A stretch of 64,000 bases of DNA from Lunularia cruciata (Eukaryota > Streptophyta > Marchantiopsida > Lunulariales > Lunulariaceae), in the NCBI GenBank assembly GCA_948567375.1, contig OX419761.1:31100243-31164242 (forward strand). Reading direction: 5' to 3'. The position numbers and the translations under genes are program-made. Every line of letters starts with the position of its first letter. The stretch's first letter is position 1. Positions 1 to 64,000 of the stretch are shown here, in pieces. Under the pieces are notes generated by a model that was not told where the DNA came from, ran no database searches, and saw only the letters and a list, made by a program, of their open reading frames with translations.

Positions 1-458
1 AATAGATTGGTCTACTCACTGGAGTACTCCCTGGCAATAACTCGATCTTGAAGGGCATACCTCAGTTGGAGGGTAATCCCTTTGGCAGATCATCTAGAAA
101 CACATCTGCAAACTCCTAAACTATCCGATCAACCATCGCTTGATGCGGCACGTGGCCCTCCTCAGATTGGCTTGATCCACACCGCAAATATAAACTTATC
201 TTCCTCCAAAGCTTGCTCTATGGTTGCTTCCTTAACAAACTTCCCTTCTAGGGACTCATCTCTCTTCCAAGCTTGCTCCATGGTTGCCTTCTTGGCAAAC
301 TTCCCATCTTGGGACTCATCTCCCTTCCAGATTTGCTCTATGGCTACCTTCTCAACAAACTTCCCATCTTGGGACTGACTATTCTTAGGTGTCTTACTCA
401 GAAGTGCCAAACAACCTAATCGGAAATTCCTACCTTGGTGTTTTACTTGAATTTGGTG

Positions 459-812
459 TCAGGTCCAATCGAATTGAACCTTATGACATTCAAGCCAAGG
501 TAGACCCAGAATGATATCATAGTGTAGAGGTGCCACTACAAACCTCATACACTCCAAATACTCCTTCCCAATCTTGAAGGTAACAGGATGCAAGGTGCAT
601 AATGTAGAACCCTTTCTACCATCCGCCATCATCAAACTACTTCCAATCACTGGCTTGATAGGAATACCCAATTCCTTTGCTACTTGCATATACATACAAT
701 TCTCTGAACTTCCAGAATCAACCAAAATCCTACAATCTCTATTAGATATCATATCTTGCAAGTGAAGCATACTTGCATAGGTCGAGCCTTCAATCCCATT
801 GGAACTAATCAA
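459..812 (-). pseudogene. Aspartic protease of E1
   Basis: A 117-residue open stretch contains the catalytic triplet in ILVDSGSSENCM and the second hallmark YDIILGLPWL, both typical of Ty3/gypsy proteases that cleave the gag-pol polyprotein. It follows gag in the usual order and precedes reverse transcriptase sequence. The open stretch itself is intact, but it lies in a defective polyprotein. Confidence 0.85.
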
Positions 813-922
813 GCTCCTAGTAGGCGGCTCAAAATCTCCTACTGGGATTCCTCGTTTCCTTGATCATTCCGCTCCACAACCTCCACTTGGGCAACTTGTC
901 GAGGTCGTCCATTCTTAAGTGG

Positions 923-1743
923 ACATTCAGCAATGCGATGCCCCAACTGGTGACAATAAAAACAACCACCATTTTGTTGCAGTTTCTCCTTGTCTGCCAT
1001 GCCCAATGGTCTTCATTGAATTGCATTAATCTCCATTGATGCTGGCTCCTCCACTTGTGTGTAGTGTATTGGTAGGCTTTGTGGGGGTCGAGGTTGAGAC
1101 CAAGTTGTTGCCACCAAGGAATCAAAATGTTCGGCCAACCGCATGGCTTCCTCCAAGTGTTGTGGCTCTCGCATGGTTACCTCTAATTTGGTTCTTGCCT
1201 TCAAGCCCCTCATGAATCGATCCAGAGCTTCACCTTCCAAAATATCTAGAATTTGCATGATGGTGTTTTGGAACTGCGTTATGTAACTTCTTATAGAGCC
1301 AATCTGTTTCAACTCTGCCAACTTATCCCATGCAGCTCGTGTGGCATTTATAGCTTGGAACCGACTGATTATTGCACTCTTGAATTCTGCCCATGTCACG
1401 ATTGGTGCAACTATTTGTCGTTTGGCTTGCTCCACTCGAAATCTCCACCATAGCTTTCCTACTCCATCCAATTGGCTAGAAGCCAAGAGAATCTGTTTTT
1501 GCTCATCTTGTAGATTGGTAGCTTCAAAAAAATGTTCACAATCAAGCACAAAATTCTCCACTACACCCGGGAGATTCTTGCCTTCAAATACCTTGGGTTT
1601 AGGGAATCTGATCCAATCTTCTCCTTCTCAAATTGGTACTCTCTCCACCTGCTCTTGTCGTCAAAGATCTTGTTCATCCAACAATCGAGTAAGGTGCTCA
1701 ATTTGTTGTTGCATAGCAAGGATAACATCAGGTATTGCCGCCA
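923..1743 (-). pseudogene. Gag of E1 with zinc knuckle
   Basis: The minus-strand frame starts MAAIPDVILAMQQQIEHL at 1743, is broken by two stops in the N-terminal part, and is open from 1561 to 1013, which covers the retrotransposon gag core (LWWRFRV, FKSAIISRF, FMRGLKARTKLEV). After a further break, a CX2CX4HX4C knuckle (CFYCHQLGHRIAEC) is encoded at 964-923. Gag packages the element RNA in virus-like particles. E2 carries the same gag with more stops. Premature stops make this a pseudogene. Confidence 0.85.
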
Positions 1744-2000
1744 TGGTTGCTCCTCTATCACACAACTCCCAATCTATCTAATTTATTAACACATAGAAAT
1801 AGCACATCCACCGTTCTCCATAAGTTACAACTGGAAGCACCAAGGGTTCCTCAAATATGGTGATCATATGCAAAAAATCTTATCCAAAGTGCGAGGTGAT
1901 GAACTGTGTGAAACGATGCTTGGATCGTATTTGGATGCAAAAATCCCAATGGTTTGGTGGAAGTGGATTTGGTGGTCCATAAATTCCATCCATCCCATTC

Positions 2001-2014
2001 CTGCTCTTATACCA
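2001..2014 (-). other. Primer-binding site of E1 (tRNA-iMet type)
   Basis: One base after the LTR the minus strand reads TGGTATAAGAGCAG, one mismatch from the common plant iMet primer site TGGTATCAGAGC. The E2 equivalent at 61794-61805 reads TGGTGTCAGAGC. Confidence 0.8.
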
Positions 2015-2015
2015 A

Positions 2016-2441
2016 TGTAAAAGACTAAATCTGAGGAGAGAAATAAGAGAACGGAAACTCACATTGGGACACTTGAATGAGGGAAAACTCCGAATGCCTA
2101 GCATGAGCTTTGGCTTTGGTATTTATAGGTAGCATACAAGGCCCTTGAGAAGCTTCTCAAGAAGCTTCCTCAAGCCGCTTTCTTAGAGTGCAAGCCAAGT
2201 TAACTAGGAAGCTTCTCAAGAAGCTTCCTTCTAGAAGCTGTCTACTTGGCGTCCAAGCTAAGCTAGTTGGAAGCTTCTAGAAGTTTCCTTCTAGAAGCTA
2301 CTTACTTAAGGTGCAAGCTAAGTTAACCGGGAAGCTTCCCAAGAAGCTTCCTAGATACTTCTAGAATATTCTAGGCTACTTTGTCTTATGTGCTACTTTG
2401 TAAGCCCGACTAACTTCGTCGCTAAACTCCATATTGTTACA
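2016..2441 (-). repeat. 5' LTR of E1 (about 426 bp, TG...CA)
   Basis: On the minus strand the LTR begins TGTAACAATATGG and ends CTTTTACA, directly followed by a tRNA-iMet type primer-binding site. Related LTRs occur at 55836-56237 and 61806-62200. It contains repeated GAAGCTTC/TTCTAGAA blocks (see the regulatory entry) followed by a TATA box, so the promoter half (U3) is easy to recognise. Confidence 0.9.
2121..2371 (-). promoter_or_regulatory. Heat-shock-element array and TATA box in the E1 LTR
   Basis: Positions 2270-2287 read GAAGCTTCTAGAAGTTTC, four contiguous alternating nGAAn units. Positions 2359-2371 read TTCTAGAATATTC, three contiguous units. Further GAAnnTTC pairs lie near 2147, 2210-2236 and 2331-2350. 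On the minus strand the array is immediately upstream of a TATA box (TATAAAT, 2127-2121). Three or more contiguous units is the accepted binding site for heat-shock factors; the arrangement resembles the heat-activated Arabidopsis retrotransposon ONSEN. The array is conserved in E2 (GAAACTTCTAGAAGCTTC at 62042-62059; three units at 56090-56102). Heat activation itself is an inference. Confidence 0.75.
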
Positions 2442-2890
2442 TGGGGGTGAGAAACACCCATCAAAGGGACGTTCTCCAAAATGCAAGTTGGAGAAACAGA
2501 TTGATGAACCTAGAGATGTTGTAGTATCCGTAACATCTCCCAAAACACACCAGAATGGAGATCGTAAAGACCCAAACCCCAGCCAGCATATGTATGTCCT
2601 TGACATGGTCATCCAAAAATCACCAAATGAATAGGCCCATATTGCTCCAGATCATGTGCTCCTTGCAAAGAAATTTCTATTGGTAGGACCTTTTGGTAAT
2701 CCTTGATCAGTGACATCAATAATAACTTAGGATACCAATAGGCCAAGTGTGCTACATGATGGAGAGAGACTTGCCTAGCAGTCTCATCTCTTTGCACATA
2801 CAAGTACCTTTGTAGTCGTATACCAGCCGGTAGTACTACAACTAGTCTAGTGCTAATCTCACCTAACAACTCCAATAGACATACTCCCTC
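2442..2890 (-). pseudogene. DNA (cytosine-5) methyltransferase domain of C1, N-terminal half
   Basis: Minus-strand translation gives a motif I-like start followed by RLQRYLYVQRDETARQVSLH and then EISLQGAHDLEQYGPIHLVI, matching C3 residues before the catalytic Pro-Cys. The copy shows that the stop present in C3 between these segments is not ancestral, because C1 has an open IleGlu codon pair there. The domain is cut by the E1 insertion near motif VI (ENV). Confidence 0.75.
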
Positions 2891-3034
2891 TACTGGATAC
2901 TACCAAGCAATGAGTGTGGTATCCACAAGTGTCAAGGTAGTCAACTTTGGAGGCTCATACTCACACTCATCTCTTGGTGGTACAAAGGCTCCACTCCAAG
3001 ATTGTTGCACTAATTGATTTGCATGTTGTTTCAA

Positions 3035-3965
3035 TCACTCCTCTAAACTCCACAATGGAACATTCAAGATGGATGGAACAATCCCAGCTGTACTCCAAGT
3101 CCAAGTGATCTCCTCTAGTACTAGAGTATCCTCTGAATGGGTATTCCTCTCCAATGAGTCACCATGCCAAGTAACAAAACCACTAAAAGCTGAAATTGAA
3201 GCCGCCATGGTCTCATATTGTAGTGAGACAAGACTGCCATTATTGAAATATATTGGTAGGCAACATATTCGTCCCTCACCAGACTGCCAACCTGGTTGAT
3301 AGGAGGTTGTCTCCTCCCAATAGTCAATATTGAAACCCATGGAGTATAACACTACTCCCCCAACTAACACATCATACGACTCAACTATGGTCACAATGGC
3401 CTAAGCTCTCACCACCAAGCTATCAGTTGGATGACCAGGCTGAATTTGAACAACTAGCTCTCCATGTGTGATGTACTGTGTCAAACCACCTCCTAGAGAT
3501 GTTTGGATCTGAAATGGACACCTCTTCACATTGGTCTTCCATAACCCTAGACCAACAATTGTAACCTTCCCCAACATAAAAGGCTATGGTCTATACACCA
3601 CAGAGAGTCTAATAAGACTCTCTGTGGTGTATAGACCTTCCCTAAAGGTCCCACCAAACAAAAAACCCCCCTTTGGTTATCCAATAGGACAACATCAGGT
3701 ATGAACTGCACTCTCTCAAAGGCCGGTCTAGCTGGTAACTCCTCCAATCTCGCCATCATTGCCTACTACAAACCACGAGTTGTTGAGAAAATCCCATGCT
3801 CATCAACCAAGTCAACTCCACTATCAACCACCTCTACTCTAGTAGTAGGGATCACATCATCCCTACCCTCACAAAGCATGGCAGCCAACTGGAACACTAG
3901 GGTTGGGTCAACTCCCAATGTAAACATGTCATTGGCTGAAAACAAAGTGCAATGCATAATCAACT
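3035..3965 (-). pseudogene. Protease and protease-methyltransferase linker of C1
   Basis: Minus-strand fragments match C3 protease and linker: a start similar to C3 46570-46800, RVLLDS at the active site, and YDVLVGGVVLYSMGFNIDYW further on. The Asp of the D-S-G active site is kept here (it is Gly in C3), but sequence just after it has been replaced by the inverted duplication at 3588-3637, which destroys the motif. Multiple frameshifts are present. Confidence 0.7.
3588..3637. repeat. Perfect inverted duplication, 23-bp arms, 4-bp loop
   Basis: Arms 3588-3610 and 3615-3637 are exact reverse complements around AATA. C3 and C2 have ordinary protease sequence in the left-arm position, so the left arm was made by copying the right arm in reverse. 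Confidence 0.95.
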
Positions 3966-4329
3966 AAGCCGCCCCCAACATTGTGCTAGACTCAGTCTAT
4001 GTAGTAATAGTTGATTGACTAGCAGGTAGTCTATCATGCACCCCATCACCATCTACCACATCTACACTGGGACATCTAGGAACCATGGATGTTATTTGCA
4101 ATGCCTCAGAGAGTGTGAAAGACTGGGGAAGTCTAACATGTCTCCCAACCTCTCCTTTATGTGAGTCCAACTCCATTGATGCTCCTCTAGGCTATGGAGC
4201 ACGTATTGCACTCCTAGTCACTACTATAAATGCATCCACTTGTGCTGCTCCACACATGAAGTCCAAAGCATCTCTATCACCAACATATGAGGTGGAAGCC
4301 TCAACACCCAAATTTGATCTCCTCTAAGC

Positions 4330-5760
4330 AATGGCCATACTAGCCAGTCTTTGCTCCAACTGCTCAATCAAGTAGCCATAGCTATATCAGAAGTAAGGGC
4401 AGGTACTGCACTCCTACTATGTGTAGATCCTCTACCACCACCTTGTCCTCCATGAATTGGAGCTCCTCTACTACTTGCCATAGTAGTCCTCCCTCTGTAA
4501 CTCCGGGTGTAGGTCAAATCACCTATCACTAGTGTGATTGAATTTGTGGCAATGCTCACACTATCTCTATGTTGGCTATGATACGCCAAAGGTATCAGGT
4601 CTATTGCCTTGAGTACACTCTCTCCCATGGTGAGGCCCACTATAAGTCCAATGAGCAACACCACCACTCATTGGTTACTGCTGACCCGAAAATGAAGGTA
4701 AGGATCTAGCTCCACTAGGCACTCCGCTCGCTCTATAGGATCTAGGCTATCCACCCTATCCTCAAAATCCAAATGGGTGTGGTACACTCTGTTGCATTCT
4801 AAAAGAAGTCATAATTGTGGATGAGATCTCCCTACCAAATCCAGATGCCACCACTCTCTCCTCAACCATGTTAAGCTCAATACGCTTAGCCAAACCAAAG
4901 GCCACCGCCAAAGTAGGAAAAGTAGCTTATAACAAAAAAGCATTATGAACTCTACGTTGCAACTCCTTGTCCAGTATCCCATACCAAAACTGGGCTACTT
5001 GGGCCTCAGTAAGTCCTTGAGTGAAACTGATCAGCCATCTCATTCAAGTGTATGCCTCACGTAGGCTCTCTCTAGTCTTCCATTGGAACTCTTGCAAGCT
5101 CCTTAGCTTGTCAGTCCACAATCCCTGGTAATTATGCCTCAAACACTAGAAGAAATCTACCGTGGGGTTAAACCCTGGTACTACACCACCTCCTATAGCG
5201 TTACTTCCACTCATATTAGCACTATCTCCAACTAGTGCACCTCCACTAGCTCCACCAATGCTACTCAAGCTAGAACTCGTGGGTACAGCCAATCTACCCT
5301 TGACAACCGAGCCTAAAGTGATGGAGACATAATTGAGAGACCAATACTATCTCCATAACTCAATCTCCTCCAAGTGAGCTCTCCTTAACTCATGGTAGTC
5401 GTCCATCAGCGGACCTTCCAAGTGCTAAAATAATCCCTTCCATGCCATGAGAGGTGTGAACAAAGTCGATGTTGATAGTTGGTGTGATCTGTAGAGATGT
5501 GGAACCCGCCCACATCTACTACAGATCACACCAACTATCAAACTCCTTAATGAAGTCATCCAACTCAATGGTACCCATTGTACCAAAGTAACGCTTAGGA
5601 CCTTTGGAGGCCCCATAAATCTCATCCATGTCCCACAATAACAGTGCAAACATGCCAAGTGCACTCTCAACTAAATAAGCCCCTATGTCAAACTCCAACT
5701 CAAAGTCAATCTCCTTCCTCATTAGGAACTACGATACAAGCTGATACCAAGTGCCACTTT
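4330..5760 (-). pseudogene. Gag of C1
   Basis: The region aligns with C3 gag (44760-46200), including a degraded zinc-knuckle segment near 4500-4660 and the conserved MDEIYGASKGPKRY segment at about 5590-5640. The inverted duplication at 5472-5541 interrupts it. Heavily mutated; no single open frame remains. Confidence 0.7.
5472..5541. repeat. Near-perfect inverted duplication, 31/32-bp arms, 7-bp loop
   Basis: Arms 5472-5502 and 5510-5541 are reverse complements apart from one extra base. The right arm is the element's own gag sequence; the left arm is absent at this point in C3 and C2. Confidence 0.9.
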
Positions 5761-7137
5761 GAGTAAAACCACTACGTATTTTAGGGCTATCTCCTCTAGA
5801 ATCCCCAGAGAACTCTGTTGTGACAAAGTAACCACAAATTGCCAACTGCAACCGTAAGTACCCCACCAAGAACCAACTCTACCAACCAAACATCACCAAG
5901 TACCAACACCAACTGAGCACCACCAAGTGCCAATGCCAATGGAATACTACCATTAATGTAAAACTCTTTAATTGAGACAACTACACTAGGAGAAAGGGCG
6001 ACTTGTAACCTGCCATCACAACATGCACTCTCATGATCTACAAATCATCACTTCTTGCCTCACTAAAGAGAAACAAAGGTAGCCTGACTGGTCATTACTC
6101 CAATCTCACCCCCAAGAGCACACCAAAGCACCAACGCTCTAAATTTAGTGCACCTCACATAAACATGGTGCACAAATAGGAAGCAAAGAATGGAAAGGGT
6201 TCAATCACAAGAAATATAAGTGAAAACCCTCCATCTCATAAAGCAACATGGGATTGACTCTACCACCATTTGGCATTTGACATAATAGAATTTCCCATCT
6301 TTGTCTCAAGCTATCAGGATCACCAAGAATGGGATCAAATTGCCTCTCCTAGCCAAAGCTATAAATGTATAGATAATAGTGGGCCAATCACTAGGACAAC
6401 AAGTGAGGGTGGACCAGTTGGCTAGAGCACCAGTCTAGGAACCAGAGATCTAGGGGTCAAACCCTATTGTGCACAATCTAGGAAAATGGGTAGATTTTGC
6501 CAAACAATGACCAAGATCTACTCTAAACTAGCTAGCCTCACGTAGGCAAGTTCGCTTGCCTACGTGAGGCTAGCTTCGCTTGCTTGCTGGCCTTTGTAGC
6601 CTCTCATAGCCCACAGCCCTATGCCTCAAAGCCTCAAAATGCCAAATGAGTCCTTTCTTCTTGCCACTTCAAATCCTCTCTAAATCTAGCAAAACTCCTC
6701 CAAATCTGGCCAACAAGCAAAACTCCTCAATTTTGGCCAAAATTTGATGTAAACCCTAAAGTTGGTTGACCAACAAATCCTCTACTAACTCTCCACTTGG
6801 GCCAAATTGAAATGATGAGTTTTTCCAAATCACATATTCACAAGGATAGGTTTCTAACTCCACCTTCAATTTCACTTTCTGAGCCCTGCTCGCAATAAAT
6901 TGGTTTGGCTTTTGCCTCTTGAGCTCAAAATCACAACCACTGCTCAAATTGCTTCTCTTTGCTCAAAATTTGGCTAGCGCTTCTATACACCGTCTGCCTC
7001 ACTACCAAATCAACATCAATCAAACAAGCTTCTTCACACCAAGGAAAACCTAAACTTTGATCAAGCTACCAACTATCCACCAAGCTTGGAGATACCACCA
7101 ACACTTATAGTTCCTACACCCAATTTCTCCCTAACCT
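5761..7137 (-). other. Leader of C1 with an antisense tRNA-like segment
   Basis: This untranslated leader aligns with C3 43414-44640. At 6406-6478 the plus strand (antisense to the element) contains an A-box-like CAGTTGGCTAGAGCACC and a B-box-like GGGGTCAAACCC at tRNA spacing. The same segment occurs in C3 at 44108-44178. No coding signal is seen in the rest. Confidence 0.55.
6530..6575. repeat. Perfect inverted duplication, 21-bp arms, TTCG loop
   Basis: Arms 6530-6550 and 6555-6575 are exact reverse complements around TTCG, in the leader of C1. C3 has a different, shorter palindrome in the same place (about 44024-44043). Confidence 0.95.
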
Positions 7138-7151
7138 CACTTCTTTGATGT
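7138..7151 (-). other. Primer-binding region of C1, complementary to its own LTR
   Basis: The minus strand reads ACATCAAAGAAGTG right after the LTR. The LTR itself contains CACTTCTCTGATGT (minus strand, about 7344-7331), complementary with one G-U pair. No tRNA-iMet primer site is present. Confidence 0.6.
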
Positions 7152-7601
7152 AATCAATTTGTTTACACCACTCAAATCAACCTAACTCAAATCATTATTT
7201 GATTTGTCACTCTATAAACTACCAACAACTAGGTATTGATTATAGTCAAACCACACCCACTCTAGCTAAAAGAATATAGGTGATGCTTGTTAGCCTTTGT
7301 CCACCATAGCTAAGAACTTGAGAGCTCAACATCAGAGAAGTGAGTTCTCTAGAGTTGCACTTCAGAAGTATACTCCTAGACTCAAGCTAGGTCTGAAACC
7401 CTAACGGTCCTACTGATGGCACATCCAATGGTGCAAACGGTGCAAAGTGATCATGGACTCCACCATGAAGTCAATACTCCAAACTCAAAATTTGACCATC
7501 AAAAGGTAGTCTATGAGTCTATTGCTAAAATACCTCTAACTACTATCATTGCAACTCTAGTGTCCGAGCAATCTAGATGCGACACTACAAATGGCATAAC
7601 A
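7152..7601 (-). repeat. 5' terminal block B of C1 (truncated-looking LTR)
   Basis: It corresponds to C3 42960-43398 and begins at exactly the same base type (TGTYAYGCC). The 107-bp block A found at the 3' end of C2 and C3 is missing here, as it is from the C3 5' end. Confidence 0.8.
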
Positions 7602-7855
7602 AATTGGTGACATGTTCGTGAACTCCACCCTTAGATTAGTTGTATGGATTGGTGACATGTTGATCCTTGTCCTATTTGGTTGGCCAAACAAGTTTGACCA
7701 AGAATCTTAGGAAAATCTTCTTGTAGGAAGCTCAAAACAACATGGGTGAGGTACCGTTGGAAACTCTTGACAAGACAAATAAGGGAGGAGAAAGCAACAC
7801 CTTTTCTCCTAGAGGAGGCAATCTTTCATTTTTTTGAGACTTTCACCTTTCATTT
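7602..7855 (-). repeat. Family T LTR remnant
   Basis: The sequence matches 8660-8900 and 20110-20350 (GGTGACATGTT, GGTTGGCCAAACAAGTTTGACC, GGTACCGTTGGAAA blocks, each short). C1 is inserted into it at 7601/7602. Confidence 0.7.
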
Positions 7856-7859
7856 TTTC

Positions 7860-8111
7860 ATCATCTTCTAGTACTACAACCAATCCAATGTTGATCCTAC
7901 CAAATGACTCCTTTTGTTGGATACTACAAAGCAATATACATGGCATGTAAGCATGGCATCCAAAGGGATCAAGGTAACAGACTTTGGAGGCTCATCCTCA
8001 AACTGGTCTATTGGTGGTACAAAGGCTCCACTCCAAGCCTACACCAACCTATTTGCATGATGTTGACACTTCTCATAAAAAATCCGTAGAGTAACATCCA
8101 AGGTAGATGGA
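7860..8111 (-). mobile_element. Short family C fragment (protease-methyltransferase junction)
   Basis: It is colinear with C1 2830-3075, including the AAAGGCTCCACTCCAAG segment, and so derives from another family C copy. No ends are visible. Confidence 0.7.
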
Positions 8112-9100
8112 TGTAATGTTCCAAGGACAAGAGATGATTTTTTATATTCAAATGCATTGCATCATAACAAAATGTAAATTGTCAAATCCCACTCTCTATC
8201 ATATATCACCACAAGCAGAATTATTGGGTTTGGCAAATTCATTACTATGTCCATGAACTTTACTCCAAAATGGTAAACAAGATATAGTCTCACTTGCTCA
8301 CATTGGATGTACATAATCTTGATGTGTAATGGATTCAAGAATGAAAACAAGGTGCAAGAAATTGTCTTCCATGAGCATCCATCCTATCCTCGCTATAAAA
8401 CACCTCCAATCTATTGATTGCACTTCATTTTCTCTCCTCAAAATTGCTCAACCTTAGTAGCCCATGTTCCTTCAAGAGTGATGATCCACTCTATTGGATT
8501 AAAACACCTACTCTGATATCATTTGAATATTTTGAGGACAAGAGAAATCCCAAGAGAAACACAAGAGATCATCCCTCAATACTTGATGCCCCAAAGAGCA
8601 CCTTGTCTTTATTATATAGCAAAGAGAATCCATTGAAAAGGAACTCCATCCTTGGATCTGATACATTGATTGGTGACATGTCATCAAGCTCCACCCTTAG
8701 ATAAGTTATGTGGATTGGTGACATGTTGATCTTTGTTGTATTTGGTTGGTCATACAAGTTTGACCAAAGGGAATCTTTGAGGAATCTTCCCATAATAAGC
8801 TCATAATGACATGGGTGAGGTACCATTAGAAAGGTCTCAATAAGAAAACCAAGAAGAAAAAGAAGTGTTCACCTCTTGGAGCAAGAAAAATTTTATTTTT
8901 TGAGGTCTATTTCATCCGTTTAAGCTTCCAAAATTAGCTCTAAGGTTTTTAGGGTGTTTTAAACCTCTACCCTATTAGTGGAAGTACTCTTTTAGTGACA
9001 CCTCTATATGATCTACTAAGACCATCATATATAACATCCCTCAAGATATTACCAGGAAAATTTCCACCCCTACATATTATATCTAGCTAATGGTATTATA
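8112..9100 (-). mobile_element. Family T fragment: LTR (8524-9100) plus leader
   Basis: On the minus strand an LTR runs 9100 to about 8524, followed by a primer site TGATATCAGAG at 8521-8511 and leader sequence (8510-8112) colinear with T1 10300-10680. The body is missing. Confidence 0.75.
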
Positions 9101-9729
9101 AATTCCATATGACAAGGAAGTGTTATAAAGGAAATCCAAAGATGATCCCTATACCACAATCTTTTGTGCAAGATATGACCAACCATAAAAAATTGAAAAG
9201 TGATTCTTTCAAAGCAAAGGAGAGGTACAAATTATCTAAAATGAATTCTAAAAAAGGTCAAGATTTCAAAGCTCCATATTAAAGTTGAAGCAAATGAGAA
9301 ATCCATAGCACAAAAATTGAGATTCAAGGAGAGGAATGTTAAATCAAAGCATTTCCATTAGATGACTCTAGAATAAGCTAGGGTGTGGAAAACTCCCAAG
9401 GAAATTAAGAGCATCATCACTATGCTTTTGAAAATAAATTCATAACCATATGGTACTTTTAGTAGCAATCCATTTATAGTTCCTAAATCTACTCGTTGCA
9501 CTCCTAATGCACATGATATTGATTCTTGGTTGTAACATAGTGCAAATTAATAAATATTGGATCCACTTTCTTATGGTATAATTTTTTTTGCTTTGCTAGT
9601 AACCCTTGAGGTTTTGTGAGATAGGATTTTGTAAGTCTTGAGTTTTTTAAGATAGGTTTGTAGTGTTTAATAAGGATTTCCATAGGGTTTGAAAGATTTT
9701 GTGGGTTTGCTTGCATCTTGAGGGGATTT
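9101..9729. other. Unassigned AT-rich stretch
   Basis: No intact gene or recognised repeat was seen. Short open segments do not resemble any family known to me. It lies between two family T copies and is probably degraded repeat DNA. Confidence 0.4.
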
Positions 9730-10288
9730 TGTAATATTATTAGCTATACATAATATCTAGAGGTGAAAATTGGCTTGATAATATCTTGAAGGATGTTATA
9801 TATGATGGTCTAAAATGATCATATAGAGATCTCACCAAAGCAATACTTCCACTAATAAGACAGAGGTCAAAAACACAATGAAAACTTTAGAGCTAATTTT
9901 GGAGGCCTAAATAGATTAATTAGGCCTTGAAAGATAATAGGTCACCTGTCTTTGGTTTTAAAAAGTAGCCTTCTCCTCCTTGTTTGTCTTATCAAAAGCT
10001 ATCCAATGATACCTTCCTCAAAGATTCTCTCTACTCAAACTTGTTTGACCAACCAAATAAGGCAAGGATCAACATATTAGTAATCCATATATCTAATCTA
10101 AGGGTAGAGCTTGTTTACATGTCACCAATACATGCATCTGACCCAAGGGTAGAGCTCCCTTTGAGTGGATCTTCTTTGCTATATAATAAAGACAATGTGC
10201 TCTTTTGGAGCATTGGAATATTGAGAGGTGGAACCTTGGGTTTCTCTTGTGTTTCTCTTGGGAATTCTCTTGTCCTTAGGATATTATA
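9730..10288 (+). repeat. 5' LTR of T1
   Basis: It starts TGTAATATT and ends GATATTATA. A TATA box (TATATAATAAA) lies at 10180-10190. It has one copy of the U3 unit, whereas the longer solo LTRs have two. Confidence 0.85.
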
Positions 10289-10289
10289 A

Positions 10290-10300
10290 TGGTATCAAAG
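10290..10300 (+). other. Primer-binding site of T1 (tRNA-iMet type)
   Basis: TGGTATCAAAG, one base after the LTR and one mismatch from the iMet primer site. Confidence 0.8.
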
Positions 10301-10939
10301 AAAGTGTTTTAATCTAAGAGAGTGGATCACCCCTCTTGGAAGAATACAGACTATTGAGATTGAGTAATTTTGAGGGAGAAAACACATAGTGCAATCAATA
10401 CATTGGGAGTGTTTTAGACAAGGGATGAGATGGATACTTATGGAAAATAATTTATTGCACCTTGATTTGTTTTCTTGAATCCATTCCACACCAAGATTAT
10501 GTACATCCAACACGAGCAAGTATGAATATATCTCATTTACCATTTTGAAGTAGAGTTCATAAACATAATAATGAATTTGCCAAACCTAGTGATTTGACTA
10601 CCTATGGTGATATACAATAAAGAGTGAAATTTGACAATCTACATTCTATTATGATGCAATAGATAAGAATATACCAAATCCTCTCCCTTTTAACATACAA
10701 GTAGAAATCTATTATATAGTGAGACCAAAAATGATGTTTAGGGATTTTGTAATCCATAATTTTGATGAGGGATATTATGAACAAGTTGTCACTTGAGGTC
10801 TCTAAGGTCCCAATTGTTCATGCTCCCTCTCAAGTGAACATATTAATCCCCTATTGAAGTAGGCAGTAGCAATTAAGTGTTTGCCGTGTGTACAAATCAT
10901 GGAGTTGTAGTTGCATGATCTGATGCAAGGAATGTAGGG

Positions 10940-11730
10940 GATGTCGAAATTTTTTTGGAAGATCAAGATGACAATAAAGGCATTGCAAAGTCAAGTATTT
11001 ACCTTCAAGAACTATCATGTAATGCAAGAAAAGGTCATCCTAAAACCCAATAATAGCAACCAAAGTACTTGGAGAGTCACTCATGTTGATGATACTAGTG
11101 AAGTCACATTGTTACTACATATGAAGAATACATGCAACATCAAGCTTTAAAAGGGATATCATTCTATGGGAGTAGTGGAAAACTAAATTTCAAGAATGAA
11201 TCGGTACTTTAAATTATTTGCAATTGAGATCACCAATCATTCTGCAAGTGCATTTGCATATGGGTACTCAACCAATAAAGCCCTCATATGGTATGATGCT
11301 TGGGAATAATTGGTGTTGGCAAAAGGAAGAGAGATCACTTGGATGCAAGAAGGACTACTAAAAATTTCCAATCTATTGATTTCATGCAAATAGCTCAAAC
11401 TTGACTATTGAGGCTGAAGTAGAAGAACAACATACAAGACTACGTGGACAATTTTTTTGATTTGCAAGTTGCCATAACCAACATGAGTCTAGTAGAAGCT
11501 CTTGACAATTTCAAATGGGGATTAAAAGAGCAAATTCACCAAGAGGTAATGGTACAAAATCCTTGCACTATTTTTGAAGCCATTGTGCGTGCTCAAAAAA
11601 TAGCAAGAGCACTTGGAGGAGGTGAAGGGGTAGTCTTGACTCATCACTCTTGGGCTAAAACACTGCACTTTGGTGGACCAATTCCTACGGACTTGTGCAA
11701 TATTCATTTTCAAGATCAAGGAGAATGACC
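10940..11730 (+). pseudogene. Gag of T1
   Basis: An open stretch 11444-11728 gives the typical gag C-terminal pattern (LVEALDNFKWGLKEQIHQEV, then IFEAIVRAQKIARAL). Upstream parts are in other frames. Position just after the leader and before the protease supports the call. Confidence 0.7.
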
Positions 11731-12081
11731 GCTCCAAGGAGAATGAAGATGGGTCAAAGAAAGGAGAGATGGAGTGCCACGATGGGAAAGGGCTTGAGAA
11801 AAATAACTATGTTGTTACAATTGCAGCTGAGTTTGGCATATAGTTATCAATTGTCATGCTTGCCTTCCTAAGGCCCTTGGTCTCCATATAGATAACCATT
11901 CAACAACTTGGAGAGAAAAATTGAAGAAGAGGATGTTAAAATCATATCATAAAATGAAGATTGCCAATAAATGTACCTTGTGACCTTATTGGCTCAATGG
12001 AGAAACATAAAAGCAACAAGAGGAAGAGAACAAGTGCTCAAAGGTTGAGGTTGAGTAAATGGAGTCATAGAAGGCAATCAA

Positions 12082-12348
12082 GTGAGAGTATGGATAGACC
12101 ATAGAGAAATAGAGAATTTATTATCTCACTCTATTGCAATAAGGTTGGAGATGGAACTAGAGGAGAATGAGAATGAAGAAATAAAATTACCTAATGGTCA
12201 GACAAAGAGAATTGAGTTGTTATTTGGAAAGGTAACATTCTTTATAGGAGAGTATCATGAAGAAATTGAGTGGCAAGTGATACAATTAGCTCATTATGAT
12301 GTGATCTTAAGTATGCCATGGATAGAGCACTACAATTTGATAGAGTGA
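12082..12348 (+). pseudogene. Aspartic protease of T1
   Basis: An 88-residue open stretch keeps the C-terminal hallmark YDVILSMPWIEHY; the active-site triplet is degraded (IDHREIENLL). The order gag-protease-RT fits. Confidence 0.65.
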
Positions 12349-12559
12349 AGAAAATAGTGAGAACTAGCCAATGGAAGATCATTGGAGATAGAGAAAGATT
12401 ACAAAGGCAAGAATTGCCTCTCTATGTCATAGGGATAACATCTATGGTAAGATAGATAGATGTTTCATAGGTCTTATAAGAGAAGTCTAGAGTGCACAAC
12501 TTGATGGAAAAATTCCTAAGAATTTGAAAGATATGGTCAATGAGTTTCAAGATGTCTTT

Positions 12560-14170
12560 CTTGATGATTTACCCTCAAGTATACCACCAAAAAGGAGAGT
12601 AGATCATAAAATTGAGCTATTTCTTGGGAAGACACCTCCTTTTAAGGCCCCATATTGATTATCACTTCATGAGTTGGAGGAATGCAAGGCTCAAATTGAG
12701 GATATATACGGGATATATTGTCTAGGGTTGAGACAGATTTTTGACTATCCAAGTATATCAAGGTGACATTGTGAGTGTGTTTTGTGTTCTTATGTGTGAA
12801 ATTGTAGAAGGTAACCTTGTGACCTGAAGAGTGAGGTTTTGCAAGTTGAATAGATGTGCACTTGTGGAAAAAGAATTATTGGATTTTTTGGTAACCTTGA
12901 TTTGCATGAAGTTGGTTAGGCAAGGTCTGTTTTTTATCAAACAAGCATGAGATAATCAGGAGAAGGGCGGATCAAGATAAACACAAGAACAGATTAGACA
13001 GGGAAAGAGCTGGTTGGGGCAGAGCTTTTGAGTGATCTTTGTAATTTGTATTGAGTGGAGTAAAAATCCTGGATATGTGTTGCTATGGATGTAAGAGCAA
13101 GTGACGTTAGTATTTGTGCACCTATTGATGTTTATCTAACCTAATCTATCACCATATGGGGCTTTTGTCTTGTTTTTGAAGAAGAAGGATGGTACAAGGT
13201 GCATGTGCATTGACTACCAAAGCTTAAATCAACAAACAATGAAGAAAAAATACTCATTACTCGCATGAATGACCTGTTCAATCAACTCAATGGGGCAAAA
13301 CACTTCACCAAACTTGATCTATGGAGCAATTATAACCAAATCAAAATCACAAAGGAAGGCATACACAAAATGGCCTTTCAACAAAGTATAGTCACTTTGA
13401 GTACCTAGTGATGTCGTTTGGCCTCACCAACGCACTAGCCACTTTCATGATTGTAATGAATGATATATTTAATCCATACGTTGATAAGTTTGTTATCATT
13501 TTCCTTGACGGAATCTTAGTCTACATTAGGACAATGAAGGAGCACAAGTAACATTTGCAAGAATTCTTCCATATTTTGTGATAGAATCAGTTGTATATGA
13601 ACGTCTCAAAGTGCAAGTTTGAAATAGATTACTTGGGGCATAGAGTAAGTGTAAAAGGTATCCAAGTATTAATAAATAAAATGAAGGTCATTTAGAAATA
13701 GAGTGCTCCAAAAGATGAGACTCAACTCAAGAGTTTCTTGGGATTTGATGGGGTTCTATTGTTGATTTGTCAAGGACTTCTCCAAGATTGCACAACCTCT
13801 AACTGCACTACTTAGCAAGGGGAAGAAATGGATATGAAGAACCACATAAGAATTGGGATTTCAAGAATTGAAAGATGCATTACTACATACACCAATATTG
13901 AGATGGTATGACCTAAGACGTCCAATCAAACTTGCTATAGATACATCAAGCATTATGATAATAACAATTCTATAACAAGAATGGAATGACAAATGGTACC
14001 TAGTTGCATATTTCTCTCAAAAATTGTTACCAACAAAGCATAACTATCACACCACCTAATGAGAAGAGTTGGCTAATTGTCCTTACATCTTAAGTATTGA
14101 AGGTACTATCTTGGCAAGAAGATATTTTTATTGGAGACAAACCAAAAACCTCTAGTCTACCTTGAGATAT
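12560..14170 (+). pseudogene. Reverse transcriptase and RNase H of T1
   Basis: Fragments in several frames show RT segments: [15 protein letters not shown] at about 13190, [17 protein letters not shown] near 13400, and the catalytic block as [13 protein letters not shown] near 13490, where the usual DD is DG. RNase H-like sequence follows. It cannot be active. Confidence 0.75.
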
Positions 14171-14379
14171 AGAAAGATCTATTTCATCAACAAAATTGTT
14201 GGGCATAGTGGAAACAATGTTCAACATGACAATCACATATGTGGAATGCAAGAAGCAACTTGTAGATGCATTCACCCAAATGCCTATGGCAAACAATTTG
14301 GTGGTAGAGATCAAGATGAGCCTAGAATTCTAGCCAAGGATTATTATTGCTATGAAAACTGACCCATAAATTGTAAGAG

Positions 14380-15680
14380 CTCAATCATCCAAAGGCGTAA
14401 CCAGTACCCATGGACTCACCTTTCATGATGGAAAGTTATAGATCCTAGATGCCTTAGATCCAAGAACCACCATCCTAGCAAAATGTCATGATTCTGCCAT
14501 TGCAAGTCATGGTGGAGTGGACAAGACCTTAGATGCAATTAAAAGCAATAACTATTGGCCCAAGATGAGCAATGATATGATGGAGTATGTTTGAAGTAAA
14601 GCCTCTAATCAAGCTACTATAGGACTCCTTCAACCCTTCCCTACTCCTACACAATGTTGGGAGCAAGTCAACATGGATTTGGTTTGTGAATTACCCAAGA
14701 CCACCTCAAGGTTTGACTCCACTACAATCTTTGTAGACCAACTTAGCAAAATGATTCATGTGTATTTTATGACCAAGGATGTGATTACTCCACAATTAGG
14801 TCAATTTTACTAAGCTATTTTTTTTCTCACCATGGCTTGTCTTGAGTGCTCATCATTGATCAAGGCACTCAATTCACTAGTTTGTTTTGGAGAATACTCT
14901 TTGGCATCTTCAAAACCAAACTTGCCATGTCCATGGCATAACATCTACAAACCAATGGCCAAACACAACAGGCTTATTGCACTATTGAAGACATGATCCA
15001 AGGTTTCACCTTAGAGGAGCAAGAAAGTTGGAACATTCTACTTCCACTAATAGAATTTGCCTATAACAATTTAAGAAATGCACCTATATATGTTTCACCA
15101 TTCTTCCTCATGTATAGAGAACACTCTTTCACACCTTCAAGCTTGGTAAAAATCCACCTAATGGCTATAAATGTTGACATTTGCAACACTTTTTTTTCTT
15201 GAATCTAATAAATTGTGGAGAATGCCAAGCACAGGTTGCAAATCGCCCAAAATCAACAAAAACAATATGCAGATGCACATCATAGGCACAATGGAGTTCA
15301 ACATTTAGAATCATGTGTGGTTTTCTATAACTAACCTCATGTTAGTTGGCCCTCATGAGCTCAGACCTTGTTTTATTGGGCCCTTTCCCATCCTCTATTG
15401 AATTGGCGTTGTGGCCTATCACCTCGAGCTACCCTCCACACATGAAGATCTATCCAATGTTCCATGTTTCCTTACTACACAGATATGCATCCCAACTACC
15501 TCACTTTCCTTCCATACAAGAAGTTTGACCTTGTCCAACACTCATTGATGGCACAAAGGAATATGAAGTCAAACACATTCTCCAAAAATGCATTTGTGGT
15601 ACCCGCCATCTGCGTGTGGAATATCTTGTACATTTGAAAGGATACTAATTTTTATGAGGTAACATGGAAGCCAAAAACTA
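14380..15680 (+). pseudogene. Integrase and chromodomain-like end of T1
   Basis: The zinc-binding region (about 14480-14600), catalytic core (about 14660-15100) and a GPF/Y-type segment near 15370-15480 can be followed across frameshifts. At about 15545-15665 the frame reads EYEVKHILQK...EYLVHLKGY, a chromodomain pattern with a stop after KGY. This marks family T as a chromovirus, a group whose chromodomain directs integration to marked chromatin. Confidence 0.7.
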
Positions 15681-15748
15681 ACTTGACCTATGCATGGTGT
15701 TAGTACAATCTTTTGAGCAATATATTTGCAACAAGGACGTTGCATCTT

Positions 15749-15762
15749 AAAAGGGGGAGGTT
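15749..15762 (+). other. Polypurine tract of T1
   Basis: AAAAGGGGGAGGTT directly before the 3' LTR; the primer for plus-strand synthesis. Confidence 0.8.
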
Positions 15763-16372
15763 TGTAATACCATTAACTAGACATAGTATCTAAAGGTGGA
15801 AATTGGCTTGGCAATATCTTGAGTAATGTTACATATGATGGTCTAAGTAGATCAAATAGAAGTGTCACTAAAACAATACTTCCACTAATAGGGCAAAGGT
15901 TGGCCAAAAATGGCCTGAAAACTTCAAACCCAATTTTGGAGGCCTAAAATGGATGAATTAGGCCTCAAAAAATGGAAGATCCTCCCTTCTTTGGAGAACT
16001 AATGCATAGCCTTTTCCTTCACTATTTTTCTCATTGAGAGCTTTCCAATAGTAACTCACCCATGCTATTCCGAGCTTCATATATGAAGATTCCCCAAATA
16101 TTCCCTAAAGATTCTCTCTAGTCAAACTTCTTTGACCAACCAAATAGGAAACAAATCAACATATCACAAATCCATGTAACTAATCTAAGGGTGGAGCTTA
16201 CTTATATGTCACTAAGGGTGGAGCTCCCTTTGAGTGGATCCTCTTTGCTATATAATAAAGACAAGGTGCTCCTTTTTGAGCATCAAAGTATTGAGGGATG
16301 AAGCTTTGGGTTTCTCTTGTGTTTCTTCCCTTGTGTTTCTCTTGGGGGTTCTCTTGTCCTTAAGACATAACA
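15763..16372 (+). repeat. 3' LTR of T1
   Basis: It starts TGTAATACC and ends ACATAACA, with a TATA box (TATATAATAAA) near 16248. It is longer than the 5' LTR by small insertions. Confidence 0.85.
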
Positions 16373-17888
16373 CTTTGCTTGTCTTGTGAGGGGGATTGCT
16401 CACCTATCTGGGGCTTGCATTGATTTGCTTGCTTCTTGAGGATTCATGCAAAACTCAAGGAAGTTTGTAGGAGGGTTTCTGGATGTCTATGGGAGTCTGT
16501 GATAGTGTAGGAGGTGTTCATGAGGGTTTGGGAGAAGGGTTTAAGGGGTCTGGAAATTTATTTTGGATTTTATGAGTTCAAAAGTATGCAAGGGCTCATG
16601 GGAGTTCCATGGAGGTAAGGTGTTCACCATGATAAGGACCACAAATGAAACAAACTTTAGATCCCCCTAGAGGTTGGACCTCACCTTGACTCTTCTCAAA
16701 AGTGGAACTACTTACCTCCTTGAGAAAGTGTGAAAGACTTAAGATAATTATTACTTATTAGTTATTTGACTTACTTGTTAGTAATTATCTTCATATTTCA
16801 CTCTAAACATATCCTCACAAACATTTTCATGATGAAATATTCTTACACTAATATATACTCACAAACATAGAGACTCATGAATAGTTTCATGCTAACATAT
16901 TCTCACAAATTTCATGTATTCATAATAACATATTCACACAAACAAAATCATGGCTAGAAAATGTGCCATATGGGTGAAAACATGCATTTATATATTATAA
17001 ATATATGTAGAAAGTTGATGGTTAAATGTATATTCAAAATAACATATTCACACAAACAAAATCATGGCTAGAAAATGTGCCATATGGGTGAAAAATAGAT
17101 TTATATATTATAAATATATGTAGAAAGTTGATGGTTAAATGTATAAGTGATCATAATATCATATGATACAATAGCAGTCTAGGAGGTTTCTTTCAAAAGG
17201 CACTCTACTCTAATGCACTCTAGTGCATCATCAAGGTGTGTAATGATGGGATGATGGATCCGCACTGCACTATATCTTCACATCCATTTCTAATCTTTGT
17301 TATGCAAAGAAGGATCTTGAAAGGATCCAATGAAACTATCATATGGATCCGCACTATAATCTTTAAGACAATCCAAAGCCCACTCCTTGGTGAGGAAGGT
17401 AATCACCAAGCATGTATCTCTATGGAATCTATTTAACAGAGCTCTCAAGAGGTTTTCCACACACCTTCTCAAAAGACAACATCTCTAACCCACTAGTTTG
17501 AGTCCCATGAGTGACATTCTTTATACAATCAGCCTAAATTTTCATATATACCAAGAACTCCATATCCTTAGACTCCTCATAAGCTCTTTGGGACTCATCT
17601 AACATCTCCCTTGTAATACTTAACTCTTTCCTCTCTAAGCAAATAAAACTCCTTTATAACCAATAACCCTTCACTCATTCATTCATCTTGAACACAAGCC
17701 TCTATAATAGTTATGCCAATCTCTCTGCTCTAGTTCACTTTAAAATCATGAAGTGGTACTCTTTCTCTACTAAAGTATACTCCCTCTCAAGAAAAAGTGC
17801 ATTACTTCTCTACTAAGTTGGCCTCTCTTGCTTGTACCTCACTCTCTTTTAGCTCAACACCTCCTAACATACTCTCTCTCTCTTTCTC
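16373..17888. other. Unassigned intergenic or degraded repeat DNA
   Basis: No gene was recognised. The part from about 17500 to 17880 is C/T-rich on the plus strand and reads as Glu/Lys/Arg-rich coiled-coil-like peptide on the minus strand, possibly a degraded coding region of unknown origin. A hairpin with 11-bp arms lies near 16741-16790. Confidence 0.4.
16923..17150. repeat. Tandem duplication, two copies, period 114 bp
   Basis: The block beginning AACATATTCACACAAAC at 16927 recurs at 17041 with only a small indel, so the duplication is recent relative to the surrounding DNA. Confidence 0.9.
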
Positions 17889-17901
17889 TATATATATATA
17901 T

Positions 17902-17990
17902 AGTTTAACAGTACAAAAGTGTTTATACTTACACATGCATGGCTTAATCTTTGAGACAAGCATATGACTACTGGCAGGATCAACCAGGTA
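17902..17990 (-). rRNA. 18S rRNA, first ~89 nt only (truncated)
   Basis: The minus strand starts TACCTGGTTGATCCTGCCAG at 17990, the universal 5' end of eukaryotic 18S rRNA, and continues colinearly through AGTCATATGCTTGTCTC and CCATGCATGTGTAAGTATAA to AAACT, where it runs into a (TA)n tract at 17901. The rest of the gene is absent, so it is a displaced piece of a ribosomal repeat. Confidence 0.95.
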
Positions 17991-18998
17991 ACCGACCTTC
18001 ACGACGCCCCCCACGAGGCCTTACGCAAACCTGACTTCGCAGCCGGGCCGCCTCATTGGGAGCGTGTCTTGTTGAGCCCCGGAGGGCTCAACGGAATGCC
18101 TGAAACTTGAGAGTGTTGTGTTGCCCGAGACGTGCCCCGAGTGCCAAACGAGCTCCGCGGAGGTGACAAACAAGCACTTGCCCTAGCACCTTGCGCACTT
18201 CCTTTGCACCCCCTTTCAATCCTCACAAGACGGAGGGTCCAAAGACCACACTCACTTCGTCACGATGGTTGAGGGATGAGCACCACCACCACAGTGGGCA
18301 GAGTCTCGTTCCCCAAAGCCAGCGCTTTCCTCCGGTCGATACCCTTTGGAACGTGTGCTGCCTCTCATCACAAAAACATCTTGGTCAAAATCTTTAGGGG
18401 AGTGCTTGGTTGGGCCGGGCTCCAAAAAAGAGGCCGACGCTACTTACGACGCACTTTGCTTACACCCATGGCGTGTTGAGATCTTAGTCTCGAGCCCCGC
18501 GGGGCTGCCCGGGAGCAGCCCAAAGGCCGACCCAAGTTCACAGCCCACCGTAGGAGGAATCCGCTTGGTTTACTTGGCCACTCGGCCGGGTCAAGGAGTC
18601 GGATGTCATCTATCATCACTCGCATGGGGAACGTGAGCCCTGGACATGAAATGCGCCCTTCCGCCGTGGAAATCTTCTCGGCTTGTGCATGCACGACAGC
18701 CGCGGGTGAGAGAGAGAGGGCTTTGAGCCTCCCTCCCCGTCTTGTCCTTTTTTGAGAAGATTTGCAAAGCTTTTGGGACACCCACATTCCGAGACGCACC
18801 TTTCCCATGGAAAGCGCCGCACGTGGACACGGACAGAGGATTCCAAGATGGAGCGCCAAGGGAGGAGCGCAGCTAGTGGCATCTTGTTCCCTCGCCGTCC
18901 CACACGCGAGCGCGGATATCGTTGTCACTCCTACAAGACCCGACTTTGACCGTTCGCCGTTGGGATTCCTTCGCGTCTTCCGATCCAGTGTAACACTG

Positions 18999-19002
<4 letters not shown>
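17991..19002 (-). other. 5' external transcribed spacer of the rDNA repeat
   Basis: About 1 kb of distinctly GC-richer sequence lies directly upstream (minus strand) of the 18S start, where the 5' ETS must be. Open reading frames here on both strands are a by-product of GC content. The block ends abruptly at an (AT)n tract at 19003. Confidence 0.75.
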
Positions 19003-19042
<40 letters not shown>

Positions 19043-19055
19043 ATCTCTCTCTCTC
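19003..19055. repeat. (AT)n-(CT)n microsatellite
   Basis: About 18 AT units followed by CT units. The other side of the rDNA fragment has the mirror arrangement, CT then TA, at 17870-17901. Confidence 0.95.
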
Positions 19056-19968
19056 TTGCTTGATCTATCAATCTCTTTAAATGGTAATGGCTCCTCATCA
19101 CGCCTTAACCATACAATGGGTAGTATAAAGACCTCCCCACATCTTCTCACTACTTCACTATCTAAGACAAGGTCCTCTAAAGGAACTACATAGAGATGGT
19201 GACTAGCATGGAGATAGTGATACGTGCACAAATAGATATCAGTATCAAATGAAAGTTCTTGAATAAAATCATAAAGAACTTATGTAATTCTATTCATTAA
19301 ATTGAGTAAATGGTCATGCAAATGAGAATATATGATGTTTTCAGCAAGGATCATAACTTTACTCTCACTCACACTCCTCATCCTTATGGTCCTCTTTTGC
19401 ATCCTTGAAGACTTCTTCCTTTGTATCATAGATGAAGATGTATTCCTCTTAAGTGCTCTTGTACAACACCTCGTCCTAATCCATGAGTCCACTCTCCAAG
19501 AATAGATGCATGAAAAACTATCCTACAAAGATCAAATTGAACCATCTACCATCTAAATGCTGGAGTTTCTTCTACAAGAACCATAACTCACACTTGAGGA
19601 CTAGGAGCATCAACTCTACCCAATCATAATCCTCTATACTAGATTGTGAAACCTTGGTTTCCACATTGAGGATGACAAGCCTATCTACCACCTTGGCCCT
19701 CCTAGACAAGATGAGAAATGAACTTAGTATGAAATGATGGAAATACTCATTGCTTACCTAGACATCTCTTGGCTATCAAGTCATGCACCAAGAACCAATC
19801 CTCCACCAATGCATCCTTCACTAAAGTAAATGCATCTCTAATGCCATCCAAGGTCAAAGTGAAAGGTCTTCTCTTAATTCTCTCCATTTGTGTGGCTGGT
19901 TTGTGATTGGTTCAAATCCTCCCAAACTCAATACATAAACCAAATTGACCAAGAACATGATTTAATGT
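19056..19968. other. Unassigned; possible degraded coding sequence on the minus strand
   Basis: Minus-strand translation from about 19890 to 19750 gives MERIKRRPFTLTLDGIRDAF followed by further gene-like sequence, then stops. I do not recognise the family. Nothing else was seen here. Confidence 0.35.
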
Positions 19969-20714
19969 TGTAATAATAGCAGGGAAACATAGATGCACAA
20001 ACACAAGTTTCACACGCCAACTCCGATGCCCCAAAGGAGCACCTTCTCTTTATTATATAGACAAAGAGGATCTTCTCCAAGAAAGCTCCATCATAGGATT
20101 AGGCACATAGATAGGTGACATGTTAGCAAGCTCCACCCTTGGATTACTTACTTGGATGGGTGACATGTCGGTCCTGGTCCTGGTCCTATCTGGTTGGTCC
20201 AACAAGCTTTGACCAGAGGGAATCTTTTAGGGAATCTTCTTGTAGGAATCTTAGAATCACATGGATGAGGTACCATTGGAAAGCTATTGATGAGACAAAC
20301 CATGGGGGAGTGAAGGCAAGCCTTGCTTTGATTTGTGAGGCGGGTTCTAGCCTATTTTTGAGGCATAATTCATCCGTTTAGGCCTCTAAAATTGCCTTCA
20401 AAGATTTTAGGTGTATTTTGGTTTCTACTCTATTAGTAGAAATTCCACTTTGGTGATACCTCTTTTTGATCTATTTATTCCATCATGTGTAACATCCTTC
20501 CAGATGTTACAAAACCAATTCTCACCTTTAAATCATATGTCTAGCTATTGGTTCTAAGGTTTTCAAGTCTATTTTGGTTTCTACACTATTTGTAGATGTA
20601 CTCTTTTGGTGATACTTATATCTGATCTATTTTTTCCATCATGTATAACATCATTCTAGATGTTACCAAACCAAATTTCACATCTAGATCATATGACTAG
20701 CTCTTGGTATTACA
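19969..20714 (-). repeat. Family T LTR (long form, two U3 units)
   Basis: The minus strand begins TGTAATACCAAGAGCTAG at 20714 and ends at about 19969. The first part carries two tandem related units (about 20714-20530 and 20529-20390). No internal region follows, so it is a solo LTR; no convincing target duplication is visible. Confidence 0.85.
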
Positions 20715-22480
20715 CATGAGCAACAATCAAATATATGAAAAGAAACTGCCAAGAAAACTCCTAAAAAGAAACATAGAAATGTCAAGTAGACTATCAAAAA
20801 TAGAGACAATTTGCTTATGTATCAGGGATTGTGCTTGCACAAGAAAGGTGGTTTTCTTGCACAATTGCAAGGGTTTGCTTAGGCAAGCATGAGTTTGCCA
20901 TGGATCACTTGCATAAGGACCAACAGTTCACTTATGCACAGGGATGTTTGTATGGGTTTGCTTGCTCATGCAAAAAGGATTTTGCTTACTTTTGCTTGCC
21001 AAATCCCTCATTTGAAGAGGGGGGCATAGAGGTTAGTGTTGCATGAACAATGAAATTGGACACACAATTTGCAAAAAATGAGAAGAAATTTGCAATACTA
21101 CTCATATAGGGATAGAGATACTCAATCCTATACTCACTTAAGCCCAAGAGAATCAAGATTTGCCTACTAAATTGATTCTATAGAAGTCCAAACTTGACTC
21201 TCTTCTTGCTAGCTCCATTTTATGTATGTCATGTTATCTTCAATGAGGTGAAACTAAATCAATTGGGGGCTTTCATAAATATTTTCCATGTTGTGCATGT
21301 CCCAATGCACTTGTGTATTTAGGAATGTTTGCAATCTTTGCTATTTGTGTTGCATTTTGTTTCTTTGCTCCTCCTTTGTGCTTTGCTCTCTCCCTGTTTG
21401 TTCTCCTTGTTGTTCTTCTTGCTGTCCTTGCTCTTTGAAACTAAACAATTGCAGCTTTTTCTCCCTTCTCACAAGTTGGCCCCAATTGCCCCAGTTTGAA
21501 TTTGAATGGCTCTCTCTCCCCTCCTCTCTTTGCACTCTTTGCTCTCCCTAGGGTTTGCTCTTTGCACTCTATCCTATCCTCATAAGTTGTCCTAAATTTC
21601 CCCTTTTTGAGTTACTCCCTCTCTCTACTCCTCTTTCCTTCCAAAATTTTGAAAATTGCTTTTTATTCTCTTTCTCTCTCCTTCTCTTTACTTTAGGTAA
21701 ATTTTAAAAATTGCACTATCTGCTCCTTCTCCTGCCTTAGATAAAGATTGAATTACTTTGCTCATCCTCTCTTTTGTTTACAAATTTCTCTTCTCCTCTT
21801 CTCTTTTTGAATTACCTTCTCTCTTCTTTCTTATTAGTCTCAAAAATACTTTTGGAAAGTACACTACTCCTCTTTATATTGCTCTAAAGTTTAAAAATGC
21901 TAAATTTGCATACACTTTTTCTTAATCCTTGCTCAAATATTAAAAAACAAACCAACTAAATGTATAAATTATGATGTACATTCTAATCTTGTGCACCACT
22001 AATAATGTATATATTTCCTAAATGAGAAGAATTTGAAATTCAAAGGTGACTCTATATGAATTACAACCCAATCAATTGAGACACTCACTTTTTGAAAATG
22101 ATGTCTTAGAACACCATCAATACATCTGCATCCAGAGTAATACACACTCTCACCAATGACACCAAACCTGATATCAACCAACATCTGTCATGCAAAAACT
22201 ACTAACCTCTTGTAAACTCCTTGTCAACCCTAGCAAACCCAACAACCCAACAAGAAATTACCAAGCAAGAGAAAAAAAACACCAAGAAATCTTGGAAAAA
22301 ACACTTGGAGAATGCAAGACAACTTTCAATCAAGAATGCTCTAGTTTCCTCTCTATATTGTTGATCATTCCTACAACTTGGGTCCATAAACTCATGTTTG
22401 GAATTTCCTTCCTCAGTCAAGTACTCATCAACCTTTACCCACATATCTCATCTACTTATCAAAAATTTGTACAAGACAAT
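20715..22480. other. Unassigned; includes a C/T-rich tract
   Basis: About 21340-21900 is strongly pyrimidine-rich with CTTTGCTC and TCTCTCTC runs. About 20800-21050 has repeated TTTGCTTG words. No intact gene was recognised. Confidence 0.45.
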
Positions 22481-22489
22481 GTACATTTT

Positions 22490-23420
22490 AATCCATCATA
22501 ATATATAGGAGTTTTTGTTTCTATAATTTAATTTTAATCTCAACCTATGCACAAAATGCCAGTGTGCTTTTAGAATCCCAAGACAATGCACAAGGGTCCA
22601 AGCTACACAATAGTTGAAGTCTATTTTATCTTGGGTGGGAGCTTGATTAAAAGAATGCACAAGATGGCTCATGTGCATGTATCCAGAATCCCCTAGTAAA
22701 TATTGATGGTGTTCAAATGAATCACATCCTCCTCTATGATTGAGATCTGACCAAAGTTGGGATTTTTTAAACATGTCATGTTGTGGTATGAGCCAAGCAT
22801 ACTTACACAACACATACATCCATACAATATGAGAATAACAACCAGAATAGAATTGACTTTCACAAATTCAAAATTTTTAATGAAAACATAGAGATGCTTA
22901 TCTCAAGAAAATTGGATAATTCTTTGCTTATTGTCACATATCACCTAATCATTGATTGATTAGGATCTCCTCTTGTTGACATAAATTTCCCTATCAATTG
23001 TGTGCCTTTGTGTTAAAAGAAAAGAGTAAACACACAATGGAAATCCCTTCTGTACAAACAAGGATGAAATCCTAGCTCTCTCCTCCATCTTTTGTCATTT
23101 GGTCATTGCACTACTCAAGAATGGACAATATGGCATTGATTACTCTATTAGTAAATTTTGTTATGGATCTTGCACTAATACCCTATAAATTCATCCATCT
23201 TCCCATGCAAACTCCATTCCTTATGTGTCCAAATCTGTCCAATGCTAATGCAACTTGTAGCCATATTGAGGTTTGGTTTCGTCTTGCATCTCTCTTTCTA
23301 AAAATCTTGTGCGCTTTAAGGAGCTCCATTGAAGTACTAAACTATTCCTTATTCATTCTCAACAATTGTTCAAATACAAGAGGAATAATAACTCTAAAAA
23401 ACTTGTTCACAAACTTTGAA
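22490..23420 (-). pseudogene. PIF/Harbinger transposase remnant
   Basis: On the minus strand, fragments in order match the PIF/Harbinger (HARBI1-like) transposase: VALALDRFGHIRNG then FTNRVINAIL near 23160-23290; TQRHTIDREIYVNKRRS near 22960-23020; CKYAWLIPQHDMFKKSQLW; and YLLGDSGYMHMSHLVHSF near 22650-22720, which carries the second catalytic Asp block, followed by LGILKAHWHFVHRL. In this family the DDE protein acts with a separate Myb-like protein; none was found. Several frameshifts and stops are present, and no terminal inverted repeats were located. Confidence 0.8.
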
Positions 23421-23424
23421 GAGC

Positions 23425-24420
23425 ACGATGTTGAGATTCTCTCTTTCAAATATCTTACTCATGGATAAATTCTAACCACCTTAAAAGCCTCTCCATGTCA
23501 TCAATACCCTCTTCCTCACTCCATTCATCTAAACCCCAAGAGTACCAAGAGTTTGCACATTCATCAAGTGTCCACTCAAAACTCCCTCCCTTTGACCTTG
23601 GAAATTTAATTTCTTATTCATGTACTTTTACTTTCTACCGGAGTATTTTGCAAGTACTAAAGCATGCCATTTTAAATCTTGCCATGTGGCTTCAAATCAA
23701 AACCTTCTCCTAATTCTTAATAGACAGAATTGTTGATTGAGTCTTTGTTGGCACCACCAAGGAGCTAATCAGAATGCATCAATCCAAAATTGCCACCTGT
23801 CATCTCAATTTCAAATTGACTTGCACTAATTAATGCTTAATTAAATTTTACAAAATGCCCCGTAACCTATAAAAACCTACAGGTCATCTTTTTCACTAGG
23901 GGTAGTGAAAAATGTTTCATAGACCTCATATCAATTTTATGACTATGGACCACCTCCCCTACTAGTTTTTGAGTACCCGATCTCTTGTACCCTGGCAATA
24001 ATAGACCTCCTGTAAAGTTTTATTCCAGGATCTTCAAGGAAACCAAATAGCCATTTTTTTATCCTCAAAATAAGTCTGTCCAGAGTTCCAAGTTCTCTAT
24101 ACTTTTCGTATTTTAATAAACATCCATCCAGTTGTTATTCGATGAGTTCCCCCTTTTGTAGACAACAACGACGCTAATAGCCGGATTTTCTGGATCTTTC
24201 TCGTGAATTACTTTTGGTCATATGGTTTGGCGTGTAACCGACGCTTTGAATCTTCTTGGAGCTTTGAAGATCTTAAGTACAGTCGAGCATATTTCTCGTA
24301 CCTATACTATTGGGGCTTAGCCCCATTTTACCTTGTTTTATGTTTTATTCTATTGGGTGATGGGTCTTCCCATCCTACGCAGTCGCCTTTCCCTTTGGAG
24401 GTTCTGTTTGAGGTTAATCG
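23425..24420. repeat. Unclassified repeat related to 33640-33800
   Basis: Positions 24275-24375 and about 33695-33775 share an 80-bp block ending in GATGGGTCTTCCCAT, with roughly two thirds identity by eye. The family is not known to me. The remainder of the stretch shows no gene. Confidence 0.45.
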
Positions 24421-25617
24421 TTGGAATTAACCTCTGTTGTCAGGCATTGCATGAGCCCCGAGTTCCAGTTAGAAAGGATTCTGAGCAAATCAACCTTGCC
24501 TTTAAGAGCGTTGCCTTTAAGAGCAGTTCTCGTTACTACTTTATTTTCAGGCAAAGAATATACAGAAACAAAAGAGGTGGTGTCAAATTTTTTGTCTGAA
24601 TCCGTAATCCGTACCCATTCTACAGGTAAACTTCCGCCCAAGGAGCCGAGATGGAGCTTCATCTGGCGGTGTAAAGACATACCCAACAATCTGATCGTTT
24701 TCACTCCCTAGAAAATTCGAAGAGTCATACAGCAGAATGCGTAAGTGCACTACAGTGTGCAGTGTAAACAGGTAATACCCGGGATATACAACAATTTTGT
24801 GCATGTTGACCGTCGAGACCAAAATACGCAGGATGGTTTGAAATGTCTCCAGTTACTGACATTCAATTTGAGGATTGTAACGACTAGGGAACGACAGTCA
24901 AAGAGGAATTTGAACGGAAACATCTAGAAAGTATTTGTTCACTTGAACAGTTCGTTGCAGGGAGGTTGAGGATCACCGCAAATTGGAGTATTTGAAGAGA
25001 ATCTTCATCTTAGCAACTAGAACCAAAGATCCAGGATAAAACAAAGATCTATTCGATCTCGGATATGCTCGTCGAGACCGAACTCAAATCAAGGATCAAT
25101 GTCTGTATTGACAAACCAATGCGGTGGTCTAAACAAAATTCTTGTCGAGAGCTTTCTTTTAAGCATTTCGAATGCTATGGTACAACATGACTCTCTTAAT
25201 AGGTTGTAGAGCACTCCCTCTTACCATAATCTGCTCTTTTCGTAACTTTCTACACATATAACTGAAGGATCCACTTCACAGTATTACTACTTTATGAAGT
25301 GGATAGTTCAGAATGACGAGCTACAGTAACCCTAACACAAGGTTACTCGATGATTGCAACATCTCTTTGGTCGCCCCACTGTCCACTTCAATGACGTGAA
25401 ACAGAAATGACTCTGATGTCCCAATCAACACTATTGTGATCAAAGGGAAGCTGAGAGATCAAATTCTAATTCCTCTGAGATTTGACGACTAGGATGTGCT
25501 CGGGTTCGGAATGGGAGAACTAAGTGCGTGCTAAATTACTCCTAACAAAGAAGTATTCGCATATTTCAAATCGGGTTAGATCCACCTTGACATTTGAAGT
25601 CGTAAATATGCCTCTAT
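24421..25617. other. Intergenic region downstream of the aquaporin gene
   Basis: No gene was recognised. Base composition is more even than in the flanking retrotransposons. Confidence 0.4.
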
Positions 25618-26472
25618 CTATACCATGTAAATGTTGGGAATAGTTTGTTGCGAGCAACCAGATAGGGAGGTGGCACCGAATTCGGCTGATCGTTCGTATA
25701 TGGGGTTCTCCATAGAATGTATTTTGATAGGCAATGCATTTTGTAACTTCGAGTTCTTCGATTCCAAATTCAAAAAGACCTGCGTGTAAGCAAAAGCTGC
25801 ACATGCAGCTCCAAGTAACGGCCCAATCAAATAAATTCTGAACCCTTGCCACTCACCTTTCCATACCGCAGGTCCAAGAGTTCGAGCAGGATTCATGGAA
25901 GCACCTGTGAAAGGAACTCCCACCAAATGGTCCACGAACACTGTGAACCCAATAGCAAGGGGAGCAGTATTTCTAGTACCAGGGGAGTCAACCGCAGTTC
26001 CAAAGATCACGAACACAAGTGTGAATGTCAGCACGAACTCGAACACAAACCCATCAAATTCGGTGAGTTCTGGATTTAACGAATGAGCCCCTAATCCTCC
26101 ATGCAGCTCTTCCGGGATCCCATTTACCAATCCTGCACCGGCTATGGCCCCTAAAAACTGGGCGATTATATACATGATTCCTTGCATGAGTGGAATCAAC
26201 TTAACGACAACCATGCCGAATGTGACTGCGGGGTTGATGTGCCCTCCAGATAGGCCTGCAGTAGCTGATGCGAGTGCTGCGATTGCTAGACCGTGGGCTG
26301 AAGCGATGACCAAGAGTCTGGATGCATCCAGCTTATCCAGAAGAACTCCTGATGAAACCACAGCTCCACATCCCAAGTACACAAACAAGAACGTGGCGAT
26401 GAACTCCGCAGCACTCCCGATCCAAACCTCTCTTCTTATAAGAGGTCGCAAAAAATTTGGGAATCTGGCCAT
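25618..26472 (-). CDS. Aquaporin, hybrid intrinsic protein (HIP)-like
   Basis: An intact 284-residue major intrinsic protein, intronless. Both pore loops are present: GGHINPAVTFG (NPA at residues 80-82) and GASMNPARTLGPA (NPA at 194-196). By alignment to TIP spacing, the aromatic/arginine filter is His60, His182, Ala191, Arg197. Tonoplast TIPs have His then usually Ile; plasma-membrane PIPs have Phe then His. Having both His residues is the defining pattern of the HIP subfamily as I recall it from Physcomitrella and Selaginella. Six hydrophobic segments fit the fold. The start is the first Met, just before an N-terminal half like that of TIPs. The C-terminal tail (from about residue 236) is longer than in TIPs. 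Likely a water channel of an internal membrane; location is inferred. Confidence 0.92.
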   Translation of the reverse strand: MARFPNFLRPLIRREVWIGSAAEFIATFLFVYLGCGAVVSSGVLLDKLDASRLLVIASAHGLAIAALASATAGLSGGHINPAVTFGMVVVKLIPLMQGIMYIIAQFLGAIAGAGLVNGIPEELHGGLGAHSLNPELTEFDGFVFEFVLTFTLVFVIFGTAVDSPGTRNTAPLAIGFTVFVDHLVGVPFTGASMNPARTLGPAVWKGEWQGFRIYLIGPLLGAACAAFAYTQVFLNLESKNSKLQNALPIKIHSMENPIYERSAEFGATSLSGCSQQTIPNIYMV

Positions 26473-27324
26473 CGCAAGGAGTTTGTAGGCTTAATGCATG
26501 TGCTTCGGAGTCCAGTTCTATCCTACTCCTCGAACTCAGATTCTGATTTATCAAGAGATTTGCAAATCTAAACTACAGTCAATATCAATCTGTGTTCATC
26601 CTTTATTTCAGAAATTAAAACCCACACTGAGACTATGATCATACTGAAGCAGGAGACTTCCTTGAGCTATCTTCGGAAGCCATAGGCCATTCTTGTTGCA
26701 ATTCAAGCACGCCAGAAACTCCTACCGAGCTTTTGAAGTCGAGATGCTTCGCAGCTGATGATATAAGGAGCTGATCATACATATGATTGCTCAATCTGAA
26801 AATGATTCGACAGCAGCAACGCTGGGAGTAACTGTTTGTCGCTTAATCAATTGTCCAATACGTTCGAGTCCAAGTCCAGCATCTAGTGTGCGAGAGTGCA
26901 CATTCAGATATCCTAAGTTCTGTAGCTCTATTTAGATTGCCGACAGTTAGAGAGGTTTTACTGAACGCAAAAAATAAAAGGCATCATAAGAAGCTGAAGC
27001 TGCTCAACTGGGGTCGTACACGGTACTTGCTCACACACGACTTGTCAAGCTTGCACAAGATTCGTCTAGAGCATTTCTTCTAGTAGCAACGACACTTTCC
27101 CAATGGAAATTCAAAATTTATTGTTTTGTTTAATAACACTTTTCAAGAAAAACGACGCACATAAGATGACAAAGAGGACGGGGAGACCCCATCAAGCCGT
27201 TCAAGGATACCTTTTGAATGTACATCGCCGCTCACGCCTTGTTGTCAAGTGGAACACCGATGAATATTTTTCAAGGTCCCTATCAGAAATAGTTTATATA
27301 CTCAAAGTTGGGAAGTTTTCTACA
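26473..27324. other. Upstream region of the aquaporin gene
   Basis: No gene or recognised repeat was seen; it should hold the aquaporin promoter. Confidence 0.4.
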
Positions 27325-27410
27325 CCGACCTTAGCTCAGTTGGTAGAGCGGGAGACTGTAGTTAGATCACAGACATCTCTAGGTCGCTGGTTCGAATCCG
27401 GCAGGTCGGA
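27325..27410 (+). tRNA. tRNA-Tyr (GTA) with a 13-nt intron
   Basis: Acceptor arms CCGACCT (27325-27331) and AGGTCGG (27403-27409) pair, with discriminator A at 27410. The D arm TAGCTCAGTTGGTAGAGC is canonical. Anticodon stem GGAGA (27351-27355) pairs with TCTCT (27376-27380) around a CTGTAGA loop once the intron at 27362-27374 is removed after position 37, the standard place. T arm GCTGGTTCGAATCCGGC is canonical. A short T run (27418-27421) follows and may terminate Pol III. Eukaryotic tRNA-Tyr genes typically carry such an intron. Confidence 0.97.
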
Positions 27411-28344
27411 GCCCTACTTTTGAAGTCTGGAGGGTGACCTTCTTTGTCTTAATCATTTTCCGTCTTGCCAAAACAGGTTTTGAAAGACTGCATATGTAGC
27501 TGGGCAGGCCGTCTGTCGGTCGTATCTCTAAAGGATAACTCAAAACCTGTCTAGCATGAAAGTTGATGGGGATGATGAACGTCCAGTAAGGCTACGTACG
27601 TACCTGGTGAAAATGTTCACTGCAACAGGGTCTTGAGGCCCCCCAAAGCCCGCCGTATGACACTGAATCTTCCAAAGGTCATGACAAAGAGAGATTGTGA
27701 TATTGACGATCTGGAAGGTCCTTTACGAGTGTCGTCTCTAGTTTCTTCATCAAGATCAGTGCGACTCAGCGTTTGCGCGATCAGAACTTTGTGTCTTCTG
27801 ATGGTACTAGCCACTTCGATAGACCGTCGGTGGATACACCGGGGATGCTGAGCGTTGTAAGTAATGGTATTAGAGATTAGGGACAGAGCCTCTTCAGTAT
27901 TTGGATTCCTTGTAGCAGGTGTTGATACACAGGGGACATTGAGCGTTTGTAATAATTCTATTAGAGACTAGGGAGACAGCGTAGTTAGTATTTGTGTTCC
28001 GTGTGTAGCAGGTGGCAAGATCGTGTCTTCCAAGTATGTCTTATTCTGCTTTGTGGCCAGAATAAGCAACTAAGAGATGGCAATTTAATTTAATTGCTGC
28101 ATGCCGGACTCATGCATGCTGGTAGTGGTTCCGTGCACTGTCGGGAAGCAAACAGAAGAGTGCCAAAATTGTTTCTCATTGTCTTTCATTCATAAGGGAA
28201 CTCAATCGTTTGAAATCATGTTTCAGAAATCGGGAAGTAGGTTCAACATTTTTCAACCTTTCCAATATACCGTGATTTGAGGAATTTTATGGTAGGCACA
28301 TGAACAGGAACGGTCGATGATACAGTCCTCACTTATTTTAATCT
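27411..28344. other. Region between tRNA-Tyr and the SDR gene
   Basis: It holds the tandem repeat at 27833-28015 and probably the SDR 3' untranslated region near 28300; nothing else was recognised. Confidence 0.4.
27833..28015. repeat. Diverged tandem duplication, period 91 bp
   Basis: The block from GATACACCGGGGATGCTGAG at 27833 to GTAGCAGGT recurs from 27924, with scattered substitutions. Confidence 0.8.
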
Positions 28345-31300
28345 TCACTTTTCATCAATGCCTGCATAGATACCAGCTTGCTCCCACAAACTCGAGCTAA
28401 GTTGCCTATCATAAGCAAGTTTAAATGCTGGCACTTCTTTAACGTCAGACCAAATCCACCCCCTTGATAACCGTCGCACGGGCCAGTCAAAACTCGAGAG
28501 CACTATATGTGCTATGATCCATGGTACAGTAAATTTATGCGAAGGACTAGCCGTTACCTGCAAATAGGCAGAACATTAATATTGCACTCCTCGGCAAAGT
28601 CTTTTGTGTATTCTTCTCGACATTCGTATACATAGAGGATTGTCATGACAAGGAGTTATGCGCGTATGCTTGACAAGGCAATTGAGTGAGACATATTGAC
28701 TACTCCTGCATTTTCCATACATTAAGTTAATCCGCGAGAGGAAGTCGACACTTAACACATCCAAAACTTGGAGGAGAGAGGAAAGGGATGTAGGAAGCGC
28801 CTACCACAGGCGAGGCAAAACCTCCTCGAGCGTAAAAGCGGAAAGGCCTGCCCCCTTTCTTTGGTGCACTATAAGGTGCAGTAGCCGCATGAATGACAGG
28901 CTTGGCTCCATCCCAAGTTGGAGCATAGAAGGCCTGTTAGTAGGTCATGTTTCTAATTTAGCTTGATTCACCACCAAAAAGTACCTACATTCTCGTGAAC
29001 AGAACTGGTGCGAAAACTATTGCAGATGCACAATCTAGCAATGCTACTTCTGTCTAGTACATCCAGTTGTCGGATGATGTCTTGGAATACACGTCAATCA
29101 ATACGCAAGGGGCCATCATCAGAAGGCAAACTGGATGACTAACCTTCATAATCCAGGAAAGAGGTGGTTTGCTGAAGATTTGATCTCTCCATATGTCACT
29201 CCAGACTGCACCTGTTCGAGACGAAATTCCAAGTTACTAGGTCTACCATGGCTTCCCGTATAAACTAGTGGGTATGAAATATCGCTTAGAAGAATCACCC
29301 ACCTAGAACGTCCGAACATCCCTAGCGGCAAGTAAAGTATGGACTGGTATGCAGAAATAAATGAGGCACCTTGCATGAGTAAGTTTAGAACACGCAAGGA
29401 ACAAAGGTAACAAGGTCTCTACCTGGATCAACGGCGGTTGACTCAATACCGGCACCTGCGTGAAAACAATTGCACTAAAAATTAACACTGAACCCCACGA
29501 GGTTAATCACGTTGGCTAATATTGGAGTCTAATGCGAAATCACTCCGAACGTGTTGGAAAGAGAAGCAGAGCACGTTTGTCACGATTCAAACTCCATTCT
29601 AGGTGCCTTCCCCAGTATGTGACCTACAGAACTCACAGAAATCCTAGTACGCGGTCTTATCATACCAATCTTTCAAGTCAAGTAAAATCGACGCACACAT
29701 GAGATGCAACTCTTCTTACTCATCTCCTTGTGAATGACCCAAATCAAGAAGTTTCTTCATGAGAAAAATTTGATTCAACCTTCTTACCTTGCCATCGTAT
29801 TTGAGCCTCATGCGTGAACATAACATTGGCGAGTTTGCTCCGAGTATATAAACCCGATTCTGAATCTGTTAAGAACTCAACCTTTTCCAGACCAATCACA
29901 TAGCATAAAACGAAGGTCCATGTCATTCATGTAACATCAGTCCTGTACCCAAGCAGGTAGGTTGCAACTTCAAAGAAGAAGTTCCATTGGCACTTATTCA
30001 ACTTCAGGGGATAAGATGTGTTTGAGGTATAGAGAGCGCAGAGACTTACCGGATCAAACTTATCTGAGTGGCGGTGCATGATCGACGATACATTTACAAC
30101 CTGGACAAATGATCTGGTTTTTCAGTATTGGCTGGATAGGCTGACTCCCAACTCTCTGACAGTCGCGTGCAGGGTGATGCACTGTTTCATTTATCGAATA
30201 TTGCACATATATTCTCGAATATTTTCTTATAGCGCCATACGTTGTAAGTGCGTGGCAACGTAATACTTGAACGGTCAATATGGCGTGTACAACTTGAATA
30301 CTACTCCACAAAAGCACACCATGTTTCAATTCTGCAAAATAACATGTGCTACATCCTTGCTCACCCTTGAAGGAGCTCCGGTTCTTAACTCATCTTCCAA
30401 TAGGCGAGTGAAGGCATACGGCCCCAAAAAGTTCACCTAGATATACAAAGACAGTTAATAAAATGCTTGCTTCAATAGGTGCCTGCCATTGAACTCTTCT
30501 CAGCCAGCTTCCACAGGGGCTCATCAAATATCACCACCGTCACCAAATTTATCAAGACAACAGGAGAATACAAAACAAAGCTACGAAAGATCATAGCTGG
30601 GGCGACCTGTTTCACGAGATTTGAAACTAAAGTGGTCCTCACACCTGTGCTAAACCACCAATGCCTTCTGGTGTATACTGTTGTGCGCATGCATTCAGTC
30701 CCGCATTATTTACCTGAACAGCACAAAGGGATGTTTACTTTCCCCAGCTCAAAGTCACAGATTGTCACTTGTTATATAGAAGTAGGGTTACGGTTCCCCA
30801 CCTACGACAACTAGATGGCCATATGGTCATGACATATCTTTTCAAGTTGTGGTACAAACGGATCAAACCTTCAACATTTGGTTTTTCATATAAGAAGATA
30901 GATCGTTCCCGATCGTATGTTTTCTGAGCCATAAAGAGGGGTAAAACAGTTTCAACTGTATATTTCAGCAACGTTAATTCCATAATGTTGCCGTCTTACG
31001 TGACCATCTGTAAGCAGTAAACTTCAAATCCAGTTCAAAACTTGCTTAAACTTTAAGCTCATAACTTACAAGAATATTCAGAGGTAGCTTCTTTGACTTG
31101 AACTCAGATACACATCTTCGAATTGAATCCATACTCAGCAAATCACAGTGAAGTATCTCCAAATCAGCACTTGGGCAAGTCTGCGCGAATGCAAGAACTG
31201 TTTAAGACATCGCACATAGAAATTTCATTTGATCAAACCTAGGAAACTTGTCGTAAAAGGCCTCATAGACTTCAGCAGTTCCACGCAACAAAGGTAGACG

Positions 31301-32190
31301 TGACCAACTCCACTGTAAGTTAGTTTGATGTCGCAGGCACAAGCAGTTCTGCAGCACCAGGGAACCTGCTTCAGCCGGTGGTCGAGAGGTCGAGCGAGGA
31401 CCTTCAAGCCATATGTTCAGATGGATAAAACCACCAACAATCCAATATGCTATACCACGAAATCAAATAGCCATGATGTATAGCTTTTTGATCCAAATCT
31501 TAAAGTATAAATAATTAGTCAAGGACGTCAATATGTCTATCTTCTGGCACAGTAGAAATATGGCAGATACGTTACATACGTCGTGAATATAAGCCACTGC
31601 TTCACGACCCTTGTCCACGTTACGGCAAGCCACAAACACTTTCACTCCCTGTTTTGCAAGAGCTAGGGCCGTCTCCCTGTGAGAGGACAAAGAAGAACAA
31701 AGGGTCAGTTTACCGACTTGTACTCGTACGTGCGGCTAAGACTTCTACAGAAGGGGGCCACTCAAAAGTTTTACGACCCAAAAATACCCAAGAACTAGGT
31801 TTTGAAACGCATGCACTATAGGAGTTTATAGGAGTCATGCACACGGACCGATATCACGTCTCTAGGAGAATTAATTTTGTGCTAATACAACGAAGTCTCT
31901 TCATGATTTAATATTCACTGGTGGACATATTTTTGCAAAATGCGGTATCCATACTTCGGACACCTAAGATTTGCCTCAACTGAGTCTAAGTAAGAAAGTT
32001 GAACTATGTGAACAATGCTAAGGAGGCCGAGAAGGTCCATAGTTTGTTAACCAGCAAAAACTAAAGAGTATGCTGACAGTTTTCTGACTAACAGCGAAAG
32101 TGCTGGGAAAGACAACATCGCATGTCTGTTCTACCTTCCAATGCCAGTATTTCCGCCTGTCACAATCGCCACCTTCTGAGGTGGAGCCAT
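28345..32190 (-). CDS. Short-chain dehydrogenase/reductase (SDR, WWOX/retinol-dehydrogenase-like), 11 exons
   Basis: Exons on the minus strand: 32190-32135, 31676-31580, 31180-31070, 30713-30645, 30436-30365, 30100-30050, 29881-29788, 29455-29423, 29211-29144, 28933-28805, 28557-28345 (stop TGA). All introns are GT-AG and phases agree; together 993 nt, 330 residues. Cofactor motif TGGNTGIG is at residues 11-18, NNAG at 90-93, catalytic Ser in VNVSS (about 141), and the active-site pair Tyr164 and Lys168 in YTRSK. It is an NAD(P)-dependent oxidoreductase; the substrate cannot be told. The C-terminal half (AFYAPTWDGAKPVIHAATAP onward) is longer than in minimal SDRs and may sit at a membrane. 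The exon 7 acceptor is the weakest call because its pyrimidine tract is poor, but it keeps frame. No inactivating change was seen. Confidence 0.92.
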
Positions 32191-33313
32191 TTTCACGACT
32201 GATAATCTCAGAAGGAGCTGCTGCTTGTGAGCACCGTCTATCAAAAGCCCGTACAGAATCAAGTCACAGAAATCAGTACTGTAATCAGCTCCGTACAAGA
32301 ATACGAGAGGAGCTGGGCAAGACTCGAATTCTACATTTCTTTCAGGAATTGCTAGATACTTGACCAGAACATGTGATTGCACGCACATGGAGTGGAAATG
32401 AAGTCAGAATTGCAACAATTCGTCTATCGAGTAAGCTGACGACTCTCTTCTCGGTGTTCCTTTCACGCAACAAAGCTCGAAAGCTCGCGGAACATGGGGC
32501 ACAGGGGGACTGAATCCAAACTCTGTGTCCAGACATCCGGAAGAAGAATCGGCCACGAATGGTGGAACATAGGACCAAGTTATTACTGCAAGCGCACGAT
32601 TCAATGTCCGGTCTACTGATCAACGACATCACGGCAATCTTCATCATGACCACCTGCGTCAATCAATCAGTCCTCGGTTGTTGGAGGCCACCGGGATTCA
32701 TGTAAAGATCGCCGTTGGTAGTTGGCGCACGCAATCTTCTTCTCAACCGAGCACCTTCCGATGAAGCAGAGATCATGCAAATGCTGCTTCCTTCCCAGAG
32801 ACTACAAGATCTTCTCAACGAGCGAAGCATTGCATTCTCAAACAATAATGACTGTCACTTGGTGAGGAATCGGAAAGTTCGTTGCTTCCTGCTCCACTAA
32901 TTTCTTCCGCTACTGAATGGCTTAAGGAGCGGGTAAAGGGTACATGGAAAGCCTCTTTCTTCGGAGTAACTGTTTGCAGTGTTAGTGTTTTCTCTCTCTT
33001 CTTCATCGATGGTGGCCACCAATTTCGACATCGTAATAATGTGGAGAGACATGGCTTTCTTCCAATTGTCGGATTTTGAACCCAACTCTTTTCGATGGAA
33101 AAAGTATAGCTCTTCACAGGAAGTCAAGAAAAAGTCAAAGGAGTAAAGAGCGTTGGTGCACGTCTTTTTAATATATCGTAGGCATCCCAACAACAACTTA
33201 TGTTATGAATGTTCCGTGATCATTGTATGGGGTGGGCATAAGTGAGACCATGCAAAATGGGGACATTTCCGTATATGGAAAAACTCACAATTCCTCCAAA
33301 AGTTTGTCAATAA
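32191..33313. other. Upstream region of the SDR gene
   Basis: Short open frames on both strands do not resemble known proteins. It likely holds the promoter and 5' untranslated region. Confidence 0.4.
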
Positions 33314-33455
33314 GTACTCAATAAATGGCAAAATTTGGTGACGCAGTTTAGATTCAGTGAACTTGTTTAATAATATACTTCTAATAGGTACTCAATAAAT
33401 GGCAAAATTTGGTGATGCAGTTTAGATTCAGTGAACTTGTTTAATAATATACCTC
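33314..33455. repeat. Tandem duplication, period 74 bp
   Basis: GTACTCAATAAATGGCAAAA at 33314 recurs at 33388; the copies are nearly identical. Confidence 0.92.
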
Positions 33456-35129
33456 TGAATTTTGGATCTTTTGTTCTCCTTCCTTAACCAAAGAGTGCGC
33501 AAGATCACTCTCACTCTCATACATACATTGTAACATAAGTGTGCCCATGGCTCTTCTGAGGGCATTGACGGGTGCAATCCATAAGTTAGCAATCACATGG
33601 TGATAGCTGGGGTGATGCTTCTTTGATTGTTCCAGTAATTTATAGACCTTACTACTTGCCTAGCTCAGATATCTTAGGTGCGGAAGGGCAGATTTCTCAT
33701 ATTGGTACTATTGAGGCCCAACTCCAATTTACCTCCTTTGTCTCTCCTTTGCAGTTTGATGGGTCTTCCCATACTTCATGTGTTCTATGTTGTCACCTTT
33801 TCCTTTATCCAAAGATAGTACTAGTGGTGAGAACTTAAGAGACCTAAAAGTGATGCATAGTAGGATTATTAGCAATAAGAATTAGTACAACTTACTTGTT
33901 CCCAATATCACTTCTATAATATAATGGTACTTATAAGTTCGCACATCTTCCAAAGTAATTGTATTTTCTTCTTGCTCAAATATGAGATTTTTGAAAGCTA
34001 TCAATGGCTATGGTAAACTCCATAGAGTTTAGTGTGAAATCAAGGTACTCATTTCAATTCCACAACTTACTCATTCTAACACATAATGTTTCTTACAATC
34101 TCTTTCCTGGAGAAAAACATAAAACATAATGTTTCTTACAATCTCCCTCCTGGAGAAAAACAGAAAGCACAACATAATTCTCTACTTCTTAATATCTTTG
34201 CAAGCTTGAGAGGATCAATAAATATTATAGACTTTATTTTAGTAAACTTTTTTCTATTGCCGCATCTCTATTATGAACTTTAATGATAGTTCTAAAGAAG
34301 TTAAGATGCATGTCTTCCATGTGCACCACAACTCAGAGATAGACACATTTAGCAAATTCCTAAATTTTCATGCCAAAATCCATGTAGCTTTGGAATTAAG
34401 AATATGATGAAAGATAATATGATTTAGAGGATGGGTTTGCATTGGATGTTGAACTGAATAGCATTCAGTATCCAAGGTTCTATTTATTTTTTAAGAGTGT
34501 ATGACTATTGTATATTAGTTGAAAATGCTCTTGTTTTTATCTATAGATAACCATATAGTACAAGGGTAAAATTACAATATGGTCTATTATAAAACAATAA
34601 GAAAAACATTGTAGGATTATTTTCTCAATTTTTATTCAATTAAAGGTGAAGATTTAGAATTTGACAAAGTACAGTAAAATCCAACATGCCATTCATAACT
34701 ATAATTGGGAGTTTAGCATCAAATTTTAAACTGTTTTTATTCAAGAAAAGCTTTGATTTAATAATAACTTCCAAGAATAAGTTATCCAACAAGTTACACT
34801 CCCATTAATGATGCATTCTTTATAGATTTTTATAGTTAATGAGATGTTGGAGTATAGGCCAATTGTGATCAGAGAGAAATCAATGGTAGTATAAATTTTT
34901 TAAGATGTAGTAGATCTTTGTTGGGTTGATTAATATCTCATAAATCACTTATATTTTATATCCAATAACTTTAAATAGTTGTTTTTACAATGTGAAATTA
35001 GACCATCAATTATTACAATTATGAAGAAGTAGACTAATCTTTTTTTTTAATGAATCAAGGTTCATCTTTTGCGTGTAGAACTTAGAATGAGTATCTATAA
35101 TTATACAATAGGATGGAAAAGAATGGTAA
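33456..35129. other. AT-rich intergenic region
   Basis: It contains a piece of the repeat shared with 24275-24375 (at 33640-33800) and a 43-bp tandem duplication at 34081-34166 (ACATAATGTTTCTTACAATC repeated at 34124). No gene was recognised. Confidence 0.5.
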
Positions 35130-35792
35130 TGTCATGCATATATACATAGTTACATAATATACATTGTTCTCAACATCATACAATATAGAAGCACAATTCA
35201 CACATAAGTCATACATGAACTCTAAAGTGCCACAATAATCAGTTCATTTTTCCACTCAAATCACACTCAAGTCAGATCTGTAATTGATCTTTCACTCAAC
35301 AATCTGCCAACAATCAGGCATTGATTACAATCAAGCCACCCCACTCTAGCTAAGAGACTTCATGTGACGCTTGCTTGCATTTGTCCACCATAACCATAAA
35401 CTCAAAGGCTCAACATCAAAGAAGTGAGCTCTCTTGAGCTACACTTCAAAGTTATACTCCTCTACTTGACCTAGGTCTCTAGACCTAATGGCACCGTTGG
35501 TGGCCCATCCGATGGTGCAAATGGTGCAAGTGATGGTGGGTCCCACCATATCATCAATAGCCCTAACATGAAATCTGACCGCCAACAAGTAGTACATGGG
35601 CAACTACCAAAATAGTGATGATTCCCAACACTACTACTCTAGCATCCAAGCAAACTAGCTTTGGCACTACAAATCTTGTGATAGCTATTGTGCATATATA
35701 CATTGCTACACAACATACATATTTGTCAATGACATACACTATAGAAAGATAACTCACACAAAAGTCATACATGAACTCTAAAGTGCCACAAT
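35130..35792 (-). repeat. 3' terminal A-B-A block of C2
   Basis: On the minus strand: A (35792-35686, starting ATTGTGGCAC), GC spacer, B (35683-35237), and A again (35236-35130, ending GCATGACA). Both A blocks are 107 bp, the same as in C3. The second A begins right after GATT, the position where the primer site begins at the 5' end of the family. Confidence 0.88.
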
Positions 35793-35879
35793 CACTTCCA
35801 TAGTTGGTGGTTAGTTTCCCTCTAACTCTAGATAGCAATCTACTCCAAGTATATGATATGTCTTATGGTGGGCAAATGT

Positions 35880-38800
35880 CAAGAGTGTGGGTGCTATCAA
35901 GCCCCATCATTAGTAGCCTATCTACAATCTATACTACATAAAGGGTGACTAACTATAGGTCAAGTACATCTAGGACATAATTGCTATCCTTGAAGAACCA
36001 CCATGAGAGGAGTCAAACATGCCATATCTCATCCTCAAGAACAACTATCACACACTAACATAGTAGTGGCTCCATCAGAAGAGCCATATAATATACACTA
36101 CAAGCTTGCACGTACAAGTGCCAAGCTTGGATCCCTAGTGCCATCAATATTTGGGAGGTGACATGGTGCACAATTACACACATGATCCTTCCAAACAAGA
36201 TCATCATGTCCTTCCAACTCGAGAACTCCAGAAGGAAAAACCTTACTCTCAAGATAGTGCAGCCTATAGTAACATCAAGTGTCATTGGTGTATTCTATTG
36301 GAGATATATATAGTCACTTGGATGAAATTGGAAAATAAAGGGTTTATAACCTCATCCTTGAATAGTAGTATAGCATAAGGTATCCCTATTCTGAGCAATT
36401 GCTAAGTTCTCAAAGGCCATCGGCATTATTTTCCAAAAGATCCTTGCCTGTTGAGAACATGCACTCAATCATATGTCTAGATCATTGGAGTCCAAAACTA
36501 CAATAACATCACAATGAATAGCACTAGGTAAATCTAGATCTTGTCCATAGAGTAGAAAGTAAGGAAAGAAGGATGCTAAGGAGGCTTGCTGGTTGAACCA
36601 ATAGCCCATGGCCAACAAGGTAATTGGAGATCCCAATCTCTCAAGTGGCCTCTCTGCAAAGTATACGTACACAATCCTCTCTTCATCGTTGGAACGACTC
36701 TCTACTAAGCCATCTACCTCAAGGTGATCTTAGGAGGTAGTGCAATGATCAATCAAGGCCTTGTCATACAAGACCTAAAACCCTCCCATGAACTCTATAC
36801 CTTGATCAGTCTAAACCTCAATTGGTGCACCAAAATGGCTAAGAACAAGTAAACTACCTATTTATTGGACTTATCAAGAAGTGCCACTAACTAAATCCAC
36901 TTGGAGAAGTGCTCCACTATAACCAAAAAAATATTAATGATATCTCACAATCAATGGTAAAGGTCTAGCAAAGTCCAAAATCCAATGGTAACCCAATCTC
37001 AAGATAGGTAATGGGTGATATGGTGGTATAGAAGCATTAAATGATGCTTTAACTTGGTCACAAACCACACATTTGGCAACAAACTATTGTACATTGGTCT
37101 GCATATTGTGCCACAAATAATGAATCTAGAGTAAGTTATTTGTATGCTTCACTCCAAAATGTCCTAGCTCCTCATGAGCATAACGTACCAACTATGGTTT
37201 TTGATATGGAAGTGGTACTATTTGCACTTTACCATCCTCTCATACACAAAGAAGGTATTGCACTTCAATATAAACCGCCTAGCTTGCTAAAGAACATGGT
37301 CTCTCTCCTTGGCACAAATTGCACCACCCACAACACCAATGTGAAGATAATCCATCATTAAGACATCACCATGAATGTCTCATTGACTTGTACCAATATC
37401 TCTACCCTTTGGGTCTATGATCTCAACAACTCTTCTTGTATGTGTTGAGAGAGATACCACCATGGCTTCAAAAAATATACATAGAAAGGTAGATGTATGC
37501 CAACCTAGCACCATCTCCTCATCTATCTCACCATGCTAACATGCTCCACTCTAGTCATACTGGCTAGGACATGGATTTCTACTCAACCTATCTACATCAT
37601 GTATCACCACTCAAAGTCTATGAATAACTATGAAATCATACTCTTGTAAAATTAGAGTCCACTATGCAAGCTTCCTTGAAATCTTGTTAGATTCCATCAA
37701 CCACTTCAATGGTGGATAATCAATGATGAGAGTGAAGGGATTACCAAATAAGTAATATAAAAAATGTGCTATTACCCATATTGATGCCAAGCATTCTCTC
37801 TCATATGAAGTATACTTTTTCTCCACTAAATTGTTGGAGCAACTAGCATAGGCCACCACAAACTTCTTCCTCTCATCATCCTATTAGGTGAGCATTGCTC
37901 CAAGTCCCAATATACTCCAATTAATATGAAGCTAAAATGGTTGTCCTCTAATTGGTCTCCTATGAATAGGGATAGATGTCAACCTCTCCTTGAGCTATAT
38001 ATAAAATTCATCTCTTGCTCATCTCCCCAACACCACTCTTATGTAAGTTCCATCAAGGCCTTGGAAATGGCACTAAATCTTCTAATATATCAACAATAGA
38101 AGCTTGCCAACCAAAGGAATGCTTGCACTCTACTCACATCTATAGGCCAAGGAATACATGCAATAGCCTCCACCTTGGTTTGCTAAACATCCAGTCCTCC
38201 AAGGAAGATATTGTGACCCAAATACTTAACTTGCTTGTGGAAGAATCTACACTTCCCTTGATGTAATTTGAGTCCATGAGATATCAAGCTCTCAAACACC
38301 TCCAAAAAATGTCTTTCATGCTCCTCCATAGTAGTGTTATAGACCAAAATATCATCAATATAGCACCAAGAAAAATCCAATCTTGTTAGGATCCTATCCA
38401 TGACCCTTTGGAACTAGGCAAGAGTGTTCTTTAACCCAAATGATAAGAACCTCCAATGATATAATACATCCTTATCATGAGGATCAATAGCCTAAAATGT
38501 TATCTTGGACTTGTCCTCCTCCCTAATTGACAAGTAATGATATCTTGCTCAAAGATCTAAAGTACTAAAGACCTTTGTATGCTTGATCGCATATCAAAGA
38601 TCTCCTTTGGCTTAAGCATGGCATACCACTCAACCTTAATATATTCGTTGATAGGATGGTAATCTCTACATATCTGCCTTCTTGTGTGAATGACATGCAT
38701 ATCCTTCTTGGTTGACATCATTGTAACTAAAGTATACTCTCTATGTGAAATCTCCACCAAAATAGCCTCAAAAAGGTCTTTACTCTAGTTCTAAATAAAT

Positions 38801-38960
38801 GCTCTCTCCATGTCACTATACTTGTAAGGACATCAACAAATTGGTGTAAAGCTTGTAAGCTCAATCCAAATAAAAAGTCCTTTTAGAGCATCCAAAATTT
38901 TCATACTAAAGGCAAAAAAAACTTGTGTAGCTCTTCAAGAACCTCCAAACTCTTTATCTT
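35880..38960 (-). pseudogene. Reverse transcriptase, RNase H, integrase and PHD finger of C2
   Basis: Fragments colinear with C3 49000-52040: RT active site CYIDDILVYN near 38350; RNase H KYTSYERECLASIW near 37800; integrase segment MGYWFNQQASLASFFPYFLL near 36580; PHD-like sequence MLVCDSCS near 35990. Many stops and frameshifts. It shows that the PHD finger belongs to the family and is not peculiar to C3. Confidence 0.8.
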
Positions 38961-39419
38961 TCCTCTCTTGTAAGCTTAGGTCCAATGTTTGACTCCCAAG
39001 TCAAACATTCCTTTATTATTGATCCTTTATTATTGATGTAAGAGTGGCAGATGTAGTGAATGGCTGCTACACTAGGCCCTTGGGAGCAATAATGTCCTGC
39101 TTCCAACCACTAGAGTCTCCAACCTTAGTGAAAAAAACTCTCTCTGCTCTAGTTGCAAACTCCATACGTCCTCTAGCTACATCTCAAGTAGACCAAGGGT
39201 GTAACCCAAGTAGACCAAGCTCACTTGGATGGAACCCAAGTAGACTACTCTCACTAGTAACCATTGACTATGTCCCAAGAATACCATGCCCACTTGGTCC
39301 ATCATCCCTCACATGTGTCTCAATTGTCTTGATAGGCACAAGTGTCCAAGTGGTGATGCCTATCAAGAGTATCTTACATTACCCTGCCAAGCCAAGACTC
39401 ACAATCTAGGTCAAAAATT

Positions 39420-40350
39420 CAGGTCCATAGCTTGACCTAACACCTAACACTTGGATGCATCTAACACTACTGTAACAATGGTTGTACCGGTATGAAAACC
39501 CATTGCCCGCTCCATCTCATCAATGTTGGGTTCCACCAATTGATGTAATTGTGAGTCCTAAACAAGTCCAAGACATCCCTCACAACAATCATGGGAGCTT
39601 GGGAAACTCATAAGTGTGAGTAGAGTGGCTCTAGGCTGTCCAACAAGGTTCACTACTACCATAGGTGACCTATCAACCATTACCATCATTTGAAATTGGT
39701 GTTCAACATTCAAAATTTCATCAATAGTAAGGTGGTCTAGTCATTGAATCTCATCATAAGCACAATGTAGAACTTCTTTAGGTAAGAGATTTGTCTACCA
39801 AAGAGAAAGATGATGAGCCCATGATTCCACTCTAGCTGCATCCAATAACACAATAGGTCTGATCCAATAATGGACCTTATGTGTACTCACCACCATCTGT
39901 GTACAAGAATCACCTATCAAAGTGACACTCTCCAAAATGTACATTGGAGAAATAATCTAATGAACCTGGAGATGTTGTAGTATAAGTAACATCTCCTGAA
40001 ACACACCACAATGGAGCTCTTGTAGACCTTAACCTTGACCATCATGAGTATGTTCCTAACATGGCCATCTAGAAATCACCAAATGAATGGGACCATGTCT
40101 CTCCAAATCTTGCATCCCCAACATAGAAATGTCTACTCATAGGGTCTTTAGGTAACCCTTGACTATTTAAATCAATAATAGCTCAAGATACCAATAGGCC
40201 AAGTGTGTCATATGATGTAGAGAGAGTTTCCTAGTAATCTCATTTCTCTCCATATACAAGTACCTTTGTACTTGTATATCTACTTGTAGTACCGTAGCTA
40301 GTCCAGGGCTAATCCCACCAAACAACTCCAATAGACATACTACCTCCATT
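39420..40350 (-). pseudogene. DNA methyltransferase domain of C2
   Basis: Motif I (CLLELFGGISPGLATVL) is encoded near 40345-40295, followed by VQRYLYMERNEITRKLSLHH; the remaining motifs follow in broken frames towards 39420. Order and spacing agree with C3. Inactive. Confidence 0.8.
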
Positions 40351-41330
40351 GGATATTGCCAAGCAACAAGTGTGGTATCCAAAAGTGACAAGGTAATAGA
40401 ATATAGAGGCTCATCCTCACATTGGTCTCTTGGTGGTACAAAGGTTCCACTCCAAGCTTGTTGCACCAGTTGATCTTTATGTTATTGCAATTCCTTCTCA
40501 AACTTCACAATAAAATATCCAAGGTGGATGGAACAATCCCATTCATACTCCAAATCTGAGTGATCCTTTAGTACTAGAGCATCTTCCATATGGGCATTAC
40601 CCTCCACTAAGTCATCTGGCCAAGTAACAAAACCATTGAAAGCTAAAACTGATGCCATGGTCTTTGATTGTAGTGAGCCAAGACTACCACTACTAAACAT
40701 ACTAGTAGGCAACATACCCATCCCTCACTTGACCTGGTCTATAGGAGACTATCTCCTCCAAATAGTCAATATTGAAACCCATGGCATATAATATTGCTCT
40801 ACCAACTAGGACATCATATGACTCTATTACTATTGCAATGGCCTGAGCTCTCACCACAAAGCCGTCAGTTGGATGACTGGGCTAAGCTTGGACAATAAGC
40901 TCTCCACATGTGATGTGCTATGTAAAACCACTACCTAGAGGTGTCTGGATGTGAAAACAACACCTCTCCATATCATTCTTTTGTAGCTCAAGATCAACAA
41001 CTACAACCTTCCTCAGCATAAGGGGCTATGCACTAGAGTCTAATAAGACCCTTTGTGGTGTATAGAACTTCCTTGAAGGTCCCACTAAACAAAAAATCCT
41101 CCTTTGGTTATCCATTAGGACAACTCTAGGTGTGAACCAAGCTCAAAGCACGTCTAACTAGTAACTCCTCCAACCTAGTTATTGCTACTTGCCATAAACC
41201 ATTGGTTGTTGAGCACATCCCATGCTCCTCAACCAAGTCATCTCTACTATCAACCACCTTTGCTTTAGAAGCAAGGACCATCATCCCTACTCTCACAAAG
41301 TGTAGTAGCCAATCGAAACACTAGAATTGG
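40351..41330 (-). pseudogene. Protease and linker of C2
   Basis: Colinear with C3 46640-47640. The active site reads VLLDSSA near 41040, keeping the Asp that C3 has lost. Interrupted by insert X at 41331. Confidence 0.7.
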
Positions 41331-41384
41331 GCCTATAATACCTATTTGTGCATGTATGTGTTATTGTGATATTTAGTTTGGTAT
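41331..41384. other. Left edge of insert X in C2
   Basis: Sequence of unknown origin between C2 and the T solo LTR; it begins CCTATAATACC at about 41334. No target duplication is visible at the two X/C2 junctions. Confidence 0.4.
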
Positions 41385-42124
41385 TGTAATACCAAGAGCT
41401 AGCCATATGATCTAGATGTGAAATTCAGTGTGGTAACATCTAGAATGATGTTATACATGATGGTCAAAATAGATAAGATAGAAGTATCAAAAAAAGAGTA
41501 TTTCTACTAATAGGATAGAAACCAAAATAGACTTGAGAACCTTAGAACCAATAGCTAGACATATGATTTAAAGGTGAGAATTGGTTTGATAACATCTGGA
41601 AGGATGTTACACATGATGGACTAAACAGATCAGAAAGAGGTATCACCAAAAGAGGACTTCTACTAATAGAGTAGGAACCAAAATATGCCTGAAATCTTTG
41701 AAGGCAATTTTGGAGGCCTAAACGCATGAACTAGGCCTAAAAAATGTGCAGATCCCTCCCCCAAGGGAAGAAAGGCTAGCCTTCCCTCCCCCCCTGCTTT
41801 GTCTTGTTGAGAGCTTTCCAACGGTACCTTACTCACGTGATTCTGAGATTCCTATAGGAAGATTCCCTAAAAGATTCCCTCCAGTCAAAGCTTGTTTGAC
41901 CAACCAGATAGGACCTAGACCAGGCATGTCACCCATCCAAGTAAGTAATCCAAGGGTGGATCTTGCTGACATGTCACCTATCTGTGTCCCTAATCCTATG
42001 GTGGAGTTTCCTTGGAGGAGATCCTCTTTGTCAATATAATAAAGAGAAGGTGCTCCTTTGGGGCAGCGAATGTTTGAGTGTGCAATCTGTGTTTTCTCTC
42101 TTCTCTTGTCCTCGGAGTATTATA
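41385..42124 (+). repeat. Family T solo LTR with target duplication GGTAT
   Basis: It starts TGTAATACCAAG and ends GGAGTATTATA; GGTAT is at 41380-41384 and 42125-42129. A TATA box (TATAATAAA) lies at 42035-42043. The first 370 bp hold two tandem copies of a U3 unit (breakpoint near 41570). No internal sequence, so it arose by recombination between two LTRs. Confidence 0.95.
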
Positions 42125-42129
42125 GGTAT

Positions 42130-42959
42130 TCAAGTTCTTGAGCAATATTATTATATACTGATAAAGGATGGTTCTACATTAGTCATGATTAGCTAAATTT
42201 AGTCATAGTTAAGATAGAGGAGAATTTATTTTAGAGGAAATAGAAAATGTATTGATTTGGTATTATTCTTAGGTGTTTGGCTTTGAAGAAAGAGTTGAGA
42301 ATTCTTGGACCCACAAACCTTTTTGCTTTGGATTCTTCCATAGTCCAAGGATAGCCCATGTGAAGGAATCCTTGACTTAGTGGGTTGGTTCAAGATAAGA
42401 CCACATGCTTAAGGGAATATTCCCTTAAGTATGGATATTCCTTTAGACTTTTAGCTTTATTTGACTTTTAGTCTAGTAACTTGAGTTACTCGTGTAATTA
42501 GTAGCTTTGGTACATAATTATTTCATAAGTATATTCCCTAAGGGTGAAGAGGTATTCATCATCCTTTCATTTTCAAATATCTCTCTCTCATTGAGTTCTC
42601 TAGTGAGCAATGGTTTAAGTCTTGGAGTGTTAGATTTGGAACAGTATGATGGAGTTCGAGTTCCTTGCCTTCTTAGTCCATGGTGAGTTGTCATACTTTG
42701 CTTTTCTCCCTCTAGGAACACACAAGGTGCTTAGCTGTGGAGCCTATAGATCAAAGGCTTGGGGTAACCTATCACTATTGGTTTGAGAGTGCATAGATCC
42801 CAACCAACAGAACCCTTCACTCTAGGTTTTGGTATTCTTACGATCGATCAGAATAGTAACGGATGACCTAACTTTTCATCGTACCACGCACTCCTGGTCT
42901 ATTGGTCATCACTTGCAACATTGCCAATGAGAAATACACAACAATCCTAGAAGGAAAGA
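42130..42959. other. Insert X, segment before C3
   Basis: No coding sequence was recognised. It contains a perfect 22-bp palindrome (CTTAAGGGAATATTCCCTTAA plus G) at 42408-42429 and LTR-like TATA/ATTCCC words, so it may be part of another LTR element. Confidence 0.4.
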
Positions 42960-43398
42960 TGTCACGCCATTTGTAGTTCCACGTCTAGATGCTCGGACAT
43001 TGGAGTTCCAGTGATGGTAGTTAGAGTTATTCTAACAGTTTCTCAGGGACTACTTTTTGATGGTTAGATTTTGTGTTTGGGGTACTGACTTCACGGTGGA
43101 GCCCACCGTCACTTTGCACCGTCAAGTGTGCTGTCAGCGGGACCGTTAGGGTTTTAGGGCTAGCTCGAGTCCAGGGGGTATAGTTTCGAAGTGAGCTCTA
43201 GAGAGCTCACTTCCCTGATGTTGAGCCTTCGAGTTCCTAGCTATGGTGGACAGAGGCCGGCGAACGTCACCTGGATTCTCTATGCTTGAGTGGGTGTGGC
43301 TTGACTGTAATCAATGCTTAGTTGTTGGCAGTTTATAGAGTGACAGATCAAGTACTGATCTGAGTTGAGTTGGGTTGAGAATGTTAAGCAATCTGATT
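42960..43398 (+). repeat. 5' terminal block B of C3
   Basis: It starts TGTCACGCC and ends AATCTGATT right before the primer region. It matches 52317-52764 with about 24 differences, all transitions, and one 9-bp indel. An 8-bp-stem hairpin (GTGAGCTC-TAGA-GAGCTCAC) lies at 43191-43210 just before the segment complementary to the primer region. Block A is absent at this end. Confidence 0.93.
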
Positions 43399-43413
43399 AC
43401 ATCAGAGAAGTGA
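43399..43413 (+). other. Putative self-priming primer-binding site of C3
   Basis: ACATCAGAGAAGTGA is the exact reverse complement of TCACTTCTCTGATGT in the 3' LTR copy (52572-52586) and differs by one base from the 5' copy (43208-43222). The complementary strand would have its 3' end next to the U5 end, the geometry needed to prime minus-strand DNA. No tRNA match is as good. Confidence 0.6.
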
Positions 43414-43518
43414 AGTCAGGGGGAAATCGGGTGCAGGAACGTTGAATGTTGGTGGTATCTCCAAGCTCGGTGGATCGTGGTAGCTCGATTCAGGTTCTGT
43501 GTTTCCCTAGTGTGCAGA

Positions 43519-43885
43519 GGTGGAGTTGGAAAAGCTCTTCTCATGAAATTGTGATTTGGAAAAACCCGTTTTGTCAATTTGGCTCGAGTGGAAAGTTAGC
43601 GAGGGATTTGGCGGACATCCATCTTTAGGGTTTACGTCAGATTTTGGGCCAAAATTGGAGGAGTTTTGCTGTTTGGCCAGATTTGGAGAAGAAAGTGAAA
43701 TTGAAGGTGGAGTTGGAAAGCTCTTCTCATGAAATTGTGATTTGGAAAAACCCATTTTGTCAATTTGGCTCGAGTGGAAAGTTAGCGGGGGATTTGGCGG
43801 ACATCCATCTTTAGGGTTTACGTCAGATTTTGGGCCAGAATTGGAGGAGTTTTGCTGTTTGGCCAGATTTGGAGAAGTTTCGCTA
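43519..43885. repeat. Tandem duplication in the C3 leader, period 186 bp
   Basis: The block GGTGGAGTTGGAAAAGCTC at 43519 recurs at 43706; copies differ at few positions. C1 has only one copy, so the duplication is recent. Confidence 0.9.
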
Positions 43886-44107
43886 GTTTGGAGGAGTTTC
43901 GCAGATTTGGAGAAGTTTCACCAATTTTGGAGGAGGTTCGAAGTGGCAACAAGAAAGGGTTTAGGGTTCAGGCTTCGAGGCATAGGGCTGTGGGCTATGA
44001 GAGGCTACGAAGGCCTAGAAGGGCCAGCAAGCCAGCTTGCTGGCGTGAGGCTAGCTAGTTTAGTGTAGATCTTGGTCATTGGTTGGCAAAATCTGCCTTT
44101 CTTGCTA

Positions 44108-44178
44108 GATTGTGCGCAATAGGGTTTGACCCCTAGATCTCTTGTTCCTAGACTAGTGCCCTAGCCAATTGGTCCACC
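44108..44178 (-). ncRNA. tRNA-like segment antisense to the C3 leader
   Basis: The minus strand has CCAATTGGCTAGGGCACTAG (D-arm/A-box-like) and GGGGTCAAACCC (T-arm/B-box-like) at tRNA distance, with a possible anticodon stem between. Conserved in C1 (6406-6478, plus strand). The acceptor stem is not convincing, so it is a tRNA-derived or SINE-like relic rather than a working tRNA. Confidence 0.4.
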
Positions 44179-44641
44179 CTCACTTGTTGTCATAGTGACT
44201 GTGCCACTGTTATCTATACACATGTAGCTTTGGCTAGGAGAGGCAGTTTGATCCTATTCTTGGTGATCCTGGTAGCTTAGGACTTAGATACAAATTACTC
44301 TTATGTCAAATGCCAAATGGTGGCAGAGTCAGTCCCATGTTGTGTTATGAGATGGAAGGTTTTCATTTAGAGTTCTTGTGATTGGATCCCCTCCATTCTC
44401 TACTTCTTGTTTGTGCACCACGTTTGTGTGAGGTGCCCTGACTTTTGAGCGTTGGTGCTCTAGTGTGCTCTCGGTGGTGAGGCTGGAGTGATGACCAGTC
44501 AAACTACCTTTGTTTCTCTCCGGTGAGACAGGAAGTGATGACCTGTAGACCGTGAGAGTGCATGTTATGATGGCAGGTTACAGGTTGCCCTTCCCCTAGT
44601 GTAGTTATCTTGGTAGAGTTACATTAGTGGGTGGTGTTTAG

Positions 44642-46543
44642 TTGGTGTTGGCACGTGGTGGTGTTGGCACTTGGTGGGGTACTAGCGATTGCGACTTGTG
44701 GTTGCAGTTGGTGGTTCGGGTTTGCTGTTGCAGTTACCTGGTCACGACGGAGTTCTTTGGAGATTCCAGAGGAGTTAGCCCTGTAGTACGCAGTGGGTTT
44801 ACTCGGAGTGGTGCTCGGTATCAGCCGGTATCTCAGGTCCCAGTGAGGGAGGAGATTGACTCTGAGTTGGAGTTCGACACAGGAGCTGATTCAGTTGAGA
44901 GTGCACTTGGTGTGTCCGCACCGTTGTTGTGGGACATGGATGAGATTTATGGGGCCTCCAAAGGCCCTAGGCGTTACTCTGGTATAGTGGGTACCATTGA
45001 GTTGGATGACTTCATCCAGGAGTTTGATAGTTGGTGTGATTTGCAGCAGATGCGGAACCCGACTTTGTTCACACCCTTCATGGCATGGAAGGGGTTGTTT
45101 CAGCACTTGGAGGGTCCGCCGATGGACGACTACCATGAGTTCAGGAGAGCTCATTTGGAGGAGATTGAGTTATGGAGACAATATTGGTCTCCACACTATG
45201 TCTCCATCACTTTAGGCTCGGTGGCCAGGAGTAGATCGGTTGTACCCACGAGTTCTAGCTCGAGTAGTGTTGGTGGAGCTAGTGGAGGTGCACTAGCTGG
45301 AGATAGTGCTACGACGAGTGGAGGTACCGTTGCAGGAGGTGGTGTGGTACCGGGGTTTAACCCCATGGTGGAGTTCTTCCTATGTTTGAGGCAGAACTAC
45401 CAGGGAGTGCGGACTGACAAGCTGAGGAGCTTGCAGGAGTTCTAGCGGAAGGCTGGAGAGAGCCTACGCGAGGCATATACTCGCATGAGGCGGCTGATCA
45501 GTTTCACTCAGGGAGTTATTGAGGCCCAGGCAGTCCAGTTTTGGTATGGGATACTGGACAAGGAGTTGCGACGTAGAGTTCGTGATGCTACGTTGTTGCA
45601 GGCTACTTCGCCCACTTTGGCAATAGTCTTTGGTTTGGCTGAGCGTATTGAGCTCAACATGGTGGAGGAGAGAGTGGTGACAGTTGGATTTGGTAGAGAG
45701 ACCTCATCCACGGTTGTGACTTCTTCTAGAGTGCAGTAGAGTGCACCACGCCCAGTTGGTTTTTGAGGACAAGGTGGATAGCCCAGATCCTATGGAGCGA
45801 GTGGAGGGCCTAGTGGAGTTAGACCCTTACCCTCATTTTCGGGTCAGCAGCAGCCAGTGAGTGGTGGTGTTTCTTGTTGGACTTGTGGTGGACCTCACCA
45901 TAGGAGAGAGTGTACTCAGGGCAGTGGACCTGATACCTCTGGTGCATCACAGCCAGCACAGAGGCAGTGTGAGCATTGCCACAGATTTGGTCACACTAGT
46001 GACCGGTGTTTTGACCTACACCCGGAGTTACGGAGTGGTAGGGCTGCTATGGCAGGTAGTAGAGGAGCTCCAGTTCATGGAGGACGAGGTGGTAGAGGTG
46101 GTGGTAGAGGATCTACACCTAGTAGGGGTGCGGTACCTACCCTTACTTCTGACACAGCTATGGCTACTCGGATTGAGCAGTTGGAGCAGAGATTGGCTAG
46201 TATGGCTATTGCTCAGAGGAGATCAGATTCGGGTGTTGAGGCTTCCACCTCATATGCTGGTGATAGAGATGCTTTGGACTTCATGTGCGGAGCAGCACAA
46301 GTAGATGCATCTGCAGCAGTGACTAGGAGTGCAGTTTGTGCTCCAGAGCCTAGAGGAGCATCAGTGGAGTTGGACCCACAGAGAGGAGAGGTTGGGAGAC
46401 AGGTCAGACTTCCCCAATCTTTCATGCTATCTGAGGCATTACAGACGACATCCATGGTTCCTAGATGTCCCAGTGCAGGTGTGGTAGGTGGTGATGGAGT
46501 ACCTGATGGAGTACTTGCTAGTCAGCCACCTGCTACTACATAG
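44642..46543 (+). pseudogene. Gag of C3 with two zinc knuckles
   Basis: A single frame (2) broken by TAG at 45443, 45737, 45779 and 46541 and TGA near 45764. The N-terminal part (VREEIDSELEFDTGADSVES) is of unknown type; the core FWYGILDKELRRRVRDATL at about 45540-45600 is the retrotransposon gag signature. Two zinc fingers follow: CWTCGGPHHRREC (45878 on) with slightly unusual spacing, and canonical CEHCHRFGHTSDRC (near 45970). A Gly/Arg-rich stretch and a likely coiled coil (MATRIEQLEQRLASMAIAQR) come next. The true start codon is uncertain. Confidence 0.85.
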
Positions 46544-46555
46544 ACTGAGTCTAGC

Positions 46556-47640
46556 ATGATGTTGGGGGCGGCTCAGCTGATTATGCGGCATCCTTTATTT
46601 TCAGCCAGTGACATGTTTACATTGGGCGTTGATCCAGCCCCAGTGTTCCGGTTGGCTGCTACGTTGTGTGAGAGTAGGGATGGTGCAGTTCCTACTACTA
46701 GAGTAGAGGTGGTTGGTAGTGGAGCTGACTTGGTTGAGGAGCATGGGATCCGTTCAGCGACCAGTGGTTTATGGCAGGCAGCAGCGCCTAGACTGGAGGA
46801 GTTGCCAACTAGACCGGCCTTTGAGAGAGCGCGGTTTACACCTGGTGTTGTCCTATTGGATAACCAGAGGGGGATCTTTCGTTTAGTGGGACCTTCAGGG
46901 AAGGTCTATACACCACAGAGAGTCTTGTTAGGCTCTGGTGCGCAGCCCCTTATGTTGGGGAAGGCTGCAGTTGTTGGTCTGGAGTTACGGAAGACCGATG
47001 TGGAGAGGTGTCCATTTCAGATCCAGACATCTCTAGGTGGTGGTTTGACACAGTACATCACACGTGGGGAGCTTGTTGTCCAGGTTCAGCCTGGTCATCC
47101 GACTGATAGCTCGGTGGTGAGAGCTCAGGCTATTGCGACAAAAGCTGAGTCATATGATGTGCTAGTTGGGGGAGCAGTGTTATACCCTATGGGTTTTAGC
47201 ATTGAGTATTGGGAGGAGACAGCCTCTTATAGACCTGGTTGGCAGTCTGGTGAGGGACGGGTATGTCGCCAACCAGTACGCTTCAATAGTGGCAGTCTTG
47301 GCTCACTACAGTCCGGGACCATGGCAACATCAGTTTTAGCTTTCAGCGGTGCAGTTACTTGGCCTGGTGACTTGTTGGAGAGGAATGCCCATGCAGAGGA
47401 TACTCCAGTACCAGAGGAGATCACTCGGCTATGGAGTACGAGTGGGATTGTTCCATCCACCTTGGATGTTCCATTGTGGAGTTCAGAGGAGGCATTGCAG
47501 CAGCATGCAGATCAGTTGGTGCAGCAGGCTTGGAGTGGAGCCTTCGTACCATCAGGGGATGAGTGTGAGGATGAGCCTCTAGAGGCGATTGCTTTAACAC
47601 CTCTAGATACTACACTCATTGCTTGGCAGTATCCAGTAGA
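46556..47640 (+). pseudogene. Protease and linker of C3
   Basis: The frame continues from gag. The protease active site reads VLLGSGAQPLMLGK (Gly codon at 46931-46933); C1 and C2 keep Asp at this place, so the catalytic Asp is lost here. The C-terminal protease block YDVLVGGAVLYPMGFSIEYW follows. About 130 residues of linker (SLGSLQSGTMATSVLAFSG to WSGAFVPSGDECEDEP) then lead straight into the methyltransferase; the linker is conserved in C1 and C2 and its function is unknown. Confidence 0.85.
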
Positions 47641-48600
47641 AGGGATATGTCTATTGGAGTTGTTTGGTGGGATCAGCACCGGACTAGCTGCGGTGTTACA
47701 GGCGGGTATCCGAGTACAGAGGTACTTGTATGTAGAGAGAGATGAGACTGCTAGGCGAGTCTCTCTACATCATGTGGCACACTTGGCCTATCGGTATCCG
47801 GAGTTATTACCGATGTCAGAAGTCAAAGGTTACCAGAAGGCCTTACCATGAGACATTTCCTTACTGGGGGCGCATGACCTAGAGAGACATGGGCCTATTC
47901 ACTTGGTGATTTCTGGATGGCCATGTCAGGGACATACACGTGCAGGCCGTGGTTTGGGTCTTCAGGATCCTTGTTCTGGTGTGTTTTGGGAGATGTTATG
48001 GATACTACGACATCTCCAGGTTCATCAGTCTGTTTCTCCAGCTTACCTTTTGGAGAACGTTCCATTGATGGGTGATTCTCGCACTAGAGTGGTGGCGAGT
48101 ACACATCAGGTCCATTCATGGATGGGACCTGCTGTATTGTTAGATGCAGCCAGAGTGGGATCACGGGCTCATTGCCTTCGTCTTTGGTGGACAAACCTCT
48201 TACCCAGAGAGGTTCTACAGCGTAGTTATGATGGGATTCAGCGACTAGACCACATTCTTGTTGATGATATCTTGGATGTTGGACGTTAGTCTCAGATAGT
48301 GGTAGTGGCTGATAGGTCACCTATGGCAGTGGTGAACCTAGTTGGACAGCCTAGAGCTGCATTTCCCACACTCATGAGTTTCCCAAGCTCTCATGCTTTT
48401 TGAGAGGGAGGACCTGGACTTGTTTGGGACTCACAGTTACAACAGTTGGTGGAGCCCAATGCTGATATGAGAGAGCGGGCGATGGGTTTTCGCACCGGTA
48501 TTACCGCTGTTCCAGTAGTGTCAGAGGCATCCAGGCGTCAAGTGTTAGGTTAGGCTATGGACCTGAACTGTTTGACTTGGATTGTGAGCCTTGGTTTGGC
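47641..48600 (+). pseudogene. DNA (cytosine-5) methyltransferase domain of C3
   Basis: In frame with gag and protease. Motif I LLELFGGISTGLAAVL (S-adenosylmethionine binding), acidic motif II YVERDE, motif IV GWPCQGHTRAGRGLGL with the catalytic Cys (near 47925), motif VI YLLENVP (48046 on), a motif VIII-like SRAHCLRLWWTNLL, then FPTLMSFPSSHAF, MGFRTGITAVP and a motif X-like end LGxAMDLNCLTWI. The order I-IV-VI-VIII-X is unpermuted, so it is DNMT3/DNMT1-like rather than plant DRM, whose motifs are rearranged. The short spacing and CW/NL pattern look closest to DNMT3. Stops: TGA 47849, TAG 48287, TGA 48403, TAG 48551. The enzyme would methylate cytosines, plausibly of the element or its targets. 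Confidence 0.88.
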
Positions 48601-48960
48601 AGAGCAGCGTAGGATGCGCTTGATAGGCATCACCACTCGGACACTTGTGAGCCCTGTGCCTATCGAGACGATTCAGGCACATGTTGGGGGCGATGGACCG
48701 AGTGGACATGGTATTCTTGGGACACATCCAGTAGCTACGAGGGAGAGTGGTCTACTTGGAGTCCATCCAGGTGAGCGTGGGCTACTTGGATTACACCCTT
48801 GGTCCACATGGGATGCAACCAGAGGACTATGGAGCTTGCAGCCAGAGTGGAGGGAGTTTTTCACACAGAGGTTGGGACCTCTAGTGGTCGGGAGCATGAC
48901 ACCATTGCTCCCAAGGGCCTAGTGTAGCAGCCGGTCAGTACGTCTTCCACTCCTACTACA
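48601..48960 (+). pseudogene. Methyltransferase-RT linker of C3
   Basis: About 110 residues with a short repeat (GLLGVHPGERGLLGLHPW) and no recognised domain. Related sequence is present in C2 near 39100-39350. A frameshift lies between here and the RT. Confidence 0.55.
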
Positions 48961-50770
48961 GTTACAGAGGATACTTGGGAGCCAGATCTTGGACCCAAGC
49001 TTACTGGAGAGGAAAGACGGAAGGTTTGGAGGTTCTTGAGGAGTTACACGAGTTGTTTTGCCTTCAGTATGAAGGATTTGGGTGCTCTGAAGGGACCTGG
49101 TATACGAATTGAGCTAACTAGTGACACACCAGTTTTCCAACGTCCTTATCGATATAGTGAGATGGAGAGGACATTGATTCAGAGCCGGAGTATTGACCTT
49201 TTTGAGGCTGGTTTGGTGGAGATTTCACATGGAGAGTATGCATCAGCGACAGTGATGCCAGCCAAGAAGGATATGCATGGCAACTATACAGATAGGCGGA
49301 TGTGTGGAGATTACCGTCCTATCAACCAATAGACCAGGGCTGATCGGTATGCCATGCCTACACCGGAGGAGATTTTTGATGCGATTGGGCATGCAAAGGT
49401 CTTCAGTACTTTGGATCTTCGAGCGGGATATCATCAGTTGCCGATCAGGGAGGAGGATAAGTCCAAGATAGCATTTTGGGCTATTGATCCTCACGGCAAG
49501 GATGTGTTATATCAGTGGAGGTTCTTACCATTTGGGTTGAAGAACGCTCCTGCTGAGTTCCAGAGGGTCATGGATAAGATCCTAGCTGGATTGGATTTTG
49601 CTCGGTGTTATATTGATGACATTTTGGTCTATAGCACTATTGTGGAGGAGCACGAGAGACAGTTGTTGGAGGTGTTTGAGAGGTTGAGATCTCATGGACT
49701 CAAATTACATCCTGGGAAGTGTAGGTTCTTCCACGAGCAGGTTGAGTATTTGGATCACACTATCTACCCCGGAGGTCTTGGTGTTCAGCAGACCAAGGTG
49801 GAGGCTATTGCACGTATTCCTTGGCCTACGGATGTGAGCAGAGTGCGAGCATTCCTTGGGTTGGCAAACTTCTATCACCGTTATGTTAGAGGATTTAGTG
49901 CCATTGCCAAGGTCTTGACGAAGCTGACCAAGCTTACACAGGAGTGGTGTTGGGGAGATGAGCAGGAGAGAGCTTTTGTAGAGCTCAAGGAGAGGTTGAC
50001 ATCTGCTCCTATTTTGAGGAGACCGATCAGGGGACGACCATTTCAGGTTCACACTGATTGGAGTATGTTGGGGCTTGGAGCGGTGCTCACCCAGCATGAT
50101 GATGAGGAGAAGGAGTTTGTGGTGGCCTATGCTAGTCGCTCCAACAATTCAGCGGAGGCGAAGTATAGTTCATATGAGGGAGAGTGCTTGGCAGCAGTTT
50201 GGGCAGTAGCACATTTCCGATGTTACCTATTTGGTAACCCCTTCACTCTCATCACTGATCATCAGCCGCTGAAGTGGTTGATGGAGTCTGACAAGCTTTC
50301 AGGGAAGCTTGCATGATGGGCTCTGATTTTACAAGAGTATGATTTTTTGGTTGTTTACAGACCTAGAGTGGTGAACCGTGATGCAAATGGGTTGAGCAGA
50401 AACCCATGTCCCAGCCAGCAAGATCAGACCGGAGCACATTGGCATGGTGAGACAGATGAGGAGATGGTGCCAGGTTGGCATGCATCGGCCTTTCTGTGTA
50501 TATTTGCAAAGACTTTGGTGGTATCTCTCTCAGCGCATAGAGGAGGAGTTATTGAGGTCACAAATCCAGAGAGTGAAGATATTGGTATAGTTCAGCGAGA
50601 CATTCATGATGATGTCTTAGTGATGGACTATCTTTGCACTGGTGTTGTGGGTGGCACAGTTGGGGCCAAGGAGAGAGACCGTGTTCTTCAGCGAGCCAGA
50701 CGGTTCAGATTGGAGAGTAGACACCTTTTGCGTGTATGGGAGGATGGTAGAGTGCGAGTAGTACCACTTC
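48961..50770 (+). pseudogene. Reverse transcriptase and RNase H of C3
   Basis: Frame 1. The RT begins about FAFSMKDLGALKGPGIRIEL and has substrate-binding CGDYRPINQ, FSTLDLRAGYHQLPI, FGLKNAPAEFQRVM and the catalytic CYIDD (YIDD at 49609-49620). RNase H has Asp in HTDWSMLGLGAVLT, Glu in YEGECLAAVW and Asp in LITDHQPLKWL. Stops are TAG 49330, TGA 50314 and TAG 50776. The sequence type is Ty3/gypsy. Apart from the stops the catalytic residues are intact. Confidence 0.93.
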
Positions 50771-51899
50771 CATCATAGAGACCACAGTTGGTCCGTCATG
50801 CTCATGAGGAGCTAGGACATTTTGGAGTAAAGCGTACATATAGCTTACTCCAGAGTCATTATTGGTGGCGCGGTATGCAGACCGAGGTACAGCAGTTTGT
50901 TGCCAGATGTGTGGTTTGTGACCAAGTTAGAGCATCATTCAATGCTCCTACGCCACAGTTACACCCATTACCTATTATGGGATTGGGTTACCGTTGGAGT
51001 TTGGACTTGCCGGACCTTTACCGCTGACTGTGAGACATCATCGGTATGTTTTGGTGATGGTGGAGCACTTCTCCAAGTGGATTGAGTTGGTGGCACTTCT
51101 TGACAAGTCTAGTGAAGGGACAGCTTACTCGTTCCTGGATCGAGTTCTTAGTCATTTTGGTGCACCAGCTGAGGTTTTGACTGATCAGGGTACAGAGTTC
51201 TTGGGAGAGTTTCAGGTCTTGTGTGACAAGGCTTTGATTGATCATCGTACTACATCCCGAGATCACCCTGAGGCAGATGGCTTAGCAGAGAGAGTGGTTC
51301 AGACGGTGAAGAGAGGATTGCAAAAGTATGGTTTGCAAAGAGGCCACTTGGGAGATTGGGATCTCCAGTTACCTTGGTTGGCCATGGGCTATCGGTTCAG
51401 CCGGCAAGCCTCCTTAGCATCCTTCTCTCCATACTTTCTACTCTATGGACGAGATCCAGATTTACCTGCAGCCATTCGTTGAGATGCTACTATAGTTTTG
51501 GACTTGGATGACCCCGATGTATGGATGAGCGCATGTTCTCAACGGGTAGAGATCTTTCGGAGAGTGATGCCGGTGGCCTTTGAGAACTTGGCGATTGCTC
51601 AACATAGAGATACTTTATGCTATGCTACCATTCAAGGAGGAGGTTATAGACCCTTGATCCGTCGATTTCATCCAGGCGACTATGTATATCTACAGCAGAC
51701 AGCACCGACGACACTTGATGTTTCTACAGGCCGCACTATCTTGAGAGTGCGCAAGGTTTTGCCATCTGGAGTCCTTGTGTTAGAAGGACGTGATGGTGTT
51801 GTTTGGAAGGATCATGTGCGCAATTGTGCGCCATGCCACCTTCCAAACATTGATGGTACTATGGACCCAAGCTTGGCACTTGTACGTGCAGGCTTGAGG
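50771..51899 (+). pseudogene. DDE integrase of C3
   Basis: Zinc-binding part HAHEELGHFGVKRTYSLLQS with CVVCDQ (about 50800-50930, frame 1). A one-base deletion near 51008 shifts to frame 3. Catalytic Asp in WSLDL (51004-51006), Asp in LTDQGTEF (51183-51185) and Glu in GLAERVV (51288-51290); 34 residues separate the last two, one fewer than the usual 35. TGA at 51480. A C-terminal segment with YVYLQQTAPTTLDV and an SH3-like/GPY-like region leads into the PHD finger. Integrase inserts the DNA copy, consistent with the short target duplication. Confidence 0.9.
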
Positions 51900-52040
51900 T
51901 GTATGTTATGTGGCTCTTCTGGTGGAGCTGCTACTATGTTAGTGTGTGATAGCTGTTCGAGAGGATGGCATATGGCATGTATGACTCCTCCTCTCACGGT
52001 GGTTCCTCAGGGACAGTGGTTATGTCCTAGATGTACTTGA
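51900..52040 (+). pseudogene. C-terminal PHD finger of the C3 polyprotein
   Basis: C4HC3 pattern: CMLC, then CDSC, GWHMAC, and CPRC just before the TGA at 52038. All eight zinc ligands are present, with the Trp two residues before the last Cys pair (QWLCPRC). PHD fingers read histone H3 tails. Here it takes the place where chromoviruses carry a chromodomain, so it may steer integration. It is in frame with the integrase core. Confidence 0.92.
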
Positions 52041-52195
52041 CCTATAGCTAGTTCATTCTTTATATGGTATAGATTGCAGACAGGCGACTAACGATGGGGC
52101 TCCATAGCACCCGGCCTCCTGATCTTTGCCCATTAGAGTGTATACCATATACTTAGAGTAGATGGCTATCTGGAGTTAGAGGGACCTAACCGCCA

Positions 52196-52207
52196 GCTAG
52201 GGGGGCA
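52196..52207 (+). other. Polypurine tract of C3
   Basis: GCTAGGGGGGCA directly before block A (ATTGTGGCAC at 52208). It marks the start of U3 as made by reverse transcription. Confidence 0.65.
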
Positions 52208-52871
52208 ATTGTGGCACTTTAGAGTCTATGTATGACTTATGTGTGAGTTGTGCTTCTATAGCATATGATGTTGACAGCGATGTATGTTGTGTAGCGATGT
52301 ATATACGCACGACAGCTGTCATGCCATTTGTAGTTCCGCGTCTAGATGCTCGGACATTGGAGTTCCAGTGATGGTAGTTAGAGTTATTCTAGCAGTTTCT
52401 CAAGGACTACTTTCCGATGGTTAGATTTTGTGTTCGGAGTACTGACTTCACGGTGGAGCCCACCGTCACTTTGCACCATTTGCACCGTCAAGTGTGCCAT
52501 CAGTGGGACCATTAGGGTTTCAGGGCTAGCTCGAGTCCAGGGGGTATAGTTTCAAAGTGAGCTCCAGAGAGCTCACTTCTCTGATGTTGAGCCTTCGAGT
52601 TCTTGGCTATGGTGGACAGAGGCCGGCGAACGTCACTTGGATTCTCTATGCTTGAGTGGGTGTGGCTTGACTGTAATCAGTACCCAGTTGTTGGCAGTTT
52701 ATAGAGTGACAGATCAAGTACTGATCTGAGTTGAGTTGGGTTGAGAATGTTAAGCAATTTGATTATTGTGGCACTTTAGAGTCTATGTATGACTTATGTG
52801 TGGGTTGTGCTTCTATAGTGTATGATGTTGACAGCGATGTATGTTGTGTAGCAATGTATATACGCACGACA
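52208..52871 (+). repeat. 3' terminal A-B-A block of C3
   Basis: A 52208-52314, GC 52315-52316, B 52317-52764, second A 52765-52871. Offset between the A copies is 557 bp. The point 52764/52765 (GATT|ATTGTGG) joins the U5 end to the U3 start exactly. The A/B junction 52307-52324 is an 18-bp palindrome with one mismatch (GCACGACAGCTGTCATGC), and the element's outer ends are its two halves. A TATATA lies at 52300. Confidence 0.93.
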
Positions 52872-54887
52872 AAGAACCTAAGCGAAATGCCCGCATACCA
52901 ATCCAAACCAACTGGGCATACAAACAAGCATACAAGCACGGAGATGATCCAATCATAAGAATCAAGCAGTAACTCTATGTGTTTTTTTGTCAAAATTGAG
53001 CTTCATAGCCTTCTTGTTCTATCTTTAAGCCAATTTCAACCAGTACTCCAAGCTTCCTCCAATATGTACTTCAGCCTTCACCCAATTTGTACTCCAAGTG
53101 GAGTGATCTTATGATCTTATTGACAAGGAAAATCCTATATAACTTAGATGGGCATAACTTTCTTATGTAACTTATATTACAATGATCTAGAATTGAATGG
53201 AAATCCTGTAAGATAAGCTTTCCAATGATTCAAAATAACCCACAATCTGATCACTATAACTCCCTTGACAAGCTCTCAAACTAGGCCAGTTTTTTGTAAT
53301 TTTTACCCTAATTTCAAGATCCCTAATTTAGGACCCTAAATTAGGGATTTTGAAATTAGGGATTTTGCTCCTAGTTCTGGGTAATTCTTCCTAGATTTAT
53401 AGATCAGAGATGCATCTAATCCTCAAAAAAACTCCAGCAACCTAAAATTCTTAGTCATAGATATAAAAATAGGAAAATAGATAGTCAATCATGATAAAAG
53501 TTAGAAATGCTCTCCCGAGCTTATAAGAGTATTTTTAGTAGAGTTTGTTGCATCAGCTCTCACTCTCCATGGACCCAAAGTCAACCAAATTTTTCACAAT
53601 AGCTTATTGTGCCCTTGTCTAAACCTCTATAAATTTTAGTAGCCTAATCCAACCCCAAACCCTAGATATGGATCAATTCTTGAGCTAGGCTAACTTGTGA
53701 GCTCTACAAACCCAAGTATGCTCGATCCAAGACCTTGAATTGTATATTTGAGCAATTCCCATAAAACCTCTGTAAAGAAGTGCAAATCCTAGCCACCAAC
53801 AATACTAGAAAATTTTATAAGGAGATTTGGACCAGAACTTCAAGAGTGACCAAATCTTCAAACCTGATCAAAATGTCATCTCCAACTCCTCACTTTCCAA
53901 AGCTCCAACTTCAATTGGCCAGATCTATTTTGAGAATAATCTAAATCTAAAATTTCTTGGGCTTATCATTACAAGAACTCTATCAACTCACCAACATAAT
54001 TGATAGATCATGAAGATGTTTCATGAAGCTCTCTGAATAATCTATTTTAGGCTCATGGGTATGAATTCTACCCCCTTGACTTAATCAATCATATCTCCCA
54101 AAGAATTTAATCAAATCACTCAATTCTAGGCTTCAAATTATATCCTATTAGCTCCTCTCTCCAACCATAGTCCTCTCTTTCCAAATTCCTTCCTCAAACT
54201 CCCTCAATGATTGAAAAACTCCCAACTTCTTCTTGGAATCCAATCTCTTGCAATTTTGTCATTTAGCCTCTTTACTTGTTGACAAGTGGACCCCACAACT
54301 CCATCTTGAAGCTCATGAGCAAAATTGAATCATTTTCCAACTACAAGAGCACATACATTATCAAGTCCTATACTTGCTTGTAAGTAAGCACCAGAAGGAC
54401 AATAGAATCTAGGTTTTCCATCATCAACTCTATGAATACCGCCCTAAAACGTACCACCATCCAATCCTATAAGCCATTGCAGTGTAGAATTTGAAGCCTA
54501 AAGAGAAAATAATTTGGGAATGGTAGATCAAAAGCATGGGACATCTCTTAATTGATTGCTTTATTTGATACCCGGTCTCCATGCTCTGCTACAACTCTCA
54601 CTCTCAACGTCCCCTTCCTACTCGAGACTCCTCCAATTAAAACATGCCTTCCATCCATAAAACTCTCCACTATCTTTATACATAAGAACCTTCAAAGAAT
54701 ACAAGGCCATAATCCAAGTGGCCACTCGTATACATGTACATAGATTGCTCACATGGCAATAGCTCAATTGTAGGATCAGTCATTCAACCTAACCACATCA
54801 AGGGCTACACAAACCACAACATGATAGTGTTACCATAATAGCTATCAAAGGTTCATTTTGAGTGAGAGACAAACTGGCTTATAAGTC
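52872..54887. other. Insert X, segment after C3
   Basis: AT-rich, no gene recognised. A hairpin with about 23-bp arms lies at 53310-53358 (AATTTCAAGATCCCTAATTT and its reverse complement). The segment ends in CTTATAAG just before C2 resumes at 54888. Confidence 0.45.
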
Positions 54888-55835
54888 AACTCCCAATGTA
54901 AACATATCATTGGTTAAGAACAAAGGAATTGCATAATCAATTGAGTTGTCTCCAACATCATGCTAGATTCAATCTATGTAGTAGTAGGTAGTTAAATAGC
55001 ATCTAGTCTATCATCCACTCTATCATCACCTACCACACTTGCACTAGGACATCTAGGAGTCATGGATGTTGTTTGTCATGCCTCAAAGAGTGTGAAAGAC
55101 TAGGAAGTTTTGCTTGTCTACCAACCTTTCCTCTTTGTGGGTCCAACTCTACTGATGCTCCTCTAGGCTCTAGAGCATGTAATATACTCCTAGTCACTAC
55201 AGCAAATGCATCTACCTATACTAATCTATACATAAAGTGAAATATGTCTTTATCACTAACATAAGAGGTGGAAGCTTCAACACCCAAATCTGATCTCCGC
55301 TAAGTTATGGCAATGCTAGCCAATCTCTGCTCCAATTGCTCAATCCAAGTAGCTATAGCTATATCAAAAGCAAGGGCAATTACTATGCCTCTACCAGGTG
55401 TGGGTCCTCTACAACCTTGTCCTCCATAACCTAGATCCCCTCTACCACCTGCCATTGCAGCCCTACCACTCCATAACTTTAGGTGAGGTCAAAGCATCGG
55501 TCATAAGTGTGACCAAATCTATGGCAATGGTCACATTGTCTCTATGCTAGCTATGATGCACCAAAGGTATCATATCCATTGCCTTAAGTCCACTCTCTCT
55601 TGTGGTGAGGTCCACCACAAATCCAACAAGCAACACTACCACTCATTGGTTGTTGTTGACCTAAAAATGAAAGTAAAGGACTAGTTGCATTAGGCTCTCC
55701 ACTCATTCTATAAGATCTGGGTTGTACACTCTTCCCTTGGAAGCCAACAAAATGTGGTGAAATTTACTACACTTTATAAAAAGTAATAGCTATGGATGAG
55801 GTTTCTCTATCAAATCCAAATGTCACCATTCTCTC
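54888..55835 (-). pseudogene. Gag C-terminal part and protease start of C2
   Basis: Colinear with C1 3910-4870 and C3 45690-46620; begins with the sequence that follows 41330 in C1 order. Zinc-knuckle region near 55500-55640 is recognisable. Many stops. Confidence 0.75.
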
Positions 55836-56237
55836 TGTAAAAGACCAAGACCTAGGAGAGAAATAGGAAAATGGAAACTCACATTGGGACATTTGAATGA
55901 GGGAAAACTCCAAATGCCTAGCATGAGCTTTGGCTCTTTTATCTATATGGAGCATATAAGGCTCTTGAGAAGCTTCTCAAGAAGCTTCTTTGAGCCACTT
56001 TCTTGGAGTGCAAGCCAAGTTAACTGGGAAGCTTCTCAAGAAGCTTCCTTCTAGAAGCTATTTACTTGGCGTACAAGCAAAGCTAGTTGGAAGCTTCTAG
56101 AAGTTACCTGCTTGAGATGCAAGCTAGAAGCTTCCCAAGAAGCTTACTGGATACTTTTGGAATATTTTAGGCTAATTTGTCTTATTTGCTACTTCGTTAG
56201 CTCTGCTAACTTTGTCGCTAAACTCCATATTGTTACA
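55836..56237 (-). repeat. 3' LTR of E2
   Basis: Minus strand TGTAACAATATGG...CTTTTACA. Heat-shock-element units remain (GAAGCTTCTAGAA at 56090-56102), followed by a weakened TATA box near 55940. Confidence 0.9.
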
Positions 56238-56269
56238 TATTCCTCCATCGCTAGTTGGTGACGTCCTTA

Positions 56270-57650
56270 TCACCAATGAAGCTTTGAACTTTTGGAGGGC
56301 AAGTTGTGCATTTTGGAGATGAGAAAGAGGTTCCCATGTGGCATCATGAAGGAGATACCATTTCCAAAGGACCTTGTGCTCCGTATGTTGTCAATGGCCT
56401 TGTTGAATATGGCAACGTGCAAGGATACAATCAACTTTGTACTCCTCATGATCATTGATAGGGATAGGACTAGGGGGAGGTTGGACTCAAGAGGAAAAAG
56501 AAGAGGGTTTGGAACAAAGAGTTTCAACTTGGAAACACGAAAGACAGGATGGATGCACATATGACAAGGCAAGGCAAGTCGATAAGCAACAAGAGAGACA
56601 ATTTGGGTGATATCAAAGGTTCCTATCCAATTAGGGGCAAGTTTACAAACTTGGGTATCAAGTGGAAGAGGGAGGTTATTAGATGAGAGCATGATCTTAT
56701 CACCAACTTGAAAGCTAAGATCGGCGACAGTGATCCGCATATTGTTTTTGCCAATTTTGAGCAACAAGGAGATGAGATTTGGCTTGTTGGAGGGATTGGG
56801 AGATGGTAGTCAAGAAGGTGGAAGTATGAGGGACATGAGACGGGGGAGGAGCAAGAAAGGAATCTGGAACAAGTGGGTCTTGGTCAAAATTGAGAAAGAA
56901 AGGAGAGAATCTGGTGCTTGCCTGTTTGGAATTGTTGTATGCAAACTCCAAAATTGCAAGACATTCATCCCAATTGGTATGGTGAATGTTGACAAAGGCA
57001 TGAAGCATATCTTCCAAGGTGCAATTTGCACGTTCAATTTGTCCATCAGTTTGAGGATGATATGCTATGGACAAAGCAAGCTTGGTGCCAAGTATCTGGA
57101 AGAGTGCTTGCCAAAACTTTCCAATGAAGCAAGGATTACGGTCGGAGATGAGTACACGCAGCATCTCATGATGCTTGAATATATTATCAAAGTAGAGTGA
57201 TGCCAAGGTTGGAGCATCCACAGTATCAACCGTTGGTGCCAAATAGATTTGCTTACTAAGCTTATCCACAAACATCACAATAGTTGTATGACCTTACTTT
57301 GTCTTCGGCAAGGAGGTGATGAGATCTAAGCTCACATGTTCCCAATGAGTAGTTGGAATGGGGTCTGGCTAAAGGAGTCCACTCAGCTTTTGGTTATTGG
57401 CCTTGTTGTGTTGATAACTCTCACATGATTGGAAAAACTCCCAAACATCTTGTGCCATGCTGGGCCACCACCATTGGCGTTGGAGGGTACCCAAGGTCTT
57501 TTCCACACCCATGTGACCAGCTATTGGTAGATCATGGGCTTCTTGAAGGCGCACAAGTCAGAGATCACCTTTGGCTAGAACATAGATCTGGTCCTTATGG
57601 AATAGAAGGTCTTCCTTGAAGAAGAAGGTGTTGTACTTCTTGTTTCATGT
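56270..57650 (-). pseudogene. Integrase with chromodomain of E2
   Basis: Zinc-binding part HDLPIAGHMGVEKTLGTLQR with CESYQHN (57530-57400); core with DKLSKQIYLAPT, VLISDRNPCF and YHPQTDGQIERAN (57280-56960), keeping the second Asp and the Glu. After a frameshift, KLAPNWIGTFDI is the GPF/Y-like region, and in another frame LWKWYLLHDATWEPLSHLQN (about 56375-56310) is a chromodomain end. This identifies family E as chromovirus. Confidence 0.88.
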
Positions 57651-59790
57651 TGTCAAACGACCATGTACCATTTGGAAGAAGGGATTTTGTTGTAGAGCTA
57701 TCTAAAACTCGTTATGGACCTTGGAATCAATTGACACCATCGTAATTGCCGTTGTGATGAGAAGAAGAGACTTCAAATTAGGTTGTTATGATAGAGCATC
57801 AGGGATGACATGGAACCGACCTGGTTTGTACTCAAGTTTAATGTCAAACAATTGGAGTTGCTCCTCCCATTGATGATGTCAACTCTTCATGTCTTCCTGT
57901 AATACCAAGAGATAGCCATATGATCTAGATGTGAAATTTTGTTTGGTATTATCTAGAATGATGTTATACATGATGGTCAAAATAGATAAGATAGAAGTAT
58001 GACCAAAAGAGTACTTCTACTAATAAGGCAGAAACTGAAATAGACTTGAGAACCTTAGAACCAATAGCTAGACATATGATTTAAAGGTGATAATTGGTTT
58101 GGTAACATCCGGAAGGATGTTACACATGATAGACTAAACAGATCAGAAAGAGATATCATCAAAAGAGGACTTCTACTAATAGAGTAGGAACCGAAATATG
58201 CTTGAAATCTTTGAAGGCAATTTTGGAGGCCTAAATGGATGAATTAGGCCTCAAAAACGTGTGTACTTCCCCCCCCCCCCAAATGGAGGGAAGGCCGGCC
58301 TTCCCTCCCTCTTGATTTGTCTCATGGAGAGCTTTCCAATGGTATCTTATTCACGTGATTCTAAGATTCCTACATGAAGATTCCCTAAAAGATTCCCTCC
58401 AGTCAAAGCTTGTTTGACCAACCAGATAGGACCTAGATCAGACATGTCACCCATCCAAGTAAGTAATCCAAGGGTGGAGCTTGCTGACATGTCACCTATC
58501 TATGTCTCTAATCCTATGGTGGAGCTTCCTTGGAGGAGATCCTCTTTGTCTGTATAATAAAGAGAAGGTGCTCTTTTGGAGCATCGAATGTTTGAGTGTG
58601 AAATCTATGTTTTCTCTCTTCTCTTGTCCTCGGAGTATTGCAGTTCCAAGTGTAAGGTCTGCAACAATGGTTTTTGATCAGTTTACATGACCACTTGTTT
58701 CCCCAAGAGATAATACCTCCATACCTTGGTGGCATATACCATTGCAAGTTGTTCCCGATCGCAAGCAGAATAATTTCTTTCAGTTGTATTTAGTCCGAAA
58801 GACACAAAGGCAATGGGATGTAGTCCATATGGAAATTCCTATTGCAACATAGCTCCAATTGCAAAGTTAGAAGCATCAAAATCAACCACATAAGGTAGCT
58901 ACGGATCATATGGTTGAAGAATAGGTCTTGAAGATACCATATGTTTCCTTTTGGAATGCTTCTTCATGCTTGGTGGTCCATTGGAAGCTTGAGTTCTTCT
59001 CCAAGAGGTCAGCCAATGGTGCAGCCACATGAGCATAATAATGGATGAACCATTGGTAAAAGCTGGTCAATCCATTGAATGCCCATACTTTGGTAACATC
59101 CATTGGAGTAGGCCAATCAATAATGGCCTTGATTTTCTCCTCTTCCATCTTGATCCCCTCTGATGAGATCTTGTGACCCAAGAAGGTAACCTCTTTCTGC
59201 CAAAACGTACACTTTGACTTCTTGTAGTAAAATCTCCATTATTGTAGTTGTCTTAGGACTTCTTAGTACGTGAATCATGTCTTAGGACGTGATTCACATG
59301 TCATGCCTTTGTCTTGCTATAGATTAAGCTATCGTCTAAGAACACCATCATGTCTCAATCCAATAGTCCATCCAATACCCAATGCATATGATCTATGAAG
59401 ATTGTTGGAGCATTAGTGAGCCCAAAAAGTAGAACTCTACACTTAAAATGCCCATACCTTTTGTGAAAGGTAATCTTTTGCACATCCTCCCTATCAATGG
59501 GGATTTGCCATTAGCCGCTACAAAGATCTAATTTGGAAAAGTATTGTGCTCCACTCAATTGATCAAGCAAGTCATTGATCCAAAGCAAGGGATATATATT
59601 CTTCATTGTTTGCTTATTGAGCCCATGGTAATCAATACAAAAACAAAGTCTTCCATCCTTCTTTGGAACAAATAGTATTGGTGCTTCTCAAGGAGAAGTA
59701 CTATGTTGTATGAAGTCCTTCTCCAACAACTCCGTAAGTGTTGTTTGCAACTCCTCCAACTCCTTTGGTGAGAGTCGATAGATTGGTCTA
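57651..59790 (-). pseudogene. Reverse transcriptase and RNase H of E2 (split by a solo LTR)
   Basis: RT catalytic block FLDDSLI at about 59342-59325, then GHKISSEGIKMEEEKIKAI (59180 on) and PLADLLEKNSSFQW, the usual RT connection sequence. RNase H continues on the far side of the T solo LTR (57651-57897). Stops in several places. Confidence 0.82.
57898..58642 (+). repeat. Family T solo LTR inside E2
   Basis: Starts TGTAATACCAAG and ends GGAGTATTGCA, flanked by CTTCC and GTTCC (four of five bases agree). Two U3 units, as in the LTR at 41385. A run of C residues lies near 58267-58278. Confidence 0.92.
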
Positions 59791-60240
59791 CTCACTAGAG
59801 TACTCCTTGGCAATAACTCAATCTTGAAGGGCATATCATGATTAGAGGTAATCCTTTTGGCAGATCATCTGGACACACGTCCAAAAAATCCTTAACTATC
59901 TGATCAACCATTGCTTGATGAGGCTCTTGGCCCTCCTCAAATTGTCCTTGTGCAATTGGCTTGATCCACATTGCAAAAACAGACTTGTCTCTCCCAAAGC
60001 TTGCTCTATGGCTACTTCACTAACAAACTTCTCATCTAGAGACTCATATTTCTTCAAAGCTTGCTCCATGGCTTATTTCCTAGCAAACTTCTCATCTTGG
60101 GACTCATCTCCCTTCAAGGTTTGCTCTATTGCTACCTTCTTGACAAACTTCCCATCTTGGGACTGACTATTCTTAAGTGTCTTACTTAGAGGTGCCAGAT
60201 AGCCTAATTGGAAATTCCTACCTTGGTGTTGTACTTGAAT

Positions 60241-60580
60241 TTATTGTTGGTTCCAAACAAATTGAACCTTATGATGTTCAAGCCAAGGTAGTCCTAGAAT
60301 GACATCATAGTGTAGAGGTGCCACTACAAACCTCATACACTCCAAATACTCCTTCCCAATCTTGAAGGTCATAGGATGCAATGTATGGAATGCAAAACCC
60401 TTTCTACCATCTTCCATCATCAATCTACTTCCAATTACTGGCTTGATAGGAATACACAATTATGTTGTTACTTGCATAGATATACAATTCTTTGAACTTC
60501 TAGAATCAACCAAAATCCTACAACCCCAATTAGATATTGTACCTTGTAAGTGAAGCAAACTTGCATAGGTCGAGCCTTCA
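60241..60580 (-). pseudogene. Aspartic protease of E2
   Basis: Matches the E1 protease at 459-812; YDVILGLPWLEHHKVQF is near 60300. The active-site region lies in a disrupted frame. Confidence 0.75.
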
Positions 60581-60702
60581 ATCCCATTGGAACTAATCAA
60601 GCTCCCAGTAGGCGGCTTGAAATCTCCTACTAGGATTTCTTGTTTCCTTGATCATTCCGCTCCACAAACTCCATTTGGGCAACTTGTCAAGGTCACCTAT
60701 TC

Positions 60703-61535
60703 TTAAGTGGACATTTCAGCAATACAATGTCCAACCTGGCAATAATAAAAACAACCACTATTTTTTTGTAATCTTTCTCTATCTGTTGTACCAAGTGGTC
60801 TCCATTGCAAAGCATCAATCTCCATGGGTGCCGGTTCTTCCTCCCGTGCGTAGTGTACTGGTAGGATTTGTGTAGGTTGAGGTTGAAACCAAGTTGTGGC
60901 AACCAAGGAATCAAAGCACTTAGCCAATTGCATGGCTTCTTCCATGTTTTGTGGTTCCCACATGGTCACCTCCAATTTGGTTTGTGAATTCAAGCCCCTC
61001 ACAAATAAATCCAGAATTACAACTTCTTGTATATCTGGAATCTGTATGATGATGTTTAGAAATTGCATGATGAAGCTCCTTATAGAGCCAATCTGCTTCA
61101 ACTCCGCCAATTTATCTTATACAGCTCGGGTGGCATTTATAGTTTGAAATCAACCAAGTATTGCATCCTTGAATTCTGCCCATATTAAGATTGGTGCAAC
61201 AATCTGTCATTCAACTTGCTCCACTCGGAATCACCACCAAAGTTTTGCCATACCATCCAATTGGCTAGAAGCCAAGAAATTTTTTTTTTTTCATCTTGAA
61301 GATTGGTAGCTTCAAAGTAATATTTGTAGTCAAACACAATATTCTCCACTATGCCCAAAAGATTCTTGCCTTCAAAAACCTTGGGTTTTGGAAATTGGAT
61401 TTGATCTTCTCCATCTCAAATTGGTGCTCTCTCTATGTGTTCTTGTCATTGTTGGACTTGTTCATCCAACAATCAAGTAAGGCTCATCTTGATTTGTTGT
61501 TGCATAGCAATGATATCATCCGGTATTGCCGCCAT
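60703..61535 (-). pseudogene. Gag of E2
   Basis: Same gag as E1, from MAAIPDDIIAMQQQI at about 61535 to the SFIMQFLNIIIQI and GLNSQTKLEVTMWEPQNMEE segments; the zinc-knuckle region follows near 60760-60720. Frequent stops in the N-terminal half. Confidence 0.8.
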
Positions 61536-61805
61536 GGCTACTACTCTATCTCACAACTCCTAATTTATCTAATTTATTAACACACATATGTAGCACATCC
61601 ACCTTTCTCCATAAGTTACAACTGGAAGTATCAAGGGCTCCTCAAACAAGGTGATCATATGTAGAAAATCATGCCCAATGCACAAGGTGATGAATTGTGT
61701 GAATCAATGCTTGGGTAGTACCTAGACACAAAACTCCCAATGATTTGGCAGAAGTGGATTTGGTGGTCCATAAATTCTATCCATCACATCCTTGCTCTGA
61801 CACCA

Positions 61806-62200
61806 AGATCAAGGAGAGAAATAGGAGAATGGAAGCTCACATTGGGATACTTGAATGAGGGAAAACTCCGAATTCCTAGCATGAGCTTTGGCTCTTATAG
61901 GGAGCATACATGACCCTTAAGAAGCTTCTCAAGAAGCTTCCTTGAGCCGCTTTCTTGGAGTGCAAGCCAAGTTAATTGGGAAGCTTCTCAAGAAGCTTCC
62001 TTTTAGAAATTTTTTACTTAGCGTGCAAGCTAAGCTAGTTGGAAACTTCTAGAAGCTTCACTCTAAAATTTATCTACTTGGGATGCAAGCTAAGCTAGCC
62101 GGAAGCTTCCTAGATATTTTTAGAATATTCTAGGCTAATTTGTCTTATTTTCTACTTTGTTATCCCTACTAACTTTGTTGCTAAACTCCATATTAATACA
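61806..62200 (-). repeat. 5' LTR of E2
   Basis: Begins at 62200; the last ~12 bases (CTTTTACA end) are lost. Four contiguous heat-shock units are intact at 62042-62059. Primer site TGGTGTCAGAGC follows at 61805-61794. Confidence 0.88.
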
Positions 62201-62205
62201 CTTTC

Positions 62206-63570
62206 CTCTACCATGTTACATATTGTTACACTTTCCTCCAACTAAAGTAAAGACCACCGCCAAAGTAGGTGAGGTAGCCCATAACAACTAGCATCATGTA
62301 CTCTAGATTTTAGCTCCCTATCCAAGATCTCATATCAAAAATGGACTACTTAAGCCTTGACAACTCCTTGAGTGAAATTCATCAGCCATCTCATGCAAGT
62401 GTTTACCTCATGTAGGCTCTCTTTTGTTGGAACTCCTACAAGCTTCTCAACTTGTTAGTCTACACTCCTTGGTAGTTCTACCTCAAGCATTAGAAGAACT
62501 CCACCATAGAGTTAAACCTTGGTATTGTACTACCTCTTGTAGCGGTACTCCCACTCATAATAGCACCATCTCCAACTAGTGCACCTCTACTAGATACACC
62601 AATGCTACTAGAGCTAGAACTCATGGGTACTATTGATCTACCTCTACCAACCAAGCCTAAAGTGATGGAGATGTAGTTCAAAGACCAATACTTTCTTTAT
62701 AGCTTGATCTCCTCCAAGTGAGCTCTTTGAACTTATGATAGTCATCCATTGGCAGGCCCTCCAAGTGCTAAAACAACCTCTTCTATGCCATGAAGAGTGT
62801 GAACAAAATTAGGTTTTGTGTCTATTGCAAATTACACCAACTATCAAACTCTTGGATGGAGTCATCCAACTGAATGATATCAATTATACTAAAGTAATGT
62901 GTGGAGCCTTTAGAGGCCTCCTAAATCTTATCAATGTCCCACAACAATGGTGCAAACAAACCAAGTGCACTCTCAACTAAATCAACTCTTGTATCAAACT
63001 CCAAATCAGAGTCAATCTCCTCCCTCATTGGTACATGAGATATAGATTGATACTGAGTGCCGCTCTTGTAAACCTATTATGTAATATAGTGATATCTCCT
63101 CTAGAGTCCCCAAAGAACTCCATCATGATAATGTAGCTCAATCCATGACCATAACTACCACAAGTACCGCACCAAGGGTCACCACCAAGTGCCAACATCA
63201 AGTGTCACCACCAATTGAATACCCACTCATTGATGTAGCTCTAATTACAGCAACTTCACTAGGAGAAAGGGTGATATGTAACCTATCATCACAACATGCA
63301 CTCTCATGGTCTACACATCATCACTTCTTATCTCACCGGAGATAAATATAGATAGTCTGATTGGTGATCACTCTAGCCTCGCTACCAAGAGTACACCAAA
63401 GCAACAATGGTCTAAAGTCAAGGCACCTTATACAATCATGGTGCACAAATAGGAAGTAGAGAATAGAGGGAGTCCAATCACAAAAAATCTAAATAAAACT
63501 CTACATCTCATAAATCAACACCAGATTGACTTTATCATCAATGGACATTTGACATAATAGGAGTGCCTAC
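62206..63570 (-). pseudogene. Gag N-terminal part and leader end of C2
   Basis: Colinear with C1 4870-6300 and C3 44310-45690. Short open stretches such as YISITLGLVGRGRSIVPMSS (62690 on) match C3 45200-45250. Cut at 63571 by a family T LTR. Confidence 0.75.
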
Positions 63571-64000
63571 TGTAATACTCCGAGGACAAGAGAAGAGAGA
63601 GAAACACAAATTACACACTCAACATTTGGTGCCCCAAAGGAGCACCTTCTCTTTATTATATAGACAAAGAGGATCTCTCCAAGGAAGCTCCACCATAGGA
63701 TTAGGCGCATAGATAGGTGACATGTCAGCAAGCTCCACCCTTGGATTATTTACTTGGATGGGTGACATGTTAGTCTAGGTCCTATCTGGTTGGTCAAACA
63801 AGCTTTGATTGGAAGGAATCTTTTAGGGAATATTCTTGTAGGAGTCTCAGAATCACGTGAGGTACCGTTGGAAAGCTCTTGACAAGACAAACTAGGGGAG
63901 AATTTGCACATTTTTTAGGCCTACTTCATCTCTTTAGGCCTCCAAAATTGCCTTCAAAGATTCTAGGCATATTTTGGTTCCTACTCTATTAGTAAAAAGT
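63571..64000 (-). repeat. Family T LTR, partial (continues past the window)
   Basis: The plus strand starts TGTAATACTCCGAGGAC, the LTR 3' end in reverse, and runs to the window edge; about 430 of 740 bp are visible. Confidence 0.9.

Follow-up and report, generated by a model that had tools for sequence, protein, structure and literature searches.

A decayed, probably self-priming Ty3/gypsy element in Lunularia cruciata whose split repeats suggest integration through a two-LTR circle

DDE integrases are taken as acting on the ends of linear cDNA, the circle-junction route of integration proposed for retroviruses was later set aside, and Tf1/Sushi elements have ordinary LTRs. KnitGypsy-Dnmt3 of Klebsormidium nitens combines gypsy domains with a DIRS repeat structure (de Mendoza et al. 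2018, PMC5890265, Fig. 4 legend), and its priming, joints and integration route are absent from the section and passages of that paper that concern it. The first-pass annotation of the present locus held that no such gypsy element had been described, a claim contradicted by this legend. In passages of a 2025 paper citing de Mendoza et al. (PMC12344493), DNMT3 is assigned to streptophyte and dinoflagellate elements called 'LTR Copia and DIRS'; the words 'gypsy', 'bryophyte' and 'liverwort' are absent from its main text. PAT, Ngaro, DIRS and VIPER elements have split direct repeats (A...B-A-B; passages of PMC6681497) and a tyrosine recombinase without a DDE integrase (passages of PMC3783388), in agreement with the annotation's statement that PAT/Ngaro share the layout of the locus and use a tyrosine recombinase. 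Self-priming has been shown for Tf1 and proposed for Tj1 (passages of PMC4600332), and is predicted for the plant Tcn1 and TAR lineages (passages of PMC6317226). According to passages of PMC1180852, the palindromic 2-LTR joint of foamy virus is cleaved by the viral integrase just behind the CA of each strand, and the resulting 2-nt 5' overhangs are lost on integration; tetrameric HIV-1 integrase cleaves its own 2-LTR palindrome (PMC1905944). Judged by titles and abstract openings, none of the open-access papers among the matches listed treats this mechanism or the bryophyte elements.

The window (the whole 64,000-nucleotide stretch of L. cruciata DNA that was analysed) contains three copies of the family, C1, C2 and C3, all decayed, with C3 as the sole complete copy. 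The features of C3 are as follows.

42960-52871, + strand: whole element C3, order B1-internal-A1-GC-B2-A2, boundaries checked base by base
42956..42959, strand not applicable: target duplication, 5' copy, AAGA (or AAAGA, 5 bp, with TGTC...GAC as the ends)
42960..43398, + strand: B1, 5' terminal block, starting TGTC; 94.5% to B2; target sequence directly adjoining
43179..43182, + strand: TATA, lying 30 bp before the predicted start
43208..43221, + strand: putative initiator and self-primer segment in B1, 13/14 to the primer site
43399..43412, + strand: putative primer binding site, from the first base after B; 14/14 to B2, 13/14 to B1
43518..43877, + strand: tandem duplication of ~174 bp in the untranslated leader, 97.7%
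44642..46543, + strand: gag-like region with internal stops, CCHC-like motifs by eye
46544..48289, + strand: pol start and C5 cytosine methyltransferase, stop-interrupted; PF00145 E 2e-5 on 47852-48286
48928..50316, + strand: reverse transcriptase plus RNase H, split over two open pieces; PF00078, PF17919 and PF17917 on 49333-50316
50779..51482, + strand: DDE integrase, a frame change separating its H2C2 zinc domain from the core; PF17921, PF00665
51483..52040, + strand: integrase C-terminal part with PHD finger; PF00628 E 9.5e-12
52199..52207, + strand: polypurine-type tract directly before A1, C3 only
52208..52314, + strand: A1, ending GACA, by sequence comparison; putative U3 start of the reverse-transcription LTR
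52307..52324, strand not applicable: A-GC-B near-palindrome, 8/9 pairs; proposed integrase cleavage site
52315-52316: GC dinucleotide between A1 and B2, read from the C3 sequence
52317..52764, + strand: B2, by repeat comparison
52765..52871, + strand: A2, block at the 3' terminus, abutting B2 exactly, ending GACA
52872..52875, strand not applicable: target duplication, 3' copy, AAGA

B1 is followed in C3 by the leader, gag, pol (methyltransferase, RT, RNase H, integrase, PHD), the purine tract, A1, GC, B2 and A2. The first-pass annotation had read this as an element that begins with B and finishes A-B-A, with U5 end joined exactly to U3 start (52764/52765), with outer ends formed by the halves of an 18-bp near-palindrome at the A/B junction, and with a 4-5 bp target duplication; this reading and its coordinates were confirmed from the sequence. 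The integrated element opens with TGTC, where B starts, and closes with GACA, where A ends; the target duplication, which among the three copies can be checked in C3 alone, is AAGA if the ends are read as TG...CA and AAAGA if they are read as TGTC...GAC. GACA-GC-TGTC (core CA/GC/TG) lies inside the near-palindrome, in which 8/9 positions pair; among the 9,895 18-mers of C3 a score of 8 was reached by 3 and a score of 9 by none, and the corresponding palindrome of C2 is degraded (4/9 pairs). The GC lies between A1 and B2 and is absent from the integrated ends, a detail missing from the first-pass annotation. A1 and A2 of C3 are identical at 103/107 positions (96.3%), B1 and B2 at 415/439 (94.5%, with 9 gap columns), and transitions account for all substitutions (4/4 and 24/24, respectively), as expected for methylated decaying DNA. 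A relaxed BLAST search of the 64-kb window recovered no A block besides the two in C2 and the two in C3 (next match E 0.73).

Pfam searches identified gypsy RT, RNase H and integrase domains in C3, the DDE integrase noticed in the first pass being recovered as PF00665 and Integrase_H2C2, together with a Dnmt3-type C5 methyltransferase in pol (PF00145 E 2e-5). All 29 solved sequences matched by the methyltransferase were Dnmt3A/3B/3C, the best at E 0.0012, which is a weak match. The gag-like region, scanned in three pieces, gave no Pfam match, and no tyrosine recombinase (PF00589) was found in the nine C3 pieces scanned, a set that leaves 48554-48922, 48928-49332 and 50317-50778 outside. This copy is dead, since at least one stop or frame change interrupts every one of its gag, methyltransferase, RT and integrase regions. 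Among the best 120 of 741 matches, the RT shared 79% identity with a Calypogeia fissa protein and 53% with the K. nitens protein P0084, which need not be the methyltransferase-bearing one. For the start of pol, the 8000 candidates sharing most words were scored, giving at least 76 matching proteins; 28 of these carry an organism name and all 28 are from bryophytes (21 Marchantia polymorpha, 4 Sphagnum and 3 Calypogeia fissa), with no K. nitens protein among the 76 in a search restricted to 0.55-1.75 times the query length. A scan of eight among the 76 found PF00145 in six, a PHD finger in one and nothing in one. Elsewhere in the window, an aquaporin frame was closest to Marchantia paleacea (61%).

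In public DNA, no relative of the RT protein and no match to the B/A joint pattern was found in viral contigs, and a slightly shifted joint pattern had no match in genome contigs. A B-segment pattern matched four viral contigs, which were judged unrelated (17 blastn rows, all <=41 bp); tblastx of the four against the window and tblastn of eight C3 frames gave no match. One of them, contig L004, was inspected and reads phage-like, which was counted against kinship with C3.

The other two copies are both on the opposite strand to C3.

35130-41322, - strand: C2
35130..35792, - strand: C2 3' end (A1 35792-35686, B2 35683-35237, A2 35236-35130)
7138..7601, - strand: C1 5' end, lying within repeat R (B1 7601-7152, followed by the primer site 7151-7138)

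C2 ends A-B-A with an exact GATT/ATTGTGG joint, bearing out the first-pass reading, which had also described its two A blocks as identical; both are indeed 107 bp long, and they are alike at 88/107 positions (82.2%). The suspicion that C2 and C3 share their structure through a segmental duplication was dispelled: the two lie on opposite strands, are 79.5% identical over 6,266 bp, lose homology exactly at the final base of A2, and have unlike 3' flanks (compared by eye). The 5' end of C2 lies outside the window, its continuation probably being found at 54886-55835 and 62249-63560, split by two insertions. C1 begins at 7601, at the same B base as C3, as had been claimed, and the search for A at 5' ends proposed in the first pass found none in either copy; the complete LTR at both ends that characterises Ty3/gypsy elements is therefore lacking, the 5' A being missing in C3 and C1. 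The flank of C1 is a copy of the dispersed repeat R, of which BLAST matched seven other copies. An empty-site check, likewise proposed earlier, gave the expected picture: R runs uninterrupted across the insertion point in all four of these copies that were aligned, so the lack of A in C1 is real. Given these termini, two of two 5' ends and two of two 3' ends fit one layout.

The primer site begins exactly at the end of B, where the first-pass annotation had put a primer region, and this 14-base stretch behind B1 is the reverse complement of a segment inside B. The C1 primer site matches its own B at 13/14 positions, and the B of C2 matches the C1 primer site at 14/14. In first-order Markov simulations of B, the observed match was reached in 1/4000 (B1), 0/4000 (B2) and 1/4000 (C1) cases. 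The self-primer segment sits at an invariant CTCACTTC, and in all four B copies an invariant GTATA is found 30-31 bp upstream of an invariant TCACTTC. Because primer complementarity coincides with CTCACTTC downstream of this GTATA, the RNA of the element probably starts at the B segment and primes itself in the manner of Tf1; its start in C3 is predicted at about 43209, and B1 would hold the promoter, R and U5. RNA folding was dropped as an argument for self-priming, as the predicted folds gave no support: the free fold left the 5' end and the primer site unpaired with each other (expected pairs 0.0008 in C3 and 0.09 in C1), and in the minimum-energy fold of the first 252 nt the 5' end pairs elsewhere in both copies, in C1 with bases just past the primer site. 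Priming by tRNA was rejected, there being no TGG at the primer site and no clear tRNA match by eye, and self-complementarity being far stronger.

In C3, a primer site following B and a purine tract preceding A1 together define the reverse-transcription LTR as A-GC-B. The tract had been noted in the first pass; it is clear in C3, and the equivalent stretch of C2 differs. The best reading of these signals is that reverse transcription uses an A+B LTR and integration a B...A frame, circularly permuted by 107 bp. An LTR of B+A (TG...CA at both ends) was rejected as the reverse-transcription unit, the primer site directly following B in both available 5' ends.

On the repeats, joints, primer complementarity and domains seen in C3, we consider it on balance probable that C3 is a decayed self-priming Ty3/gypsy element with integration ends permuted relative to its reverse-transcription ends, inserted via a 2-LTR circle. 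The steps that we infer, from RNA start and priming to circle and cleavage, would be the following. Transcription would begin in B1, at about 43209; the 5' end of the RNA would anneal to the primer site beside B1 and prime minus-strand DNA, and the plus strand would begin before A1, yielding linear DNA with an A+B LTR at either end. Exact joining of both ends would give a 2-LTR circle with a B/A joint, which would account for the joint seen in C3 and C2. The DDE integrase could then recognise the palindromic A-GC-B of one LTR in the circle and cut each strand just behind CA, so that GC remains as a 2-nt 5' overhang on either side; such cuts would provide the recessed ends that an integrase needs, and the GC overhang would subsequently be lost. 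The cleavage is proposed from a geometry like that of foamy-virus integrase on the 2-LTR joint. Insertion of the opened circle would produce B-internal-A-GC-B-A between 4-5 bp target duplications. A 2-LTR circle opened at A/B had been suggested in the first pass; the anatomy, the self-primer site, the TATA/initiator and the within-C3 repeat likeness speak for that suggestion, the circle itself being deduced from them. Cutting the second A/B site of the circle would give B-A-B-internal-A, a form absent in all three copies; luck would produce this one-sided outcome in 1 in 8 cases, unless one site is preferred or only one form spreads.

The A blocks are 96.3% identical within C3 versus 83.2-86.9% between copies (A1-A1 83.2%, A2-A2 86.9%), and the B blocks 94.5% versus 73.5-81.9%, so that both pairs look recently homogenised in C3. 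The DISCRIMINATING result would be explained if every cycle rebuilt both copies of a block from a single template, which the 2-LTR route requires, and gene conversion inside C3 could mimic it. C2 carries no such signal, its A1 and A2 (82.2%) being less alike than its A blocks are to those of C3 (83.2-86.9%); it is probably too old to show one.

These identities bear on the most serious rival, which borrows the splint model of replication of DIRS/PAT-type elements: the RNA would run from B1 to A2, the internal A1-GC-B2 would splint the cDNA ends into a circle, and B2/A2 would be copied from the parent. It would yield the identical circle, and the final layout equals the split repeats of PAT/Ngaro, the KnitGypsy layout being itself termed DIRS-like in the part of de Mendoza et al. 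that describes it (PMC5890265). It nevertheless predicts that A1 should resemble A1 and A2 resemble A2 across copies, contrary to the values for C3 unless gene conversion explains them, and it does not account for a self-primer site that begins just where B stops or for a purine tract directly preceding A1; we regard it as unlikely.

Less likely still is a tandem concatemer, or read-through of linear DNA, in which the integrase cuts two A/B sites one unit apart. Its ends and joints would be identical, a circle and a head-to-tail dimer being indistinguishable from the data, but two cleavages and the same exact B/A joint are required, and no head-to-tail pair occurs among the three copies in the window. 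That this is an ordinary LTR family, in which C2 and C3 were rearranged by recombination or blocks of C1, C2 and C3 were lost by chance, seems very improbable: all three copies are decayed, and an element of normal LTR layout (E) lies in the same window, yet the layout recurs in three separate insertions, whose ends are exact and read TG...CA, C3 having a target duplication as well, and an algal element with equal domains is reported in equal layout (PMC5890265, same part).

Whether a DDE-integrase family in streptophytes is obliged to pass through a 2-LTR circle is a question on which we are evenly divided. With the integrase site inside the LTR, linear cDNA would not be insertable as such; if the circle is obligatory, every insertion carries a fossil of the circle joint, and the family would be a natural case of the circle-junction route proposed for retroviruses. 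If the 2-LTR reading is true, split repeats can originate without a tyrosine recombinase. Distinct and exactly defined reverse-transcription and integration ends also make circular precursors testable from genome sequence alone.

The layout of C3 is already known, and what is added here is the reading of primer, joint and cleavage and a bryophyte member. C3 has the DIRS-like repeat order by which KnitGypsy-Dnmt3 was characterised and, to go by the published description of the latter, resembles it in its gypsy domains, in a Dnmt3-like methyltransferase in pol and in DIRS-ordered repeats, the A-coding-B-A-B of KnitGypsy-Dnmt3 being the B-coding-A-B-A of C3 once relabelled. It differs in its bryophyte host and in the PHD finger that ends pol ('PHD' is absent from the main text of PMC5890265), and the range of methyltransferase-bearing split-repeat gypsy elements is extended from a charophyte alga to a bryophyte. 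With PAT, Ngaro, DIRS and VIPER elements C3 has split repeats in common; it differs from them by its DDE integrase and its target duplication. In priming design it resembles Tf1, Sushi and Tcn1, whose primer site is complementary to the 5' end of their own RNA (passages of PMC4600332 and PMC6317226), as the site of C3 is to the predicted 5' end of its RNA; it differs from them by its split repeats and its methyltransferase. In foamy virus and HIV-1, as far as the passages cited above describe them, the palindrome is the LTR-LTR joint itself, whereas the palindrome of C3 is situated within the reverse-transcription LTR, 107 bp from its start, and the integrated DNA retains an intact LTR-LTR joint.

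Two of the three copies of the methyltransferase-bearing gypsy retrotransposon family, C2 and C1, are interrupted by element E. This element has the appearance of a conventional LTR retrotransposon, and its longer copy carries a repeat of approximately 400 bp at each end. A dispersed repeat, R, occurs at at least eight places in the window, with a length of up to approximately 740 bp; some of its copies have an internal tandem period of approximately 156 bp, and one was the insertion target of C1. The window also holds an open aquaporin frame, the nearest named relative of which is from Marchantia paleacea (61%).

55836-62248 and 1-2448: element E, interrupting C2 and C1
7603-7790, 8526-9106, 9724-10284 and 15761-16326: copies of R
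19999-20714, 41385-42121, 57898-58639 and 63570-64000: further copies of R
25618-26490, minus strand: open aquaporin frame, 290 codons (PF00230)

C2 is additionally interrupted by a 13.5-kb stretch (41323-54885) containing the complete copy, C3, and approximately 3.6 kb of this stretch, including one R copy, lies outside C3. Within the untranslated leader of C3 there is a tandem duplication of approximately 174 bp (43518-43877, 97.7%), and the 5' terminal block, B1, contains an inverted repeat (43188-43213) with perfect 11-bp arms and a 4-base spacer, which overlaps the predicted RNA start. At its C-terminus, the C3 pol carries a PHD finger (51900-52040); P0154, a Marchantia relative of the start of this pol, likewise has a PHD finger at its end.
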